Of a DNA stretch of 64,000 bases, positions 1 through 64,000 are shown piece after piece. The stretch lies in contig NZ_FWFV01000003.1 of assembly GCF_900172315.1 (NCBI RefSeq), positions 124,001 through 188,000 of the forward strand. Reading direction: 5' to 3'. Numbering within the stretch: position 1 is the first letter of the stretch; each line of letters begins with the position of its first letter. The notes beneath the pieces were generated by a model. It was not told the origin of the DNA. It did no database searches and saw nothing but the letters and a program-made list of their open reading frames with translations. Both the position numbers and the translations under genes were made by a program. The DNA is from Palleronia marisminoris. GTDB lineage: Bacteria > Pseudomonadota > Alphaproteobacteria > Rhodobacterales > Rhodobacteraceae.

Positions 1-102
1 GACGCGGATGTCGAAATCGCCCGCATCACGCAATGCGTCCACGATCAACCGCGCTCTTTCAGGCTCGGGCTCGACGATCACGATGGAGAGTTTGGGCGCC
101 AT
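1..102 (-). CDS. nasT: NasT-like ANTAR response regulator, N-terminal part only
   Basis: The minus strand starts with ATG at 102 and stays open to the window edge, giving 34 residues beginning MAPKLSIVIVEPEPERARLI and ending in DAGDFDIRV. This is the first beta strand and helix of a receiver-like domain as found in AmiR/NasT antiterminators. In that family a C-terminal ANTAR domain binds paired RNA hairpins and relieves termination upstream of nitrate/nitrite assimilation genes, under control of the sensor NasS. The ANTAR domain lies outside the window, so the assignment rests on the N-terminus only. Another receiver-domain protein is possible. Confidence 0.6.
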   Translation of the reverse strand, partial: MAPKLSIVIVEPEPERARLIVDALRDAGDFDIRV

Positions 103-782
103 TTCCGGGAGCGAACGCTACGGCGCGCAGAGTTCAACGCCAAACCATCCGGCGGGCGGCCTGCCCTCGGGGATGCCGGTCGCTGCGCCCGAATTCCGTG
201 CGGTCCGCCGCAAATTTGAGCGCTTCCGCAGCGGGGGCCGGCGCTTCCGTCGGGACCAGCTTACATCAGGGCGGTCGCGACGCCATATGATGGGGGCGGC
301 GGTATCCTCCGCCATAGAAAGGCGTCACTTGATGACCATGTTTTCCATGAAGCCGAAATTCGATCTTGCAGAATTCCTTGCCGTGCCCGCCCCCAAGGGA
401 GCAGCCCGGACCGGTGGCGCACGACGTCGCGGGACGCAGTTCCAGCCAAGTGCGGCATCGAAGGCGGCGTCCAAGCCCGCGGGTGCTGCGGTAGTCAGCC
501 CCTCGGACAAGGCCTGACTACCCGGCGCCTGGGCAGTCATGGGTGCCTCGGGGTCAGGGCACACGGCTTCTGACCCCATACCTGCCGGCGCGACACCATC
601 ACCTTCACCACGCATGCCGCCACGGCCTTTCGGCACGGTGTCGCCGCAGATGAAGTGCCCCGCGATCCTCTTCCTTCTTCCGCGGAAGAACCGGTGAAGG
701 GTTGCCTCTGCCGCTCGATCGCGCTTTTCCTGTGTCTTTCGGCGGTGCATCTGCATCCTGAAACGAAGAGGAGCCCGATTGC
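103..782. other. 680-base region without a convincing gene
   Basis: The segment separates the divergent nasT-like gene and the YjdF-like gene. Frames here lack family resemblance. The only faint candidate is a plus-strand frame from ATG 331 to 517 (about 61 residues, Ala/Lys-rich, basic), with a weak AAAGGCG upstream; I do not recognise it. An inverted repeat at 550-577 is the clearest structure. Downstream, GAGGAG near 768-773 is the ribosome-binding site of the next gene. Confidence 0.5.
550..577. other. Perfect 8-bp inverted repeat (hairpin)
   Basis: GGGGTCAG at 550-557 is matched by CTGACCCC at 570-577 with a 12-base loop. No T-tract follows on either strand, so it is not a standard intrinsic terminator. 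It lies 205 bases upstream of the YjdF-like gene and could be a regulator site or an RNA hairpin. Function not determined. Confidence 0.35.
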
Positions 783-1484
783 GTGAAGGCCAAGGTCACA
801 ACGCTGCTTTCGCGCCTGGTGTGGGCTCTCGCACTGGGGGCTCTTGGGTTCGGGATCGCGACCGGGGACCGGCTTCTGGTCCTGGGGGCCGGCGGCGCTG
901 TCGCGATGGCGCTGCTGCCGGTGGTCTACACCTGGCTTTCCGGCATCCTGGTACCGGCGGGGTTGCGGGACGGCATCCTGGTCTTCTGCCTTGCCGCCTT
1001 CGTCGGGGGCGAATGGGGCGGCCTGTATCAGGATGACCTGGTTTGGGACACGTCGCTTCACATCCTGGCCGCGGCGGTTCTGGCGCTGACCGGCTACGCG
1101 CTCGCGCTTCTACCTACTGCCGGGGCGCCGCCGCGGACCAGCCTCTGGGTGCTGTCGGTTCTTGCCGTCGGGTTGGCCTCGACCGTCGGCGCGGCATGGG
1201 AGCTGTTCGAGGCCACCGTCGACGCCCTCTTCGGCACCAACGCGCAGCGATCCGGCCTGCCCGACACGATGGGCGACATGGCCGCCAATCTCGCCGGGGC
1301 TATCTATGGCGCGATGGTCGGCCAGCTGGCGCTGCGGGGGCGCTGGCGGCTGCCCTTGTCCGGCCTTCTGCTGACGGCCCTGAGGCAGAACCCCGTCGTC
1401 TTCGGTGCCTATCCGGGCACCCCCTTCCCCCGACACACGGCACGGCCGAAACCGGCCGGATGGACAGGAGGCCGCACGTCTTGA
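783..1484 (+). CDS. YjdF/DUF2238-family integral membrane protein
   Basis: Predicted inner-membrane protein of 233 residues, with about six hydrophobic segments within the first 190 residues and a Pro/Arg-rich tail. The GTG start at 783 is preceded by GAGGAG about 10 bases upstream. The motifs WDTSLHILAA, AAWELFE and DTMGDMAANLAGA are characteristic of DUF2238 (YjdF) proteins, whose conserved acidic and His residues lie in the membrane. No biochemical role is known for the family. Its stop codon overlaps the TTG start of idi (TTGA), so it is almost certainly co-translated with idi and the aldehyde dehydrogenase. That makes it a candidate accessory protein of the isoprenoid/carotenoid island, but this is inference from position only. 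Confidence 0.75.
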   Translation: MKAKVTTLLSRLVWALALGALGFGIATGDRLLVLGAGGAVAMALLPVVYTWLSGILVPAGLRDGILVFCLAAFVGGEWGGLYQDDLVWDTSLHILAAAVLALTGYALALLPTAGAPPRTSLWVLSVLAVGLASTVGAAWELFEATVDALFGTNAQRSGLPDTMGDMAANLAGAIYGAMVGQLALRGRWRLPLSGLLLTALRQNPVVFGAYPGTPFPRHTARPKPAGWTGGRTS

Positions 1485-1996
1485 CCGATCTCATCCCCGC
1501 CTGGATCGATGGAGAGCTTGTGCCCGTCGAAAAGCTGCGCGTTCACCGCGAGGGGCTTCGGCACAAGGCCGTCTCGGTCTTCGTCAACGCGGGCGGCGAG
1601 ACGCTGATCCAGAAGCGCGCCGCCGCGAAATACCACACACCCGGCCTCTGGGCGAACGCCTGCTGCACCCATCCCCACTGGAGGGAGACACCCGACGCCT
1701 GCGCGCGCAGGCGTCTGCGCGAAGAGCTTGGCCTCTCGACCGATGCGCCCTTCGTGCATCGCGGACAGGTGACCTACCGGGCGGATGTGGGACAGGGTCT
1801 GACCGAACACGAAAGCGTCGAGATCTACACCGTCGACCTGCCCCGGAAGGTGACGCCTCACCCCGATCCGGCCGAGGTCGGCGACACGCGGTGGATGGGG
1901 TGGGATGCGCTCGAGCGTGAGATCGCCGCCCGACCCGATGCGTTCACCCCGTGGCTGCGCATCTACCTGGCCGACCATCGCGCGTTGGTCACTTGA
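1481..1996 (+). CDS. idi: Isopentenyl-diphosphate delta-isomerase, type 1
   Basis: Interconverts IPP and DMAPP in the cytosol, balancing the C5 pool used to make FPP, the precursor of squalene. It is a 171-residue Nudix-fold protein. The start is TTG at 1481, because AGGAGG at 1466-1471 sits nine bases upstream; an in-frame ATG at 1460 would place that site inside the gene. The catalytic cysteine is in NACCTHP (Cys62), followed by a Nudix-like REELGL helix and the EHESVEIY segment that carries the metal/acid glutamates. The gene overlaps its upstream neighbour by TTGA and the downstream aldehyde dehydrogenase by TTGA. Presence inside the carotenoid island suggests a role in raising flux to prenyl precursors. 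Confidence 0.92.
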   Translation: MTDLIPAWIDGELVPVEKLRVHREGLRHKAVSVFVNAGGETLIQKRAAAKYHTPGLWANACCTHPHWRETPDACARRRLREELGLSTDAPFVHRGQVTYRADVGQGLTEHESVEIYTVDLPRKVTPHPDPAEVGDTRWMGWDALEREIAARPDAFTPWLRIYLADHRALVT

Positions 1997-3351
1997 ACGA
2001 CGCGCTGGAAGCCGCGGCCCACGCGCTGCGCGTCGAGCCGGGGGTGCCGGACGTGGCGGCCCGGCGCGTGCATCTCGATGCGCTGGCCGATGCCGTGCGG
2101 GATGGTGCCGAGGCGCTCGTGGAGGCCATCGACGCCGATTTCGGGCACCGCCCCCGGCAGGAGACCTTGCTGACCGAAATCGCCATGGTGCTCGAGGCAG
2201 TCCGCTACAGTCGCAAACACCTGAAGGGCTGGTGCCGGCCAAGGCGCGTGATCCTGCCGCCGCACTTGTGGCCAGCACTGGGGAGGATCCGGCGCGAGCC
2301 GCTGGGCCTCGTGGGAATCCTGGCGCCGTGGAACTATCCGGTGCAGCTTGCACTCGTGCCGCTGGTCGCGGCGCTGGCCGGGGGCAACCGCGTGCTTCTG
2401 CACCCCTCCGAGCATACCCCCCGCACGTCCGAGGCGCTGAAGCGACTGGTCGAGGCGGCGGTGCCGGGTCGCGTCCGCGTCGTGACAGGCGGAACCGAAA
2501 TCGCGCAGGCGATGTGTGCCATGCCGCTCGACGGGCTGTTCTTCACCGGCTCGACCGAGACGGGGCGGCGAGTCATGGAAAGTGCCGCGCGCAATCTCGT
2601 GCCGGTCACGCTCGAACTGGGGGGGAAGTCACCCGCCATCGTTCGGGCCGATGCCGATCTGGCCGAAGCGGCCGAGTCCATCGTCGCCGGCAAGCTTCTG
2701 AACGCCGGTCAGACCTGTATCGCGCCGGACTATGCACTGGTCCCGCGCGCGCTGATGACCCCGTTCGAGGACGCGCTGCGCCACGCGGCCGACAAGCTCT
2801 ACCCCGATCCAGAGGGCGCCGATTATGCCACCATCGCCCGCGAGACCGATCTGGCGCGTCTCGGCGGGCTGCTCGAGGGGGTCGAGGCGCGGCCGCTGAT
2901 GACGCGGATGCCCGCGCCGCCGCGGATGGGGCTGTGGTCGGTGATCGATCCGCCCCCCGATCACCCGGTCATGGAGCAGGAGATTTTCGGCCCCGTCCTG
3001 CCCCTCGTGCCCTATGACGGCGAGGACGCGGCGCGTGCCTACGTGGCCGCGCGGCCGGTGCCGCTGGCCCTCTACGTCTATGGTCGGGACACTGGGGCGG
3101 CCTTGCGCGACGTGGATGCGCTGCGATCCGGCGGGGCGATGGTCAACGAGGCGGTCCAGCATGTGGGGGTGCAATCCCTGCCCTTCGGCGGCGCCGGCGC
3201 GTCGGGGATGGGCGCCTATCACGGCGACGAGGGGTTCCGCAGCTTCACCCGCCCCCGCAGCGTGATCGTCGCGCGCCGGTCCCTCGCCCGCATGGTGCGC
3301 CCGCCCTACGGCAGGAACATCGACCGCATCCTGCGTCACCTGTTGCGCTAG
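1993..3351 (+). CDS. Aldehyde dehydrogenase, probable carotenoid aldehyde dehydrogenase
   Basis: NAD(P)-dependent aldehyde dehydrogenase of 452 residues, resembling the short coniferyl/fatty-aldehyde class. Seen: LAPWNYPVQL (cofactor pocket), FTGSTETGRRV (Rossmann turn), general-base Glu208 in TLELGGKSP and the nucleophile Cys242 in AGQTCIAPD. The C-terminus is amphipathic/basic, which may tether it to membrane. The TTG start at 1993 overlaps the idi stop (TTGA); an upstream ATG at 1951 would give a longer overlap and no better site. In C30 carotenoid pathways an enzyme of this type oxidises the terminal diaponeurosporene- or diapolycopene-aldehyde to the carboxylate before sugar esterification. 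With two desaturases and a glycosyltransferase next door, that is the most economical reading. Its 3' end overlaps the convergent glycosyltransferase by four bases. Confidence 0.85.
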   Translation: MNDALEAAAHALRVEPGVPDVAARRVHLDALADAVRDGAEALVEAIDADFGHRPRQETLLTEIAMVLEAVRYSRKHLKGWCRPRRVILPPHLWPALGRIRREPLGLVGILAPWNYPVQLALVPLVAALAGGNRVLLHPSEHTPRTSEALKRLVEAAVPGRVRVVTGGTEIAQAMCAMPLDGLFFTGSTETGRRVMESAARNLVPVTLELGGKSPAIVRADADLAEAAESIVAGKLLNAGQTCIAPDYALVPRALMTPFEDALRHAADKLYPDPEGADYATIARETDLARLGGLLEGVEARPLMTRMPAPPRMGLWSVIDPPPDHPVMEQEIFGPVLPLVPYDGEDAARAYVAARPVPLALYVYGRDTGAALRDVDALRSGGAMVNEAVQHVGVQSLPFGGAGASGMGAYHGDEGFRSFTRPRSVIVARRSLARMVRPPYGRNIDRILRHLLR

Positions 3352-4475
3352 CCCAGGTCGTATCGCCTGCCCCGCCAGTTCGCCTGCCCCCCTCGCCGCG
3401 CCCGCAAAAGCGCCGTCCACTGGATCGCCAACAGAACCAGCACGCCCACCGGATGCAGCAGCACCGAGAGCCAGGACTGGTCGAGCCTCCGCGCCATGGC
3501 GATGCGTGCCGCGTAGACCAGAAGCACCGCGAGCGCCGACAGGCCTGCAGCGGCGACGGCCCCGGCGGCGAACGCGACGCCAAGCATCAGGAACGGCAGG
3601 ATGTGTCCTCCGAAGAGAAGCACCGTCCAGATCGGCAGGGCGCGCGGGGTGGCCATGCCTTCGGTGGCGTTCTTCACGAACCCTTCCCAGATTGCGGCGG
3701 GCGTGTCGTACATGCGGCAGGCAGCGATGTGGGTAGCGTCGGTCAGATCGGTGCGCCTCCCCGCCGCGCGGACGTTGCGAGGCAGGTTCAGCCCGTCATG
3801 CATCCGCGCGGCGAAAGCCGCATGCCCTCCTGCCGCGTCGTAAGCCGCGCGCCTGACCGCCAGAAGCTGGCCGCATCCGGCGGCAAGTGACGGATCGGGG
3901 CGGGTGCGGGACAGGGGAATCGGCAGATATCCCAGCAGCGTCGTGAAGATCTGCGGGATCGCCACCTGCTCGGCCGGCGTGAGGGTGATCTGCCGCGGGA
4001 AGCCCGAGAGAAGGTCGAGGCCCTCGCGCTCCATCTCGGCAACCAGCCGAGCGGCGGCGTCGGGGGCGAGCCGGACGTCGGCATCCACGAAGAACAGCAC
4101 CGGATGCGCCGCCGCACGACCCAACTGCATGCAGGCGTGGGTCTTGCCGATCCAGCCTTTGGGCAGCGGCGCGCCCTCGATCAGGCGCAGGCGCGGGTCG
4201 GTTGCGGCGCGCGCGGCGACGATCGCCCCCGTGCCGTCCGTCGAGCCGTCGTCGAGGACCACGACCTCGATCGTCACACCCGTCTGGGCCAGCGCCCCAT
4301 CGAGGGCGGCACCGATGCCGCCGGCTTCGTCGCGCGCGGGGATCAGGATCGATACGGCAGGAAGCGGCCCCTGCCCCGCTGGCGAAGGCGGGCGCAACGC
4401 CATCAGGTTCGCAGCGACCATCCCGGTAAAGAGCATAGCCAGCGTCAGTCCCAGGATCGAGAGCGCCAGGATCAT
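3348..4475 (-). CDS. Family 2 glycosyltransferase, CrtQ-like
   Basis: Membrane-bound GT2 enzyme of 375 residues. It has an N-terminal transmembrane helix (residues about 2-25), a GT-A catalytic domain with SILIPARDEAGGI, VVLDDGSTDGT and the metal-binding FFVDADVRL (DxD), a conserved LSGFPRQ segment, and three or four C-terminal hydrophobic segments. The architecture matches CrtQ, which transfers glucose to the carboxyl end of a C30 carotenoic acid in staphyloxanthin synthesis. The ATG at 4475 overlaps the acyltransferase stop (ATGA), making it the last gene of a four-gene minus-strand operon. Hopanoid or other lipid glycosyltransferases share this layout, so the substrate is inferred from neighbours. 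Confidence 0.8.
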   Translation of the reverse strand: MILALSILGLTLAMLFTGMVAANLMALRPPSPAGQGPLPAVSILIPARDEAGGIGAALDGALAQTGVTIEVVVLDDGSTDGTGAIVAARAATDPRLRLIEGAPLPKGWIGKTHACMQLGRAAAHPVLFFVDADVRLAPDAAARLVAEMEREGLDLLSGFPRQITLTPAEQVAIPQIFTTLLGYLPIPLSRTRPDPSLAAGCGQLLAVRRAAYDAAGGHAAFAARMHDGLNLPRNVRAAGRRTDLTDATHIAACRMYDTPAAIWEGFVKNATEGMATPRALPIWTVLLFGGHILPFLMLGVAFAAGAVAAAGLSALAVLLVYAARIAMARRLDQSWLSVLLHPVGVLVLLAIQWTALLRARRGGQANWRGRRYDLG

Positions 4476-5278
4476 CGGCGGGGCTCGTGGTCGGACACAT
4501 GCTCGCGCCCCGCCATCCGGTCGCGCAGGCGTTGCCACTGGCCGTAGACGCCGCCCGTGCCGCGGCGTCCGTCGATCAGACTCTCGAAGGCGGCCGGGTC
4601 GCGGGCGATGGCGCGGGTGGCGAGCGTGTCGGCGGTGTCGGTCAGCGCAGCCTCCAACCGCGCCGCGATTGCGTCCGGCCCGTCGGAGGGCGAAACCTCG
4701 ACGGGGGTGCCGAAGGCGAGAAGCGCCTCGGGGCGACGCTCGGACCAGAACGGGTATTCGACGGCCATCGGCACGGCCTGCACCTGCGGGCACCTTGCCA
4801 GAAGGTGCGCAGCGCCGGGGCGGAGGCCGAGGGGACGCTCGCGCATATCGGCGAAACGGCCTTGGGCGGTGATCCACATCACGCGGTCGGGCTCGTCCAG
4901 GATCCGGCGCCCGGTGCGCAGGAACTGCGCCGCGCCGCGCGCGCCGTCCTGCGGGACTCCGAAGACGCCGATCCGCGCCATGAAGCGGTAGCGCTCGAGC
5001 ATCTCGGCATCGATCGGGCCGAACCCCGCGCGCCCGGGGAACAGCACCCCGTGGACGGCCATGAACACCGCCGGGTCCCACCACGAGGGGTGATTGGTGA
5101 ACACCATCACCGGGCGGTCCGGGACCAGCTCCGGCAGGCCCGGCTTGGCCACGCGGAGGGCGCGGAAGTTGCGGGCGATCTGCCCGCGCATCACCCTTTC
5201 GAAGAAGGCGACCATCCGCGGCGAGCGGAGGGCGGCGGGATCACTCGGCGGCGACACCGGACCGCTCCGCGCCTGCAT
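4472..5278 (-). CDS. PlsC-type acyltransferase, possible glycosyl-carotenoid acyltransferase
   Basis: Protein of 268 residues with the 1-acylglycerol-3-phosphate acyltransferase fold. The HX4D catalytic motif is NHPSWWD (His63, Asp68), and a later acceptor-binding ITAQGRFAD segment replaces the usual FPEGTR-like block. There is no clear signal peptide and only weak hydrophobic stretches. In staphyloxanthin synthesis a membrane acyltransferase (CrtO) esterifies the sugar, but CrtO is a different fold; here a PlsC-like enzyme could do the equivalent step. That is inference from operon position between a desaturase and a glycosyltransferase. A plain phospholipid acyltransferase is the alternative. 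It overlaps the upstream desaturase by 38 bases and the downstream GT2 by ATGA. Confidence 0.75.
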   Translation of the reverse strand: MQARSGPVSPPSDPAALRSPRMVAFFERVMRGQIARNFRALRVAKPGLPELVPDRPVMVFTNHPSWWDPAVFMAVHGVLFPGRAGFGPIDAEMLERYRFMARIGVFGVPQDGARGAAQFLRTGRRILDEPDRVMWITAQGRFADMRERPLGLRPGAAHLLARCPQVQAVPMAVEYPFWSERRPEALLAFGTPVEVSPSDGPDAIAARLEAALTDTADTLATRAIARDPAAFESLIDGRRGTGGVYGQWQRLRDRMAGREHVSDHEPRR

Positions 5279-6764
5279 CCTCGTCGGCGGCGTCGGCGGC
5301 GATCCAGCCCGACATCAGCGCCATCGGCATCCCCGGCCCCGGGTGGGCCGACCCGCCAGCTAGATACAACCCTTCGACCTGGCGCGAGCGGTTGCCGGGC
5401 TTGAACGCGCCCAGCACGCGGCCATGGCTCGCCAGCCCGTAGATCGCGCCCTGAAGCACGTTGTAGCGGTCGTGGATGTCCTGCGGGGTCAACGTGCGTT
5501 CGACCGCGATGCGGTCCTCTAGGTCCGGCATCCCGGCGGTGCGCTTCAACTTGTCGAGGATCACGCGGCGATATTCGGGCAGCATCCGCGACCAGTCGTG
5601 GTGGTCGCGCAGGTAGGGGGTGTGCACGAGGACATAGAGCGCCTCGCCTCCTTCCGGTGCGACGCCGGGCTCGGTCCGGGCGGGGGCGGCGAGGTAGGCG
5701 GTGGGGTCCTGCGCCGGTTCGCCCCGGTCGTAGATCGCACCGAATTCCTCCTCGGGATCGCGCGAGAAGACGAAGTTGTGGTGCGCAAGGTGGTCGTAGC
5801 CTTCGCGCAGGCCCAGATAGAGCACGACGCCCGAGCAGGCAGGCTCGCGATTGCGGGACTTGCGAAAGGATTCCCACGCGTCGCCACCGATCAGTTCGCG
5901 GTAGGTGCGGACGCTGTCCATGTTCGACACGACCCGGTCCACGGCGATGCGCTCGCCCCCGTCGGTGACGACGGCGCGGGCGCGGCCGCTCTCGGTCTCG
6001 ACATGGGCGACGCCGGTGCCGGTGCGGATCTCGACCCCAAGCTCGCGCGCCAGCTTTTCGAGCGCTGCGGGCACGGCGCGCGTGCCGCCCATCGGATACC
6101 AGACCCCCTCGCCCTGCTGCATCTGGGCAATGCCGCAGAGGACGGCCGGAGAAGACAGGGGCGACGAGCCGACATACTGGATGAAGTGCTCCAGCATCTG
6201 CGCGACGCGCTTGTCCTTCACGTTCTTCTTGATCTGGCCGGCGACGGTGCGGTGCATCCGCAGCGCCATCACGTCGGACAGGGTCGAGAGGTTCATGTTC
6301 GCCTTGAGGTTCATCGTGTCGCGCAGATCCTCGACCGTGCGCCAGAAGAAGAACCGGTCCGATACGTCGGCGAGCCGCTTGGCGACATGCATGAAATCCT
6401 TGAACCCCGCGCGATCCTGCGGCGACAGGCGCGCGATCTCTTCGGCCGCGAGGGCCGGGTCGTCGCGCAGGTCCAAGACAGCGCCATCCTCGTAGAAGCA
6501 CCGCCATTGCGGGTCGAGCCGGCGCAGGTCGAGCTCGGCGTGAAGGTCCTTCCCCGCCTCGGCGAAGATGCGTTCGAGCACGCGGGGCATGGTCAGGATC
6601 GTCGGCCCCATGTCGAAGCGGTAGCCGCCTTCTTCCAGCACCGCCGCCTTGCCGCCGAGCCAGTCGTTGCGCTCCAGCAGCGTGACCTTGTGGCCACGCG
6701 CCGCCAGCGTGCAGGCCGCCGCGAGTCCGCCGAGGCCCCCTCCGATGATCGCGGTCGTGCTCAT
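5241..6764 (-). CDS. CrtI/CrtN-family carotenoid desaturase (copy 2)
   Basis: FAD-dependent phytoene-desaturase-family enzyme of 507 residues. The dinucleotide-binding motif IIGGGLGGLAAA opens the protein, followed by LGGKAAVLEEGGYRFDMGPT and the typical C-terminal FAD/substrate block GLYLAGGSAHPGPGMPMAL. The start is ATG 6764, with AGGAGG shortly upstream inside the preceding gene's end. It overlaps that gene by ATGA, so the two desaturases are translationally coupled. In C30 pathways one paralogue (CrtN) removes hydrogens from squalene or dehydrosqualene and the other (CrtP/CrtNb) oxidises the terminal methyl to an aldehyde. I cannot tell from sequence alone which paralogue does which step here. 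Confidence 0.88.
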   Translation of the reverse strand: MSTTAIIGGGLGGLAAACTLAARGHKVTLLERNDWLGGKAAVLEEGGYRFDMGPTILTMPRVLERIFAEAGKDLHAELDLRRLDPQWRCFYEDGAVLDLRDDPALAAEEIARLSPQDRAGFKDFMHVAKRLADVSDRFFFWRTVEDLRDTMNLKANMNLSTLSDVMALRMHRTVAGQIKKNVKDKRVAQMLEHFIQYVGSSPLSSPAVLCGIAQMQQGEGVWYPMGGTRAVPAALEKLARELGVEIRTGTGVAHVETESGRARAVVTDGGERIAVDRVVSNMDSVRTYRELIGGDAWESFRKSRNREPACSGVVLYLGLREGYDHLAHHNFVFSRDPEEEFGAIYDRGEPAQDPTAYLAAPARTEPGVAPEGGEALYVLVHTPYLRDHHDWSRMLPEYRRVILDKLKRTAGMPDLEDRIAVERTLTPQDIHDRYNVLQGAIYGLASHGRVLGAFKPGNRSRQVEGLYLAGGSAHPGPGMPMALMSGWIAADAADEDAGAERSGVAAE

Positions 6765-8338
6765 ATGGTGGCCTCCTTGGGTAGAGCGGTGGTCAGGTCG
6801 CTGGCCCCCGGAAGGTCGAGGTCGGTCGCGCAAAGGCGGCTGGCGATGCGCGCGCTTTCGAAGATCGTCGGCAGGCCCGAGCCGGGATGCGTGCCGCCAC
6901 CCGTCAAGTAGACGCCGTCGATATCCTCGAAGCGATTGCGCGGCCGCAGGTGCAACATCTGCCCCAGATTATGCGCCAGGTTGAACGTCGCCCCCTCGTA
7001 GACCGCCATCTGGCTCTGCCAGTCGGCGGGGGTGTACATGAGTTCGCTGCGGATCATCGGGCGGATGTCGCGCCCGGCGAGCTTCGACAGCCGGTCGAGG
7101 ATCTTCTCGCGGTAGGACGGCGCCAGCGTCGCCCAGTCCACACCGCCGGTCAGGTTGCCCACCGGAGCCAGGACGTAGAGTGTCGAATGGCCTTCAGGCG
7201 CCAGCGTGGGATCGGTGACCGACGCGTTCTGCACGTAGATCGTGGGGTCCCGCGGTGCCTGCCCTGCGTCGATCTCGGCCACGTTGCGCTCGTAATCGCC
7301 CGAGAAGGCGACGGTGTGATGGCTGAGCGGCAGCTGCCCCTCGAGCCCGAGATAGAGCATGAAGGTCGAGCAGGAGAACGTCTTGGACGCGATCTTCCGG
7401 TCGGTCCAGCGGCGCCGCGCGGCATCCGGCACCAGTTTCGTCATGGCGGTCGCGAAATCGGCGTTCATCACCACCGCGTCGGCCTCGTAGCTGCCCTTGT
7501 CCGTCACCGCGCCGGTCGCCCGTCGGCCCTTCAACGTCAGCTGACGCACGGGCTCGGACAGGCGCAGATCGACGCCCATCTCGCGGGCAATCCGGGCCAT
7601 GGCGGCGGTGATCGCGTTGCAGCCCCCCCGCGGATGGAACACGCCGAAGCCGTATTCGACATGGGCGATGATCGTGAAGAGCGACGGGCACTTGAAGGGC
7701 GACATCCCGAGGTACTTGGACTGGAACGAGAAGGCGACGCGCACGTCGGGGTTCTTGAACCAGCGGCGCAGTTCCCCGTCGACCGTCGACCAGGGGCGGA
7801 AGTTCGGCAACGCCCGGGTCATGTCGCCGCGCATCAGGTCGCGCGGCCCGAGGAAGGGGCGCTGCAGGATCGTGCGGAAGCTGTCGAACTTGGCGCGGTT
7901 CGCCTCGAGATAGGGGCCGACCTGGGCGGCATCCCTCTCGTCGATCGCGGCGACCTGCCGGGTCAGCTCTTCGAGGTCGTGGGTCGCGTCGATGGCACGG
8001 CCGTCGTCGAACTGCAGCCGGTACATCGGGTCGAGGCGGATGAGGTCCACCTCTTCCCGCAGATCACGACCGCAGGCCGAGAAGATCTCGGCCAGGATCT
8101 CGGGGTAAAGGAAAAATGTCGGCCCGATGTCGAAGGTGTAGCCGTCACGTTGGATCGCGCCGGTCCGGCCTCCGGGTTGGTCCTCCTTTTCCAGAAGCGT
8201 CACCTCGGCGCCCGCGGCGCGCAGGAGCATGGCCGAAGCCAGGCCTCCGGGCCCCGCGCCGATCACCAGGACGCGCCGTCCTGCAACGCCGGCACGTATG
8301 CCTTCGGCCAAGTCTATCGCGGTATTGTCGTTTGCCAT
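6761..8338 (-). CDS. CrtI/CrtN-family carotenoid desaturase (copy 1)
   Basis: FAD-dependent desaturase/oxidase of 525 residues, first gene of the minus-strand carotenoid operon. It shows VIGAGPGGLASAMLLRAAG (FAD), the QPGGRTG and FDIGPTFFLYP segments, and the C-terminal GVYLTGGGTHPGSGLPT block of CrtI-family enzymes. The ATG at 8338 begins MANDNTAID; an in-frame ATG at 8359 is the alternative. It is only moderately similar to the downstream paralogue, which suggests distinct steps rather than recent duplication. The 91-base gap to the divergent hpnC must contain both promoters. I see no PpsR-type TGT-N12-ACA palindrome there. Confidence 0.88.
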   Translation of the reverse strand: MANDNTAIDLAEGIRAGVAGRRVLVIGAGPGGLASAMLLRAAGAEVTLLEKEDQPGGRTGAIQRDGYTFDIGPTFFLYPEILAEIFSACGRDLREEVDLIRLDPMYRLQFDDGRAIDATHDLEELTRQVAAIDERDAAQVGPYLEANRAKFDSFRTILQRPFLGPRDLMRGDMTRALPNFRPWSTVDGELRRWFKNPDVRVAFSFQSKYLGMSPFKCPSLFTIIAHVEYGFGVFHPRGGCNAITAAMARIAREMGVDLRLSEPVRQLTLKGRRATGAVTDKGSYEADAVVMNADFATAMTKLVPDAARRRWTDRKIASKTFSCSTFMLYLGLEGQLPLSHHTVAFSGDYERNVAEIDAGQAPRDPTIYVQNASVTDPTLAPEGHSTLYVLAPVGNLTGGVDWATLAPSYREKILDRLSKLAGRDIRPMIRSELMYTPADWQSQMAVYEGATFNLAHNLGQMLHLRPRNRFEDIDGVYLTGGGTHPGSGLPTIFESARIASRLCATDLDLPGASDLTTALPKEATI

Positions 8339-8429
8339 CGGCCTCTGAATCCCTACCATCTGCAATCGCTTGAGGCGCGGGCATGAAATGTCATAGCTCG
8401 TCCCAGCCAAGCGCATAGATAAGTCTCGG

Positions 8430-9311
8430 ATGAGTAACGGCATGCAAAAATTCGAGACGCGACAAGGCGACGCATGGTCAACAGGCACCGGAAAGGCGCT
8501 GTCCGCCGCCCGGAAAAGCGAGAATTTCCCCGTCGCATCGGTCCTTTTGCCCCGTGATCTGCGGCCATCGGTCCTGGCGTTCTACGACGTGGTGCGGTCC
8601 GCCGACGACGTCGCCGACGATCCCGCCCTGTCGCGGGAAACGAAGCTCGCACGCCTCGACCTGATCGATCGCGCCCTGGCCGGCACCGCAACGTGGCAAC
8701 CGGCCGGGGCCCTGCAACTTGCGCTCGCGCAGGCGGGGCGTCCCGGCGCCATCCGTCACGCCACGAAGATGCTCGTGGCTTTCCGTGCCGATGCCGAGGG
8801 GAATATCTGCCGCGACTGGGAAGACCTGCGCGCCTATTGCGAGCATTCCGCCGTGCCGGTGGGCCGGTTTCTGCTGGAGCTGCATGGCGAAGGCGACGCG
8901 CCTTGCGCGGCATCCGACGGCTTGTGCGTGGCGCTGCAGGTGCTCAACCACCTGCAGGATCTCGGGTCCGACTGGTGCAAGCTGAGGCGCCTCTACCTGC
9001 CCCTCGACTGGATCGAGGCGGAAGGCGCGTCACCGGATGATCTGCGGGACGCGCAGCTTACCCCGGCGCTGCGGCGGGTGCTCGACCGGACGCTCGATGC
9101 AACCGACGCGGAACTGGCGCGCGCCGCCGCCCTGCCCCGGCTGATCCGTTCGCGCCGTCTCGCGGCCGAGACGCGGGTGATCCTGTCCCTCGCGCGGCAC
9201 CTGTCCGCACGGCTGAGACGCGAGGATCCGCTGGCATCCCGCGTCGCCGTCACTCGCGCCGCGGCCCTTCGCGCCGGCACGGCGGGCCTGACCCGGCTGG
9301 TGCGCGCGTGA
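8430..9311 (+). CDS. hpnC: HpnC, hydroxysqualene synthase of the squalene pathway
   Basis: Member of the squalene/phytoene synthase superfamily, 293 residues. The family's first aspartate-rich motif is RSADDVADD (residues 57-64) and the second is NHLQDLGSD (173-181); the LQDLGSD form is typical of HpnC rather than CrtB. The N-terminal SENFPVASVLLPRDLRP stretch is also an HpnC signature. In the three-enzyme route HpnD makes presqualene diphosphate from two FPP, HpnC converts it to hydroxysqualene and HpnE reduces that to squalene. It is translated from ATG 8430 (ATG 8442 possible) and overlaps hpnD by GTGA. There is no hopanoid cyclase nearby, so the squalene probably feeds the adjacent desaturases. 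Confidence 0.9.
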   Translation: MSNGMQKFETRQGDAWSTGTGKALSAARKSENFPVASVLLPRDLRPSVLAFYDVVRSADDVADDPALSRETKLARLDLIDRALAGTATWQPAGALQLALAQAGRPGAIRHATKMLVAFRADAEGNICRDWEDLRAYCEHSAVPVGRFLLELHGEGDAPCAASDGLCVALQVLNHLQDLGSDWCKLRRLYLPLDWIEAEGASPDDLRDAQLTPALRRVLDRTLDATDAELARAAALPRLIRSRRLAAETRVILSLARHLSARLRREDPLASRVAVTRAAALRAGTAGLTRLVRA

Positions 9312-10174
9312 ACATCTCGAACGACAGGTCGATGACGGATCCGGCCATGCGGCTGATGCCCGAGGAGATCGTCCTGGGCTCGGGAAGCTCGTTCCGGTTC
9401 GGAATGCGCCTGCTGCCGGCCGGGCGGCGGCAGGCGATCATCGCCATCTATGCCTTTTGCCGCGCCGTGGACGATATCGTCGACGGCCCCCTGCCCCATG
9501 CCAGCAAGATCGCCGGGGTGGATGCCTGGCAGCGCGAGCTGGAGCTTGCCGCCCGCGGCGCGGCGAGGACGCCGGTGGGGCAAGACCTGACCCGCGCCAT
9601 CGTCCGGTTCGACCTGCCGCTCGAGGAATTCGCGCTCGTCATCGATGGGATGCGCATGGATCTGTCCGGCATGGTCGCGCCCGATCGCGCGACCTTCGAC
9701 GCCTATATCCGCCGGGTCGCCGGTGCCGTGGGCATCCTGTCGATGCACGTGTTCGGCGCCTGGCGGGGCGAGACCTCGCGCCGTTTCGCCCTGTCGCTGG
9801 CCCGCGCGCTGCAGATGACGAACATCCTGCGCGACGTGGAAGAGGACGCAGCCTTGGGGCGGCTCTATCTACCCGCCGATCTGCTGGACGATACGGGCGT
9901 GCCGCACGATCCCGTCCGCGTTCCCGGCGCGCCCGGCCTTCCCGAGGTTCGTGCACGGCTCGCGACCGAGGCCCGCGCCGCCTTCACCGAAGCCCGGCGC
10001 GAGATCCCGAACCATTCCCGGCTGCGCCTGTCGCCTGCGCTTCTGATGATGGGGCCCTATGACAGGCTGCTCAGGCGCATCGAGGCCGACCCCTCGCGCG
10101 CGCCGGCCCACCGTGGCGGCATCGGCAAGGCCTGTGACGGGATCCGTTGCATGGTCCGGCCGGGCCGCGCGTAG
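9308..10174 (+). CDS. hpnD: HpnD, presqualene diphosphate synthase
   Basis: Squalene/phytoene synthase superfamily enzyme of 288 residues that condenses two FPP into presqualene diphosphate. The metal-binding motifs are DDIVD (residues 55-59, in FCRAVDDIVD) and DVEED (176-180, in TNILRDVEED), and GSSFRFGMRLLP near residue 25 is typical of HpnD. It starts at GTG 9308, overlapping the hpnC stop, and ends three bases before hpnE. The C-terminal LLMMGPYDRLLRRIEADP region fits HpnD better than CrtB. A bifunctional phytoene synthase is less likely because hpnC and hpnE flank it. Confidence 0.9.
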   Translation: MNISNDRSMTDPAMRLMPEEIVLGSGSSFRFGMRLLPAGRRQAIIAIYAFCRAVDDIVDGPLPHASKIAGVDAWQRELELAARGAARTPVGQDLTRAIVRFDLPLEEFALVIDGMRMDLSGMVAPDRATFDAYIRRVAGAVGILSMHVFGAWRGETSRRFALSLARALQMTNILRDVEEDAALGRLYLPADLLDDTGVPHDPVRVPGAPGLPEVRARLATEARAAFTEARREIPNHSRLRLSPALLMMGPYDRLLRRIEADPSRAPAHRGGIGKACDGIRCMVRPGRA

Positions 10175-10177
10175 GTC

Positions 10178-11416
10178 ATGCGACGTGTCCATGTGATCGG
10201 CGCCGGTCTGGCGGGACTTTCTGCGGCGCTGCGGCTCACCTCGGCGGATGTCGAGGTCGTGCTGTGGGAGGCGACCGGCCGCGCCGGCGGGCGATGCTGG
10301 AGCTTCCATGACAGCCAGCTGGATCGGCTCATCGACAACGGCAATCACCTCGTATTGTCCGGCAACACCGCGGTTCTGGATTATTGCCGGCGGATCGGCA
10401 GCTTCGACCGGCTACGGATCGCCCCGGAGGCCGCCCTTCCCTTCGTCGACCTTGCGGACGGCGCGCGCTGGACCGTCAGGGTGCCCGACGGTTCGCGCGA
10501 CCTGCTGCAAGGGGGCCTTAGCCTGCCGCCCGGGGTTGGGGCCGGGGCGCTTCTCGATACCGCGCGCCTGCTGAGCGCCGGGGCGACCCGCACGGTCGCG
10601 GACGTGATCCGGCCCGGTGGTCCTGCCCGAACGCGGCTGTGGGATCCCCTGTCGCTCGCCATCCTGAACGCCTCGCCCGAGGACGGTGCGGCGCACCCCC
10701 TCGCCGCCGTTCTGCGCCGGACGGTTCTGCGGGGGGCGGCGGCGTGCCGGCCGGTCACGATGCCGGACGGGCTGGGCCCGACGCTGGTAGAGCCGGCGCT
10801 CGCCACGCTTGCCGCGTCCGGATGCGTCCCGCGCTTCCGCAACCCCTTGCGCGGCTTGAAGAAGCAGGACGGGCGGATCAGCGCCCTTGTCTTCGACGCC
10901 TCCGAGGTTGCGCTTGGCCATGACGAGCGGGTCATCCTCGCGGTGCCGGCCCCGGCGGCGGGGCGGCTGCTCGAACTGCCCGCACCGGCGGCGGGACAAT
11001 CGATCCTGAACGCGCATTTCCGAATTTCGCCGGAACCGCCCGTCGAGACGTTTCCCCTGCTTGGGGTGCTGTCGGGGCTGGCCCAGTGGATCTTCGTGCG
11101 CGGCGACGTGGTCTCGGTCACCGTCTCGGCGGCCGACGGGGTAGAGATGCACGACTCCGACGCCACACTCGACCGGCTCTGGACCGAAACGGCGGCCGCC
11201 CTGGCGATCCAGGGACGGCCGGTGGCACGGCGGCTTCTGCGCGAGAAAGCCGCGACGTTCTCGCCCGCTCCCGCGGAGCTGGCACGGCGTCTGAAGTCCG
11301 GCACGCCGTGGGAAAACCTGCACCTCGCCGGAGACCATGTCGCGTCGCCCCTCCCTTCGACCATCGAGGGAGCCATCGCCTCGGGCGACGCGGCAGCGCA
11401 GAGCGCCGTCGCGTGA
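10178..11416 (+). CDS. hpnE: HpnE, squalene-associated FAD-dependent desaturase/reductase
   Basis: Amine-oxidase/CrtI-like flavoprotein of 412 residues. The N-terminal Rossmann motif VIGAGLAGLSAALRL is followed by AGGRCWSF and the HpnE signature LIDNGNHLVLSGN. The C-terminus carries NLHLAGDHVASPLPSTIEGA, a block nearly invariant in HpnE and close to the FAD site. The enzyme reduces hydroxysqualene to squalene with NADPH. It starts at ATG 10178, three bases after hpnD, and completes the FPP-to-squalene module. About 200 bases without a clear terminator separate it from the oxidase locus. Confidence 0.92.
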   Translation: MRRVHVIGAGLAGLSAALRLTSADVEVVLWEATGRAGGRCWSFHDSQLDRLIDNGNHLVLSGNTAVLDYCRRIGSFDRLRIAPEAALPFVDLADGARWTVRVPDGSRDLLQGGLSLPPGVGAGALLDTARLLSAGATRTVADVIRPGGPARTRLWDPLSLAILNASPEDGAAHPLAAVLRRTVLRGAAACRPVTMPDGLGPTLVEPALATLAASGCVPRFRNPLRGLKKQDGRISALVFDASEVALGHDERVILAVPAPAAGRLLELPAPAAGQSILNAHFRISPEPPVETFPLLGVLSGLAQWIFVRGDVVSVTVSAADGVEMHDSDATLDRLWTETAAALAIQGRPVARRLLREKAATFSPAPAELARRLKSGTPWENLHLAGDHVASPLPSTIEGAIASGDAAAQSAVA

Positions 11417-11617
11417 AGCCCGCCTTGGCCAGCATACTGGAACCTTTGCTGCCGTGGCGCGGTTGTTTTTTTCAAGGCGCCGCACCGTGTCGGGCCGCAC
11501 ATATACGCGCCTATCGACTTGCATAGAGCGGCCTTCGCCGGGACAGTGGCCTCGATTGCCCACGACACCTAGGGCGGCCGTACGCGGCTTGCGTCGCATC
11601 AACGGGGAGCAGATCCG

Positions 11618-12316
11618 ATGGACGGGATTTACTGCGGGCCTCCACCGCTGCCGGCCCAACTCTGGACGAGTTGGAACTTCGACCCGCCGCTCATCGCGGC
11701 GCTTCTGGTGCTGGCCGTGGCGGTGCGCCACGAGCGCGCCGGGCTGCTGGCGCTCGGCGCGCTCGTGCTCGCCTTCGTCTCGCCGCTGTGCGCACTGTCT
11801 TCGGCGCTGTTCTCGGCGCGGGTCGTGCACCACGTCCTTCTGGTCGCGATCGCGGCGCCGCTGCTTGCATCCGCGTGGCCGGGCCGGCGCCCGGGAAGTC
11901 CCGCCCTGCCCTTCGCGGTCTCGGCCGTGACCCTGTGGGCTTGGCACATCCCGGCCGCCTATGACCTCGCCCTTGCGAATGTCGCCGTCTATTGGGTGAT
12001 GCAGATCACGCTTCTGGCCAGCGCCGTGTGGTTCTGGCGCGCCGTGCTGGCCGACATCGGGTCGCCCGTCGACCGGCTGTTCTTCATCGTCGCCGGCTTC
12101 GCGCAGATGGGGATGCTGGGCGCGATCCTTACCTTCGCGCCGGGCGCGCTCTATGCCGCCCATGCCGTCGCGCCGTTCTCGTGGGGGCTGACCCCGCTTC
12201 AGGATCAGCAGCTCGGCGGGCTGCTCATGTGGGTTCCGGCCGGCATTCCCTACGCGGTGGCGGCGATCCTGGTGGCGCGGCGCAGCTGGTCGCGCCTTGC
12301 GGGTGCCGCAACATGA
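11618..12316 (+). CDS. ctaG: CtaG-family (caa3-type) oxidase assembly membrane protein
   Basis: Polytopic membrane protein of 232 residues, about seven hydrophobic segments, matching the caa3_CtaG family (distinct from the Cox11 copper chaperone also called CtaG). Seen: ITPL-region CSPLCALSS-type helix, VVHHVLLVAIAAPLLA with paired histidines, LWAWHIPAAYDLAL, and a C-terminal DQQLGGLLMWVPAG motif conserved in the family. It is needed for assembly of some heme-copper oxidases, possibly by copper delivery. ATG 11618 follows GGGGAG. The stop overlaps the next gene's ATG (ATGA), and oxidase subunits follow, so the gene opens the terminal oxidase operon. Confidence 0.85.
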   Translation: MDGIYCGPPPLPAQLWTSWNFDPPLIAALLVLAVAVRHERAGLLALGALVLAFVSPLCALSSALFSARVVHHVLLVAIAAPLLASAWPGRRPGSPALPFAVSAVTLWAWHIPAAYDLALANVAVYWVMQITLLASAVWFWRAVLADIGSPVDRLFFIVAGFAQMGMLGAILTFAPGALYAAHAVAPFSWGLTPLQDQQLGGLLMWVPAGIPYAVAAILVARRSWSRLAGAAT

Positions 12317-12825
12317 TCGAATGGATCCTGGCAACGGTGCCCATCCTCAAGGGGGTGCATATCGCGGGCCTGACGATCTGGTGTGGCGGGCTTCTGGCGC
12401 TGCCACTGATGCTCGGGCGCCATCACCCCGGAATGGAGGCCGAGGATTACGACCTCATCCGGCGTGCGGTCCACACGACCTACACGATGTGCGTGACGCC
12501 AGCGGCGGTGATCGCGGTCATCGCCGGGACGTGGCTGATCTTCACGCGCGAAGCCTTCGTGCCGTGGCTTTACGCCAAGCTTGCCTTCGTCGCCCTGCTG
12601 GTGCTCGTGCACGCCTGGTTCGGCCATCTGATCGTTCAGGCTGCCGAGGAGCCTCAGGAGCATACGCCCCCCAAGGCGTACCTCCTGATCTCGGCGGCGC
12701 TCGTTCCCGTCATCGCCATCCTGTTCCTGGTGCTCGCGAAGCCCGCGCTCGGCTGGATCAGCTTCCCGGACCTGCTGCTCGAGCCGCGGAACAATCAGCT
12801 GCTCTTCGACGTGCCAAGACGATAG
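12313..12825 (+). CDS. HemJ/CopD-like four-helix membrane protein
   Basis: Protein of 170 residues with four hydrophobic helices. The pattern LKGVHIAGLTIWCGGLLALP, then a conserved TPAAVIAVIAGTWL segment and YAKLAFVALLVLVHAWFG resembles UPF0093/HemJ (protoporphyrinogen oxidase) and the related CopD fold; both place a conserved His in the first helix. In this position, between ctaG and oxidase subunits, a role in heme or copper supply to the oxidase is likely, but true HemJ activity is not established. It overlaps ctaG by ATGA, and its last 31 bases overlap the convergent DUF2231 gene. Confidence 0.65.
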   Translation: MIEWILATVPILKGVHIAGLTIWCGGLLALPLMLGRHHPGMEAEDYDLIRRAVHTTYTMCVTPAAVIAVIAGTWLIFTREAFVPWLYAKLAFVALLVLVHAWFGHLIVQAAEEPQEHTPPKAYLLISAALVPVIAILFLVLAKPALGWISFPDLLLEPRNNQLLFDVPRR

Positions 12826-13319
12826 TCAAAGACGAGCTTGCCCCCATGCCAACCCGTGAATGCCACCATGCCCGCGCAGAGTGCCGACAGGAGGATGCCG
12901 TAAGGCAGCACCGCCTCTTCGAAGCCGTAGAGCCGATGGCCCCAGTTCGCGCCGAGCAGGGCAAGAAGCGTCACCGCGATGATGAAATGCGTCCAGGCCG
13001 CCGCGCGCACCCGGATGCCGGGAACCAGCAGAAGTTCGGCCGTGCCCGAGAAACCGGCCAGCATGCCGAAGAGGAAGCCCGTCCCGGCCGCCCACATGCC
13101 CGCGCGCGCCCAGAACACGTCGCCGGACCACCAATAAAGCAGGTCCGCCCCGAAGACGCAGAAGGCAAGCGCCACGGGGAACGCCACGCTCATCGCATGG
13201 ATCGGGTGGCCGTGCAGCGAGATCCGCGACTCCGTTTGCTGAAAGCCCGCCATCTCGCCGATAGGGTCGACCAGCTCTTCTTCCCCTTTGCCTTCGTTCT
13301 GGGTGTTCTCGGTCGCCAT
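12795..13319 (-). CDS. DUF2231-family membrane protein
   Basis: Membrane protein of 174 residues with an acidic cytoplasmic N-terminus and four hydrophobic segments. SLHGHPIHAMSVAFPVALA, with the HPIH pair, and the later AAAWTHF and TGWHGGKLVF histidines are typical of DUF2231, whose helices may hold heme. It is often found beside terminal oxidase genes. It is encoded opposite to the oxidase genes and embedded among them: its 3' end overlaps the HemJ-like gene, and its 5' end overlaps the region where the subunit II N-terminus must start. The ATG at 13319 is well placed by homology of the MATENTQ-like leader. Function unknown. Confidence 0.75.
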   Translation of the reverse strand: MATENTQNEGKGEEELVDPIGEMAGFQQTESRISLHGHPIHAMSVAFPVALAFCVFGADLLYWWSGDVFWARAGMWAAGTGFLFGMLAGFSGTAELLLVPGIRVRAAAWTHFIIAVTLLALLGANWGHRLYGFEEAVLPYGILLSALCAGMVAFTGWHGGKLVFDYRLGTSKSS

Positions 13320-13994
13320 GTCGCCTCGCTTTCTCGTCCATTTCTCGCGTGCCTAACGCTCGGGCTTCTGGCCGGTTGCGAGGGGGCCTTGTCGACCGTC
13401 GATCCGGCGGGACCCGCGGCACGCACAATTGCAACCCTCTGGTGGGTCATGCTCGTCGGCGCGAGCGTCATCTTCGGGTTCGTCATGGTGCTTCTTGTCC
13501 TGGCATTCCGCAAGCACGACGACGCCCCGCGCGAGAGGCTCTGGATCGTGAAGCTCGGACTCGTCTTTCCGATAGCCGTGCTCCTGGCGCTTCTGGCCTA
13601 CGGTCTTTTCGTCGGAGAACGCCTGCTGCCGCGGCAGGGGGCGGATGTGGTGAGCGTCAAGGCCGAGGGCAGGATGTGGGCGTGGCGGTTCTCTTACGCC
13701 GACGTGGAAGGGCGCACGACCCAAGGCGTCCTGCACATCCCCGCCGGGGTGCCCGTCGATGTCGCGGTCACCAGCGTGGACGTCGTCCACAGCTTCTGGG
13801 TGCCGCGGCTCGCCGGCAAGCTTGACGCCATACCGGGGCATGTCAACGTGCTCCGGATCGAGGCGGACGAACCGGGCACCTACCACGGGCGCAGCGCCGA
13901 GTTCAGTGGCGAAGGCTACGACCAGTTCGCCTTCACCGTGGTCGCTCACGATGACGCCGAATGGCGCTCCTTTCTGGCAGGCGAGATCGAATGA
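13236..13994 (+). CDS. Heme-copper oxidase subunit II without CuA ligands; start uncertain
   Basis: Subunit II of a terminal oxidase: a lipoprotein-like LGLLAGC signal, two transmembrane helices (TLWWVMLVGASVIFGFVMVL and GLVFPIAVLLALLAYG), then a cupredoxin domain with EGRMWAWRFSY and VDVVHSFWVP. The CuA-binding block normally reads CxxxC with His and Met; here it is GRSAEFSGEGYDQFAF, so both cysteines are serine and the His/Met are gone. Quinol oxidases (CyoA) show the same loss, so the electron donor is probably quinol. No ATG/GTG/TTG lies close upstream of the signal peptide in frame; TTG 13236 or GTG 13212 are the nearest, and ATG 13318 is out of frame. The true start is unresolved. The stop overlaps subunit I by ATGA. 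Confidence 0.78.
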   Translation: MLKARHLADRVDQLFFPFAFVLGVLGRHVASLSRPFLACLTLGLLAGCEGALSTVDPAGPAARTIATLWWVMLVGASVIFGFVMVLLVLAFRKHDDAPRERLWIVKLGLVFPIAVLLALLAYGLFVGERLLPRQGADVVSVKAEGRMWAWRFSYADVEGRTTQGVLHIPAGVPVDVAVTSVDVVHSFWVPRLAGKLDAIPGHVNVLRIEADEPGTYHGRSAEFSGEGYDQFAFTVVAHDDAEWRSFLAGEIE

Positions 13995-16471
13995 AAGCAC
14001 TCGAACGGCACCGCAGGATGACCGAGACCTGGGCCTCTGACCCGGGGTTCAAGGGATGGTTCTCGACCGTGAGCCATACCGATCTCGGTCGGATGTTCCT
14101 CGTCACCGCGTTCTTCTTCTTCCTCGTCGGCGGCATCCTGGCGATGCTGATCCGGGCGCAGCTTGCCACGCCCCATTCCGCCTTCGCCGGGCCCGAGATC
14201 TACAACCAGCTCTTCACGATGCACGGGACCATCATGATGTTCCTGTTCGCGATCCCCACCTTCGAGGGGCTCGCGGTGTATCTTCTGCCCAAGATGCTGG
14301 GCACCCGCGACCTCGCCTTCCCGCGGCTGACCGCCTACGGCTACTGGTGCTACGTCTTCGGCGGGTCGATGCTTCTGTTCTCGATGCTGTTCGGCATCGC
14401 GCCGGACGGGGGCTGGTTCATGTATCCGCCGCTGACGGGGCCGCTCTATTCGCCGGGCATCAACACCGATTTCTGGCTGATCGGCATCACCTTCGTCGAG
14501 ATCTCGGCGATCGCGGCGGCGGCCGAAATCACCGTGTCGATCCTGAAATACCGCGCGCCGGGCATGTCGCTCGACAAGATGCCGATCTTCGCCTGGTACG
14601 CGCTCGTCACAGCGCTGATGATCCTGACGGGCTTCCCGCCGCTGATCCTCGGGTCGGTGCTGCTCGAGGTCGAGCGCGCCTTCGGCCTGCCCTTCTTCCA
14701 GGCCGAGCTGGGCGGAGACAGCCTGCTGTGGCAGCACCTGTTCTGGCTGTTCGGCCACCCGGAGGTCTACATCATCTTCCTGCCGGCCGCCGGCGTCATT
14801 TCGACCGTGCTTCCGGTGATGTGCCGCACCACGCTGCTGGGTTATGGCTGGATCGTCGCGGCGGCGGTGGCGCTGGCCTTCCTGTCGTTCGGCCTGTGGG
14901 TGCACCACATGTTCACGACGGGCATCCCGCATATGGGACTTGCCTTCTTCTCGGCCGCATCGACGCTGGTGGCGGTGCCGACAGGGGTGCAGATCTTCGC
15001 ATGGATCGGCACGATGTGGAAAGGGCGGCCGGATCTGCGGCTGCCGATGCTCCACATCCTGGGCTTCTTCATCACCTTCGTGATCGGCGGCCTGACCGGC
15101 GTGATGGTCGCGGTGGTGCCGTTCGACTGGCAGGCGCATGACACCGCCTTCGTGACGGCGCACCTGCACTACGTCCTTTTCGGCGGCTTCGTCTTCCCGA
15201 TCCTCGCCGGGCTCTATTACTGGCTGCCGCATTTCACCGGCAGGCTGCGGTTCTTCCGCCTGGGCGAGCTTGCCTTCGTGCTGATCTTCGTCGGCTTCCA
15301 CGTGACCTTCCTGGCGATGCACTGGGTCGGCCTTCTGGGCCAGCGGCGGCGCATCTCGACCTACCAGCCCGAGGACGGGTGGACAGTGATCAACCTCATC
15401 TCGTCCATCGGCGGGTTCGTCGTCGCCCTCGGCATCGGGATCGTCATCATCGAGGTGATCCTGCACGCGGTGGCCGCCCGGCGCAGCGCCCGCAACCCGT
15501 GGGGCGCCGGATCGCTCGAATGGGCGATGCTCACGCCGGCGCCGGCCTACAATTTCGCAAGCCTGCCCCACGTGACAAGCCGCAATCCCCTTGCCGACAA
15601 CCCGGACCTGGCGGTCGAGCTTGCGCAGGGAAAAGGCTATCTTGCCGCCCCCAGCCGCTGGCGCGAGACGCTGACGGTCGAGGTGGCGAGCGGGAAGCCG
15701 GACTACCACGTCATCTATCCCGGCAACACGCGGCTGCCGATCGTGATGTCCGCGGTGACGGGCATCTTCTTCCTCTCGCTCCTCGTTAAGTTCTACTGGA
15801 CCGTGCCAGTCGCCGTGATCGGGGTCGCCGTTCTTGCGTGGCGCTGGGTCTGGGAGCTGGGGCGCAAGGACGACCTGCCGGCGCAGTCCATCGGGCACGA
15901 CGTGGAGTTGCCGAACACGGTCGCGGTGGATCACGCGCCAGGCTGGTGGGGTTCGCTGTTCCTTCTGACGGCGAACGCGACCTTCTTCGGCTCGCTCATC
16001 TTCGGCTTCGCGTTCCTGTGGACGGTTGCCCCCGGCTGGCCGCCCCCGGTCTGGTTCGAGCCCTCGGCGATCGAATTGGGCCTGGGGATACTCGGCGGAC
16101 TTGTCGCCGTGGTTGCCATGCGCCTTGCGCTGCGCGCGAATGACCGCGCACGGTCGCCGCTGCCGATGCTCGGCGTTGCATTTGCCGGGACGCTCGCCGT
16201 CGCGGCTGCGTGCGGTCTGCTGATGCTGCGCACACCGGCTCCGGCCGAGCATGCCTACGGTGCGACCCTCCTCGTGATGGGGGGCTACGGCCTCTTTCAC
16301 GCGGCGCTCGTTTCGCTGATGGTCGTCTTCCTCATCGCGCGCGTCAGCCGCGGTTTCACCTCGCCCGTGCGACGCGCCGAGTTCCCCATCGTCGTCCTCT
16401 GGACCGACTACCTGGCGCTTGTCGGGGCGTTCACCCTTCTGGCCGCACATCTGACGGGATATCTCGCGTGA
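13991..16471 (+). CDS. Fused heme-copper oxidase subunits I and III
   Basis: Fusion of 826 residues. Residues 1 to about 560 are subunit I, with all metal ligands visible: low-spin heme His in LFTMHG, CuB His and the cross-linked Tyr in LFGHPEVYII, the paired CuB histidines in WVHHMFTTG, and heme histidines in TAHLHYVLFGG. Residues about 620-826 form a subunit III-like bundle (GWWGSLFLLTANATFFGS and following helices). It reduces O2 to water and pumps protons across the cytoplasmic membrane. Such I-III fusions occur in caa3/bo3-type oxidases. ATG 13991 overlaps subunit II, and the stop overlaps the next small gene by GTGA. The CuA-less subunit II next door favours quinol as donor. Confidence 0.92.
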   Translation: MKALERHRRMTETWASDPGFKGWFSTVSHTDLGRMFLVTAFFFFLVGGILAMLIRAQLATPHSAFAGPEIYNQLFTMHGTIMMFLFAIPTFEGLAVYLLPKMLGTRDLAFPRLTAYGYWCYVFGGSMLLFSMLFGIAPDGGWFMYPPLTGPLYSPGINTDFWLIGITFVEISAIAAAAEITVSILKYRAPGMSLDKMPIFAWYALVTALMILTGFPPLILGSVLLEVERAFGLPFFQAELGGDSLLWQHLFWLFGHPEVYIIFLPAAGVISTVLPVMCRTTLLGYGWIVAAAVALAFLSFGLWVHHMFTTGIPHMGLAFFSAASTLVAVPTGVQIFAWIGTMWKGRPDLRLPMLHILGFFITFVIGGLTGVMVAVVPFDWQAHDTAFVTAHLHYVLFGGFVFPILAGLYYWLPHFTGRLRFFRLGELAFVLIFVGFHVTFLAMHWVGLLGQRRRISTYQPEDGWTVINLISSIGGFVVALGIGIVIIEVILHAVAARRSARNPWGAGSLEWAMLTPAPAYNFASLPHVTSRNPLADNPDLAVELAQGKGYLAAPSRWRETLTVEVASGKPDYHVIYPGNTRLPIVMSAVTGIFFLSLLVKFYWTVPVAVIGVAVLAWRWVWELGRKDDLPAQSIGHDVELPNTVAVDHAPGWWGSLFLLTANATFFGSLIFGFAFLWTVAPGWPPPVWFEPSAIELGLGILGGLVAVVAMRLALRANDRARSPLPMLGVAFAGTLAVAAACGLLMLRTPAPAEHAYGATLLVMGGYGLFHAALVSLMVVFLIARVSRGFTSPVRRAEFPIVVLWTDYLALVGAFTLLAAHLTGYLA

Positions 16472-16788
16472 CCGATATTCTGCGCATCCTGATCTCTCCG
16501 CTCGTTTGGCTTGCCTCGTTCAGCGCGGTCTATGGCCTGCACGGGCTGATCTGCGGTCACGGGATCGAGGGCGATGTCCTCGGCTTCCCCCTGCAACGCG
16601 TGTTGATGGTGGCGGCCTACGCCGCAGCGATCCTGTTGCAGGTGATGCTGGTCGCCGGGCTTTCCGCGCAGCGGTTCTCGTCGCCCTCCGCCTTCGTGCG
16701 GTTCGTCAGCCGGGTGACCGCCTGGGTCGGTCTCGTAGCGACGGTCTGGTCGCTGCTGCCAGTGGTCACCACCACGTACTGCCTCTGA
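16468..16788 (+). CDS. Small membrane protein of the oxidase operon
   Basis: Protein of 106 residues with three hydrophobic segments (about residues 5-27, 44-64 and 80-103), starting at GTG 16468 which overlaps the fused subunit gene (GTGA). I do not recognise a named family; conserved-looking features are LHGLICGHG and the C-terminal VTTTYC. Tight coupling to the subunit I-III gene suggests a small oxidase subunit or assembly factor comparable in position to subunit IV of bo3/aa3 oxidases. Assignment by context only. Confidence 0.65.
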   Translation: MTDILRILISPLVWLASFSAVYGLHGLICGHGIEGDVLGFPLQRVLMVAAYAAAILLQVMLVAGLSAQRFSSPSAFVRFVSRVTAWVGLVATVWSLLPVVTTTYCL

Positions 16789-17063
16789 CCTGGACGGAGA
16801 CGCCGCTCCCTTCGCCGGGCCAATCCTGACTCGCCGGTTCCTGCGGCAACGCTTCGGGGCCTGACCCAGCCTCAGCCTCGGCGCACACCAGATAGCCCGG
16901 AATAGCATCTTCGATCTGGCTCCGTCGTGGCGTAATGGTCTGCACATCCGCGACTCGCCGCGAGGCGGTTCCGGCGTCGCACGATCCGGACGTGACGCCC
17001 GGACTCCCACGGCACACGCAGACCTTCCACGTCGAAAAAGACGATCGCTTCGAAGGACACGAC

Positions 17064-18530
17064 ATGCAGACCGAGGCCCTTCTCGTCGAAGACCTGGCCG
17101 AAGAGACCGCTTCGGACGACTCCGCGCGGGACCGGCTCGTCATCAGCCTGCTGCTGGTTTCGGCCTTCACGGTCATCCTGAACGAGACGATCATGAGCGT
17201 CGCGCTGCCGCGCCTGATGGTCGCCCTGGATGTCACCGCGAACGCGGCACAGTGGCTGACCACGGCGTTCCTGCTGACCATGGCGGTCGTCATCCCTGTC
17301 ACCGGGTTCCTGCTGCAGAGGTTCCACACGCGCACTGTATTCCTGGCGGCCATGACGTTCTTCAGCCTCGGCACGTTCATCTGCGCCACCGCCCCGGGCC
17401 TCGGTCTTCTGATCTTCGGACGCGTGGTGCAGGCGGTCGGCACGGCCATCATGATGCCGCTTCTCATGACGACGGTGATGACGCTGGTCCCGCCGGAGAG
17501 TCGCGGAAAGACGATGGGCAACATTTCGATCGTGATCTCGGTGGCGCCCGCCATCGGGCCGACGATATCGGGCATCATCCTCAGCATGCTCGACTGGCGC
17601 TGGATGTTCTGGCTCGTCCTTCCGATCGGACTTGGGGCGCTGGCGCTTGGCTATGCCCGGCTGGTGAACGTGACGACACCGAGGAAGGTGCCGCTGGACA
17701 TCCTGTCTGTGGTGATGTCCGCCATCGGCTTCGGCGGCGTGGTCTACGGGCTGTCGAGCATGGGCGAAGGCCATGGCGAGGGCGGCCCCGTCCCAACCTG
17801 GGCGCCGCTCGCCATCGGGGGCGTCGTGTTGGCGCTGTTCATCTTGCGGCAGCTGAAGCTCGGGCCGCGCGACCGCGCGCTGCTCGATCTGCGGACATTC
17901 CGCGTGCAGGTTTTCACCGTGGCCGTCACGACCATGGGCCTTGCGATGATGTCGCTGTTCGGGATGATCATCCTGCTGCCGATCTACATGCAGAACGTGC
18001 TGGGGATGACCGCGCTGGAGGCGGGACTTCTGCTTCTGCCGGGCGGGCTGACGATGGGGCTGCTCGCCCCGCTCGTCGGTCGCCTTTTCGATCGGTTCGG
18101 CGCGCGCCGGCTGGTGATCCCCGGCGCCGTTGCCGTCAGCGCCGCCCTCTGGCTTATGGCCTCGCTGGGACCGGAAAGCCACGTCGCGACGGTCCTGTTC
18201 AGCCACGTCGTCCTGAGCGTGGGCCTCGCGCTCCTGTTCACGCCGCTCTTCGCGTCGAGCCTCGGGTCGCTGCCCAAGACGCTCTACTCGCATGGCAGCG
18301 CGGTCCTCGGCACGATCCAGCAGGTAGCCGGGGCCGCCGGCATCGCGCTGTTCGTTTCGATCATGTCGCTCCGGATCGGGGCGAAGCTGGCCGAGGGTGC
18401 GGACATGGTGGCCGCGACCGCCGCGGGCCTGCGGGCCGGATTCATGTGCGGCGCGACGATCTCACTCCTGATGATCGTCGCGGCGTTCTTCGTGCGACGC
18501 CCGCCGGCCCAGCCACCGACCGAGGTTTGA
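17064..18530 (+). CDS. DHA2-family MFS drug:H+ antiporter (EmrB-like)
   Basis: Major facilitator protein of 488 residues with about 14 hydrophobic segments. The first helix carries LNETIMSVALPRLM (motif D1 of 14-TMS exporters), GFLLQRFHTRTVF matches motif A, and VAPAIGPTISG is the antiporter motif C. Such proteins expel drugs, dyes or organic acids with proton influx. ATG 17064 follows GAAGGAC; longer in-frame starts up to 16935 add a sequence without family resemblance. No membrane-fusion partner (EmrA) is adjacent. The gene converges with livM, with a GC-rich hairpin between them. Substrate unknown. Confidence 0.85.
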   Translation: MQTEALLVEDLAEETASDDSARDRLVISLLLVSAFTVILNETIMSVALPRLMVALDVTANAAQWLTTAFLLTMAVVIPVTGFLLQRFHTRTVFLAAMTFFSLGTFICATAPGLGLLIFGRVVQAVGTAIMMPLLMTTVMTLVPPESRGKTMGNISIVISVAPAIGPTISGIILSMLDWRWMFWLVLPIGLGALALGYARLVNVTTPRKVPLDILSVVMSAIGFGGVVYGLSSMGEGHGEGGPVPTWAPLAIGGVVLALFILRQLKLGPRDRALLDLRTFRVQVFTVAVTTMGLAMMSLFGMIILLPIYMQNVLGMTALEAGLLLLPGGLTMGLLAPLVGRLFDRFGARRLVIPGAVAVSAALWLMASLGPESHVATVLFSHVVLSVGLALLFTPLFASSLGSLPKTLYSHGSAVLGTIQQVAGAAGIALFVSIMSLRIGAKLAEGADMVAATAAGLRAGFMCGATISLLMIVAAFFVRRPPAQPPTEV

Positions 18531-18531
18531 G

Positions 18532-18554
18532 AGGGGCAGCACCGGACCGCCCCT
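18532..18554. terminator. Bidirectional hairpin between MFS gene and livM
   Basis: AGGGGC (18532-18537) pairs with GCCCCT (18549-18554) around an 11-base loop, two bases after the MFS stop and a few bases before the convergent livM stop. The stem is short and no U-run follows, so the terminator call is tentative. Confidence 0.35.
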
Positions 18555-18560
18555 TCCCGC

Positions 18561-19538
18561 TTACAGCGGCCGCTTCAGCCACCGCGCCAGGACGCCGACG
18601 ATGCCTTCGCGGAACAGCAGCACGCCGAGGACGAAGATCACGCCCTGGATGATCGTCACCCAGGCACCCAGCGTCGCAAGATAGTTCTGCATCGTCACAA
18701 TCACTGCGGCGCCGACGAGCGGCCCGAAGATCGTGCCCATCCCGCCCAGAAGCGTCATCAGAACCACCTCGCCGGACATCGACCAATGAACGTCCGTCAG
18801 CGAGGCAAGCTGGAACACCTGGCTTTTCGTGGCACCGGCCAGACCCGCGAAGGTCGCCGAGAGGACAAAGACCAGCAGCTTGTAGCGATTGACCTGGTAG
18901 CCCAGCGAAACCGCCCTTGGCTCGTTCTCGCGGATCGCCTTCAGCACCTGCCCGAAGGGCGAGTGTACGATGCGGTAGAGGAAGAGGATTCCGCCGAAGG
19001 TCACCGCGAGCACGAAGAAGTAGAGCGCGATGTTGTCCTGCAGCGAGATCAGACCGAACAGGTCGCCCCGCGGCACCGACTGGATCCCGTCCTCGCCGCC
19101 GGTGAACTCGGCCTGGAGGGCGAAGAAATACACCATCTGCGCGAAAGCCAGCGTCACCATGGCGAAGTAGATGCCCTGCCGCCGGATCGCGAGGGCACCG
19201 ATCAGCAGCCCCAGCACGGCCGCCGCGGCCGTGCCAGTGAGAACGGCAAGCTCGGGCGTGAACCCCCAGACCTTCGCGGCATGGGCGGCGACATAGCTGG
19301 CCCCGCCGAAATAGGCGGCATGCCCGAAGGACAGCAGCCCGCCGAAGCCAAGCAACAGGTTGAAGGCGGCGGCGAAGAGCGCAAAGCACATCACCTTCAT
19401 CGCGAAGACCGGGTAGACCAGGAACGGCAACACGGTCAGCACTGCCAGAAGTGCGACGAAGATGACCTTGTGCAGCATCGGCATGCCGACGCTCTGCGAG
19501 ATCGGCGCAAGATCCGAGGTATTGTCCGCCATGGCCAT
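18561..19538 (-). CDS. livM: Branched-chain amino acid-type ABC permease LivM
   Basis: Inner-membrane permease of 325 residues with eight or more hydrophobic helices. LLLGFGGLLSFGHAAYFGGA and GQVLKAIRENEPRAVSLGY (the EAA-like cytoplasmic loop that contacts the ATPase) are diagnostic of LivM. It forms the translocation pore with LivH and is energised by LivG/LivF. ATG 19538 shares one base with the livH stop. It is the last gene of the operon livG-livF-livK-livH-livM. The HAAT family also imports amides, urea and aromatic acids, so the substrate is not set by this subunit. Confidence 0.92.
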   Translation of the reverse strand: MAMADNTSDLAPISQSVGMPMLHKVIFVALLAVLTVLPFLVYPVFAMKVMCFALFAAAFNLLLGFGGLLSFGHAAYFGGASYVAAHAAKVWGFTPELAVLTGTAAAAVLGLLIGALAIRRQGIYFAMVTLAFAQMVYFFALQAEFTGGEDGIQSVPRGDLFGLISLQDNIALYFFVLAVTFGGILFLYRIVHSPFGQVLKAIRENEPRAVSLGYQVNRYKLLVFVLSATFAGLAGATKSQVFQLASLTDVHWSMSGEVVLMTLLGGMGTIFGPLVGAAVIVTMQNYLATLGAWVTIIQGVIFVLGVLLFREGIVGVLARWLKRPL

Positions 19539-20425
19539 CAGGCACCCCTCCCGAACAGGCCTTCGGGCTTGATCATCAAGACGATCGCCATGATCACGAA
19601 AATCACCACCGCCGAGCCTTCAGGGTAGAAGACGCGGGTCAGCCCTTCGATGACGCCAAGGCCGTAGCCGGTCAGGATCGCCCCCATGATCGAGCCCATC
19701 CCCCCGATGACGACGACCGCAAACACCACGATGATGAGGTCCGCGCCCATGTTCGGGTTCACGGAATAGATCGGCGCGGCAAGCACGCCGGCGAACCCGG
19801 CCAGCCCGACGCCGAAGGCGTAGGTCAGCATGATCATCCGCGGGACGTTTATCCCGAAGGCGCCGACAAGGACCGGGTTCTCGGTCGCGGCGCGAAGATA
19901 GGCGCCGAGGCGGGTCTTTTCGATCATGAACCATGTGCCGAAGCACACGATGACCGACGCGACCACGACCCAGGCGCGGTAATTGGGAAGGAACATGAAG
20001 CCCAGGTTCTGGCCGCCTGACAGGATCTCGGGGATCTGGTAGGGCTGGCCGGAAATGCCGTAGTAGTTCCGGAACAGCCCCTGGATGATCAGCGCCACCC
20101 CGAAGGTCAGCAGAAGCCCGTAGAGGTGGTCCAGGTGATAGAGCTTCGACAGGGCCAGGCGCTCGAGCACGAGGCCCGTCGCCCCGACGACCAACGGTGC
20201 CAGGATCAGCGCCCACCAGTAGCCGATGCCGAAATAGGTCAGCAGCATCCAGGCGACGAAGCCGCCCAGCATGTACTGGGCGCCGTGGCTGAAATTGATG
20301 ATGTTGAGCAGGCCGAAGATCACGGCCAGGCCCAGCGACAGCACGGCGTAGAACGACCCGTTGATGAGGCCAAGCAGCAGCTGCCCCATCAGGACCTGCG
20401 GCGGTATTCCCAGAAGCTCGAACAT
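19538..20425 (-). CDS. livH: Branched-chain amino acid-type ABC permease LivH
   Basis: Permease of 295 residues with about eight transmembrane helices. GLINGSFYAVLSLGLAVIFG and NIINFSHGAQYMLGGF are the hallmark N-terminal motifs of LivH, and RAATENPVLVGAFGINV is the ATPase-contact loop. It follows livK after a 64-base gap that contains a perfect 10-bp hairpin, which may let the binding protein be made in excess over the permeases. The start is ATG 20425. Confidence 0.92.
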   Translation of the reverse strand: MFELLGIPPQVLMGQLLLGLINGSFYAVLSLGLAVIFGLLNIINFSHGAQYMLGGFVAWMLLTYFGIGYWWALILAPLVVGATGLVLERLALSKLYHLDHLYGLLLTFGVALIIQGLFRNYYGISGQPYQIPEILSGGQNLGFMFLPNYRAWVVVASVIVCFGTWFMIEKTRLGAYLRAATENPVLVGAFGINVPRMIMLTYAFGVGLAGFAGVLAAPIYSVNPNMGADLIIVVFAVVVIGGMGSIMGAILTGYGLGVIEGLTRVFYPEGSAVVIFVIMAIVLMIKPEGLFGRGA

Positions 20426-20456
20426 GTTCCTGCCCAGTTATTTTTGCGGCGGTTGC

Positions 20457-20480
20457 GGTGCGCCGGGTATCCGGCGCACC
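20457..20480 (-). terminator. Intercistronic hairpin between livK and livH
   Basis: GGTGCGCCGG (20457-20466) and CCGGCGCACC (20471-20480) form a perfect 10-bp stem with a four-base loop, ten bases after the livK stop in the direction of transcription. No U-run follows on the minus strand, so it probably acts as a 3'-end stabiliser or partial terminator, a common arrangement downstream of binding-protein genes. Confidence 0.55.
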
Positions 20481-20489
20481 GCCGAGGCA

Positions 20490-21692
20490 TCAGCCCTCGC
20501 TCGAGAAGTCGCACTCGTCGATCATCGGCAGGAACGCCTCTTCGCCGGCGATCACGGCCTTCTGCTCGTAAAGATCCCACTCGCCCTCGGAGTCGGCGGG
20601 CGCCTTCACCTCGAACAGGTACATGTCGTGGATGACCCGCCCGTCGGCGCGCACGTAGCCCTCACCGAAAAGCGGATCGTCGAACGAGTTCGCCTTCATA
20701 TGCGCCACGACTTCCTCGTTGTTGGTCGAGCCCACGGCCTCGACCGCGCGCAGATAGTGCATCGCGGCCGAGTAGACGCCGGCATGGACCATGGTCGGCT
20801 TGGCGTTGTGACGCTCCTCGAAGCGGCTGGACCATTCGCGGGTCTCGTCGTTCTGGTCCCAGTAGAAGGCCTCGGTCAGCTGCAGGCCCTGCGCCGTTTC
20901 CGGGCTCAGCGCATGCACATCCGATATGAACATCAAGAGCGCCGCCAGCGACTGGCCGCTCTGGGTGATGCCGAACTCGGATGCCTGCTTGATCGCGTTG
21001 ACCGTGTCGCCGCCGGCATTCGCAAGGCCGATCACGTCGGCGCCGCTGGCCTGCGCCTGGAGCAGGAAGGACGAGAAATCCGTCGCCGGGAACGGGTGCC
21101 GGACCGAGCCCACGACTTCTCCGCCGGCCTCTTCGACCACGTTCATCGTGTTCTCTTCGAGCGAGTGGCCGAACGCGTAGTCCGCGGTCAGGAAGTACCA
21201 CTTGTCGGCGCCGGCCTCGGTGATGGCCTGGCCCGTGCCCTTGGCAAGCGCTGCGGTATCGTAGGTCCAGTGGATCGTCGTCGGGGCGCACTGGCCCTGG
21301 GTCAGCTCGGTCGACCCGGCACCGGAATTGAGCAACACGCCGCCCATCTGGTTGCTGATGTCGGCCACGGCGAGCGCAACCGAAGAGGTCGGCACGTCGA
21401 GGATCGCGTCGACGCCTTCCTGCTCGTACCATTGCCGGGCGATGTTGGACCCGACGTCGGGCTTGTTCTGGTGATCCGCCGAAAGGATCTCGACGTTCAG
21501 GCCCTTCTCTTCGGCGTTGAAATCCTCGACGGCCATGCGCGCGGCGATGACCGAGCCTTCGCCCGAAAGGTCGGCATAAGTGCCCGAACGGTCGTTCAGC
21601 ACGCCGAGCGTGACGTCGATCGTCTCTTGCGCATAGGCCGTTCCGGTCAGCGCGGCGACGGCCGCGGTGCCGAGTGCGATGCTTCTCATCAT
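20490..21692 (-). CDS. livK: Periplasmic substrate-binding protein of the liv-type ABC importer
   Basis: Periplasmic protein of 400 residues: signal peptide MMRSIALGTAAVAALTGTAYA with cleavage before QETIDV, then the peripla_BP_6 fold (VTLGVLNDRSGTYADLSG, GVDAILDVPTSSVALAVADI, ADYAFGHSLEEN). The sequence is the subgroup often annotated as ABC substrate-binding protein of unclear ligand, rather than canonical Leu/Ile/Val-binding protein. Ligands in this group include amides, aromatic acids and other carboxylates. It is preceded by a GGGAGAGAGA ribosome site, follows livF by 45 bases and is followed by the intercistronic hairpin. Confidence 0.9.
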   Translation of the reverse strand: MMRSIALGTAAVAALTGTAYAQETIDVTLGVLNDRSGTYADLSGEGSVIAARMAVEDFNAEEKGLNVEILSADHQNKPDVGSNIARQWYEQEGVDAILDVPTSSVALAVADISNQMGGVLLNSGAGSTELTQGQCAPTTIHWTYDTAALAKGTGQAITEAGADKWYFLTADYAFGHSLEENTMNVVEEAGGEVVGSVRHPFPATDFSSFLLQAQASGADVIGLANAGGDTVNAIKQASEFGITQSGQSLAALLMFISDVHALSPETAQGLQLTEAFYWDQNDETREWSSRFEERHNAKPTMVHAGVYSAAMHYLRAVEAVGSTNNEEVVAHMKANSFDDPLFGEGYVRADGRVIHDMYLFEVKAPADSEGEWDLYEQKAVIAGEEAFLPMIDECDFSSEG

Positions 21693-21737
21693 GGTTTCTC
21701 TCTCCCTGGTTTCGGCGCCGAGGCGCCCTTTTGTTGT

Positions 21738-22481
21738 TCAGACGCCCAGATAGGCGTGCAGCTTGTCGATATTGGCCTCCAGATCCTCCCCCGGGATCAT
21801 GTCGACCACGCGCCCCTGATCGACGACGTGGTGCCGGTCGGCGACGGAGGCCGCGAAGCGGAAGTTTTGCTCGACCAGCACGATGGTGAACCCTTCGGCC
21901 TTCAGCGCCTTGATCGTGTGGCCGATCTGCTGGACGATGACCGGGGCGAGCCCCTCGGTCGGCTCGTCCAGAAGCAGAAGCCGCGCGCCGGTGCGCAGGA
22001 TGCGGGCGATGGCGAGCATCTGCTGCTCGCCGCCCGACAGCTTGGTGCCCTGGCTGCGGCGACGCTCCTTCAGGTTCGGGAACAGGTCGTAGATCCGCTC
22101 GACCGACAGTCCGCCCTCCTGGATGCGGGGCGGCAGCATCAGGTTCTCTTCGACATTGAGCGAGGCGAAGATCCCCCGCTCTTCCGGGCACAGCGCGATG
22201 CCGAGCCGTGCGATGTGACGCGGCTGCATGCCGATCGTCTCGGTCCCGCCATACAGGACCGTGCCCTTGCGCTTTTCCAGGATCCCCATGATCGCCAGCA
22301 GCGTCGAGGTCTTGCCCGCCCCGTTTCGCCCGAGAAGCGTGACGACCTCGCCTTCGCGGACGTCGAAATCGATCCCATGCAGGACGTGGCTTTCGCCGTA
22401 CCACCCCTCGAGTCCCCGAACCTCGAGCAGGGGCGCGCCGGCGGTGGCGTCCTTGCGGCTGTGGGTTGCGGTGTCACTCAT
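21738..22481 (-). CDS. livF: ABC transporter ATP-binding protein LivF
   Basis: Cytosolic ATPase of 247 residues with Walker A GRNGAGKTS, signature LSGGEQQM, Walker B LLLLDEPTEGLAP and the switch histidine region VLVEQNF. It pairs with LivG to power LivH-LivM. The ATG at 22481 overlaps the 3' end of livG by eight bases, so the two ATPases are translationally coupled. Full family length. Confidence 0.94.
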   Translation of the reverse strand: MSDTATHSRKDATAGAPLLEVRGLEGWYGESHVLHGIDFDVREGEVVTLLGRNGAGKTSTLLAIMGILEKRKGTVLYGGTETIGMQPRHIARLGIALCPEERGIFASLNVEENLMLPPRIQEGGLSVERIYDLFPNLKERRRSQGTKLSGGEQQMLAIARILRTGARLLLLDEPTEGLAPVIVQQIGHTIKALKAEGFTIVLVEQNFRFAASVADRHHVVDQGRVVDMIPGEDLEANIDKLHAYLGV

Positions 22482-23253
22482 GGCCGGCTCCGATATAGGC
22501 GTCGATCACTTCGGGGTTCTTGGAGATCTCGGCGTAGTTGCCCTCGGCCAGGATCTCGCCACGGGCCAGCACGGTGATCCGGTCGGACAGGTCCGCGACC
22601 ACCGACAGGTTGTGCTCGACCATCAGGATCGTGCGCGTCTCGCCGATCCGACGGATCAGGGTCGAGATGCGTTCGACATCCTCCTGCGCCATACCGGCCA
22701 TGGGTTCGTCCAGCAGCAGCATCTTTGGGTCCAGAGCCAGGGTCGTCGCGATCTCGAGCGCGCGCTTGCGGCCGTATGACAGTTCGGCCGCGCGGTGGTT
22801 CAGGAACTCCGACAGGCCGACCTCGGCCACGTAGGACCGCGCCTCGTCGTCGAAGCGTGTCAGGTTCTTTTCCGAGCGCCAGAAGTCGTAACTCTCGCCG
22901 CGGGTGCGCTGCAGCGCGATACGGACGTTCTGCAACACGGTCAGATCGGCGAACACGGCCGAGATCTGGAAGGACCGTACCATCCCCAGCCGCGCGATCT
23001 CGGCCGGCGCCAAGCGGGTGATGTCGCGGCCGGCATAGGTGATCTTGCCCCGGGTCGGCTGAAGGAACTTGGTCAGAAGATTGAAGCAGGTCGTCTTGCC
23101 AGCACCGTTCGGACCGATGAGCGCGTGGATCGTCCCCTTCTCGACCTTCAGCGAGACGTTGTTGACCGCAACGAACCCCTTGAACTCCTTCGTGAGACCG
23201 ACTGCCTCGAGCGCCACGCCCGCACTACCCGTACCCCGTTCCTCCGTCGTCAA
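22474..23253 (-). CDS. livG: ABC transporter ATP-binding protein LivG
   Basis: ATPase of 259 residues with Walker A GPNGAGKTT, a degenerate signature region ELSYGRKRALEIA as usual for LivG, Walker B MLLLDEPMAGMA and MVEHNL. The start is TTG at 23253, supported by GGGGAG seven bases upstream; no closer ATG gives a complete N-terminus. It is the first gene of the minus-strand operon, and its promoter lies in the 431-base gap toward the divergent stress-protein gene. Confidence 0.93.
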   Translation of the reverse strand: MTTEERGTGSAGVALEAVGLTKEFKGFVAVNNVSLKVEKGTIHALIGPNGAGKTTCFNLLTKFLQPTRGKITYAGRDITRLAPAEIARLGMVRSFQISAVFADLTVLQNVRIALQRTRGESYDFWRSEKNLTRFDDEARSYVAEVGLSEFLNHRAAELSYGRKRALEIATTLALDPKMLLLDEPMAGMAQEDVERISTLIRRIGETRTILMVEHNLSVVADLSDRITVLARGEILAEGNYAEISKNPEVIDAYIGAGHE

Positions 23254-23684
23254 GCCGAGGCTCCCCGCGTCGTTGATATCTCTTCCCGACTTGGATGATG
23301 GAGCGGCTTAGGCCGAAAGATCAATCATTTATTGCGGGTTCTTACCCTGCGGAAGCCTCGGGTCACCGCTCCCCTTCCCCCGAACGGGCGCGAGTTCTCC
23401 GCAGGGTTGTCACGCGCTCCGAAACTCCCGGGACGGCGGTATCGGTGGGGCGACCTGAGCGTAACTTCGCCGGCGAGGCTGCCGGACATGCGCACCCGGA
23501 GATTTGCCTGTTGCGATGATCGGGACGGCGGCAAGCAAGAAACCGCTCGGGAACATCCTCCGGAAGTGCCGTCCGGCACGAATGTCCGCCGGTGCAGACC
23601 CAAACCGGCCGAGTCAACGGTTTCACACCCCGGAACTTAAATGGAGACGCGTGATTGTGATGGTAACATCTGGAGGATTGAAAA
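23254..23684. other. 431-base divergent intergenic region
   Basis: Contains the promoters of livGFKHM (leftward) and of the stress-protein pair (rightward). No reading frame here has recognisable content. A short AT-rich patch near 23315-23335 is a plausible site for the liv promoter. GGAGG near 23671 is the ribosome site of the right-hand gene. I could not find a convincing EcfG (GGAAC-N16/17-CGTT) promoter: GGAAC occurs at 23550 and near 23633, but neither has a good minus-10 at the right spacing. Confidence 0.4.
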
Positions 23685-24167
23685 ATGCACAGGAACATAA
23701 CCGCCATCTATCGCACCCACGCCGTTGCCGATCTCGTGCGACGCGAATTGAGCGAACTGGGCATCTCGTCGAGCGATATCCGGGTCGTTCCGGACCGCGA
23801 CGAGCCGGTCGACGCCGACGGCCATCGAACCGACAACAAGTATTCGGATCAGCTGCACGATCTGCACCTGCCGGATGAGGACCTGCGGACCTACCAGCAG
23901 AGCGTGCGTCGCGGCGACTACGTGGTGTCGGCGGAAGTGGACGAGAACCAGGTCGGTCGCGCGAAGGAGATCATGCGCCGTCCCGAGGGCGAGACGCACA
24001 ATCTCGACCAGCGCTCCGGCGAGTTCGAGGGCGAAACGGTCGATCCCTACAGTGATCCTGACAATCGCCGCACGAATGCCGACTGGGCAGCCGAGCGCGA
24101 TCACGATCATTCGGATCCCTACACGCGCTCGTACAAGCGGAACACGCGGCTTAACGAGAACAACTGA
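23685..24167 (+). CDS. YflT-like (general stress protein 17M-type) protein
   Basis: Hydrophilic cytosolic protein of 160 residues. The first 100 residues (MHRNITAIYRTHAVADLVRR, then SELGISSSDIRVVPDR and GDYVVSAEVDENQVGRAKEI) have the alternating strand/helix pattern of the heat-induced stress protein YflT domain: a flavour of ferredoxin-like fold that begins by naming a random Tyr-Arg-Thr-x-Ala segment. The C-terminal 60 residues are charged, repetitive in Asp/Arg/Asn and probably disordered. GGAGG precedes ATG 23685. The next gene follows within 41 bases, so they may be co-transcribed. A role in general stress response is inferred from family resemblance. Confidence 0.6.
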   Translation: MHRNITAIYRTHAVADLVRRELSELGISSSDIRVVPDRDEPVDADGHRTDNKYSDQLHDLHLPDEDLRTYQQSVRRGDYVVSAEVDENQVGRAKEIMRRPEGETHNLDQRSGEFEGETVDPYSDPDNRRTNADWAAERDHDHSDPYTRSYKRNTRLNENN

Positions 24168-24207
24168 AGAATTTCTTCGACCCCGAGAATATTGAAAGGG
24201 AAATGAC

Positions 24208-24450
24208 ATGTCCGACTATCGAGACCCCAAAGTCACCAAGACCGGCGAGAAGAAAGACAGCGGGATGGGCAAGTGGATCGGCATTGCCGTCGCCGCGCTT
24301 CTTGCCCTGTTGCTGCTAGGCTGGCTGCTCGGCTGGTTCGGTGAAGAAGAGACCGTGGTCGATACCGTCGATCCTGCAGTCACCGAAGAGGTCGATCCTG
24401 CAGTGACCGAGGATCCGGCCGCCGAGGTCGAGCCCGAAGTCGTCGAGTAA
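24208..24450 (+). CDS. Small single-span membrane protein with acidic repeat tail
   Basis: Protein of 80 residues: a basic, Lys-rich N-terminus (about 25 residues), one hydrophobic helix (WIGIAVAALLALLLLGWLLG) and an acidic C-terminus built from VDPAVTEE/VDPAVTED and related units, presumably periplasmic. GAAAGGG lies upstream of ATG 24208. I do not know a function; similar small proteins in Rhodobacterales are found with stress genes. It follows the YflT-like gene by 40 bases and is followed by a strong hairpin, so the pair looks like one short transcript. Confidence 0.65.
   Translation: MSDYRDPKVTKTGEKKDSGMGKWIGIAVAALLALLLLGWLLGWFGEEETVVDTVDPAVTEEVDPAVTEDPAAEVEPEVVE
24367..24414 (+). repeat. 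Two tandem 24-base repeats inside the small membrane protein gene
   Basis: Units 24367-24390 and 24391-24414 both start GTCGATCCTGCAGT and differ at a few positions near the end. Each encodes VDPAVTE followed by E or D. A shorter related unit (GTCGATACC) precedes them. The in-frame repeat could expand or contract by slippage, changing the length of the acidic tail. Confidence 0.75.
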
Positions 24451-24468
24451 CATACTCCCGAACGATCT

Positions 24469-24499
24469 CTGTCCCCCGCGGTGGAACTGCGGGGGACAG
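24469..24499. terminator. Perfect 11-bp hairpin between convergent genes
   Basis: CTGTCCCCCGC (24469-24479) pairs perfectly with GCGGGGGACAG (24489-24499) around a nine-base loop. It lies between the stop of the small membrane protein gene and the convergent DUF2783 gene. The T-run expected of an intrinsic terminator is absent, but stem strength and position support a bidirectional terminator. Confidence 0.6.
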
Positions 24500-24569
24500 G
24501 TCCGTGGCGTGGCATGAAGCCAATCCCGAACTGGCACGCCGAGCGAGCGCTACCGATCGCGGAGAGGGC

Positions 24570-24758
24570 TCACTGCCGCGCCAGGGCAATGGCTTGCCTG
24601 ATCACCTCGATGTCGCCCACGTGGTTGAACAGAGTGAGGATCAATCTCGCGTTGAGCGCATCGCTCTCTTCCTTCGTCAAGCCGTCATGGGCCGACAGCA
24701 GAAGATCATAGACATCATCGGGACGAGCGATGTTCCCGGACGTGACGAGCGCGGTCAT
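24570..24758 (-). CDS. DUF2783 small protein
   Basis: Protein of 62 residues (MTALVTSGNIARPDDVYDLL...HVGDIEVIRQAIALARQ), soluble and mostly helical, matching DUF2783, a family seen almost only next to FAD-dependent aromatic hydroxylases and homogentisate genes. ATG 24758 overlaps the hydroxylase stop (ATGA), so it is translated with the hydroxylase. It may be a small partner or regulator of that enzyme; no activity is known. Confidence 0.8.
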   Translation of the reverse strand: MTALVTSGNIARPDDVYDLLLSAHDGLTKEESDALNARLILTLFNHVGDIEVIRQAIALARQ

Positions 24759-26359
24759 GCCACCTTCCTTCCCCTGGCGCGATGCAGGGCAGCTTCGATC
24801 TGGGCCGGCGTGGCCGTCGCCCATCGGGCCGCAACGTGCTGATCGGGCCGGATCAGGTAGAGCGCTCTTTCGACGGCCCCCAGGTACCGGTTTAGGACCT
24901 CGGGGATGGACGTGCCGATCGACAGGCTTCCGACGCCCCGGATCTTTGGTGCCTCCTGCCCGATCGCCAGGAGCACGAATCCCTCCCCGAGACGGTCGAG
25001 CAGGAAACCGTCCCCCAGCGGCGCGTCGGGACAGGGGGCGCCCGGTCGCGCGCCGGCGGGGCCTTCGGGCAAGCCGTCGGCGGTGTTCAGCGGCGAGCCG
25101 TCGTAGATGCTGGGCGTGGAGAGACGCCCGGAATTCACGAAGGGACGAGCGAAATCGTTGTTTCGCGACAGGTGCAGGACTGCGTCGCGAAAGATCCGGC
25201 TCATTTCGGATTTCGGCGTGATGAAATCGGTGGAGCGGGTCGAATTGCGGATGTTCTCGTCGGTCGCAGGGCACCGTTCGGAATCGTAGCTGTCGATCAG
25301 CGCCTCGGGTGCCTCGCCCTTCATCACCATCGCAAGCTTCCACCCGAGATTGTCGGCATCCTGCACCCCGCCATTCGCGCCCCTTGCGCCGAAGGGCGAA
25401 ACCTGGTGCGCGCTGTCGCCGACGAAGAGCACGCGCCCGTGGCGAAACGACCTCATGCGGCGGCACTGGAAGGTATAGATCGATGTCCAAACGATCTCGT
25501 ATTCCGCTTTCGGCAGCATCTGGTCGATGCGCGCGCGGATGCGGTCTTCCTTCATCTCTGCGTCACGGTCCACGTCCCAGCCGATCTGGAAGTCGATCCG
25601 CCAGATGTCGTCGGGCTGCTTGTGCAGAAGCGCTGAATCCCCCGCGTCGCGGAAGGGTGGCTCGAACCAGAAGCGGCGCTCGACGGGCAAGTCTGCCTTC
25701 ATCCGCACATCGGCGATCAGGAAGCTGTCCCTGAAGACCTTGCCCTCGAACCCGAGGCCCAATGCCTTGCGCGTCGGTGAGCCCGCCCCGTCGCAGGCCA
25801 GCACCCAGTCGGCCGTGATCGTGTATGGGCCGTCCGGCGTCACCACCTCGATCCGGGCGCCGTCGTCCGCCACGTCGAGCGTTTCGACCCGGTTCTTGCC
25901 GCGGATCTCGATCGGTGCACCCTCGGCCTGCACCTGCCGGATCCGTTCGACCAGGAATTTCTCGAAGTAGGGCTGCTGGAGGTTGATGAAGGCCGGTCGG
26001 CGATGGCCGCCCTCGGGCAGGAGGTTGAACTCGAAGACCATGTCCTCGCCGTGGAACACCTTGCCGAGGTTCCAGACGACCCCCTTGTCCACCATCGCAG
26101 CGCCACACCCCAGCCGGTCGCAGATTTCCAGGGTGCGCTTGGCGAAGCAGATCGCGCGCGAGCCCTCTCCCACCCCCTCGTGATCGTCCAGAACCAGCGT
26201 GCGGATACCTTTCAGCGCGAGATCCAGTGCGACGGTCATCCCGATCGGACCGCCTCCGATCACCACGGCCGGATGATGCGCCGCGACATCCGCGTCCTGA
26301 TCGGAGGAGCGTGCGTATGGGTAAAGCCGGTGCGCCAGCGAATAGCGGTCGTCCAACAT
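24755..26359 (-). CDS. FAD-dependent aromatic monooxygenase (MhpA/PheA class)
   Basis: Class A flavoprotein hydroxylase of 534 residues. VVIGGGPIGMTVALDLALKG is the FAD ADP-binding motif, VLACDGAGS the NAD(P)H/FAD DG motif, and GRVLFVGDSAHQVSPFGARG the GD motif; a thioredoxin-like C-terminal domain follows. ATG 26359 follows GGGAGGAGAGG; a TTG 15 bases earlier lies before that site and is unlikely. Enzymes of this class ortho-hydroxylate phenolic acids. In an operon with hmgA and fahA the simplest substrate is one giving homogentisate (for example 3-hydroxyphenylacetate), but 3-(3-hydroxyphenyl)propionate-type activity is not excluded. Confidence 0.85.
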   Translation of the reverse strand: MLDDRYSLAHRLYPYARSSDQDADVAAHHPAVVIGGGPIGMTVALDLALKGIRTLVLDDHEGVGEGSRAICFAKRTLEICDRLGCGAAMVDKGVVWNLGKVFHGEDMVFEFNLLPEGGHRRPAFINLQQPYFEKFLVERIRQVQAEGAPIEIRGKNRVETLDVADDGARIEVVTPDGPYTITADWVLACDGAGSPTRKALGLGFEGKVFRDSFLIADVRMKADLPVERRFWFEPPFRDAGDSALLHKQPDDIWRIDFQIGWDVDRDAEMKEDRIRARIDQMLPKAEYEIVWTSIYTFQCRRMRSFRHGRVLFVGDSAHQVSPFGARGANGGVQDADNLGWKLAMVMKGEAPEALIDSYDSERCPATDENIRNSTRSTDFITPKSEMSRIFRDAVLHLSRNNDFARPFVNSGRLSTPSIYDGSPLNTADGLPEGPAGARPGAPCPDAPLGDGFLLDRLGEGFVLLAIGQEAPKIRGVGSLSIGTSIPEVLNRYLGAVERALYLIRPDQHVAARWATATPAQIEAALHRARGRKVA

Positions 26360-26392
26360 GACCTCTCCTCCCAAAGTGGCCGGGGCGGTGGA

Positions 26393-27343
26393 TCAACCCT
26401 GAAGGGCCGCCCACATCTCCTTGTCGCGCTCGGCGGTCCAGATCCGGGGCGTGTCGATGCCGCGCGCCTCGTCGTAGGCGCGGGCGACGTTGAACGGCAG
26501 GCAGTGCTCGTAGATGGCGTAGTCGCCGAACTTGGGGTCGCAGACGGCGCGCACGTTCGCCATGGCCTCCTGCAACGAGCCGCCCTTGACCGCCACGCGC
26601 TTCACCGCGTCATAGGTCGAGGCGACGAAATCTGCGGTGTTGTCTAGCGCCGCGTTCACCTTGTCGCGGCCGACCAGCGCATCGCCCCGCCCCGGCGCGA
26701 TCGCGTCGAGATCGTAGGCGCGGATATTCTCGAGCGTCTGCGGCCAGTCCGTATAATGGCCGTCGCCGCAATAGCAGGCCGAGTGATATTCGACGATGTC
26801 GCCGGTGAACATGACGTTCTGGTCGGGCACGTGGATGACGATGTCGCCGGCCGTATGCGCCCGGCCGACCTTCATCAGATCGACGCGCCGGTTGCCCAGG
26901 TAGACCGACATCCGGTCGCTGAAGGTCGTGGTCGGCCAGGTCAGGCCGGGTATGCTCTCGTGTCCCTGGAAGAGCCGCGGGAAGCGGTCGAACTCGCTGT
27001 CCCAATCTTCCTGGCCGCGCTCGGCGACCATGGATTGCGCAGTATCCGACATGATGATCTCGCGCGCGTCATAGGCCGAGGCCCCTAAGACGCGGACCGC
27101 GTGGTAGTGGGTCAGCGCCAGGTGGGTGATGGGCTTGTCGGTGACCTCGCGCACCTTCTCGATCACGAGGTTGGCGAGGCGCGGTGTCGCCTGTGCCTCG
27201 ACGATCATCACGCTGTCGTCGCCGATGATGACGCCCGAATTGGGGTCGCCCTCGGCGGTGAAGGCCCAGAGACCCTCTCCGACTTCGGTGAAGCTGATCT
27301 TCTTGTCCGCCATGTCGCCAGCGGATGCGAATGCCTTGGCCAT
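26393..27343 (-). CDS. Metallo-beta-lactamase-fold hydrolase with altered metal motif
   Basis: MBL-fold protein of 316 residues. The metal motif, normally HxHxDH, reads HYHAVR in LALTHYHAVRVLGASAY, so the second-zinc Asp and His are Val and Arg. The later His (GRAHTAGD) and Asp (FTGDIVE) are present. Homologues beside aromatic-acid operons appear to share HYHAVRVLGAS, so this may be a lineage trait allowing a single metal. Possible roles are thioester or lactone hydrolysis in aromatic breakdown; none is proven. AAGGAG precedes ATG 27343. It lies between fahA and the FAD monooxygenase, with gaps of about 15-33 bases, in the hmg operon. Confidence 0.8.
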   Translation of the reverse strand: MAKAFASAGDMADKKISFTEVGEGLWAFTAEGDPNSGVIIGDDSVMIVEAQATPRLANLVIEKVREVTDKPITHLALTHYHAVRVLGASAYDAREIIMSDTAQSMVAERGQEDWDSEFDRFPRLFQGHESIPGLTWPTTTFSDRMSVYLGNRRVDLMKVGRAHTAGDIVIHVPDQNVMFTGDIVEYHSACYCGDGHYTDWPQTLENIRAYDLDAIAPGRGDALVGRDKVNAALDNTADFVASTYDAVKRVAVKGGSLQEAMANVRAVCDPKFGDYAIYEHCLPFNVARAYDEARGIDTPRIWTAERDKEMWAALQG

Positions 27344-27358
27344 GTGGTGGCTCCTTGT

Positions 27359-28585
27359 TCAGGGATAATCCGGGGCGGGAAGGATCGTGCCGGTGCAGGC
27401 GCCGAAGCCCACACGATAGCCGTCCCCCTGTGCATGCCCCCTTAGAGTCAGCGTGTCACCGTCTTCGATGAACGTGCGTGTCTCGCCGCCCAGATCGAGC
27501 GGGGTTTCCCCGCCCCACGTCATCTCGAGCAGCGACCCGTAGTTCGACGGGCCCGGCCCCGAGATCGTGCCGGAACCCAGCAGATCGCCCGTCCGCATGG
27601 AGCATCCCGACGACGCATGATGCGTCAGCTGCTGCGCCGCGGAATAGTAGAGTTCGCGCATGTTGGTGGTGCTGATGCGGTGGCCGTTCATCTCGATCGA
27701 CAGGTTTACGTCATAGTTTCCGGGAAAGTCCCCCTTGAGGTAGGGCAGCAGCTCCTTCTCGGGGCTTGGCGTGACGACGGCGAAGGGGGCGAGCGCCTCG
27801 CGGGTGACGATCCAGGAGCTGATGGTCGTGGCGAAGGCCTTCGCCTGGAACGGCCCCAGCGGCTGATATTCCCAGGCCTGCAGGTCGCGTGCGGACCAGT
27901 CGTTCAGCAGGACATAGCCGAAGATCATCTGTTGCGCACGGTCGGTTGTGATCGGCTCGCCCATCTGCGACGGGGTTCCGACGATGGCACCGATCTCGAG
28001 CTCGATGTCCAGCCGCTTGCTTGGCCCGAACGAGGGCATCTCGGCGTCCTTGGCCTTCGTCTGCCCCAACGGCCGGCGGATGCCGGTGCCCGAGACCACG
28101 ACGGTCGAGGCTCGCCCGTTATAGCCGATGGGGATGTGCAGCCAGTTCGGCGGCAGTGCGTTCTCGGGGCCTCGGAACATGGTGCCCACGTTCTGCGCGT
28201 GCTGCTTGCCTGCATAGAAATCGGTGTACTCGGCGACCTCGAGCGGCATGTGCATCGTCGCGTCCGCCATCGGGACCAGAAGCGGCTCGACCGCCGCGCG
28301 ATCCGGGGCGCCTTCGGCGAGAAGGTCGGTCAGCCGCTTGCGAAGCGACGACCATACCGCCGGCCCTTCGGCCATCAGCGGATTCCATTTGGCGGATTGC
28401 AGCAGGCGCTGGGTGCCGGTCAGCCCGGCCTCTTCCGCGCGCGCGGCGTCGAGGATCATGTCCCCGATCGCCACCCCGCAGCGTGGCGGAAGACCACGGG
28501 TCGAGAAGACCCCACAGGGCAGGTTGTTGAGGGGAAACTCCCCCTCGGCATCATTCGCGCTGTCGATCCAGCTTCGCTTGAGCAA
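27359..28585 (-). CDS. fahA: Fumarylacetoacetase
   Basis: Hydrolyses fumarylacetoacetate to fumarate and acetoacetate, the last step of homogentisate breakdown. It has 408 residues, near the usual 410-430. The start is TTG 28585, giving MLKRSWIDSANDAEGEFPLN, the conserved FAH N-terminus; GGGAGG lies six bases upstream. The catalytic domain shows LDIELEIGAIVG (Ca/Mg-binding Glu residues), LLNDWSARDLQAWEYQPLGP and SGPGPSNYGSLLE. It is the second gene of the operon, 29 bases after hmgA. No maleylacetoacetate isomerase (maiA) is in the window, so that step is encoded elsewhere or proceeds with glutathione. Confidence 0.95.
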   Translation of the reverse strand: MLKRSWIDSANDAEGEFPLNNLPCGVFSTRGLPPRCGVAIGDMILDAARAEEAGLTGTQRLLQSAKWNPLMAEGPAVWSSLRKRLTDLLAEGAPDRAAVEPLLVPMADATMHMPLEVAEYTDFYAGKQHAQNVGTMFRGPENALPPNWLHIPIGYNGRASTVVVSGTGIRRPLGQTKAKDAEMPSFGPSKRLDIELEIGAIVGTPSQMGEPITTDRAQQMIFGYVLLNDWSARDLQAWEYQPLGPFQAKAFATTISSWIVTREALAPFAVVTPSPEKELLPYLKGDFPGNYDVNLSIEMNGHRISTTNMRELYYSAAQQLTHHASSGCSMRTGDLLGSGTISGPGPSNYGSLLEMTWGGETPLDLGGETRTFIEDGDTLTLRGHAQGDGYRVGFGACTGTILPAPDYP

Positions 28586-28614
28586 GCCGGCCCTCCCTTG
28601 CTTCCCGTCCGAGA

Positions 28615-29976
28615 TCACTTTCGGCCGGGCGTCCCGTCGAAGTGCTTCTCCAGTCCGTCCCAGCAATCGACGTAATCGTCCTGCAGCGGCGCCTCCTTTG
28701 CGGCGAATTCGGTGAGGTGCTGGGGGAAGCGGGTCTCGAACATGAACGACATGGTGTTGTCGAGCTTGTCCGGGCCGAGTTCCGCGTTCGACGCCTTCTC
28801 GAACGCCTCGCGGTCGGGTCCGTGGGGCAGCATGCAGTTGTGCAGGCTCATCCCGCCCGGAACGAAGCCCTGCGGCTTGGCGTCGTACTGGCCGTAGATG
28901 TTGCCCATCATCTCGGACATGACGTTCTTGTGGTACCAGGGGGGGCGGAACGTGTCCTCCATCACCATCCAGCGCTCGCGGAACAGGACGAAGTCGATAT
29001 TCGCGGTGCCCTCGACCCCGGAGGGGGCGGTCAGCACGGTGAAGATGGACGGATCGGGGTGGTCGAACAGGATCGCACCGACCGGGCAATAGGTCTTCAG
29101 GTCGTACTTGCAGGGCGCGTAATTGCCGTGCCACGCCACCACGTCGAGCGGCGAGTGCGGGATGTCCGAGCGGTGGAACTGGCCGCACCACTTGATCGTC
29201 ATGGTCGACGGCGTCTCGCGATCCTCGAAGGCGGCGACCGGCGTCTTGAAATCGCGCCGGTTCGCCATGCAATTCGCGCCGATGGGACCCCTGCCCGGCA
29301 GCTCGAACTTCTGGCCGTAATTCTCGCAGACGAAGCCGCGTGCGGGACCTTCGAGCACCTCGACCCGATAGACGAGGCCACGCGGGATGATGGCGATCTC
29401 CTGCGGTTCGACGTCGATGATCCCGAGCTCGGTCGCGAAGCGCAGCTTGCCCTCTTGCGGCACGACCAGCAGCTCGCCATCGGCCGAGTAGAAGTAGGCG
29501 TCCTTCATCGATTCGGTGACGAGGTAGATATGCGCCGCCATCCCCGTGGCGGTATTCACGTCGCCCGCGGTGGTCATAGTGCGCATTCCCGTGATCCAGG
29601 TCAGACGCTCGTCGCTGTGGGGCACGGCGTTCCAGCGGTATTGCCCCAGAGAGGTCACGTTTTCAGGCACATGCGGCGCGGTCTTCCAGTAGGGCAGGTC
29701 GATGCGCTCGTACCGGCCCTGGTGCTTGACCGAGGGGCGGATGCGGTAGCACCAGGTCCGCTCGTTCTGGTGGCTGGGGGCGGTGAAGGCGGTGCCCGAC
29801 AGCTGCTCTCCGTAGAGGCCGTAATTCACCTTCTGCGGCGAGTTCATGCCTTGCGGAAGCGCGCCCGGCAGGGCCTCCGTCTCGAAATCGTTCCCGAACC
29901 CGGGCATGTAGCCGTCGGTGGTGCCTTGTGGAATGGCTGCCTGGATGAGACCCGAGATCCGCGTCTGGTCGTTCAT
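28615..29976 (-). CDS. hmgA: Homogentisate 1,2-dioxygenase
   Basis: Non-heme Fe(II) ring-cleavage dioxygenase of 453 residues converting homogentisate to maleylacetoacetate. The N-terminus [19 protein letters not shown] is an invariant HmgA signature. The metal-binding region [20 protein letters not shown] carries the Glu and His ligands, and [15 protein letters not shown] follows. ATG 29976 has GGAG upstream. First gene of the minus-strand operon; it diverges from the MarR regulator across a 77-base region with an inverted repeat that probably is the regulator's operator. Confidence 0.97.
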
Positions 29977-30012
29977 GATCGCTTCTCCAAACCGTTGACA
30001 AACTTGGTAGTA

Positions 30013-30033
30013 GTTACTTTTGTAACCAACAAG
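30013..30033 (-). promoter_or_regulatory. Putative MarR operator within the hmgA promoter
   Basis: Read on the minus strand it is TTGTTGGTTACAAAAGTAAC, containing the palindrome GTTAC-N4-GTAAC (30013-30026). TTGTTG resembles a minus-35, so a repressor bound here would block the hmgA promoter. On the plus strand TTGACA at 29995-30000 with a 17-base spacer could drive the regulator itself. The same GGTTACAAA core recurs at 30506-30514 upstream of the TRAP genes. Confidence 0.55.
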
Positions 30034-30053
30034 GCCCGTAGAGGGAAAATGCG

Positions 30054-30494
30054 ATGCGCGATTTCGACCTGAGAAACTTCCTTCCCTACCTGCTCAACCA
30101 GGCCGCCGAAGAGACGAGCATCGGGTTCTCGCAAATCTACAAGGACCGCTACGGGATGCTTCGCACCGAATGGCGCGTGCTGTTCCATCTGGGCCGCTAC
30201 GGCGACATGACCGCGAGCGAGATCGGGCGGCTTTCGAAGATGCACAAGACCAAGATCAGTCGTTCGGTCAGGGCCTTGGAAGACAAGCGCTTCGTCGCTG
30301 GACGCGAGAGCACGGACGATCGCCGCCGCGAGATCCTGACCCTTCTTCCGCAGGGCCGGCGAGCATTCGATGATCTGGTGGTCGTGGCCGAGAAGCACAA
30401 CGCCGACCTGATGGCGAGCTTCTCGACCGGCGAACGCGCTGTCCTGATCGACTGCCTCCAGCGTCTCGCGGCGTTCGAGGGGCTGCCAGACTGA
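30054..30494 (+). CDS. MarR-family transcriptional regulator of the homogentisate region
   Basis: Dimeric winged-helix regulator of 146 residues. The recognition helix and wing are [20 protein letters not shown] and [17 protein letters not shown], the latter carrying the DxRxxxxxLT wing motif of MarR proteins. The start is ATG 30054. It diverges from hmgA and is followed by a TRAP transporter. The ligand is probably homogentisate or a related hydroxyphenylacetate, by analogy with other MarR regulators of aromatic operons. The shared promoter elements on both sides suggest it controls both sets. Confidence 0.88.
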
Positions 30495-30499
30495 CGGCA

Positions 30500-30520
30500 A
30501 TTGATGGTTACAAACACAAC
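30500..30520 (+). promoter_or_regulatory. Second copy of the putative MarR operator, upstream of the TRAP genes
   Basis: TTGATGGTTACAAACACAAC at 30501-30520 matches the hmgA-side element at TTG-TGGTTACAAA and at the final AAC. TTGATG can serve as a minus-35, with TAGCTA about 17 bases on as a poor minus-10. The right half of the palindrome is degraded relative to the hmgA copy, so binding may be weaker. Confidence 0.45.
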
Positions 30521-30563
30521 ATTTAGCTAGGACGGAACAAGATCATCGCTTTGGGAGGAGCAT

Positions 30564-31592
30564 ATGAAAAAACTGTATGGATTCGGTTTTATCTCTGTCG
30601 GGTTTCTGTCGGTCACGGGCACCGCGATCGCGCAGGACATCGAGCTTGTCATGTCCAGCTGGCTGCCCCCGCGGCACCCCATCGTGGTCAACGCGATGAA
30701 GCCTTGGGCCGAGGAGGTCGAAGAAGTGACCGAGGGCCGCGTCAGCGTCCGGGTTCTGGCCTCGCCCCTCGGCGCGCCGCCCGCGCATTTCGACATGGCG
30801 CGCGACGGGGTGGCCGACATCACCTACGGGTTGCACTCTTTCAGCCAGGACGATCGCTTCGACGCGAGCCAGGTCGGGCAGTTCTCGTTCCTGGGCGACG
30901 ACGCGGTCGATGTCTCGAAGGCGTTCTACACGGTCTACACCGAGGACTTGGGCGCGGCCGAGGATCACGAGGGCACGCACATCCTGGGCCTGTTCACCCA
31001 CGGCCCCGGCGTCTTCCACAATGCTGAACGCCCGATCGAGGCGCCCGGCGACTTCAGCGGCCTGAAGATCCGCGTGCCCGGAGGTTATACCGCGACGCTG
31101 ATGGAAGACCTTGGCGCCACGCCCGTCTTCACCTCGTCCACCGAGGTCTACGAGCAGCTCTCGCGCGGGGTGATCGACGGCGCGACCTTCACGAAGGAGG
31201 CGCTGACGGCCTTCAACCTGACCGACGACATCGCCTACTCGCTGACCGTTCCGGGCGGGATCTACAACACGACCTGGTTCCTCGTGATGGACGAGGACAA
31301 GTGGCAGGAGATCAGCCCCGAGGACCAGCAGGCGATCAGCGAGATCTCGGGCCTCGCCTTCGCAGAGCGGGTGGGTCAGGCGTGGAACGACGCCGATGCC
31401 GCCGCCGAGGCCGAGATCGCCGATGCCGGGATCGAGACCGGCGCCGCGAACGACGAGGTCGTCGCCGTGATCCGCGACGTCGCCGAACAGGCCGAGCAGG
31501 ACTGGGCCGAGGCTCTGGGCGATGGACGCGACGGCGCCGCTGCGCTTGAACGGATGCGGTCCATGACCGGCGCCGACGCACCGACGAACTGA
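30564..31592 (+). CDS. dctP: TRAP transporter substrate-binding protein (DctP type)
   Basis: Periplasmic solute receptor of 342 residues with signal peptide MKKLYGFGFISVGFLSVTGTAIA and mature start QDIEL. It has the DctP fold, the FSGLKIRVPGG segment (the Arg that pairs with substrate carboxylate), STEVYEQLSRGVIDGAT and a highly acidic C-terminus. GGGAGGAG precedes ATG 30564. It carries an organic acid to the DctQM permease. A substrate related to aromatic acid breakdown is inferred from the shared promoter element; no aromatic-specific residue set can be read by eye. Confidence 0.92.
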   Translation: MKKLYGFGFISVGFLSVTGTAIAQDIELVMSSWLPPRHPIVVNAMKPWAEEVEEVTEGRVSVRVLASPLGAPPAHFDMARDGVADITYGLHSFSQDDRFDASQVGQFSFLGDDAVDVSKAFYTVYTEDLGAAEDHEGTHILGLFTHGPGVFHNAERPIEAPGDFSGLKIRVPGGYTATLMEDLGATPVFTSSTEVYEQLSRGVIDGATFTKEALTAFNLTDDIAYSLTVPGGIYNTTWFLVMDEDKWQEISPEDQQAISEISGLAFAERVGQAWNDADAAAEAEIADAGIETGAANDEVVAVIRDVAEQAEQDWAEALGDGRDGAAALERMRSMTGADAPTN

Positions 31593-32041
31593 TGATCCGC
31601 ATCATCACCGGCGGGCTCGAGATCTTCTCGGGCCTGCTTCTCGTCGCGCTGATGCTGGTTACCGGGATCGACGTGGTCGGGCGCTACCTGTTCGACACGC
31701 CGCTTCCGGGCGCCTTCGAGACGACCGAACTGATGTTGGGCGCGCTGGTCTTCGCCGCCCTGCCGCTGGTCAGTCGCGCGGGCAGCCACGTGGAGGTCGA
31801 CATCCTCGCCACGCTCCTGCCCGAACGGATTGGAACGCGCCTCCTGTGGCTGGCGTCGGTCATCGCGGCGGGGGTTCTGCTGGTCTTTGCGTTGCGACTT
31901 CTGGCGCTGGGTCTGCAACAGGCCGAGGACGGGACGCGGTCGATCTCGCTTGGCATTCCCTTCGCGCCGATCGCGATCTTCGGGGCGCTCAGCTGCCTCG
32001 TCGCCGCAATCTTCGGCTTCCTGCGGGTCGCCGGTCGATGA
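31592..32041 (+). CDS. dctQ: TRAP transporter small permease (DctQ type)
   Basis: Four-helix membrane subunit of 149 residues with MLVTGIDVVGRYLFDTPLPG, the DctQ signature after helix 1, and ETTELMLGALVFAALPLV. ATG 31592 shares a base with the dctP stop, and its own stop overlaps dctM (ATGA). It supports the large permease in Na+-driven uptake. Confidence 0.92.
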   Translation: MIRIITGGLEIFSGLLLVALMLVTGIDVVGRYLFDTPLPGAFETTELMLGALVFAALPLVSRAGSHVEVDILATLLPERIGTRLLWLASVIAAGVLLVFALRLLALGLQQAEDGTRSISLGIPFAPIAIFGALSCLVAAIFGFLRVAGR

Positions 32042-33345
32042 CCGAGTCCCTCATCGGGATCACCATCCTGCTGGTGCTGGTCTTCCTGCGCGTGCCCATC
32101 GGCTTCGCCATGGCGCTGGTTGGCGGCGTTGGTTTCGCGCTGATGCGCAGCGTGGACGCGGCGGGCGCGATGATCGGCAGCACGGTCTTCGACACGGGGT
32201 TGAGCTATACGCTGTCGGTCGTGCCCCTGTTCATCTTCATGGGCAACGTGCTGGCGCAATCGGGGATCGCCCACGGCTTGTTCGCCGGGGCCGACCGCTT
32301 GTTCGGGCGGATGCGCGGCGGGCTGGCGCTGGCCACGGTGCTGAGCTGCGGCGGCTTCTCGGCCGTCTCGGGCTCGTCCCTGGCGACCGCCGCCACGATG
32401 AGCCGCGTGGCCCTGCCCCCGATGCGCAAGTTCGGCTATGACGACCGGCTTGCGGCGGGGGCGATCGCGGCGGGGGGAACGCTGGGCATCCTGATCCCGC
32501 CCTCGGTGATCCTGATCATCTACGGGCTGCTGACCGAGACCGACATCGGCGATCTGTTCATTGCGGGGCTGCTGCCCGGCGCGCTCGGCATCTTACTGTA
32601 CCTTCTGGCGGTGATCGTGACGGTCCGGTTGGACCCGTCGAAGGCGCCTGAAGTGGGCGAGGCCGTACCTATGACCCGGCGCGACACGATCGGCGTTCTA
32701 GGGACTCTGGCGCTGTTCGTTTTCATCATGGGCGGCATCTATGGCGGCGTCTTCACCCCGATCGAGGCCGGCGGCATGGGCGCCCTGTTCGCGCTAGTTC
32801 TGGCGCTGGCGATCCGAGGGCTCGACTGGGCCGGGTTCCGTTCGGCGGTGCGCGAGACGGTGCTGGCGACCGCGATGATCTTCGCTATCATCATCGGCGC
32901 TGAGATCTTCTCGACCTTCATCAACTTCGCCGGGCTGCCGGCCGAGATGGTGGACCTGATCTACGAGATGGACCTGTCGCCCTGGCTGGTCATCGGGGTC
33001 ATGGTGCTGATCTACCTGGTGATGGGCTGCGTGTTCGAAAGCCTGTCGATGATCCTGCTGACGGTGCCGGTCTTCTACCCGGTGGTGCAGCAACTGGATT
33101 TCGGCGGCGGAATGCTGAGCAATCCTGACGACGTGCTGATTTGGTTTGCCATCGTGGTGGTGGTCGTGACCGAAATAAGCCTGATAACGCCCCCGGTGGG
33201 GATGAACGTGTTCGTTATGCGCTCGGTCATCCCCGATATCGAGCTGATGACCGTCTTTCGCGGGGTGTTCCCGTTCTGGATCGCGGACCTTGTGCGGCTG
33301 GCGCTCCTGATTGCGGTGCCGTGGTTCTCGCTCGCCTTGTTGTAG
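32038..33345 (+). CDS. dctM: TRAP transporter large permease (DctM type)
   Basis: Membrane subunit of 435 residues, about twelve helices, forming the Na+-coupled transport path. Signatures: SGSSLATAATMSRVALPPM, AGGTLGILIPPSVILIIYG and the C-terminal LITPPVGMNVFVM. ATG 32038 overlaps dctQ. It is the last gene of the TRAP operon; no clear terminator follows in the next 340 bases. Confidence 0.94.
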   Translation: MTESLIGITILLVLVFLRVPIGFAMALVGGVGFALMRSVDAAGAMIGSTVFDTGLSYTLSVVPLFIFMGNVLAQSGIAHGLFAGADRLFGRMRGGLALATVLSCGGFSAVSGSSLATAATMSRVALPPMRKFGYDDRLAAGAIAAGGTLGILIPPSVILIIYGLLTETDIGDLFIAGLLPGALGILLYLLAVIVTVRLDPSKAPEVGEAVPMTRRDTIGVLGTLALFVFIMGGIYGGVFTPIEAGGMGALFALVLALAIRGLDWAGFRSAVRETVLATAMIFAIIIGAEIFSTFINFAGLPAEMVDLIYEMDLSPWLVIGVMVLIYLVMGCVFESLSMILLTVPVFYPVVQQLDFGGGMLSNPDDVLIWFAIVVVVVTEISLITPPVGMNVFVMRSVIPDIELMTVFRGVFPFWIADLVRLALLIAVPWFSLALL

Positions 33346-33686
33346 CGTTCGCGAACCATGTCGGTGCGGAGATCCTTGGCATCATTGGCGGGCGTGTCGC
33401 CGCGGGATTGACACGAGGCTCTGCGGGATAGATATGACCCTCAAGACGCCGTGTCCCTGCCGCGTGAGCAGACGGACCACAGGATGGCCCCCTCGGACCG
33501 GCGCAGCGTTTCCCAGATCACGCGGGGAGGCAGACGTCACGTCGGCCACGGGGCAATCCGGCCCCTCGGTCAGCCCGTGGCGTGTCCTCGAACGCAAGCG
33601 GGCCTTCGGCGCGGTTCTACGGACTCCGACGTTGTCGCCTACCGGGCTCTAACCGGCCTCTTACACCTGTAATACACGGATTTCCC
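33346..33686 (+). other. 341-base leader/intergenic region before the DEAD-box helicase
   Basis: No credible gene is present. Long untranslated leaders are common for cold-shock-regulated DEAD-box genes, and this region could include one, but I see no conserved cold-box and only weak promoter-like hexamers. The stretch 33650-33680 is less GC-rich than its surroundings and could hold the start-proximal promoter. Confidence 0.35.
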
Positions 33687-34952
33687 ATGGATTTCGACAT
33701 GCTGGGCCTCGCGCCCTCCCTTCTGGAACGTCTGGCCGAGGCCGGACTTGACGAACCGACCCCGATCCAGGCCAAGGCCATCCCCCACGCGATGGAGGGC
33801 CGCGACGTCATGGGCCTTGCCCAGACCGGCACCGGCAAGACCATCGCCTTCGGCCTGCCGCTTCTTGACGCGCTGATCAATACCGGTGGCAAGCCCGCGC
33901 CGAAAACCGTGCGCTCGCTGATCCTCGCGCCCACGCGCGAGCTGGTGAACCAGATCGCCGACAGCCTGCGCCCGCTGGCCGGCGGGGCCAAGATCGGCAT
34001 CGCGACGGTCGTCGGCGGCATGTCCATCAATCGCCAGATCGGCCGGCTGGAGCGTGGTGCGGACATCCTCGTCGCCACCCCGGGCCGTCTGCTGGACCTT
34101 CTGAACCAGAAGGCGCTGACCCTGTCCGAGGCGAAGTTCCTCGTCCTCGACGAAGCGGACCAGATGCTCGACATGGGGTTCATCCACGACCTGCGGAAGA
34201 TCGCCAACCACATCCCGAAAGAGCGTCAGACGCTGCTGTTCTCGGCCACGATGTCCAAGCAGATGAACGAGATCGCGCAGACCTTCCTGCAGAACCCCGT
34301 CCGGGTGGAGGTCGCCCCTCCGGGCAAGCCCGCCGACAAGGTCGACCAGGAGGTCCGCTTCGTTCCGAAAGAGGGCAAGACCGAGCATCTGGCCGAGCTT
34401 CTGGCCGCCCACCCGGACGCCCAGGCGCTGATATTCTCGCGCACCAAGCACGGCGCGGACCGGCTGATGCGCCAGCTTGAAAAGGCAGGCTTCCCGGGTG
34501 CGGCGTTGCACGGAAACCGCTCGCAGGGGCAGCGGGACCGGGCGCTGAAATCCTTCCGCGACGGCCAGATCCGGGTGCTGATCGCGACCGACGTGGCCGC
34601 GCGCGGCATCGACATTCCCGAGGTCGAGTTCGTCTACAACTACGAGCTGCCCAACATCTCCGAGACCTATATCCACCGCATCGGCCGCACCGGCCGTGCC
34701 GGACGCTCGGGCAAGGCGGTCAGCTTCTGTGCCCCGGACGAGCTGGCCTACCTGCGCGACATCGAGAAGCTGCTGGGCAAGACGATCCCGGTCGCGCTCG
34801 AGGCGTCATGGTCGAACGCCGCCCCGGTTGCCGCACCCAAGCCCTCGCAGAACCGTCGGCGGGGTCCGAAGCCAGGGTCGAAGCCGCAGGGCCAATCGCA
34901 AGGAAAGCCGCGCAATCGCGGCCCGCGCCGGGCGAAAGCCGCGCGCGGCTGA
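33687..34952 (+). CDS. DEAD-box RNA helicase (RhlE/DeaD-like)
   Basis: ATP-dependent RNA helicase of 421 residues. In order: Q motif GLDEPTPIQAKAIP, Walker A AQTGTGKT, PTRELVNQ, TPGRLLD, VLDEADQMLD (DEAD), SATMSKQM, ARGIDIPEV and HRIGRTGRAGR; then a basic Arg/Lys/Pro/Gln tail of about 50 residues that binds RNA. It remodels structured RNA in ribosome assembly or RNA decay, often in the cold. ATG 33687 gives MDFDMLGLAPSLLERL, the conserved N-terminus. A strong hairpin follows immediately. Confidence 0.93.
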   Translation: MDFDMLGLAPSLLERLAEAGLDEPTPIQAKAIPHAMEGRDVMGLAQTGTGKTIAFGLPLLDALINTGGKPAPKTVRSLILAPTRELVNQIADSLRPLAGGAKIGIATVVGGMSINRQIGRLERGADILVATPGRLLDLLNQKALTLSEAKFLVLDEADQMLDMGFIHDLRKIANHIPKERQTLLFSATMSKQMNEIAQTFLQNPVRVEVAPPGKPADKVDQEVRFVPKEGKTEHLAELLAAHPDAQALIFSRTKHGADRLMRQLEKAGFPGAALHGNRSQGQRDRALKSFRDGQIRVLIATDVAARGIDIPEVEFVYNYELPNISETYIHRIGRTGRAGRSGKAVSFCAPDELAYLRDIEKLLGKTIPVALEASWSNAAPVAAPKPSQNRRRGPKPGSKPQGQSQGKPRNRGPRRAKAARG

Positions 34953-34958
34953 CACTCT

Positions 34959-34986
34959 GCCGGATGCCGAAGCGTCGGCATCCGGC
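34959..34986 (+). terminator. Perfect 12-bp hairpin after the helicase gene
   Basis: GCCGGATGCCGA (34959-34970) pairs fully with TCGGCATCCGGC (34975-34986) around AGCG, six bases after the helicase stop. There is no T-run after the stem, so it may be a hairpin-only terminator or an mRNA end stabiliser. Confidence 0.6.
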
Positions 34987-35072
34987 CCGTCGCGGGCCTT
35001 GTGAGGGTGCCGCGATCCGATATACCCCGGACCCGCGCCGACCCTTCGGCCCGCATCTTGGGGAGAGTTCCG

Positions 35073-35987
35073 ATGACCCGTATCGTCTGCATCGGCGAGT
35101 GCATGGTCGAACTGGCGCAGGCCGGTCCCGGCACCTACCGCCGCGGTTTCGCCGGCGATACGTTCAACACCGCCTGGTATGCCCGCCGCCTGCTGCCCCT
35201 TGATGCCAGCGTCGGTTACGTCTCGTGCATCGGCGACGACGCGATGTCCGACCAGATGGCGGACTTCATGCAAGAGTCCGGGATCGAGACTGACCACCTG
35301 CACCGCATCCCGGGGCGCAGCGTCGGGCTCTACATGATCTCGACGCGGGACGGCGAGCGCAGCTTCTCCTACTGGCGCGACACTTCGGCCGCGCGCAGCC
35401 TCGCCGACGATCCGGCGCGGCTGGACCGCGCGCTGGAGGGCGCCGACATGGCGCATGTCTCGGGGATCACGCTCGCCATCCTGACACCTGAGTCCCGGAC
35501 GCGCCTGTGCGCCGCGCTCGACCGGGCGCGGGCGGCGGGCACCACGGTCAGCTTCGACACCAACCTGCGCCCCCGCCTGTGGGAGGACGAGGCCACCATG
35601 CGCGACGGCCTGACCCGCGGCGCGGCGGCGGCCGACATCGTCCTTCCGAGCTTCGAAGAAGAACAGGGCCTGTTTGGCGACGCCACGCCCGAGGACACGA
35701 TCGCGCGCTACCGCGAGGGCGGCGCCGGCACGGTGGTCGTCAAGAACGGCGCGGCCGAAGTCACCTTCTGGAGCGACGCGACCGGCACCGAACGCCTGCA
35801 ACCCGCGCCGGTCGAACACGTGATCGACACCACGGCCGCGGGTGACAGTTTCGCCGGCGCCCTGCTGGCTGGCCTTGCCGGGGGCACCGACCTCCGCGAC
35901 GCGGTTCGTGCGGCTATCGACTTGTCCGGCCGTGTCATCCAGGCGCCCGGCGCGCTCGTCGAGGACGCCATCACTCCCGAAGCCTGA
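35073..35987 (+). CDS. kdgK: PfkB-family sugar kinase, probable 2-keto-3-deoxygluconate kinase
   Basis: Ribokinase-fold enzyme of 304 residues. IVCIGECMVELAQAG at the N-terminus and GRSVGLYMISTRDGERSFSYWRD are typical of KDG kinase, which forms KDPG for the Entner-Doudoroff pathway; FDTNLRPRLW is another KDGK-type segment. The C-terminal PfkB signature DTTAAGDSFAGALLAG holds the catalytic Asp. GGGGAGAG precedes ATG 35073. Unlike many kdgK genes it is not next to an aldolase. Other sugar-acid kinases of the family cannot be excluded. Confidence 0.8.
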   Translation: MTRIVCIGECMVELAQAGPGTYRRGFAGDTFNTAWYARRLLPLDASVGYVSCIGDDAMSDQMADFMQESGIETDHLHRIPGRSVGLYMISTRDGERSFSYWRDTSAARSLADDPARLDRALEGADMAHVSGITLAILTPESRTRLCAALDRARAAGTTVSFDTNLRPRLWEDEATMRDGLTRGAAAADIVLPSFEEEQGLFGDATPEDTIARYREGGAGTVVVKNGAAEVTFWSDATGTERLQPAPVEHVIDTTAAGDSFAGALLAGLAGGTDLRDAVRAAIDLSGRVIQAPGALVEDAITPEA

Positions 35988-36069
35988 GGCACTTCAAGCA
36001 GAAAGGGCCCTGCCCCACTGCCCGGTCGCGGCAACACCGGTCATTTCGCACGGCCAGTCTCTGCGCGGC

Positions 36070-37017
36070 TCAGTTCACCCGGGTGAGCAGCGTGTCTCCC
36101 TTAAGGAAGGCCTCGATGTTCGCGCGCTGCAAACAACCCATGGCAGCGCGTGTCGTATGCGTCGCGGACCCCTGGTGCGGCTGCAGGACGACCTCTTCGA
36201 GCGCGGCGAAACGCGGGTCGATCTTCGGCTCGTTCTCGAACACGTCCAGCGCCGCCCCTGCCAGCCGCCCGCCCTCGAGCGCATCCAGAAGCGCGGCTTC
36301 GTCCACCGTCGATCCGCGCGAGATGTTCACCAGCACCCCGTCCGCGCCGAGCGCATCCAGAACCTCCTTCGAGACGATATTCTCCGTCTCGGGCCCGCCC
36401 ACGACGGCAACCACGAGCAGATCGACCGCCTCCGCGAGGGCCGAGGGGCTGTCGTGCCACGTCCAGGCCGGTGTCTCTTTCGAAGACCGGGACCAGTAGT
36501 GCACGTCCATCTTGAAGGCCGCGAGGCGGTTCGCGATCTCGAACCCGATCCGGCCGAGCCCGAGGATACCTACGCGAGCGCCGCTCATCTTGCGGTTCAG
36601 AGGGAAAGGCTGCCCTTCGGCCCACATGCCCGAGCGGACATGCGCATCCGCCTGGCGCATGCGGCGCATCTGCATCAGCAGCATCCCCACGGCAAGGTCC
36701 GCCACATCGTCGTTCAGCACATCCGGCGTGTTCGTCACCGCCACGTCGCGAGCCGTCGCTGCGGCGACATCGATGGCATCGTATCCGACGCCGAAATTGG
36801 ACAGGAGGCCGAGTGCCGGAAACGCATCCAGCACCTCGCCGTCGATGGAGGCCCCGCTCTTGTACGCGATCGCTTTCACCGTTGCGCGCTCGGCCTCCGG
36901 CAGGGCGAGCGCGTCGGCCAGGGACGGTACGCGGACCGCCCCGATTTCATCCAGCGCATCGGCGTCGTTGTCGTTGTAGCTGCCGATTGCGATGATCCCG
37001 GTGTCGGCCATGGCCAT
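36070..37017 (-). CDS. D-isomer-specific 2-hydroxyacid dehydrogenase (hydroxypyruvate/glyoxylate reductase-like)
   Basis: NAD(P)H-dependent oxidoreductase of 315 residues. The Rossmann motif is GILGLGRIGFEIANRL; the catalytic set is Arg in NISRGSTVDE, Glu in FENEPKIDP and His in QPHQGSATHT. The GVGYDAIDV segment is typical. It reduces glyoxylate, hydroxypyruvate or similar 2-oxo acids. AAAGGA precedes ATG 37017 (ATG 37011 possible). It is convergent with the sugar kinase, and together they could handle sugar-acid derived oxo acids, but each has its own promoter. Confidence 0.88.
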   Translation of the reverse strand: MAMADTGIIAIGSYNDNDADALDEIGAVRVPSLADALALPEAERATVKAIAYKSGASIDGEVLDAFPALGLLSNFGVGYDAIDVAAATARDVAVTNTPDVLNDDVADLAVGMLLMQMRRMRQADAHVRSGMWAEGQPFPLNRKMSGARVGILGLGRIGFEIANRLAAFKMDVHYWSRSSKETPAWTWHDSPSALAEAVDLLVVAVVGGPETENIVSKEVLDALGADGVLVNISRGSTVDEAALLDALEGGRLAGAALDVFENEPKIDPRFAALEEVVLQPHQGSATHTTRAAMGCLQRANIEAFLKGDTLLTRVN

Positions 37018-37082
37018 TCCTTTGCTGCGACCTCGTCATACCCCGCAATCGTAGGCTGCGGGGTCGGGATGAACAGCCCGCG

Positions 37083-38180
37083 TCAGGCGATCGGCAATTC
37101 ACGCGCGGTGATCGTGTAGCTGAAGCTGGCGGGATCCAGAGGATCCAGCCGGCGTCCGCCGACCTCCCCTTCGGGATACATGAGGAACGGCACCGCGCCA
37201 TTGGTGGCACCGGGCAGAACGACGTCGTGGGCGAAGTTGTAGCCGATCCAGTTGCCTTCCCACCCCCCGAAGAGTGCGTCGCGGGCGGCAGTGACTTTCG
37301 GGTGGTCCAGCGGCAGATCCTTCGGCGGCTCTTCGAGCATCACCTTGCGCACATCGGCCGGATCGACGGCAACCCAGCCGAAATCCTCGAGCCACACCTC
37401 GGCACGGCAATGCTGAGCCTTCGTGACGTCGTTCGACCCTGCCCCGAGGCTCTTGTAGCCGAAGGCCGAGGGCGCGACCCGCAGTCCGTAGACATCCCGC
37501 GCCGGGAGCCCGGCCGCGCGCGCGAGCCCGACATAGAGCGCGTTCAGATCAGCGCATTTCCCGGTCAGGTCGCCCATGGCCAGCATCGAGGCGACGTCTC
37601 CCAGCCCGCAACCACGGGTTTCGGGATTGCGCGCGGTGTTCTCGACGATCCAGTCATAGATCCGCTGCGCCTTGGCCAGGTCGCTGCGAGCCCAGCCGAC
37701 GATGCCGTCCGCCGTATCCTTCACGATACCATCTGTGGGAATCAGGTCGGTCGACGCCGTATAAAGCCGCCGTTCGGCCGCGGGTAGCAATGGCACCGCA
37801 CCAGGCGCATCCGAAAGATCGGCGTTGCGGTCGCGCGCCATGGCGATCGAGGTGACGGTCAATGTGCGCACGCCAGCCTCTGCGCTCCATTTCGCGTGGA
37901 CGAACGATGCGGTTCCTTCGGGATCGGAGGCACGTTCGGCCGAGGTCGCATTGCCCCTCCACGTGCTGTCGCCAGCCTTCATCCAACCGGGCTCGGAGAC
38001 GGCCGGAACCGGGACCCAGACCTGCGCAGGTTCGGCCGACGGCGGCAGATCGATCCGGGTGACAAGCTCGAACCGTCGCCACGCATCGGGCTGCGGCGCG
38101 AAAGCGGCTTGCCCCGGTCCGGGAACGACCGAAGCGGTCAAACCGGCCGCACCGATCACGATGAAATGTCGCCTGTCCAT
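37083..38180 (-). CDS. Exported transglutaminase-like domain protein
   Basis: Protein of 365 residues with a twin-arginine-like N-terminus (MDRRHFIVIGAAGLTASVVP) and cleavage near GPGQAAFA, so probably periplasmic. After a beta-rich N-terminal half comes a transglutaminase core: nucleophile Cys in GKCADLNALYVGLARAAGLP, His in KAQHCRAEVWLED and Asp in WVAVDPADVRK, giving a complete Cys-His-Asp triad. Bacterial members are usually peptidases or amide-modifying enzymes of unknown substrate. TGAGGACCAG precedes ATG 38180. No partner gene is adjacent. Confidence 0.82.
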   Translation of the reverse strand: MDRRHFIVIGAAGLTASVVPGPGQAAFAPQPDAWRRFELVTRIDLPPSAEPAQVWVPVPAVSEPGWMKAGDSTWRGNATSAERASDPEGTASFVHAKWSAEAGVRTLTVTSIAMARDRNADLSDAPGAVPLLPAAERRLYTASTDLIPTDGIVKDTADGIVGWARSDLAKAQRIYDWIVENTARNPETRGCGLGDVASMLAMGDLTGKCADLNALYVGLARAAGLPARDVYGLRVAPSAFGYKSLGAGSNDVTKAQHCRAEVWLEDFGWVAVDPADVRKVMLEEPPKDLPLDHPKVTAARDALFGGWEGNWIGYNFAHDVVLPGATNGAVPFLMYPEGEVGGRRLDPLDPASFSYTITARELPIA

Positions 38181-38706
38181 CTGGTCCTCACGCTTCGGAG
38201 TTGCGGTGTGGGTAGGCCCATCGGTATTGGCGCGCAAGGCTGAAGGACACCGTCCTTGAGACGTGTCAGGCGACACGGAGTTATTCTTCTGAAGCTCCGA
38301 CACGGTACGCCGGTGCTCCAAGCAGAGCCTCTTCATTGAAAGTCGCTTCGAATTGGTAGGGAACTCCCATTGTCCCTCTGTGCTTGAGACTGTCGTGGCC
38401 AAGCGCGCCGTCGTAGCGCGCATGCCCTTTCATCGGACCCTGCCCCGAGATCATACCGGCGCCGAGCAGCAGGCGATTTTCGTCGATCTCACCAGTCTCG
38501 GCGATCAGAGCACCGCCGACCCCGACATCATTGATGCTGCTCGCGGGGCGACCGGCGTTCATTTCGAGCCCGGTCGAAGAGGACCATTGCCATCTAACGG
38601 AATGGCCATGGGTGAAGGGGACGAGGACGGGACGCCGCGCTACGTCACTGCCGTTTCACGCTCGGACACGATCGACGGCTGGCCCGACCGGCGGGCAAGC
38701 GGCGGT
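38181..38706. other. Gene-poor stretch before a pseudogene
   Basis: No confident gene. A minus-strand frame 38281-38562 (93 residues from ATG 38562) has no family resemblance I can name and no ribosome-binding site. It may be a decayed fragment. The lower coding signal here and the YetF remnant just to the right suggest a region where one or more genes have broken down. Confidence 0.4.
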
Positions 38707-38959
38707 GTGGTTGTCGACGTGGCCACCGGCGCTTCGTTCGGCCGCATACTCACGGCTCGGAATGTCGCTCTTGCCGAGGCGGTTTCTGCCTTCGCCCTCC
38801 TGGTCGGCTTTCAGTTCGTGGTTGCCACTCTCAGGTATCGGTCGCGAAGGATCGAGCATCTCGTCACGGCGTCACCGGATGCGGGGAGCCTGCTCGCGAA
38901 GCGTTCCTGAGGACGCGACGCCCGGAGGGCAGGATGATCCTGACGGCCGTCACAACTGA
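38707..38959 (+). pseudogene. Remnant of a YetF/DUF421-family membrane protein
   Basis: A plus-strand frame reads VVVDVATGASFGRILTARNV then ALAEAVSAFALLVGFQFVVA and LRYRSRRIEHLVTASP, which follows the DUF421 pattern of the last transmembrane helices leading to the soluble domain (typically LGS-F-LTSRDVALAE, then a helix, then RSRR-R-LV-G-P). The frame stops at 38910, but the adjacent frame continues as VPEDATPGGQDDPDGRHN to 38959, resembling the EDALRREG-type continuation, so a frameshift is likely. The N-terminal helices and the rest of the cytoplasmic domain are missing. Best read as a decayed copy. Confidence 0.6.
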
Positions 38960-39037
38960 TCGAAACTCAACGAGTCTACCGCGCTGACCGACAGCCCCCG
39001 GTATTCACCCGGACGGCCTACCCCGCTAAGTGAGGCC

Positions 39038-41560
39038 ATGGACATCGTCGTCATCACCGCCGTCATCGCCTCGCTGTTCCTGGTCATCGGCCTCGCGGAG
39101 CCTTTGGCGGCGCGCCTTCGTCTGCCCTACAGCGTCATCCTCGCCGCGATCGGCATCCTGATCGCTTCGGGGGCGGTCTACTTCCTTCAAACGGAACTGA
39201 CCGACACGCTGAATCCGATCGCGATCGCGATCCTGAACTTCCCGATCCGGTCGAACGTCTTTCTCTACGTGTTCCTGCCGACCTTGCTGTTCCAGGCGAC
39301 GCTCGGCATGAACCTGCGGCGGATGCTCGACGATGCCGTGCCGATCTTCGTCCTCGCGATCGTCGCCGTCGTGGTTGCGACCTTCACCGTCGGATACGCG
39401 CTGTTCTGGGCCAGCTCGTTGCCTCTGGTCGCCTGCCTTCTGCTGGGATCCATCATCTCCACCACCGACCCGTCCGCGGTCGTCGGCATCTTCCGCAACC
39501 TGTCGGCACCGCGGCGCCTCAGCCGGATCATCGAGGGCGAGAGCCTGCTGAACGATGCGGCGGCGATCGCGCTGTTCGGCCAGTTCCTCGCCTTCGTGCG
39601 GTTCGGCGAGGCTGACCCGTCGCTGGGGGATGCCTTCAGCCAGTTTCCGGTCCTCCTGTTCGGAGGGGCGCTCGTCGGCTGGATCATGGCACGGCTGGCG
39701 GTCTGGGTGATGAGCTGGTTCTCGCAGCATGAGCTGGCACAGATCTCGATCTCGGTCGCCCTGCCATACCTGGGGTTCATTGCGGCGGAGCAACTCGTCG
39801 GCGCCTCTGGCGTGATCGCCGTGGTCACCGCCGGTCTGACGCTCAACCTCACCGGCCCCGGGCGGTTGCCGCCGCAGACATGGACCAACCTTCGCGAGGT
39901 CTGGAACCTCCTGGCGCACTGGTCCGGCGCCCTCATCTTCGTCCTCGCCGCGCTGCTGATCCCGCGGCTGCTCGAAGATGCCCGCCCCAGCGACGTGCTT
40001 TTGCTGCTCACCGTGATCGGCGCCGCGGTCTTCGCCCGTGCGGTCGTCGTCGGCGGCTTCATGCCCCTCCTGTCGCTGATGCGCCTGTCGCCGCATATCG
40101 CGCGGCCCTACCGGATCGCGATCCTCTGGGGCGGGTTGCGCGGGGCCGTGACGCTGGCGCTCGCGCTGGCAGTGACCGAAAGCGCTCAGGTGGTTCCGGA
40201 GGTGAAGCGCCTCGTCGGCATCCTCGCGACCGGGTTCGTCCTCTTCACGTTGATCGTACAGGGCACGACGCTGCGGTGGGTCATCGGCCGTCTGGGCCTC
40301 GACCGCCTCGGCCCGATCGACACGGCGCTCTCCAACCAGGTCATCGCGGTCGCCCTGCAGAGGGTTCGGGAAGACGTCGCGGCCACGACCGAAAACTACG
40401 GCCTGTCCCGCGACATCGTACGGGGCGAGGCCAAGACTTTCGCCGTCCGCCTGGACGACGCGATGACGGCAGCGGAAGACGGCGCGGCCATTCTCGATCG
40501 GGACAGGATCACGCTTGGCCTTGTTGCGCTGGCCGGCGCCGAGCGCGACATGATCCTCGAACGGTTCCGCGAGAGGGCCATTTCGAACCGGCTCGCCGAG
40601 CAAGCGCTTGCGAACGCGGACCGGCTTATCGAAACGACGCGCACCGGTGGGCGGATCGGCTACCGGAGCGCCGCGCGCCGAAGCCTTGAGTTCGGCCCCC
40701 GCTTCAGGCTCGCCATCTGGCTCCACAACCGTCTTCGTCTCTCGGGGCTGCTTGCGCAACTGACGGCGGACCGGTTCGAGCTTCTGCTTGGCCAACGCCT
40801 GATCCTGCGGGATCTGCACAGGTTCATCGACACGCGCATCCGCCGCATTCACGGGCGCCGGGTCGCCGAACTGCTTCACGAGTTGCTGGAACGGCGCGCC
40901 GAGCAGGTCGAGCAGGAGCTGGACGGATTGCGCCTGCAGTATCCGGGCTACTCGGAAGAGCTGGAGCGCCGGCTCATTCGCCGGACCGCCCTTCGGGTCG
41001 AAGAGCGGGAATACGATGCGCTGCACGATGACGGGTTGATCGGACAAGAGTTGCACAACGCGCTGTTGCAGGAGATCCAGTCGATGCGCAGCGCGGTCGA
41101 GGTGCGCCCGGCTCTCGACCTTGCGGTTCAGAAAGCCGATCTGGTGCTGCAGTTTCCCCTGTTCGCAGAGCTGGACGACGCCGCCCGCCGCCAACTGAGC
41201 AAGGCCCTTCTGACCCGCTACGTGACCGCCGGAGAGGTCGTCCTTCGCAAGGACGAAGCCTCCGACCGGGTCTTCTTCATCGCCTCGGGCGCGGTCGAAA
41301 CCGAGACCGCCGGCCAGAAGCATCGGCTTGGACGGGGCGAGATGTTCGGTCAGCTTTCCATGCTGAGCAAGCGTCCGCGGCGGACGCAGGTCCGCGCCAT
41401 CAGCCCCGGCGTGGTTCTGATACTGGACGAAAGACGGTTCATGAAGCTGCTCGGCAGAAGCTCCGCTTTGCAGCACGCGGTCCGGGAAAGCGCGATCAAG
41501 CGAGGGATCGAACCCGAGGTGCTGGGGTCAGGACCCAATGATTTCGCGAATACAGCATGA
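39038..41560 (+). CDS. CPA1 cation:proton antiporter with C-terminal cyclic-nucleotide-binding-like domain
   Basis: Protein of 840 residues. Residues 1 to about 420 form a Na+/H+ exchanger domain of about 12 helices; IISTTDPSAVVGIF and EGESLLNDAAAIALFGQF include the ND pair of the ion site in electroneutral CPA1 antiporters. A long helical cytoplasmic linker (about 430-700) follows. The C-terminal domain (about 700-820) has LFAELDDAARRQLSKAL, a VLRKDEASDRVFFIASGAVE strand pair and GEMFGQLSMLSKRPRRTQVRA, the CAP/cNMP-binding fold. The layout suggests ligand- or signal-gated pH/Na+ homeostasis. Single gene, ending in a gap to the convergent iclR. Confidence 0.9.
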   Translation: MDIVVITAVIASLFLVIGLAEPLAARLRLPYSVILAAIGILIASGAVYFLQTELTDTLNPIAIAILNFPIRSNVFLYVFLPTLLFQATLGMNLRRMLDDAVPIFVLAIVAVVVATFTVGYALFWASSLPLVACLLLGSIISTTDPSAVVGIFRNLSAPRRLSRIIEGESLLNDAAAIALFGQFLAFVRFGEADPSLGDAFSQFPVLLFGGALVGWIMARLAVWVMSWFSQHELAQISISVALPYLGFIAAEQLVGASGVIAVVTAGLTLNLTGPGRLPPQTWTNLREVWNLLAHWSGALIFVLAALLIPRLLEDARPSDVLLLLTVIGAAVFARAVVVGGFMPLLSLMRLSPHIARPYRIAILWGGLRGAVTLALALAVTESAQVVPEVKRLVGILATGFVLFTLIVQGTTLRWVIGRLGLDRLGPIDTALSNQVIAVALQRVREDVAATTENYGLSRDIVRGEAKTFAVRLDDAMTAAEDGAAILDRDRITLGLVALAGAERDMILERFRERAISNRLAEQALANADRLIETTRTGGRIGYRSAARRSLEFGPRFRLAIWLHNRLRLSGLLAQLTADRFELLLGQRLILRDLHRFIDTRIRRIHGRRVAELLHELLERRAEQVEQELDGLRLQYPGYSEELERRLIRRTALRVEEREYDALHDDGLIGQELHNALLQEIQSMRSAVEVRPALDLAVQKADLVLQFPLFAELDDAARRQLSKALLTRYVTAGEVVLRKDEASDRVFFIASGAVETETAGQKHRLGRGEMFGQLSMLSKRPRRTQVRAISPGVVLILDERRFMKLLGRSSALQHAVRESAIKRGIEPEVLGSGPNDFANTA

Positions 41561-41642
41561 TTTAACGTTGGAAGCCGCTCTCCACGCTTTGCATCGGCTT
41601 GGGACAAGGCTCTTGCAGCGGTGTGAGGCCTCGCGAAACGGC

Positions 41643-42344
41643 CTAGATGCGGATCTTCTCCGCGGTGGCCCGTAACTTCGGCAAGGCGCGCTCGACCATC
41701 TGGTCGTCGAACCGGCTCAACATGCCGAAGGTGCTGAGCGTCAGGACGATCTCGCCCCTTCCGTTCAGGACCGGCACGGACAAGGCCCCGATGTCCGGCT
41801 CGTTCTCGCCGCGATTCCGCGCATATCCCGCAGCACGGACCTGGTCGAGCGCGTCACTCCGCGGCCGGCCCTCCAGCCATTGCTCCCGTTCCGCAGGCTC
41901 CATGAACGCCAGCCAGAGCTTGCCCTGAGCCGTGTTCGTCATCGGCAGGACCGTCCCCACGCTGACATTGACCGAGATCGGGCGGTTCGACGCGGCGACG
42001 GCAATGCAGGTCGGCCCCTTCCGGCCCATGCGGCAGACCATCACGGACTCGTTCAGCTCGAGCGCAAGCTCGGCGATGACGGGGCGGATGCGAGCGACCA
42101 TCAGGTTCGACGCCTCGGCCACGGCACCAAGCTCCTGCATCACCGACCCGAGCGAGAAGTAGCCCCGCCGGTAGGACACGACCGCGCCCGCCTCTTCCAG
42201 CGTCAGAAGCAGCCTGTGCGCCGTCGCGTGAGTCATCCCGAGCTCGGTCGAGACCGTCACCGCAGAAATCTCCGGCCGCTCGTGGCTGAACAGCCGCAGG
42301 ATCGAAAAGGCTTTCAGGACCGAGCCGTTCAACGGTGTGCTCAT
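41643..42344 (-). CDS. IclR-family transcriptional regulator
   Basis: Regulator of 233 residues: N-terminal winged helix (VLKAFSILRLFSHERPEISA, recognition helix region MTHATAHRLLLTLEEAGAVV) and a C-terminal ligand domain (VMVCRMGRKGPTCIAVAASN ... VGTVLPMTNTAQGKLWLAF). GAGGAAG precedes ATG 42344. It diverges from the ThDP enzyme/TRAP operon across about 200 bases and very likely controls it, with the imported acid or its product as ligand. Confidence 0.9.
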   Translation of the reverse strand: MSTPLNGSVLKAFSILRLFSHERPEISAVTVSTELGMTHATAHRLLLTLEEAGAVVSYRRGYFSLGSVMQELGAVAEASNLMVARIRPVIAELALELNESVMVCRMGRKGPTCIAVAASNRPISVNVSVGTVLPMTNTAQGKLWLAFMEPAEREQWLEGRPRSDALDQVRAAGYARNRGENEPDIGALSVPVLNGRGEIVLTLSTFGMLSRFDDQMVERALPKLRATAEKIRI

Positions 42345-42388
42345 GCGTCTTCCTCATCCCCGATGCCGATCCCCCGCGCCGCTTATGC

Positions 42389-42439
42389 AAGATGCTTGAC
42401 AAGGGCGCCATCGTTGTTCAGCTTTGAGATTAGCATCTT
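42389..42439. promoter_or_regulatory. Inverted repeat in the iclR/ThDP-enzyme divergent promoter
   Basis: AAGATGCT (42389-42396) and AGCATCTT (42432-42439) are perfect inverted copies spaced by 35 bases. TTGACA at 42396-42401 overlaps the left arm and could be a minus-35 of the rightward operon. A protein that bridges both arms (IclR proteins often act as tetramers) could repress here. The stretch 42425-42460 is AT-rich. Confidence 0.4.
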
Positions 42440-42548
42440 AATATGTAAGTTATCAAGGAGAGCACGTGGACGCAAACACCGTATCGGTATGGCCCGGATG
42501 GCGGCCGCTGAGTGGATACGGATGGCTGCGAACCCGCTCTGAAGGCGA

Positions 42549-44273
42549 ATGGCGAAAGACCACGACATGGAATCGGTGACGGCTGGCGGAGCGATCTTCA
42601 CCAAGCTCAAGGCGCTTGGCGTCGACTATGTCTTCGCCAATTCGGGCACCGATTTTCCTCCGGTCATCGAGGGCCTCATCGAAGCCACGCATCGCGGGAT
42701 GGATCTGCCGACGGCCGTGACCGTCCCGCACGAGATGGCCGCGGTCAGCATGGCGCACGGTCACTACCAGATCTCGGGCCGCATCCAGTCGGTCATGCTG
42801 CACACGAATGTCGGCCTGTCGAACGGGGCCACCGGCGCGATCAACGCGTGGTGCGACCAGATCCCGATGATGCTCATGTCGGGGCGCACCCCGGTGACGG
42901 AGAGGGACCGCTTCGGCGCCCGGACCGTCCCGATCGGCTGGGGGCAGGAGATGTTCGACCAGACGGCGCTGGTGCGCGAAACGACCAAGTGGGACTACGA
43001 ACTGCGCTTCCCCGAGCAGATCTCGGAGCTGTTCGACCGCGGGTGGGCGATCGCCAATTCGACGCCGAAGGGCCCGATCTACCTGAGCCTGCCGCGCGAG
43101 GTCCTTTGCGAGCAGACGCCCTCGGCCCGCCTGAACGCGCCATCCTGCATGGCACCCGTCGTCGCCGCGCCCGATCCGGCCTCGCTGGAGCGCGCCGCGG
43201 CACTTCTGGCAGGTGCGAAGAGCCCGTTGATCATCAGCCAGCGCGGTGCCGGCAGCGCGGAGGCGTTCCGGGTCCTGGCCAACCTGGTGCAGGATTGGGG
43301 CCTGCCGCTGTCCCACTACTGGGCCAACCAGATCTCCATACCGCTCTCGCACCCCATGCAGATCGGCGCCGCGCCCGAGGCGCTTCTGGCCGAGGCCGAC
43401 GTCGTGCTGGTGATCAACAGCCTGGCGCCGTGGTGGCCCGACAAGGTGACGCTGCGCGAGGACGTCACGGTCATCCAGATGGGGCCGGATCCGCTTTTCG
43501 CGCGGACGCCGGTGCGCAACTTCCGAGCCGATGTGACTCTGGTGGGCGAGACAGGACCGAGCATCCTTGCCCTCGCCCGCGCCATGGCGGACCAGCGCCG
43601 CGATGAAAGCACGATCGCAGCCCGGCGCGAGCGGATCTCGGCGCTCGCGGCACGGAACCGCGAGGGTGTCATTGAGGCGGCCGAGAGCGGCAATCGCGGC
43701 CCGATGACGAAGGACTGGGTCAGCTTGTGCCTCGGCCGAGCCATCAAGGGGCGCAAAGCCAGCGTCTTCCACGAACTGGGCTGTCCGCTGATGCCGCTCG
43801 ATCTGGATCAGCATCTCGGCTACTTTCAGGAGCCGCACTCGGGCGGCCTCGGCTGGGCCTTCCCGGCCGCTCTCGGGGCGCAGCTGGCCGACCGCGAGCG
43901 CCTGGTCTTCGCCACCATGGGCGACGGCAGCTACATGTTCGCCAACCCGACCGTGTGCCACCAGGTGGCAGAGGCGATGGAGCTGCCGGTGATCGTGCTG
44001 GTCCTCAACAACGAGGAATGGGGCGCCGTTCGCCATTCCGTCGAAGGCCTCTATTCCGAGGGCTACGCGGCCAAGTCGAACGAGGTCCCGATGACCTCGC
44101 TCAAGCCCAGCCCCGACTTCGCACGCACCGCCGAGGCCAGCCGCGCCTATACCGAAACCGTGGTGCAGGGATCCGACCTGCCCGCCGCCCTCGAGCGCGC
44201 GATCCGCGTGGCGACCGAGGAGAGACGCCAGGTCCTGCTGAACATCGCGATCGAGCCGGCCGGGGCGCTGTGA
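42549..44273 (+). CDS. ThDP-dependent enzyme, acetolactate synthase/benzoylformate decarboxylase-like
   Basis: Thiamine-diphosphate enzyme of 574 residues with the usual three domains: PYR (AVTVPHEMAAVSMAHGHYQ, holding the activating Glu), a central domain with PLIISQRGAGSAEAF, and PP (MGDGSYMFANPTVCHQ to VLVLNNEEWGAVRHS, the GDG-NN Mg-binding motif). Such proteins decarboxylate or ligate 2-oxo acids. Next to a TRAP transporter and IclR, decarboxylation of an imported 2-oxo acid is the likely role; the exact substrate cannot be read. ATG 42549 follows GAAGGCGA. It heads the operon with the dctQMP-like genes. Confidence 0.85.
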   Translation: MAKDHDMESVTAGGAIFTKLKALGVDYVFANSGTDFPPVIEGLIEATHRGMDLPTAVTVPHEMAAVSMAHGHYQISGRIQSVMLHTNVGLSNGATGAINAWCDQIPMMLMSGRTPVTERDRFGARTVPIGWGQEMFDQTALVRETTKWDYELRFPEQISELFDRGWAIANSTPKGPIYLSLPREVLCEQTPSARLNAPSCMAPVVAAPDPASLERAAALLAGAKSPLIISQRGAGSAEAFRVLANLVQDWGLPLSHYWANQISIPLSHPMQIGAAPEALLAEADVVLVINSLAPWWPDKVTLREDVTVIQMGPDPLFARTPVRNFRADVTLVGETGPSILALARAMADQRRDESTIAARRERISALAARNREGVIEAAESGNRGPMTKDWVSLCLGRAIKGRKASVFHELGCPLMPLDLDQHLGYFQEPHSGGLGWAFPAALGAQLADRERLVFATMGDGSYMFANPTVCHQVAEAMELPVIVLVLNNEEWGAVRHSVEGLYSEGYAAKSNEVPMTSLKPSPDFARTAEASRAYTETVVQGSDLPAALERAIRVATEERRQVLLNIAIEPAGAL

Positions 44274-44394
44274 GTCCGTGGGCGAACGACCCATAGCCGT
44301 CTGGCAATAGCTGGACGACCGGTTTGAAGCGGCGCGGGTGCAGGGCTCTCGCTAGAAGCACGCGGCACCGCTTGCACAAGGGAGGACGTATTCG

Positions 44395-44892
44395 ATGACA
44401 AGCCGGCTGACCGCCATGTCCCGCGCGACCGAACGGGCCACGCTGGCCCTCAGCGTCCTGGGGGGTGTGTGCCTGATCGGCGTCGTCGCGGTCGTGACGG
44501 CCGGTGTCGTCATGCGCTATGCCTTCGACGCCCCGATGCTCGGCGTGAACGAGATCGTCGAGTTGAGCGCGGTGGCCCTCGTCATGTCCGCCCTGCCCTA
44601 CTGCACACAGCGCAACGGCCATGTGGCGGTCGACGTGTTCGACACCATGCTCGGCCGTTACGGACGGTTCATCGGAGACCTGCTGTCGCGCGGCATTGCC
44701 ATCGCGATCCTGACGATCCTGTGCCGCCGCGCCATCCTCAAGGCGCTCGACGCGGCCGAGTGGGGCGACGCCACCAACATGCTGCAATGGCCGCTTTGGC
44801 CCTATTACGCCGTTCTCGCGGCGGGCGTGGCGCTGACCGCCGTGGTCTTCGCCGTGCAGGTGGTGCTTCTTGTCGCGCGGGGGCCGCGCTGA
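44395..44892 (+). CDS. TRAP transporter small permease (second system)
   Basis: Membrane protein of 165 residues with four helices. GVVMRYAFDAPMLGVNEIVE is the DctQ signature. GGGAGGA precedes ATG 44395, and the stop shares a base with the large permease start. It lies 121 bases after the ThDP enzyme, with no terminator seen between them, so it is probably one transcript. Confidence 0.9.
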   Translation: MTSRLTAMSRATERATLALSVLGGVCLIGVVAVVTAGVVMRYAFDAPMLGVNEIVELSAVALVMSALPYCTQRNGHVAVDVFDTMLGRYGRFIGDLLSRGIAIAILTILCRRAILKALDAAEWGDATNMLQWPLWPYYAVLAAGVALTAVVFAVQVVLLVARGPR

Positions 44893-46199
44893 TGACGCCC
44901 GTGGTGATCGGCCTGATCGGCATCGGCTGCCTGTTCGTCCTTCTGATCCTGCGCACGCCCGTCGCCTTCGCCATGCTGGCCGTCGGTTTCTTCGGGTACT
45001 GGGGGATCGAGGGGTGGCGCAGCGCCGGCGGCGTCCTGCTGACCGAGACTTACTCGGCCGTCGGGAACTACAACCTCATCATCGTTCCGATGTTCGTCCT
45101 TCTGGGCAACATCGCCGGGGTCGCGGGCTTCTCGCGCGGGCTTTATGACGCCGCCTTCGCTTGGGTCGGGCGGCTGAAAGGCGGGCTCGCATCAGCCTCG
45201 GTGATCGGGTGCGCGATCTTCGCCGCCGTTTCGGGCTCGTCCGTGGCCACCGCGGTCACGCTCGGCCGTGTCGCCCTGCCCGAGATGAAGCGCCTGGGCT
45301 ATGCCCAGAGCCTCTCCACCGGGTCGATCGCAGCGGGGGGCACGCTCGGCTTCCTGATCCCGCCGTCGACCGGCTTCGTCCTCTACGCGATCCTGACCGA
45401 GGAATCGATCGGCCGGCTCTTCATGGCAGGCATCCTGCCGGGGATCCTGATGACCCTTCTGTTCATGGGCGCCATCTGGATCTTCTGCACGCTCAACCCC
45501 GAGGCCGGTCCTCCGGGCGAAAAGCTGCCCCGGTCCGAGCGCAAGCGCATCTATGGCGATGCCTTCCCCCTGATCGCGATCATCGTGATCTCGATCGGCG
45601 GCATCTACACGGGCATCTTCACGCCGGTCGAGGCGTCGGGCATCGGTGCGGCGCTGGTCATCCTCGTGGCGATCGCCCGCCGCCGCCTCAGTTTCGCCGA
45701 CTTCCGCGAAGCGGTCCTCGAGACGCTGTCCACCTCGGCGATGCTCTACACCATCGTGATCGGCGCCAACGTCCTGAACCCGTTCTTCGCGGTGACGCGG
45801 ATCCCCGCGGCGCTCGGCGAGGGGCTGGGCGCGCTGGGGTTCGGCGCCTACGGCACGCTGCTCGTGATCATCCTGGCCTATATCGTGCTGGGCATGTTCA
45901 TGGACGGGCTGTCGATGCTCGTGATCACCATTCCCATCGTCTACCCGGTGATCCTGTCGCTCGGCTTCGACCCGATCTGGTTCGGCGTCGTCGCGGTGAT
46001 CGTCATCGAAATGGGGATGATCACGCCGCCCGTGGGGCTGAACGTCTTCGTGGTCCGAGGGGTCGCCGGCGACGACGTGCCCCTGACCACCGTGTTCCGC
46101 GGCGTGTTCCCCTTCCTGCTTGCGATGATCCTGGGGCTTCTCCTGATCATCGTATTCCCCGGGATCGCTACCTTCCTGCCGAACACCATGTTCGGCTGA
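44892..46199 (+). CDS. TRAP transporter large permease (second system)
   Basis: DctM-type subunit of 435 residues. FAAVSGSSVATAVTLGRVAL, AAGGTLGFLIPPSTGFVLYA and MITPPVGLNVFVVRG are family signatures. It forms the Na+-driven uptake path with the small permease upstream and the binding protein downstream. ATG 44892. Confidence 0.93.
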   Translation: MTPVVIGLIGIGCLFVLLILRTPVAFAMLAVGFFGYWGIEGWRSAGGVLLTETYSAVGNYNLIIVPMFVLLGNIAGVAGFSRGLYDAAFAWVGRLKGGLASASVIGCAIFAAVSGSSVATAVTLGRVALPEMKRLGYAQSLSTGSIAAGGTLGFLIPPSTGFVLYAILTEESIGRLFMAGILPGILMTLLFMGAIWIFCTLNPEAGPPGEKLPRSERKRIYGDAFPLIAIIVISIGGIYTGIFTPVEASGIGAALVILVAIARRRLSFADFREAVLETLSTSAMLYTIVIGANVLNPFFAVTRIPAALGEGLGALGFGAYGTLLVIILAYIVLGMFMDGLSMLVITIPIVYPVILSLGFDPIWFGVVAVIVIEMGMITPPVGLNVFVVRGVAGDDVPLTTVFRGVFPFLLAMILGLLLIIVFPGIATFLPNTMFG

Positions 46200-46237
46200 G
46201 CGGTCCTTCCACATCCACCAATCGGAGGAGATTTCGG

Positions 46238-47233
46238 ATGTTCACGACCACACTCAAAGGCGCTGCCGCCCTGGCGGTTCTCGCAACGCCGGCCCTTGCG
46301 CAGGAGCTCAAGCTCGCCGAGTTCCACCCGCCCACCCACTTCGTCGTGGAAGAGGTCTACGACCCCATGGACGCGGCGCTGGCCGAGGCCACGAACAACG
46401 AGCTGGGCCTCCAGCTCTACATGGGCGGCGAGCTGGGCGCCGGACCGGCCGAGCAGTACAACCGCGTCGTCGAGGGCGTGGCCGACATCAGCTTCGGCCT
46501 GCCGGGCTATACCGCGTCGAACTTCCCCAAGACCCTGCTGACCGAGCTGCCCGGCGTCATCGACCCCGATACCGGGACCGAGGCGATCATCGAGAATATC
46601 GACATGCTCTCGGACGAGTATCGCCGCGTGCAGCTTCTGTCGCTGTGGAACAACGAGCCAGCCTACCTCCTGACCGCCGACACGCCGATCCGCTCGCTCG
46701 AGGACATGAGCGGCCTGTCGATCCGCGTGCCCTCGCGCAACGCCGGGCTGGTGATCGAGGCATGGGGCGCGACCCCTGTGTCGATGCCCGCGCCCGAGAT
46801 CTACAACGCCATGCAGACCGGCGTGATCGACGGCGCGATGATCGACCCCTCTGCGCTGGACGGGTTCAAGCTGAACGAGGTGACGAACTGCATCACCCGC
46901 GGCATGGACACGACGATCTCGTCGTTCTTCCTCATCATGAACCGCGACAGCTTCGACAACCTGTCCGACGAGAAGCAGCAGGCGCTGCTCGAGGCAGGCG
47001 AGCAGGCCGCCCGCGACGGCCGCGAGGCCTGGGCCGCAGCCGGTGACACCGCGATGGAGACCTTTCGGAGCACCGAGGGCAAAGAGATCATCGAGCTGTC
47101 GGACGAAGCCGCGCAGGCTTTCGACGACGCGTCGGCCACGGTGGTCGATCAGGTCATCTCGGAAGCCGAAGCGCAGGGCCTGAACGCCGCCGAGTTCGTC
47201 GACGCGCTCGAGAGCTCCACCAACGGCTCCTGA
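46238..47233 (+). CDS. TRAP transporter substrate-binding protein (second system)
   Basis: DctP-type receptor of 331 residues. Signal peptide MFTTTLKGAAALAVLATPALA, mature start QELKLAEFHPP. MSGLSIRVPSRNAGLVIEAW contains the conserved substrate Arg, and IYNAMQTGVIDGAMID the following helix. CGGAGGAG (46223-46230) precedes ATG 46238. It shares the permease set and the ThDP enzyme, so it likely binds a 2-oxo or hydroxy acid. Note the gene order Q-M-P, unlike P-Q-M in the first system. Confidence 0.92.
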   Translation: MFTTTLKGAAALAVLATPALAQELKLAEFHPPTHFVVEEVYDPMDAALAEATNNELGLQLYMGGELGAGPAEQYNRVVEGVADISFGLPGYTASNFPKTLLTELPGVIDPDTGTEAIIENIDMLSDEYRRVQLLSLWNNEPAYLLTADTPIRSLEDMSGLSIRVPSRNAGLVIEAWGATPVSMPAPEIYNAMQTGVIDGAMIDPSALDGFKLNEVTNCITRGMDTTISSFFLIMNRDSFDNLSDEKQQALLEAGEQAARDGREAWAAAGDTAMETFRSTEGKEIIELSDEAAQAFDDASATVVDQVISEAEAQGLNAAEFVDALESSTNGS

Positions 47234-47617
47234 TCAACCCGCAGGCCGCACCCTTCCGTCTCGGACCATGCGTTCGCAGAGGTGGCGGGTGCGGTCGGCA
47301 CGTTCTGCCGGGACGGCCCGCACTCTGCCTCCCGAAGACTGGCCCGTTTCCAGCTACGGGGCGTCTGCCGCCGCAACCGATCCGGGGCACGCCTTGATCC
47401 TCTATGCGTGACTTGCTTCCCGGAACTGCCCTCAAGATCAGGAAGTTGCTTCGTTCAGGGCTGACCCGTACCGATGGCGGGAGCCGGCTCGCCTCGATTG
47501 TTTCCAGAAGACCCACGCTAACCACCCATTTGAACAACATTCCGCATTTGGGCAATTGCGCGGCACGGCGCTCTCGATAGACGGTTTCATGCATCGTCAA
47601 CGAGATTTCGGGCCGCA
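47234..47617. other. 384-base region without a gene, boundary to the polysaccharide locus
   Basis: No credible coding frame. An inverted pair CCGCACCC (47246-47253) and GGGTGCGG (47287-47294) with a 33-base loop could end the TRAP transcript. The stretch 47515-47560 is less GC-rich and could contain the promoter of gtrA. No insertion sequence or direct repeat is visible. Confidence 0.4.
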
Positions 47618-47998
47618 ATGACGAACGGAGCATACCAGTCACCAAGGGTCACAGGCCGCTTCCTGCGCTTCCTCGGGGTGGGCGTGGCGAATACCTGCTT
47701 CGGCTATACCGTCTTCTGCGCTGGCCTTCTGTCCGGATTACCGCCGAGCTACGCGCTCGCGCTGCAATTCGGCGTGGGCATTCCGTTCAACTACCTGCTC
47801 CATGGACGCTACGTTTTCGGCGTGGGAGGCATCTCACGCCTGCCGCTTTACGCATTTGCCTATCTCGCGCTCTATTCGGTCAACCTGGTTGTTCTTGAAA
47901 GGCTGGACGACCTGTTATCCCCCGCCGTCGCCCAGGCGATCCTGATCCTGCCCATGGCGGGCCTGTCCTTCGTCGTCCTGTCCCGTCTCTTGCGTTAG
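47618..47998 (+). CDS. GtrA-like polyprenyl-phosphate-sugar flippase
   Basis: Membrane protein of 126 residues with four helices; FLRFLGVGVANTCFGYTVF and GIPFNYLLHGRYVFG (FNFxxxxxFVF-like) are the GtrA family motifs. GtrA proteins move lipid-linked sugars across the cytoplasmic membrane and work with GtrB-like GT2 enzymes; such a GT2 occurs at 55176. It precedes the GT39-like enzyme by nine bases and opens the surface-polysaccharide locus. Confidence 0.85.
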   Translation: MTNGAYQSPRVTGRFLRFLGVGVANTCFGYTVFCAGLLSGLPPSYALALQFGVGIPFNYLLHGRYVFGVGGISRLPLYAFAYLALYSVNLVVLERLDDLLSPAVAQAILILPMAGLSFVVLSRLLR

Positions 47999-48007
47999 GA
48001 AGCCCCG

Positions 48008-49588
48008 ATGGCCGCTACCGATGCCGCCCCCTCCCAAAGCCGCGGAAGTATCGCCACTCTTCCGTGGGACGCTGCCTTGCTCGTCCTTTTGTTCGCGGGA
48101 TTGGCCGCCCGCGTCCTGAGTTATGAGCTGAGGCTGGACGAACAGCTCTACATCCCGCCAGCGGCGCTTCTCGCCGAACAGGCGCTCTACGCGGATTTCT
48201 TCTACAATCACCCGCCACTCTCGGCCATTTACTTCAGGTTGATCCACCTGCTGACCGGAGCCGAGGATCTCGTTCGGTCCGCGCGGTTCGGCGTCGTCCT
48301 GGCGTGGGCCGCAACGCTGGCCCTTGTATGGGGCGCGAGCTTTTCCCTGTCGCGCTCGCGGCTCGTCGCGCTGTTTTGCGTGCTTGCGCTCGAGGTCAAC
48401 GTCTATTTGCTGACCGTGGTCGGCATGACGGCCACGAACAATTTCCTGCAGATCGGCCCGATCTATGCCGGGCTCGCGCTCTTCGCCCACGGAGCCATGT
48501 CACCGTCGAGAAGAGCGCTCTGGACATTCCTCTCCGGCGTCTCGCTGTCCCTGGCGATCGGCGTGAAGCTGAGTGCCGTCTACTATGTGCCCCCATTGGC
48601 CATGGCGACGCTGTTCGTTCCGTGGGATCTTCCGTTCCGCCAGAGACTGCTGTCCATGACGCTGCCCATGGCACTTGGCGGATTGGTCGGGGCCGTGCCG
48701 CTCGCTGCGTTCCTCGTGGCAGACCCGGACCGCTTTCTCGGCCATATCGTCGGATATCACCTCGGCCCGCACGTGGCCTATTGGGACGTGACCCGCCACG
48801 CCCAGGATGTCGTCGCCTTCGGCTTAGGGGAGAAGCTGCGCCTTGCCTTCGATGTCTGGTTTCAGGGCACGAACCTCTTGATTCTCGCTGCGGTTTTCGC
48901 CTTCCTTGGACTGGGGATGGCCGCGGACCGTCGCGTACCGTGGGACCTGTGGTCTGCGTTGGGGCTCGCCATTCTCTTCGCAGCGGGGCTCAGCTTCCTG
49001 CCGACCCCGTCCTTTCCGCAGTATTTCGTTCCCCCGCTCGCCGGGTTGGTCTTGATGCCCGCGCTTCTGTGGAGAGCAGTCGACGACGCCCGCCGGGTGG
49101 CCGCCATACCCATCCTGATCGCACTGGCAGGGCTGATGGTCGTCGTGGGATCACCCAGGCTCCTGGAATCGAGCGCAACACTCGCCCTCGGAGGCCCCAC
49201 GACAGCCGACCGCGTCGAAGCGGCCGCGGATCAGCTTCGGGCCGCGCTGCCGGGCGAGCCATCCGGACCGGTCGCGACGCTTGCGCCGGTCTACGTGCTC
49301 GAAGCGGAACTGCCGGTCTATCCCGAATTCGCGACAGGCCAGTTCGCCTACCGGGTAGCACCCATGGCCCCGCCCGAGACGATGTCGCACTACGTCACGA
49401 CCGGCCCAGGGCAGGTCGGACAACTCTTCGACGCGAACCCGCCCGCGGCACTGCTGACGGGCTTCTCCGACGCGCTCGAAGCGCCGATGATCGCATGGGC
49501 GCGGGCCAACGGCTATGCCCCGGTTCCGGCCGTCTCGTTCCAGGACCGATACGGCACTGCCGTCCTTTGGCTGCCAGAACCGCAGTAG
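48008..49588 (+). CDS. Membrane glycosyltransferase, GT39/ArnT-like
   Basis: Polytopic protein of 526 residues with about eleven hydrophobic segments and a soluble C-terminal domain. LRLDEQLYIPPAALLAEQAL and FFYNHPPLSAIYF match the first periplasmic loop of GT-C glycosyltransferases (catalytic Asp-Glu), which use polyprenyl-phosphate sugars. It follows GtrA closely, so it probably attaches the flipped sugar to a polysaccharide or lipid on the periplasmic side. Acceptor unknown. A hairpin and T-run follow the stop. Confidence 0.75.
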   Translation: MAATDAAPSQSRGSIATLPWDAALLVLLFAGLAARVLSYELRLDEQLYIPPAALLAEQALYADFFYNHPPLSAIYFRLIHLLTGAEDLVRSARFGVVLAWAATLALVWGASFSLSRSRLVALFCVLALEVNVYLLTVVGMTATNNFLQIGPIYAGLALFAHGAMSPSRRALWTFLSGVSLSLAIGVKLSAVYYVPPLAMATLFVPWDLPFRQRLLSMTLPMALGGLVGAVPLAAFLVADPDRFLGHIVGYHLGPHVAYWDVTRHAQDVVAFGLGEKLRLAFDVWFQGTNLLILAAVFAFLGLGMAADRRVPWDLWSALGLAILFAAGLSFLPTPSFPQYFVPPLAGLVLMPALLWRAVDDARRVAAIPILIALAGLMVVVGSPRLLESSATLALGGPTTADRVEAAADQLRAALPGEPSGPVATLAPVYVLEAELPVYPEFATGQFAYRVAPMAPPETMSHYVTTGPGQVGQLFDANPPAALLTGFSDALEAPMIAWARANGYAPVPAVSFQDRYGTAVLWLPEPQ

Positions 49589-49626
49589 AACCAGTTCGGG
49601 CGATCTCTCATTGCGAACGGGCAAGA

Positions 49627-49661
49627 CCCTGCGGCGGACCGTTTCCGCCGCGGGGCTTTTT
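49627..49661 (+). terminator. Rho-independent terminator after the GT39-like gene
   Basis: CCCTGCGGCGGA (49627-49638) pairs with TCCGCCGCGGGG (49644-49655), with one wobble pair, loop CCGTT, then CTTTTT at 49656-49661. This is the best intrinsic terminator in the window, and it separates gtrA-GT39 from the CDP-sugar operon. Confidence 0.85.
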
Positions 49662-49839
49662 CACTTGCGGCAATTCGTATCTCAATCGGAACCAGCCCCT
49701 CGACTTTTGCTCTTGGCTACATCTTTTGGCGGACCGAAAGCCCCGCAAGAACAATTCCCACGTCTCTATCCAGCCGCCAAGGTGCCATCACGGACGCGCA
49801 GTTCTCGCGCCGTGGCCGGATAAACCGGGGAGGCCCGAC

Positions 49840-50649
49840 ATGAAGATCATTCTGCTCGCCGGCGGTCTTGGATCGCGACTGGCTGAAGAAACGACACGCA
49901 TTCCAAAGCCAATGGTCGAGGTCGGCGGAAAACCGATCATCGTCCACGTTATGGATATCTACAATCAATTCGGATATTCCGATTTCATCGTCGCAGCCGG
50001 ATACAAGTCGATCCTGCTCAAGCAGTATTTCAGCAATTTCCATCTGGTCATCAACGACATCACCGTTTCGCCGGCGCTGGGAAGCTGTGCATTGACGCCG
50101 CTGATGACGCGGGACTGGCGCATATCGGTGGTGGATACCGGGGCCAAGACCATGACCGGCGGCCGGCTGAAGCGCCTGCGCGACTGGATCGGCGACGAGA
50201 CCTTCATGGTCACCTACTCGGACGGTGTCGGCAATATCGACATCGACGCCCTGCTGGCCTTCCACCGCAGCCACGGCAAGCTGGCGACCGTGACCGCGGT
50301 CCAACCCCCTGCCCGCTTCGGCAACCTGGAGCTTGCCGAGGACGGCGCGCGCGTCAGCGAGTTCACCGAGAAGGTGCAGAAGCACGAAACCTGGATCAAT
50401 GGCGGCTTCTTCGTCTTCGAACCCGGCGTGCTCGACTACATCCCCGGCGACGAGGAGCCGCTGGAGCAGGCGCCGCTGACGGATATCGCCCGCGATGGCG
50501 AGTTGATGGCGTTCAAGCATTACGGCTTCTGGCACCCGATGGATACGATCCGCGACCGCCAGTACCTCGACGGATTGTGCGAGGACGGAATCCCGCCGTG
50601 GACCGCCGTAGCCAGACCGCGCTCCGAAGCGCTCGAGCCGGCGGAGTAG
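49840..50649 (+). CDS. rfbF: Glucose-1-phosphate cytidylyltransferase
   Basis: Makes CDP-glucose from CTP and glucose-1-phosphate, first step of CDP-deoxysugar synthesis. It has 269 residues. The nucleotide-binding motif is LLAGGLGSRLAEETTRIPKP, and MVTYSDGVGNIDI carries the metal-binding Asp; WINGGFFVFEPGVLDYI is typical of RfbF. GGGGAGG precedes ATG 49840 by eight bases. The gene is followed by rfbG three bases later. Confidence 0.94.
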   Translation: MKIILLAGGLGSRLAEETTRIPKPMVEVGGKPIIVHVMDIYNQFGYSDFIVAAGYKSILLKQYFSNFHLVINDITVSPALGSCALTPLMTRDWRISVVDTGAKTMTGGRLKRLRDWIGDETFMVTYSDGVGNIDIDALLAFHRSHGKLATVTAVQPPARFGNLELAEDGARVSEFTEKVQKHETWINGGFFVFEPGVLDYIPGDEEPLEQAPLTDIARDGELMAFKHYGFWHPMDTIRDRQYLDGLCEDGIPPWTAVARPRSEALEPAE

Positions 50650-50652
50650 GCG

Positions 50653-51723
50653 ATGGACCTCTCACGGCTCGACGGCTGCCGCGTGCTTCTCACCGGGCAC
50701 ACGGGTTTCAAGGGTGGCTGGATGGCGCATTGGCTGACACGGCTTGGCGCGTCGGTCACTGGCCTTGCCCTTCCGGCGGAGGATCCGCGGGGCGTCTGGC
50801 ATGCAGCCCGCCTGTCCGAACTGGTCGACAACCGCGTGGCCGACATCCGCGATGCCGGCGCGGTCGCAACGGCCCTGGACGGAATCGATGCGGACCTCGT
50901 CATCCACATGGCAGCACAGTCGCTCGTCCGCCCCTCTTACGAGGAACCGGTCGAGACCTTCGCGACCAACGTGATGGGCACCGCACATGTTCTGGAGGCG
51001 GCGCGCCGAATGTCATCGCTTCGCGCCGTGATCGTGGTGACGTCGGACAAGTGCTACGACAACCGCGAATGGCTCTGGGGCTACCGCGAGAACGACCCAA
51101 TGGGGGGCAAAGACCCCTACAGTGCCTCGAAGGGCTGCACCGAGCTTCTGGCCGCATCGTGGAGGCACTCGTTCTTCTCCGACCCCGCGGGTCCGCAGTT
51201 GGCCACGGTGCGGGCGGGAAACGTCGTCGGCGGCGGCGACTGGTCGCGCGACCGGCTGGTCCCCGATTTCGTCCGCGCCACGCTCGCGGCCGAGCCGATC
51301 CGCATCCGCAGTCCGCAGAGCGTCCGCCCCTGGCAGCACGTGCTGGAACCGCTGGCAGGATACCTGGCGCTCGCCCACCGGATGCTCGGCCCCGAGGCGG
51401 CCCTGCTGGCCGAAGGATGGAATTTCGGCCCCGACCCGCGCGGCGTGGCGGATGTCGAAACGGTCTGCACCCGGCTTGCCGCGTGCTGGCCCGGCGACGC
51501 CGCCCGTGTCGTGAATGAACGTCGGAACGACGACCCGCCAGAGGCGAACCTGCTGAGGCTCGACAGCACGAAGGCCGAAACGCGGCTCGGGTGGCGTCCG
51601 CGACTGACGCTGGATGCGACCCTCTCGATGACTGCCGATTGGTACATTGCGCAGTCCAGCGGCGCCGACATGCGAACGATCGGCGAAGAACAAATACAGT
51701 TTTACAGGGGAATGGCGGCATGA
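50653..51723 (+). CDS. rfbG: CDP-glucose 4,6-dehydratase
   Basis: SDR-fold enzyme of 356 residues converting CDP-glucose to CDP-4-keto-6-deoxyglucose. VLLTGHTGFKGGWMAHWLT is the characteristic NAD motif of RfbG, and DPYSASKGCTELL carries the Tyr-x-x-x-Lys pair. AGNVVGGGDWSRDRLVPDF and SVRPWQHVLEPLAGYL are further RfbG blocks. It overlaps the next gene by ATGA. Confidence 0.95.
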   Translation: MDLSRLDGCRVLLTGHTGFKGGWMAHWLTRLGASVTGLALPAEDPRGVWHAARLSELVDNRVADIRDAGAVATALDGIDADLVIHMAAQSLVRPSYEEPVETFATNVMGTAHVLEAARRMSSLRAVIVVTSDKCYDNREWLWGYRENDPMGGKDPYSASKGCTELLAASWRHSFFSDPAGPQLATVRAGNVVGGGDWSRDRLVPDFVRATLAAEPIRIRSPQSVRPWQHVLEPLAGYLALAHRMLGPEAALLAEGWNFGPDPRGVADVETVCTRLAACWPGDAARVVNERRNDDPPEANLLRLDSTKAETRLGWRPRLTLDATLSMTADWYIAQSSGADMRTIGEEQIQFYRGMAA

Positions 51724-52955
51724 ATGCGCAGGAAATCGACACGCTGGCGCCGGAGGCGCAAGTGAATATCCGGGTCAACTACGGCCAGACCGTGCATGGA
51801 CAGGAGGAGATCGACGCGGTCTGCCACGTCCTGAGAACCTCGACCCAGATGGGTCCCCACGTCGCCGAGATGCAGCAGAAGGTGGCCGCGCTCTTCGACA
51901 AGTCTCGCGGCATCATGGTCAATTCCGGCTCGTCCGCGAACTACCTGGCTGTCGAGATCCTGGGGCTGCAGCAGGGTGACGAGGTCATCACCCCCGCGCT
52001 CACCTTCGCGACCACGGTCGCACCGATCGTGCGCCAGAAACTGGTCCCCGTGTTCGTGGATGCGGCCCCCGGCACATACAACATCGACGCCGACAAGGTC
52101 GAAGAGATGATCGGACCGCGCACCTGCGCGATGATGATCCCGTCGCTGATCGGCAACCTGCCCGACTGGCGGCGGCTGCGCAGCATCGCCGACAAGCACG
52201 GCCTTCTCGTCATCGAGGACAGCGCCGACACGTTGGGCGCCACGATCGGTGGCCGTTCGACCGGGATTTACTCGGACATCTCGACGACCAGCTTCTACGG
52301 CAGCCACGTCATCAACTGCGCCGGCAATGGCGGGATGCTCTGCGTGAATGACGAGGCGCTGGCGCGCAAGGCGATGCTGCTGCGGTCCTGGGGGCGCACG
52401 TCGTCGCTGTTCACCGACAGCGAGGCGCTGGAAAACCGCTTCGGGATCCAGCTCGACGGGATCGACTACGACGCGAAGTTCCTCTTCGAGGAGCTGGGCT
52501 ACAACCTCGAACCCTCCGAGGTGGGCGCCGCCTTCGGCCTCGTCCAGCTGGGACGGCTCCAGCAGAACATCGCGGAGCGCGAACGAAATTTCCAGGCGCA
52601 GTACGACTTCTTCTCGAACTACCAGGACTGGTTCGAGCTTCCGCGCCAGCTTCCCAACTCGCGCACCGGTTGGCTCGCCTTCCCGCTGACGATCCGCGAG
52701 GGCGCGCCCTTCACCCGCAAGGACATGCAGATCGCGCTGGAGACCGCCAACATCCAGACCCGGCCCGTCTTCACCGGCAACATCCTGCGCCAGCCCGCGA
52801 TGAAGCGCGTGTCGTACCGGGTCCACGGCTCGGGTTACCCGGTCTCGGACGACGTGATGCGCGGAGGGATCCTGCTTGCCTGCCACCACGGGCTGAACGC
52901 GGCGCACCTGACGCACATGCACGCCACCTTCGCCGAGTTCGCCAGCCGATACTGA
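51720..52955 (+). CDS. RfbH-like PLP-dependent sugar 3-dehydratase lacking the iron-sulphur cysteines
   Basis: DegT/DnrJ/EryC1-fold protein of 411 residues aligned by eye to RfbH (CDP-4-keto-6-deoxyglucose 3-dehydratase). The internal-aldimine Lys is replaced by His in SFYGSHVIN, the mark of 3-dehydratases. RfbH has a GRDC-type Cys-rich insert binding [2Fe-2S]; here the same place reads GRTSSLFTDSEALENRF, with no Cys, and then GYNLEPSEVGAAFGLVQL continues the match. So the radical, reductase-linked mechanism is unlikely, and no E3 reductase gene is nearby. ColD-type hydrolytic dehydration is a candidate. It sits between rfbG and a C-methyltransferase. Confidence 0.8.
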   Translation: MNAQEIDTLAPEAQVNIRVNYGQTVHGQEEIDAVCHVLRTSTQMGPHVAEMQQKVAALFDKSRGIMVNSGSSANYLAVEILGLQQGDEVITPALTFATTVAPIVRQKLVPVFVDAAPGTYNIDADKVEEMIGPRTCAMMIPSLIGNLPDWRRLRSIADKHGLLVIEDSADTLGATIGGRSTGIYSDISTTSFYGSHVINCAGNGGMLCVNDEALARKAMLLRSWGRTSSLFTDSEALENRFGIQLDGIDYDAKFLFEELGYNLEPSEVGAAFGLVQLGRLQQNIAERERNFQAQYDFFSNYQDWFELPRQLPNSRTGWLAFPLTIREGAPFTRKDMQIALETANIQTRPVFTGNILRQPAMKRVSYRVHGSGYPVSDDVMRGGILLACHHGLNAAHLTHMHATFAEFASRY

Positions 52956-52980
52956 ACCGTTGGAAAGAGGATCTCCGACA

Positions 52981-54237
52981 ATGCAAGCCCTGCACCAGCC
53001 ACTCGCCACCCCGTCGCCCGAGCTTCTGACCCAGTGTCGGTGCTGCCTGTCGGAGGACCTCTACTGCTTCCTTCCGCTCGGCCTTCATTCGCCGGCGAAC
53101 ATGTTCATCCGGCCCGATCAGGCGGATCAGCCGCAGCCCACCTTCCCGCTCGACGCACAGGTTTGCCTCGGATGCGGGCTGGTGCAGGTCGCCGATCAGA
53201 TTCCCGCGGGGTTCTTCGAGCACTATCTCTACGTGCCCTCGGGCGCAGAGACGATGCACACCCACTTTGCCGGCCTCGCCGCAGCGCTCGAGAAACGCGC
53301 GCAGGGCGGCCTGATCGTCGATGTCGGGTGCAACGACGGGCTGATGCTGGCGGCAGCGAAGGCGCAAGGGTCCCGCACGTTGGGGATCGACCCGGCCGAG
53401 AACATTGCCGCCATGGCGCGCGACCGCGGGATCGAGGTGTTCAACGACTACTTCACCCCCGCCACGGCCCGTTTCGTCGCGATGCGATACGGACGCGCCG
53501 AGGTGATCTCGACCACGAATACCTTCAACCACATCGGCGACCTTCATGCCTTCATGGAGGCCGTGGCCACCTTGCTCACCGAGCAAGGGACCTTCGTGAT
53601 CGAGGTTCCCTGGGGGCTGAAGATCCTCGAGGGCAACCAGTTCGACAACATCTACCACGAGCACGTCTCGGAGCTGAGCCTGCTGTCGATCCGGAAGCTC
53701 GTGGAGCATTTCGACATGGACGTCGTGGATGTCGAACGTCTGCCCGTCCATGGCGGCTCGATGCGGGTCTACATCCGCCGCGTGGCCTGCGGCGAACGCC
53801 CAAGCGCCGAAGTCGGCGCCATGCTGGCCGAGGAGGAGGCGGCGGGCATGACCGCGCGCCAGACCTGGCAGGCTTTCGCGGAACGTGTCGCCGAGATCCG
53901 CACCACGCTCTTGAAGATGATCGATGACGCACGCTCCGAAGGGCTGACCGTCGCGGGCTACGGCGCACCGGCCAAGGGCAACACGCTTCTGACCTATTTC
54001 GGGATCGGGCCGGACCGGGTCTCGTTCCTCGTGGATCGCAACCCGCTGAAGCAGAACATGCTGGCGCCGGGATCAGGCATCCCGGTGAAGTCGCCCGATG
54101 CGATCCAGACCGAACGCCCCGACATCCTGCTGGTGCTGGCCTGGAACTTCCTGGACGAGATCCTGGAACAGCAACGGGATTTCGCAGCGCGCGGCGGAAA
54201 GTTCATCGTTCCCCTGCCCCAGCCGCGCCTGATCTGA
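52981..54237 (+). CDS. TylC3-like sugar C-methyltransferase (class I, zinc-binding N-domain)
   Basis: SAM-dependent methyltransferase of 418 residues. An N-terminal zinc-binding domain (CRCC near residue 20 and CLGCGLVQV near 65, with LGLHSPANMF between) is typical of TylC3 sugar C3-methyltransferases. The SAM domain has IVDVGCNDGLMLAAAKAQ, and a C-terminal Methyltransf_14-like domain begins near residue 260 (VAGYGAPAKGNTLLTYFG). GAGGA precedes ATG 52981. It would add a branching methyl to the CDP-4-keto sugar. The exact carbon is inferred from homology. Confidence 0.85.
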   Translation: MQALHQPLATPSPELLTQCRCCLSEDLYCFLPLGLHSPANMFIRPDQADQPQPTFPLDAQVCLGCGLVQVADQIPAGFFEHYLYVPSGAETMHTHFAGLAAALEKRAQGGLIVDVGCNDGLMLAAAKAQGSRTLGIDPAENIAAMARDRGIEVFNDYFTPATARFVAMRYGRAEVISTTNTFNHIGDLHAFMEAVATLLTEQGTFVIEVPWGLKILEGNQFDNIYHEHVSELSLLSIRKLVEHFDMDVVDVERLPVHGGSMRVYIRRVACGERPSAEVGAMLAEEEAAGMTARQTWQAFAERVAEIRTTLLKMIDDARSEGLTVAGYGAPAKGNTLLTYFGIGPDRVSFLVDRNPLKQNMLAPGSGIPVKSPDAIQTERPDILLVLAWNFLDEILEQQRDFAARGGKFIVPLPQPRLI

Positions 54238-54240
54238 CCC

Positions 54241-55164
54241 ATGGCGCGTGCGATCGTCATCGGGGGCGAGGGGTTCATCGGTCGACACCTCGTGGCCGCC
54301 CTCGTCGCCCGCGGCGACGAGGTGATCGTGGCGGGCCGCCCGAACCGAGCCGGCCGCTTGCCCCTGCCCGGGGCCACGACGCTGCGCCTCGACCTTGCGG
54401 ACCGCGCGGGGCTGCACGCGCTCTTTGCGCGCCATCCCTCGGCCACGGTGTTCCACTTGGCTGCGCAAACGCGCCGGAGGGCCTGCGACGACCTCTCCGA
54501 CGCGGCCGACAGCGTAGCGAGCGACCTCGATCCGCTTCTGCACGTGGTGGCGGCGGCGGCGGCGGCGGCCTCGCCACCCGTGGCCTTCCTGCGCGCCGGG
54601 TCCATCGCGGAATACGGCTTTTCCGACGCGTTGAGCCGCGAAGACGGGGCCGCTCGTCCCTTCACGACCTACGGTGCGGCCCTTCTGGCGGGAACGGCAT
54701 ATCTCGGCGCGCTTGCCCCGCGGCTACCCTTCCCGACCGTGACGGCGCGACTGGCACTGGCCTACGGGCCGGGCCAATCGCCCGATTTCCTCGCCGCACG
54801 GCTGATGCACGACCTGCCCCGCCGCCGGCCGGTGACCGTCGCCCGCCCCGAGGACCGGCGGGCGCTGATCCATGTCGAGGACGCCGTCCGTGGCCTGATC
54901 GCCGCGGCCGAGCGCCCCGTTCCGATCGTCAACATCTCGACCGAAGGCGCGCCCACGATGCGGCAGCTCGCCCAGACCGTCCTCGTTCTTGCCGGTGCCA
55001 ATCCCGGCCTGGTGCGCTTCGGCAGGCAGGATGACGTACCGCACGTGCTGGCCTGCGATACCGCCCTGGCGCGCGAGGCTCTCGGCTTCGAGGCTCGCAT
55101 CGACCTGCGCACGGGCATTGCCATGACGCTCCGCACCGAAACACCGACCCTGCTACCGAGTTGA
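54241..55164 (+). CDS. NAD-dependent epimerase/dehydratase-like protein without catalytic lysine
   Basis: Extended-SDR fold of 307 residues. The NAD motif is VIGGEGFIGRHL. The catalytic YxxxK is TYGAALL: Tyr is present but Lys is Leu. A Ser is at AGSIAEYG. Alanine-rich loops occur near residue 105. In CDP-sugar loci this position is filled by a 4-ketoreductase finishing the deoxysugar. With Lys lost, the enzyme may be impaired, use another base or be non-catalytic. ATG 54241 starts three bases after the methyltransferase stop, and the locus is in operon order. Confidence 0.78.
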   Translation: MARAIVIGGEGFIGRHLVAALVARGDEVIVAGRPNRAGRLPLPGATTLRLDLADRAGLHALFARHPSATVFHLAAQTRRRACDDLSDAADSVASDLDPLLHVVAAAAAAASPPVAFLRAGSIAEYGFSDALSREDGAARPFTTYGAALLAGTAYLGALAPRLPFPTVTARLALAYGPGQSPDFLAARLMHDLPRRRPVTVARPEDRRALIHVEDAVRGLIAAAERPVPIVNISTEGAPTMRQLAQTVLVLAGANPGLVRFGRQDDVPHVLACDTALAREALGFEARIDLRTGIAMTLRTETPTLLPS

Positions 55165-55175
55165 AGGAAACCGCC

Positions 55176-56177
55176 ATGCTCACAGACCCGTCACGCCGAC
55201 CCGTCAAGGTCTCTGTGCTCGTCCCCGTCTTCAACGAGGAAGACAACGTGATGCGGACCTATGGCCGCATCATCAAGGTGTTCGACGACCTTCCGGGTCA
55301 CGAGCTCGAGCTGATCTTCGCCGACAACCACTCCAGCGACGACACGTTTCCGATCCTCTCGGCGCTGGTCAAGAAGGATCACCGCGTGCGCCTGCTGCGC
55401 TGGTCGCGCAACGTCGGATACCAGCGCTCGCTGCTGATGGCCTACCAGGCCGCGAGCGGCGACTGCGCCGTGCAGATCGACGCCGATCTCCAGGATCCGC
55501 CCGAGATGATCCCCCGGATGCTCGATGCCTGGCGCAGCGGTCACAAGGTGGTCTACGGCATCCGGAAGTCGCTGCCGGACGGACTTGTCGTCGCCGCCCT
55601 GCGCCGCATGTTCTACGCGACCATCGACAGCCTCAGCGACGACGGCCTGCCCCGCAACGTGGGCGAGTTCCGCCTCGTCGACGCCCGAATCCTGACCGAG
55701 CTGCGACAGGTCGAGGACAGCACCCCCTATCTGCGCGGCCTCATCAGCACGATGGGATTCTCGCAGATCGGCATCGACTACGACCGCGACGCCCGCACCG
55801 CCGGGTCCAGCAAGTTCCCCCTGAAGGCCATGGTGACGCTGGCTGTGGACGGGATCGTGAACCACTCGCTCGTGCCTTTGCGGATCGCGTCGATCACGTC
55901 GCTCTGCGTGGGAATGGCGACGTTCCTGCTGGCGATCTTCTTCCTGATCGGAAAGCTCGTCCTCGGGCAGGATTGGCCCGCGGGTTTCGCCACCACGACG
56001 ATGCTGCTCTTGCTGTCGATCACCCTGAACGCGATGTTCCTGGGGATCGTCGGCGAATATATCGGCCGCATCTTTCAGCAGACCAAGCGCATGAACCGCC
56101 CCATCGTCGAGGCCGACCTCACCGGCACCCGCCCCGAAACCCCCGCTGGAAGCCTGAGCGCCGTCCCCGCCGAGTGA
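55176..56177 (+). CDS. GtrB/DPM1-like GT2 glycosyltransferase
   Basis: GT2 enzyme of 333 residues: GT-A domain with VSVLVPVFNEEDNV, LELIFADNHSSDDT and QIDADLQDPP (DxD), then two C-terminal transmembrane helices near residues 240-305. Members link a nucleotide sugar to polyprenyl phosphate. ATG 55176 follows AAGGA by seven bases; a TTG at 55161 overlaps the previous stop but is less likely. Probable partner of the GtrA-like protein at 47618. Ends three bases before the convergent GT4 gene. Confidence 0.88.
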   Translation: MLTDPSRRPVKVSVLVPVFNEEDNVMRTYGRIIKVFDDLPGHELELIFADNHSSDDTFPILSALVKKDHRVRLLRWSRNVGYQRSLLMAYQAASGDCAVQIDADLQDPPEMIPRMLDAWRSGHKVVYGIRKSLPDGLVVAALRRMFYATIDSLSDDGLPRNVGEFRLVDARILTELRQVEDSTPYLRGLISTMGFSQIGIDYDRDARTAGSSKFPLKAMVTLAVDGIVNHSLVPLRIASITSLCVGMATFLLAIFFLIGKLVLGQDWPAGFATTTMLLLLSITLNAMFLGIVGEYIGRIFQQTKRMNRPIVEADLTGTRPETPAGSLSAVPAE

Positions 56178-56180
56178 CCC

Positions 56181-57302
56181 TCAGCCCGGGGTCGGCCGCG
56201 GTTCGGCCGGCCCGAGAGATCCTGGCACGCCCAGGATCACCCGCTCCCACGCCGAAAGGATCCGCTCTTCCGCGAACGCGGTCGCCCGCAGGCGCGCCGC
56301 GCGGCCGAGCCGCTCCCGCAGGTCGGCATCGTCGTGCAGGCGGATCAGCGCGTCCGCCAGGGCGTCGATGTCACCCACGGGGATCAGGACCCCCTCGCGC
56401 CCGTGCCTCAGGATCTCTCGCGGGCCCCAGTCGCAATCCGTGGCGATGACGGCGAAGCCGGCCGCCATGGCCTCGACCAGCACATTCGGAAACCCCTCGA
56501 AACGCGAGGACAGCACGAAGATCCCGGGGGCGCGGGTCCAGGCGTGGGGTGTCGGAGACGGCCCGGCAAGATCGATCAGCCGCGCGACGCCCAGCCTTTC
56601 GGACAGGGCGAAAAGCGCCTCCCGGTCTTCGCCCGCGCCGTATATCGTGACATGCATGTCGGAGCCGCGCTTCGCGGCCTCGGAGACGGCACCGATCAGC
56701 GTGTCGAACCCTTTCTGCTCGGCCAGGCGACCGACTGCGACGATCGCGGGCCCCGGCAGGTCCGGCTGCCTTTCGGGTACTTCCACCGCATTGGGGATCA
56801 CGACGGCGCGGCCGCGTGCGAAGGCTGGCAGGGCCGCCCGCGCCGCCTCTGTCTGCATGACCGCCCGGTCGGCGGTGGCGAGGGCCATCGGCATCGCGTA
56901 GCGCCAGATCGGGTTCATGCGCTGGACGAGGAAGTTGTTCCGCTCGGACGCGATACGCCGGAGCCCCAGCCCGGCCGTCGCGAGGGCGACCTGGACGTTG
57001 ATCTTGGTCAGGCAGGACAGCACCACCTCTTGCCCGCGCAACGCCGCCCGCAGCCAGCGGATGCGCGCGAAGGTCCGCAAGGCGGCGCGCGCTCCCTTCT
57101 CGGCCACCATGGTGCGGATTTCGACGCTCTCGGGCACCGGGTAATAGGCGGCGTCGGGCATTCCCCAAATGGCCAGTATCGTCACGCGATAGCCCTGCCC
57201 GTCGAGGTGGCGGGCCAGGCGTGCGAGCACCTTCTCGGTTCCGCCAGCCCCCAGGCCTGCCTGGACCAGCGCGATGCGGGCGCCTTCATGAACCCGCGTC
57301 AT
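56181..57302 (-). CDS. GT4 glycosyltransferase (polysaccharide locus)
   Basis: GT-B fold enzyme of 373 residues. QAGLGAGGTEKVLARLARHL at the N-terminus, VAVGRLAEQKGFDTLI in the linker and SSRFEGFPNVLVEAMA in the C-terminal donor site (EX7E-type) mark GT4. It transfers a sugar from a nucleotide donor to the growing repeat unit. ATG 57302 overlaps the upstream GT4 stop (ATGA). Last gene of the minus-strand group. Confidence 0.9.
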   Translation of the reverse strand: MTRVHEGARIALVQAGLGAGGTEKVLARLARHLDGQGYRVTILAIWGMPDAAYYPVPESVEIRTMVAEKGARAALRTFARIRWLRAALRGQEVVLSCLTKINVQVALATAGLGLRRIASERNNFLVQRMNPIWRYAMPMALATADRAVMQTEAARAALPAFARGRAVVIPNAVEVPERQPDLPGPAIVAVGRLAEQKGFDTLIGAVSEAAKRGSDMHVTIYGAGEDREALFALSERLGVARLIDLAGPSPTPHAWTRAPGIFVLSSRFEGFPNVLVEAMAAGFAVIATDCDWGPREILRHGREGVLIPVGDIDALADALIRLHDDADLRERLGRAARLRATAFAEERILSAWERVILGVPGSLGPAEPRPTPG

Positions 57303-58537
57303 GCTGGTTCGGGGGTCGCAGCCCGCGCGGGTACGGGATCGCGCGGTGGAATATGGCCGAGCCCCAGCTTCCCCAGCAGGATGCGGTTCACCTTGTTCAC
57401 GTCGAACGTCTCTTCGGCGTGGCGCCGTGCGGCAGCGCCCATCGACGCGGCAAGCGCCGGGTCCTCGGCAAATTTCGCCATGGCATCGGCAAGGGCCTCG
57501 GCATTTCCCACGGGAACGACGAAACCCGTCTTCCCCTCGAGGATCGGTTCGGCACACCCGATCCCGTCGGTGGTGACGATCGCGCGCCCCGTCGACATCG
57601 CCTCGAGGACCGACCGCGAGATGCCCTCGCAATGGGACGGCAGCACGAAGACCGATGCCCGCGCGAGGTAGGGACGGATGTCGCGGGTGGTCCCCAGATA
57701 CTCGATGCAGCCCTCCGCGACGTAACGCTCAAGCTCCTCCGGGTGGATGGAGGTCGGGTTGTCGTCGAACGGCCCGACAAGCTGACAGCGCGCATCGGGG
57801 AAGCGGCGCTTGATGGCCCGGGCGGCAGCCACGTATTCGGGCACCCCCTTCATGCGAAGAAGTCGCGCCACCATCAGGAAGACCGGCGGCCCCTCCGGCA
57901 CGGGGACCTGCGGAAAGCACTCGAGGTTGATGCCCGAACCCGGAACCCGGCTGAGCGGAATGGTCACCGGCATCAGCCTGTGACGCAGGAAGGTCCGCCT
58001 GTCGCCCTCGTTGTAGATCAGCATCTCCTGCACCCCCGGCAGGGCCACACGGTAGAGCATGGTGCTGATCCACCGCAGGACTCGCAGCCGCAGTCCCGGC
58101 TCGGGATCGACATAGACGTAGCCCAGCGCGGTACACATCGGCACACGCCGCGGCACGCCCGTGACGCGGGCCGCAAGGCAGCCATAGATGATCGGCTTCA
58201 TCGTGTAGGGGAAGATCACGTCCGGGCGGAAGGACCGGCAGATCCGCACCAGCGCGGCCAGAGTTCGCAGATCCGCGAGCGGGCTCGCGCCCACGCGGTC
58301 CATCGGGATGCGCTGGAAGCCGACGCCGATGCCGCGCAGGATCTCGACCGTTTCGGGATCGTCGTCCGGCGCACAGGCAAGGACCTCTGCCCGTCGCGCG
58401 ATCTCCCGCAGGATGTCGTAGCGAAAATTCACCAGGGACGACGTCAGGCAGGCGACGACCAGGACCCGTTCCCTCCCCGAGGCGCGCGGACGGTCCGCCC
58501 TGTCGAGCGGCGGGAATTCGGCGGCGATGTCGGTCAT
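57299..58537 (-). CDS. GT4 glycosyltransferase (second, same operon)
   Basis: GT-B enzyme of 412 residues, similar to PglA/WcfS-type transferases. VLVVACLTSSLVNFRYDIL, PYTMKPIIYGCLAARVTGVP and FVLPSHCEGISRSVLEAMS. GGAGC precedes ATG 58537. Acts early on the lipid-linked acceptor by analogy with PglA-like enzymes next to the initiating sugar transferase; the sugar is not known. Gap of 25 bases to the PIG-L gene upstream. Confidence 0.88.
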   Translation of the reverse strand: MTDIAAEFPPLDRADRPRASGRERVLVVACLTSSLVNFRYDILREIARRAEVLACAPDDDPETVEILRGIGVGFQRIPMDRVGASPLADLRTLAALVRICRSFRPDVIFPYTMKPIIYGCLAARVTGVPRRVPMCTALGYVYVDPEPGLRLRVLRWISTMLYRVALPGVQEMLIYNEGDRRTFLRHRLMPVTIPLSRVPGSGINLECFPQVPVPEGPPVFLMVARLLRMKGVPEYVAAARAIKRRFPDARCQLVGPFDDNPTSIHPEELERYVAEGCIEYLGTTRDIRPYLARASVFVLPSHCEGISRSVLEAMSTGRAIVTTDGIGCAEPILEGKTGFVVPVGNAEALADAMAKFAEDPALAASMGAAARRHAEETFDVNKVNRILLGKLGLGHIPPRDPVPARAATPEPA

Positions 58538-58562
58538 GGAAGCTCCTTCCGACGAACACGTG

Positions 58563-59249
58563 TCAGCAGCATTGGCGGATCGCGACGAAGCCCTCGGCGG
58601 CCCGCCGGTGGATCGTCGCACCGCGCAGGGTCGCAAGCGCGCGAAGCGCCTCGATCGAACGTTCGTGCGGGCTGGGGCGCACCTGGCTTTCGAACAGCGC
58701 GAAGGCCTCGAGCTTGGTCTCGAGTGTCTCCGAGATGTCGACGAAGACGTTCGGAACGAAGGGCGGCGTCAGGTAAGGCGCGTTCCAGTTCGTCTCCGAG
58801 AGGGTCTCGTAGGCGAAGATGTTCGCCGGGTAGACGTCCCGGGTCGGCCGCGCCGCCACCAGCGCCGAGAGGAAGACGAGCTGATGATCGCGGTGGATGT
58901 CGCCCAGATGCGGAACCAGAAGCGTCTGCGGCGCCAGGTCCGAGAGCAGTGCCCCAAGAGAGGCGTTCAGCGCCCCGTGGGGCTCGGTGTCGAGCTCGGC
59001 CGCCGGATGGTCGAGCCAGTGGGTCCGCGCGACTCCGAGCCGTCGATGCGCGGCCTCGGCCTCGGTGCTGACGGTGGCGACCTGATCGGGGCCGAAACGG
59101 TCGGTTCGGCCGCGGGTCGCGATGCAGACATGCACCTCGCGACCGGCCGCAGCGAGGCGTGCGATGGTGCCGCCGGCCCCGAGGACCTCGTCGTCGGGAT
59201 GCGGCGCGATGACCAGCACGACGCCTGCTTCAGAGACGGAAAGGATCAT
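58563..59249 (-). CDS. PIG-L-family deacetylase
   Basis: Zinc-dependent deacetylase fold of 228 residues. VLVIAPHPDDEVLGAGGTIA contains the HPDDE metal/base motif, and LLVPHLGDIHRDHQLVF the third zinc His. Substrates are N-acetyl groups on GlcNAc-type lipids or sugars. ATG 59249 overlaps the sugar transferase stop (ATGA). In this operon it likely deacetylates a lipid-linked amino sugar before further transfer; inferred. Confidence 0.86.
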   Translation of the reverse strand: MILSVSEAGVVLVIAPHPDDEVLGAGGTIARLAAAGREVHVCIATRGRTDRFGPDQVATVSTEAEAAHRRLGVARTHWLDHPAAELDTEPHGALNASLGALLSDLAPQTLLVPHLGDIHRDHQLVFLSALVAARPTRDVYPANIFAYETLSETNWNAPYLTPPFVPNVFVDISETLETKLEAFALFESQVRPSPHERSIEALRALATLRGATIHRRAAEGFVAIRQCC

Positions 59250-59860
59250 GGCCGTCCCCCGGCGGCGCGGGGTCGTGCCTCGAGCCAGCGGGATGCCGCG
59301 GCGATGGTCGGTTCGGACCGCCTCTCGCCGCGGATCAGGGTGACCGCGGTCAGCCAGAGGATGCGCAGATCCAGCGCGGTGCCGCGATGCGCCACGTACC
59401 ACAGATCGAGCGAGAGCTTCTCGGCCTCGCCCAGCGCGGTGTTGCCGTTGACCTGCGCCCATCCGGTCAGCCCCGGCCGCACGCAGCCCCGGATGACCCC
59501 AGCCTCGCCGAATCCCGCAAGCGTCTCGGGCAGAAGCGGCCGTGGTCCGACGAGGGCAATCTCGCCTCGCAGGATCGCCAGAAGCTGCGGAAGCTCGTCG
59601 ACCCGGTAGCGGCGCAGGATCACGCCCGTTCGGCTTGTCCGGCGCGCGTCGGGCAGCAGATGGCCGTCGGCATCGCGGGCATCGCTCATCGTGCGGTACT
59701 TGGACAGGCGGACGACTTGCCCGCCCCCCCCGGCGCGAAGCTGATGGAACAGGATCGGCCGTCCCAGATCGCACGCCACCAGGGCAGCGACCACCGGCGC
59801 AAGGGGCGCCGCCAGAAGGCAGAGGAACAAGGTCAACAATAGTTCCATCGGCCTGGGCAT
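59246..59860 (-). CDS. Initiating sugar-phosphate transferase (WcaJ/PglC type)
   Basis: Polyprenyl-phosphate phosphoglycosyl transferase of about 204 residues: one N-terminal hydrophobic segment (ELLLTLFLCLLAAPLAPVVA), then the catalytic core LSKYRTMSDARD and YRVDELPQLLAILRGEIALV with GPRPLLPE. It moves sugar-1-phosphate to undecaprenyl phosphate, starting the repeat unit. I use ATG 59860 (GGAG 11 bases upstream); a GTG at 59890 would add ten residues. First gene of the minus-strand group; the 138-base gap upstream faces a plus-strand GT4. Confidence 0.88.
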   Translation of the reverse strand: MPRPMELLLTLFLCLLAAPLAPVVAALVACDLGRPILFHQLRAGGGGQVVRLSKYRTMSDARDADGHLLPDARRTSRTGVILRRYRVDELPQLLAILRGEIALVGPRPLLPETLAGFGEAGVIRGCVRPGLTGWAQVNGNTALGEAEKLSLDLWYVAHRGTALDLRILWLTAVTLIRGERRSEPTIAAASRWLEARPRAAGGRP

Positions 59861-60028
59861 GGGCGCAACCGCTCCGTCGTTCGCGATCACGCTACAGGTG
59901 CCGGACCGTCAGGCAATTCGCCCGGGCGGTCGGTTTCCCACCCTATTGGAGGGGCGCAGTGCTCGTTCGGGCGATTTGCCCGCCGGGTCGGTGCCGCTCT
60001 ACTGGTTCCACACCCACGGAGACGCGAC

Positions 60029-61171
60029 ATGAAGATCCTCCACGTCATCACCAGCACCGGGATCGGCGGGGCGCAGGTGATGCTGCGCCGCTACCTCGCC
60101 GATCCAACGGCGTGGCATCTCCGGCACGAGGTCGTCTCGGTCCTGCCGGGAGGCCGCGTCGGCGATGAGCTTGCTGAAATGGGTGTGCCACTCGTCGATC
60201 TGGGTCTGACCTCGGCTGCTCAGGCGCCGTCCGCCTTGGGCCGGCTGCGCCGCATCGTGGCCGAGCGGTCACCGGACGTGGTCCACGGGTGGATGTATCA
60301 CGGCTCGCTTGCGGCAGCCCTGGCGGCGCCGGCCACCATCCCGCGGATCCTGGGCATGCATCACTCGCTTGCCGACCGCCGCACCGAAAGCCTGTCGACC
60401 CGGCTGATCCTGCGCGGCCTGGCCCGTCTGAGCGCACGCAGCGCCGCGGTCACCTATTGCGGCCACGCGATCGCCGAACAGCACGAGGCGATCGGGTTCG
60501 CTGGATCGAGGCGCGCGGTCATCCCAAATGGCACCGACCACACCACGTTCCGCCCCCGCCCCGAAGCCCGTGCGCGCCTCGGGCTGGAGCTGGGCCTGCC
60601 GGAAACGCGCATCGTGATCGGCAACGTCACCAGAAATCACCCGATGAAGGACGTGGGTATGCTGGTGCGCACGGCGAAGCGTCTGCTGGACGACGGGCTC
60701 GACGTGCAGGCCGTGGTCATGGGCGAGGGCCACGAGGACGGCCCGGTGCGGAAAGAGGCGCAGCGCCTCGGGATCGAGGATCGGGTGACGCTCTTGCCCG
60801 CACGGCCCGACGTGGCGCCGATCGTGGCCGGGTTCGACATCTTCGTGCTGTGCTCGGCCTGGGGCGAAGCGTTCTCGCTCGCCCTTAGCGAAGCCATGGC
60901 CGCAGGTGTGCCCGGCGTCGCCACGGATGTCGGCGACTCGGCCTGGCTCATCGGCGACAGGGCGCGGATCGTGCCCCCGCGCGACGATGCCGCCCTGGCC
61001 CGCGTTCTCGCAGAACTGTCACGCGCCACGCCCGACCGCCGCCGCGCCCTCGGGGCCAGGGATCGGGCGCGGATCATCGAGAACTTCTCGATGACCGGCT
61101 ATGTCGAGGCCCATGCCGCCCTCTACGAGATGGCGATGACCGGCGAGGCCCGGTTGATCGCGGCGCAATAG
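60029..61171 (+). CDS. GT4 glycosyltransferase (third in the locus)
   Basis: GT-B enzyme of 380 residues. MKILHVITSTGIGGAQVMLR at the N-terminus (the GGAQ acceptor loop), GNVTRNHPMKDVGMLV and FVLCSAWGEAFSLALSEAMA at the donor site. Transcribed opposite to the operon at its left and convergent with the flippase gene at its right, ending seven bases before the flippase stop. Confidence 0.89.
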   Translation: MKILHVITSTGIGGAQVMLRRYLADPTAWHLRHEVVSVLPGGRVGDELAEMGVPLVDLGLTSAAQAPSALGRLRRIVAERSPDVVHGWMYHGSLAAALAAPATIPRILGMHHSLADRRTESLSTRLILRGLARLSARSAAVTYCGHAIAEQHEAIGFAGSRRAVIPNGTDHTTFRPRPEARARLGLELGLPETRIVIGNVTRNHPMKDVGMLVRTAKRLLDDGLDVQAVVMGEGHEDGPVRKEAQRLGIEDRVTLLPARPDVAPIVAGFDIFVLCSAWGEAFSLALSEAMAAGVPGVATDVGDSAWLIGDRARIVPPRDDAALARVLAELSRATPDRRRALGARDRARIIENFSMTGYVEAHAALYEMAMTGEARLIAAQ

Positions 61172-61177
61172 CCGCCT

Positions 61178-62527
61178 TCAGCCGGCGACCGAACTGCGGC
61201 GCTTTTCGCTCCGAAGCGCCGCGGCGAAGGCGACGCTGCAGCCGAAGAACACGATGGCGCTGGCCAGGAGGTACAGGAAGCTCGCTCCCATCACCCCGTG
61301 CTGCGGGACGAGAAGCGGAAGCGGCGCGTAGAAGGCGACAGCTGCCACGACAGAGACGGTCAGAAGTTGCCCCTCGCGCCGGACGGCCTGCAGCGCCGCG
61401 TTCAGGATCGTCGCAAGCAAGAGCAGGCACGCTCCGGCAAGCTGAACCAGGATGATCGGCGTCGCTGCGGCGAAATCCGCGCCGAACACCCGGCTCACGA
61501 AATCCGCGCCGGCAAGGTGGAACGCGAGCAGCCCGAGCGCCGACAATCCTGCGAAACATGCCACCAGCGTCGCGACGAAGCGGACCATCTCGGACAGTTT
61601 TCGGCCGGCAGCGAACTGGCACATCCGTGGGTAGACGACAAGCTGCAGCGGACTGCCCAGCCGGATCAGCAGCATCGCGAAGCGCTTGCCCAGGACGTAG
61701 AGGCCGATCTCGGCCGGTCCGACGAAACCGCTGAGCGCGACGACGTCGAAATGCCGGATCGAGCTTCGGGCCAGAACGTTCAGGTTTGCCGCCCATACCG
61801 ATCTCCACAGCCCCTCGTTCTCGGCTTGAAGGCCAGCCATGCCGGTCCGACCGATCCCGTGCCCGCACCGCCGCAGCAGCAGCGGCAAGCAGATCAGTGT
61901 TGGCAGCACTCGTTCGAAGATCGACACGGCGCACAGAAGCAGCACGAAATGAACCAGATCTCCGCCGATCGTCCAAAGCCCTGCCGTTCCAGCAAGGCGC
62001 AACACGGCGGTAGCGACGTGGATCCGGGCGATGAGGCCGAACCTGTCGAAGAGCCGCAGCATGGCCTGAGAGGTCATCGGCGCCGGCACCAGCAGTGTCA
62101 GGCAAAACAGGACGACCAGAAGGGTCGTGTCGGGGGTGAACCCGAACCAGTCGACAAGAAGCGGCAGCGAACAGATCGCCACCGCCCCCGCAAGGATGGA
62201 CCCGCCGATATCCAGCATGAAGCCGAACTTCACGAGGCGGCGGAACGGCCTGTCATCCGGGTGGTGGCCATGCAGCGTGCCCTGCCGGATCAGCGCCTGG
62301 CTCGGCTCGAGCCGCAGGACCTGATCGAAGATCCGGCCGTAAGCCTCGATCATGACGAGCATTCCGAGCCCGGCCGGCGAAAGCGAGCGCGACGTGAGCA
62401 CCAGCGTCGCGAAGGTCAGTCCCGAGACCACGACGTTCGAGGACAGGACGATCCCCAAACTGCCCCAGAGTCCGTCGAAAGTCTGCAGGAAGCCTCGATA
62501 GGGTCTTCCCTTCCCCAAGTGGATCAT
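61178..62527 (-). CDS. Wzx-like oligosaccharide flippase (MATE/MOP)
   Basis: Membrane protein of 449 residues with about twelve helices, typical of the polysaccharide-biosynthesis MOP superfamily: LGIVLSSNVVVSGLTFATLV, RSLSPAGLGMLVMIEAYGRI, SGFVGPAEIGLYVLGKRFAM. Translocates the lipid-linked repeat unit. The start is ATG 62527; a TTG at 62533 adds two residues. No polymerase (Wzy) is recognisable in the window, so a polymerase may be outside or the glycan may be non-polymeric. Confidence 0.87.
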   Translation of the reverse strand: MIHLGKGRPYRGFLQTFDGLWGSLGIVLSSNVVVSGLTFATLVLTSRSLSPAGLGMLVMIEAYGRIFDQVLRLEPSQALIRQGTLHGHHPDDRPFRRLVKFGFMLDIGGSILAGAVAICSLPLLVDWFGFTPDTTLLVVLFCLTLLVPAPMTSQAMLRLFDRFGLIARIHVATAVLRLAGTAGLWTIGGDLVHFVLLLCAVSIFERVLPTLICLPLLLRRCGHGIGRTGMAGLQAENEGLWRSVWAANLNVLARSSIRHFDVVALSGFVGPAEIGLYVLGKRFAMLLIRLGSPLQLVVYPRMCQFAAGRKLSEMVRFVATLVACFAGLSALGLLAFHLAGADFVSRVFGADFAAATPIILVQLAGACLLLLATILNAALQAVRREGQLLTVSVVAAVAFYAPLPLLVPQHGVMGASFLYLLASAIVFFGCSVAFAAALRSEKRRSSVAG

Positions 62528-62709
62528 TCGCAACCACTCCCCGACGGCGCATTATCGCGACGAGCCTACGCCGAGTCCGCGCCGCCATGCCCCATCTCAA
62601 AAGGCCAGATCAGGGCCAGAAAGTATGAACCTCGCACGTATCGTGACTGTGGACCGCCGCGCGCTCACATCCGCCCGATGAAGGGCGCTGCAAGTTGCCG
62701 GGAATGAGC

Positions 62710-63564
62710 ATGAAACTTACCGAAATCGACTTCCTCGTCGTCGGCGCCGCCAAATCGGCGACGACGTGGTTGCGCCACCAACTCCAGGCGGACCCGCAAA
62801 TCTACATGCCGGACCCGGAGTCGCACTACTTTTCGCGGGAATACCACCGCGGGACAGGCTGGTACCTCAGCCAATTCGCGCCTCATGCGGGCGCTACACT
62901 GATCGGAGAGAAATCGAATTCCTACATGGACACGCCCGTCGCCGCCCCACGGATGCACGACGCGCTTCCCCATGTGCGGCTGATCGCCATCCTGCGTGAT
63001 CCTGTCGAGCGGGCCTATTCCGATTACTGCATGTTCTACCGCCGCGGCGCCGTTTCGGCGGATATCGAAGCCTATCTCGATCCGCGCCGGGCGGCTGGAG
63101 ACCGGTTCCTGCAAATCTCGCGCTACGACCTTCATCTCGCGCGACTGCTGGACCACTTCCCGGCCGACGCGCTTCATGTCGCACGATACGAGGACGTGGA
63201 GCATGATCCCGGCCGCGTCCTGAACGAGGTGCGCGCCCATCTCGGCCTTGCGCCTGCTCCCCTCGCTCCAACGGCCGAGAGACGCATCAACGACTCCGGC
63301 TCGCGGCTTCTTCCGCTTGGGGTTCGCCGCGCCCTAGCGCCGCTGAAGCCGATCGCAGCGCCACTTCGCGGGACCCGCAGTTTCGAGACCGTTCGCGGGC
63401 TGATGGCCAAAGAGGTGGCGTACCCCATCCTGACTGCGGAGCTGCGGACCCGCATGGAGGAATACTTCCAACCGATGGAGAAAAACATCGACGAATTGGC
63501 CCCCGGCATAATCCGATCGCGATTCTCGCCTCCTCCGAAAGACATGGCGACCGGCGAGGGATGA
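62710..63564 (+). CDS. Sulfotransferase-family protein
   Basis: PAPS-dependent sulfotransferase of 284 residues. FLVVGAAKSATTWLRHQL is the 5'-phosphosulfate loop, and LIAILRDPVERAYSDYCMFY the 3'-phosphate-binding Arg and Ser region. It is the heparan/NodH-like cytosolic type found with polysaccharide loci, so the product is probably a sulfated surface glycan. ATG 62710 has GGGA six bases upstream; ATG 62704 and TTG 62695 are in frame. Stands alone, divergent from the flippase. Confidence 0.88.
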   Translation: MKLTEIDFLVVGAAKSATTWLRHQLQADPQIYMPDPESHYFSREYHRGTGWYLSQFAPHAGATLIGEKSNSYMDTPVAAPRMHDALPHVRLIAILRDPVERAYSDYCMFYRRGAVSADIEAYLDPRRAAGDRFLQISRYDLHLARLLDHFPADALHVARYEDVEHDPGRVLNEVRAHLGLAPAPLAPTAERRINDSGSRLLPLGVRRALAPLKPIAAPLRGTRSFETVRGLMAKEVAYPILTAELRTRMEEYFQPMEKNIDELAPGIIRSRFSPPPKDMATGEG

Positions 63565-63634
63565 CTTGCCGGATTCTACTTATACGTGTGATCGTCAACC
63601 AAAAGATTATGCAGCAAACGAAATGCCTTAATCC

Positions 63635-63662
63635 TTGGAATGGCTCCTTCATATCATAAAAT
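63635..63662 (+). promoter_or_regulatory. Sigma70-like promoter in the AT-rich right edge
   Basis: TTGGAA (63635-63640), a 16-base spacer and TAAAAT (63657-63662), in a 185-base AT-rich gap, about 88 bases before ATG 63750. The -10 differs from TATAAT at one position. The element fits the rightward regulator-like gene. Confidence 0.4.
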
Positions 63663-63749
63663 ACAAATCCGGGCGGTATTGGCGGATTGGATCGCACGGT
63701 TTATCTTGCGGCTCAAATCATAATGCCAAAGACCGAAGGGGTTAATTAG

Positions 63750-64000
63750 ATGCACAAAGTAGGTATATGCAGCACGAGCGGACTACTGAGATCCGCAATA
63801 AAGACAATTCTCAGAGATCAGGAGATCGCGGAATTCGAAACGATCGCAGAAGCCCGCAAATCGGCGTTCATCTATCGCACACTCGTTTTGATAGCGCACG
63901 AGAACGATCTTCTTGACGACAAGGTGAAGGACGTAAAATTCGAGGATGACCGCCTTCGCGTCATCGCAATCGCACCACGGTTCAACCACTCGAACCTGGT
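63750..64000 (+). CDS. Regulator-like protein, N-terminal part only
   Basis: Frame from ATG 63750, open to the window end, 83 complete codons beginning MHKVGICSTSGLLRSAIKTI and including TLVLIAHENDLLDDKVKD and RLRVIAIAPRFNHSN. The strand-helix pattern resembles a degenerate receiver domain of LuxR-type response regulators that control exopolysaccharide genes in related bacteria; the phosphoacceptor Asp is not evident. Its composition is more AT-rich than the rest of the window, suggesting transfer. Assignment is weak and needs the remaining sequence. Confidence 0.45.
   Translation, partial: MHKVGICSTSGLLRSAIKTILRDQEIAEFETIAEARKSAFIYRTLVLIAHENDLLDDKVKDVKFEDDRLRVIAIAPRFNHSNL

What the first reader, a model, noticed from the sequence alone, without database searches (positions are those of the whole stretch)
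1481..11416. Complete squalene-route C30 carotenoid cluster in a Rhodobacterales-like genome
The genes hpnCDE, two CrtN/CrtI-family desaturases, an aldehyde dehydrogenase, a CrtQ-like GT2 and a PlsC-like acyltransferase are contiguous with idi, and there is no squalene-hopene cyclase. Established: HpnCDE makes squalene from FPP; CrtN-type enzymes can desaturate squalene in some methylotrophs and planctomycetes; C30 acids are glycosylated and acylated in staphyloxanthin-like pigments. Inference: this cluster makes a glycosylated, acylated diapocarotenoic acid. Rhodobacterales usually make C40 spheroidene or astaxanthin-type pigments, so this would be unusual.
Basis: partly seen in the sequence, partly recalled or inferred. 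Interest (0 to 1): 0.8.

Follow-up and report, generated by a model that had tools for sequence, protein, structure and literature searches.

The report
Squalene-route C30 carotenoid gene cluster
A bacterium of the Rhodobacteraceae carries one compact set of genes that very probably builds an unusual short (C30) carotenoid pigment from squalene, a route known from Methylobacterium and planctomycetes, and in this family the whole set appears to pass between species as one block.

Summary
The host genome (3.75 Mb, 99.8% complete) has no squalene-hopene cyclase match, no third CrtI-family gene over cut-off and no credible crtB or crtE, so squalene to C30 pigment is the only carotenoid route found. 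Desaturases A and B form clades apart from CrtI and CrtD. Together with AT and GT they match, in the same order, the M. extorquens genes (META1p3670, 3665, 3664, 3663) behind an acyl-glucosyl diapolycopenedioic acid.

Beyond it: the seven core genes keep the same order in 18 of 18 distinct Rhodobacteraceae clusters examined, and their tree contradicts rpoB, so the block moves horizontally. In the host's genus (14 genomes; Palleronia, from one contig match), eight genomes have reaction-centre genes and CrtD only, four have these plus the C30 cluster, and two, including this one, have the C30 cluster only. The clustered aldehyde dehydrogenase is a candidate for the acid-forming step, whose enzyme is unidentified in M. 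extorquens. No pigment chemistry was available.

The parts
783..1484 (+). Conserved membrane protein, no Pfam match; probable cluster-associated gene of unknown role
   Evidence: 0 Pfam families even at E 10; homologue beside the C30 cluster in 14 of 18 distinct Rhodobacteraceae loci; alignment of 8 of these 14
1481..1996 (+). idi, isopentenyl-diphosphate isomerase (TTG start)
   Evidence: NF002995 129.2 bits over cut-off 127; NUDIX PF00293
1984..3351 (+). Aldehyde dehydrogenase, class-3-like, proposed to oxidise the C30 aldehyde to the acid (GTG start at 1984 or 1951)
   Evidence: PF00171; the 12 closest solved chains (E 1e-68 or better) include five named class-3, dimeric NADP-preferring or fatty aldehyde dehydrogenases, other types follow from about 1e-43; clade of cluster ALDHs at support 100
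3348..4475 (-). GT2 glycosyltransferase (counterpart of META1p3663)
   Evidence: PF00535; 52.4% to the gene between the META1p3663 primer sites in L166
4472..5278 (-). PlsC-like acyltransferase (counterpart of META1p3664)
   Evidence: PF01553 sub-threshold 19.5 bits; 48.6% to the gene between the META1p3664 primer sites in L166
5241..6764 (-). Desaturase B, CrtP-type (counterpart of META1p3665)
   Evidence: TIGR02734 435 bits; 66% to the gene next to the acyltransferase in L166; own clade
6761..8338 (-). Desaturase A, CrtN-type (counterpart of META1p3670)
   Evidence: TIGR02734 524 bits; 50% to the second desaturase of L166; own clade
8430..9311 (+). hpnC, second step of squalene synthesis
   Evidence: TIGR03464 234.6 bits, best family but under cut-off 250.45; PF00494
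9308..10174 (+). hpnD, presqualene diphosphate synthase
   Evidence: TIGR03465 261.3 bits, best family but under cut-off 278.6; PF00494
10178..11416 (+). hpnE, hydroxysqualene dehydroxylase
   Evidence: TIGR03467 293.1 bits over cut-off 283.05

Best explanation
A self-contained C30 carotenoid biosynthetic cluster. Idi balances C5 units, and HpnD, HpnC and HpnE turn two FPP into squalene. CrtN-type desaturase A and CrtP-type desaturase/oxidase B convert squalene to a desaturated diapocarotenoid with terminal aldehyde(s). The clustered ALDH oxidises these to 4,4'-diapolycopen(di)oic acid, the GT2 adds a sugar as an ester and the PlsC-like enzyme acylates the sugar. In this genome it is the only carotenoid pathway found: reaction-centre genes and CrtD over cut-off, present in 12 of the 14 genomes of the genus, are absent here. 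The cluster is not the vertical counterpart of that of its nearest relative G787 but belongs with those of Limimaricola, G107, G018 and G050. Shown: gene content, correspondence to tested genes, absence of the rival pathways, tree conflict. Inferred: the reactions, the exact product, horizontal transfer and its direction.
For: Gene content. No SHC match, no further CrtI-family gene over cut-off, no credible crtB, two prenyl synthases only. A, B, CrtI and CrtD are four separate clades (larger tree). All seven core genes in the same divergent order in 18 of 18 distinct Rhodobacteraceae loci, ALDH in 16. C30 tree against rpoB tree with AU rejection of window+G787 (p 3.3e-6), G791+G795 (p 0.0019) and the genus as one clade (p 8e-41).
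Against: HpnC and HpnD score best in their families but below the curated cut-offs; the acyltransferase is below Pfam's cut-off. Clade A includes Rhodopirellula proteins (L102, L107, L121), and R. rubra is described as C40-forming (PMC12078418), so clade A alone is not proof of C30. The tree used the quick method and warned of long branches meeting between B and CrtD. Four Methylobacterium-type genomes show no counterpart of this ALDH, so its role rests on gene neighbourhood. M. extorquens PA1 has the GT and AT genes but reportedly shows no such modification (PMC10448405 part 4). The sisterhood with G787 is 85/96 on protein, 99/98 on DNA. Old duplication with differential loss instead of transfer is not excluded. 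No pigment data for this organism.
Confidence: 0.85

Rival explanations
1. The two desaturases are CrtI/CrtD of an ordinary C40 pathway and hpnCDE serves something else.
For: All belong to the broad TIGR02734 family, and desaturase B also scores 337 bits with a CrtD model (cut-off 580).
Against: Separate clades; no credible crtB and two prenyl synthases only; no gene over the CrtD cut-off in this genome; the seven core genes stay together in 18 of 18 loci.
Confidence: 0.03
2. The squalene is made for hopanoids or other triterpenes, and the desaturases are incidental neighbours.
For: hpnCDE are classic hopanoid-cluster genes (established knowledge).
Against: No SQHop_cyclase_C match in the genome; shc hits in Rhodobacterales 4 against 1337 GyrB hits, under 1% (PMC12583986, passages); linkage with desaturases in 18 of 18 loci.
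Confidence: 0.02
3. A C30 carotenoid is made, but the end product differs: a free or methylated diapolycopene(di)oate, a dialdehyde, or a di-glycosyl ester, with GT/AT weakly or differently used as reported for M. extorquens PA1.
For: PA1 has the GT/AT genes but a different product (PMC10448405); sugar and acyl specificity cannot be read from sequence; GT and AT identity to the Methylobacterium counterparts is only 49-52% in L166.
Against: GT and AT are kept next to the desaturases in 18 of 18 Rhodobacteraceae loci, and in 40 of the other 72 named loci A, B, AT and GT occur together (many of those contigs are cut short).
Confidence: 0.15

Closest known systems
Methylobacterium (Methylorubrum) extorquens AM1 C30 pathway (META1p3663-3665, 3670; hpnCDE 1815-1817)
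   Same: Corresponding GT, PlsC-like AT, CrtP-type and CrtN-type genes in the same order; squalene from HpnCDE; AM1 product 4-[2-O-11Z-octadecenoyl-glucopyranosyl]-4,4'-diapolycopenedioic acid (PMC10448405).
   Different: In AM1 hpnCDE lie elsewhere with shc, other genes lie between CrtP and CrtN, and the ALDH is unidentified; here everything is at one locus with an ALDH and idi, and no shc is found.
First carotenoid cluster 'crtIP and hpnCD' of Palleronia sp. LCG004 and P. marisminoris CECT 7066 (PMC11638410)
   Same: Very probably the same cluster in the same genus; reported as the only one of four pigment clusters in P. marisminoris, a strain without the photosynthesis clusters.
   Different: The terms C30, diapo, squalene, glycosyltransferase and acyltransferase do not occur in its main text; it is discussed as part of light capture (section 16).
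Planctopirus limnophila squalene-route C30 carotenoids (Santana-Molina et al. 2022; known through PMC10448405 and PMC12078418, paper itself not held)
   Same: Squalene precursor from HpnCDE; the desA-(ALDH)-desB-AT-GT cassette is seen in planctomycete contigs.
   Different: The planctomycete-type cluster ALDH belongs to another ALDH clade, and no hpnCDE match (tblastn E 1e-8 with the window's proteins) lies in the fetched planctomycete loci.
Staphyloxanthin pathway (crtOPQMN + aldH)
   Same: Same logical order: C30 backbone, CrtN, CrtP, AldH, GT, AT.
   Different: Backbone by CrtM (dehydrosqualene), not HpnCDE/squalene; CrtO found no homologue in AM1, whose AT is the PlsC-like type seen here (PMC10448405).

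Membership tests
Squalene-route (HpnCDE) C30 carotenoid cluster | HpnC, HpnD and HpnE encoded | tested here: met
   Best-scoring families; HpnE over cut-off, HpnC and HpnD somewhat below
Squalene-route (HpnCDE) C30 carotenoid cluster | CrtN-type and CrtP-type desaturases, not CrtI/CrtD | tested here: met
   Four separate clades, with the Methylobacterium counterparts inside clades A and B; caveats: Rhodopirellula members in clade A, long-branch warning for B and CrtD
Squalene-route (HpnCDE) C30 carotenoid cluster | GT and PlsC-like AT next to CrtP, in the META1p3663-3664-3665 order | tested here: met
   (primer sites in L166)
Squalene-route (HpnCDE) C30 carotenoid cluster | Aldehyde dehydrogenase that makes the acid | tested here: inconclusive
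   Gene present in 16 of 18 loci; activity not testable; no counterpart in four Methylobacterium-type genomes
Squalene-route (HpnCDE) C30 carotenoid cluster | C30 pigment in the cells, made from squalene | not testable with these tools
   Needs HPLC-MS or labelling
C40 (CrtE/CrtB/CrtI/CrtD) carotenoid pathway | crtB, crtE and CrtI/CrtD-clade desaturase | tested here: not met
   prenyl synthase and crtB assignments partly by eye
Hopanoid cluster | Squalene-hopene cyclase | tested here: not met
   PF13243 0 matches in the genome
Staphyloxanthin (CrtM) type | CrtM dehydrosqualene synthase instead of HpnCDE | tested here: inconclusive
   The SQS_PSY genes found are best matched by HpnC and HpnD models, plus one partial protein, and HpnE is present; no CrtM reference was compared directly

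The most novel reading that the evidence does not exclude
In Palleronia-type Rhodobacteraceae the C30 route is a horizontally mobile second pigment system that works alongside the C40 photosynthetic carotenoids in some genomes (C30 cluster + CrtD + reaction centre in 4 of 14 of the genus) and remains as the sole carotenoid route once photosynthesis and C40 are gone (2 of 14, including this genome). Its class-3-like ALDH would be a new kind of diapocarotenal dehydrogenase, recruited separately from the planctomycete-type cluster ALDH.
Probability: 0.55. Interest if true: 0.6.

Novelty: new member of a known kind. Interest (0 to 1): 0.45.

Why it matters
It places the squalene route to C30 carotenoids in a family better known for C40 photosynthetic carotenoids, in a form where all genes, including an aldehyde dehydrogenase, sit at one locus that can be moved into a test host. 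That makes an open question directly testable: which enzyme forms the acid, unidentified in M. extorquens (PMC10448405). Genomes holding both routes offer a natural test of what C30 and C40 pigments each do in one aerobic phototroph.

Tried and rejected
C40 pathway and hopanoid readings were tested and rejected (see rivals). A tRNA-His called by ARAGORN inside the GT2 gene (4200-4299) is treated as false: Rfam gives no match at gathering threshold in the window. A search for the missing Methylobacterium ALDH with the window ALDH gave only background-type ALDHs in four genomes: no answer. PpsR-, RpoE- and RpoH-like motifs (recalled patterns) in the desA-hpnC gap of 18 loci gave matches only in L076: no shared regulator seen. 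Higher G+C of 1-12000 (about 0.695 against about 0.659 for the rest, averaged by hand) was not used as proof of transfer, because the cluster genes are G+C-rich in other hosts too. The membrane protein 783-1484 could not be assigned; no structure was predicted. The additional CrtI-family genes of G786, G788 and G790 were checked: each lies beside an SQS_PSY gene and is only 30-34% like A and B, so they were read as C40 crtI-crtB pairs, not C30. Literature: no held paper contains both 'C30 carotenoid' and 'Rhodobacterales'. Santana-Molina 2022 and Rizk 2021 are not held (both identifiers were recalled); they are known only as cited by others.

The 18 distinct Rhodobacteraceae loci are the window, L060-L065, L074-L076, L078-L080 and L228-L232; L077 (=L063) and L082 (=L228) were dropped as duplicates. 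They come from searches for desaturase A, so loci with the other genes but no A would be missed. The ALDH tree took the best hit per locus and left out rows under 330 aa. The trees are FastTree or quick trees; searches are careful ones.
Full report
OBSERVATION. From left to right: idi 1481-1996+, ALDH 1984-3351+, then on the minus strand GT2 3348-4475, PlsC-like acyltransferase 4472-5278, desaturase B 5241-6764 and desaturase A 6761-8338, then on the plus strand hpnC 8430-9311, hpnD 9308-10174 and hpnE 10178-11416. HpnE passes its curated cut-off; HpnC and HpnD are best in their families but a little below. The acyltransferase is below the Pfam cut-off.

GENOME CONTEXT. The window is part of a 3.75 Mb genome, 99.79% complete. 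Over its cut-off, the CrtI family finds only the two window desaturases; the third-best match has 35 bits. The squalene-hopene cyclase family finds nothing. SQS_PSY finds HpnC, HpnD and one partial protein (72.8 bits) whose translation lacks the Asp-rich motifs (judged by eye). Polyprenyl synthases: two, which read as FPP synthase and long-chain quinone type (by eye). So no C40 or hopanoid route was found.

WHAT THE DESATURASES ARE. A FastTree tree of 210 rows separates A (99 rows, support 100), B (75 rows, 99; 79 with four distant ones, 100) and C40-type references (32 rows, 100). A quick tree of 62 rows with CrtD added gives A (23), B (20), CrtI (11) and CrtD (8) each as one clade, SH-aLRT 100, with a warning that the long branches of B and CrtD meet. 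The CrtD references are over the NF045637 cut-off. The 11 CrtI rows are among 19 scanned: all match TIGR02734, and their best E with the CrtD model is 4.1e-73; the member printed has 236 bits against a cut-off of 580. Against a simple reading: clade A contains Rhodopirellula proteins, and R. rubra is described as C40-forming (PMC12078418, passages).

ANCHOR TO EXPERIMENT. In M. extorquens AM1 the pigment is 4-[2-O-11Z-octadecenoyl-glucopyranosyl]-4,4'-diapolycopenedioic acid. Deletion and complementation assign META1p3663 (GT) and META1p3664 (PlsC-like AT); META1p3665 (CrtP-type) and META1p3670 (CrtN-type) are needed for colour; deleting two ALDH candidates had no effect and the ALDH is called missing (PMC10448405, parts 1-4 of 6 read). 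At those sites lie counterparts of our GT (52%) and AT (49%), next to desaturase B (66%) and, about 3.8 kb further, desaturase A (50%). The same block is in four more genomes of that genus (L167-L170).

DISTRIBUTION. In 295 family genomes (drawn evenly) desaturase A at 64% identity or more occurs in 7; 121 have only 30-37% matches at E 1e-60. Two of the 7 (G107, G058) also hold a distant CrtI-family gene close to an SQS_PSY gene, a likely C40 pair. In a class-wide sample of 385, eight genomes (this one and seven at 52-58%) carry the type; nine others match at 34-38%. Of 80 named loci (best 80 of 587), 72 lie outside Rhodobacteraceae: 50 of these also hold a B gene at 54% or more, 40 hold A, B, AT and GT, 36 an ALDH match, and 2 any hpn gene; many contigs are cut short. 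They come from Azospirillum, Acetobacteraceae, Verrucomicrobia, Acidobacteria, Planctomycetes and others. Rhodobacteraceae by name: Limimaricola soesokkakensis, L. cinnabarinus, Jannaschia rubra, J. seosinensis, Jannaschia sp. Os4, an uncultured Jannaschia, Roseitranquillus sediminis, Palleronia aestuarii. In 18 of 18 distinct Rhodobacteraceae loci the seven core genes are present in the same divergent order; ALDH in 16 (either orientation), the membrane protein in 14, idi in 2. A single-locus version with hpnCDE also occurs in an Acetobacteraceae MAG (L112, with a related ALDH), and in part (hpnC, hpnD) in Roseomonas harenae (L131).

GENUS LEVEL. Of 14 genomes, reaction-centre genes are in 12 and a gene over the CrtD cut-off in 12 (12 of 13 relatives, not this genome). 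Desaturase A at 68% or more is in six: this genome and G789 (neither reaction centre nor CrtD), and G787, G791, G794, G795 (both present); all six clusters are complete. The other eight have reaction centre and CrtD without it. Extra CrtI-family genes in three of these eight (G786, G788, G790) lie beside an SQS_PSY gene and are 30-34% like A and B, so they look like C40 pairs. Palleronia sp. LCG004 was already reported to have a 'crtIP and hpnCD' cluster beside its photosynthesis clusters, and P. marisminoris CECT 7066 only the former (PMC11638410, sections 13 and 16 and passages).

HORIZONTAL TRANSFER. By rpoB this genome is sister to G787 (protein 85/96, DNA 99/98; 96% identity) and G791 to G795 (100/99 protein). 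The seven-gene C30 tree instead puts the window with G018, G050, G107 and Limimaricola (100/100), and G787, G789, G795 within a Jannaschia group (100/100). AU tests reject window+G787 (p 3.3e-6), G791+G795 (p 0.0019) and the genus as one clade (p 8e-41). The best reading is that the cluster moves as a block; which genome received it, and old duplication with losses, are not settled. In the rpoB tree this genome is nested among genomes with reaction centres (7-row set at 100/98 holding six of them and this genome), so its lack of a reaction centre is best read as a loss.

THE ALDEHYDE DEHYDROGENASE. Its 12 closest solved relatives (E 1e-68 or better) include five named class-3, dimeric NADP-preferring or fatty aldehyde dehydrogenases; the very best are named only as aldehyde, steroid-aldehyde or benzaldehyde dehydrogenase. 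In a quick tree of 81 ALDHs the 17 Rhodobacteraceae rows (two from one genome) form, with one Acetobacteraceae and four Verrucomicrobia cluster ALDHs, one clade (100). Thirty cluster ALDHs from planctomycetes, verrucomicrobia, acidobacteria, Azospirillum and others form another (100). All 28 background ALDHs from this and four Methylobacterium-type genomes fall in neither; one further cluster-locus ALDH (L137) falls among the background. So two ALDH lineages appear to have been recruited to C30 clusters, and the Methylobacterium-type genomes searched show neither, in line with the failure to find AldH in AM1.

MECHANISM. FPP to squalene (HpnD, HpnC, HpnE), desaturation and terminal oxidation (A, B), aldehyde to acid (ALDH), glycosylation (GT2), acylation (PlsC-like). 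Steps are inferred from correspondence to tested genes and families; the ALDH step from neighbourhood only.

VERDICT. The finding is real and the reading is right in its main line. The pathway kind is known; what is added here is its completeness at one locus, its spread and mobility in Rhodobacteraceae, its coexistence with C40 and reaction-centre genes, and an ALDH candidate.

Noticed in passing
L228:8784-9239, L166:17164-17778, and 33 other loci: A DUF2141-like protein gene is found in 35 of 104 C30 loci searched (two of the 35 are duplicates; many loci are cut short), e.g. between desaturase A and hpnC in 10 of 18 distinct Rhodobacteraceae clusters and beside desaturase A in the Methylobacterium-type loci, but not in this window. 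Pfam confirmed PF09912 in the 4 scanned. DUF2141 was earlier noted beside crtG in Sphingomonadales (PMC5989583, passages).
   Followed up: partly
   Followed up: partly
window 4200-4299 -: ARAGORN calls a tRNA-His inside the GT2 coding region; Rfam finds no RNA family in the window at gathering threshold, so probably a false call.
   Followed up: yes
window 11618-16471 +: Downstream of hpnE lies a CtaG-like gene (PF09678), followed by ORFs that read like cytochrome oxidase subunits, including an 836-aa ORF with subunit I and III parts (read by eye).
   Followed up: no
G787, G791, G794, G795 (L232, L229, L228, L231): Four genomes of the genus hold a complete C30 cluster, a gene over the CrtD cut-off and reaction-centre genes.
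   Followed up: partly
L076 (Jannaschia sp. Os4), gap between desA and hpnC: Two TGT-N12-ACA palindromes (PpsR-like, motif recalled) in the gap; in none of the other 17 loci.
   Followed up: no
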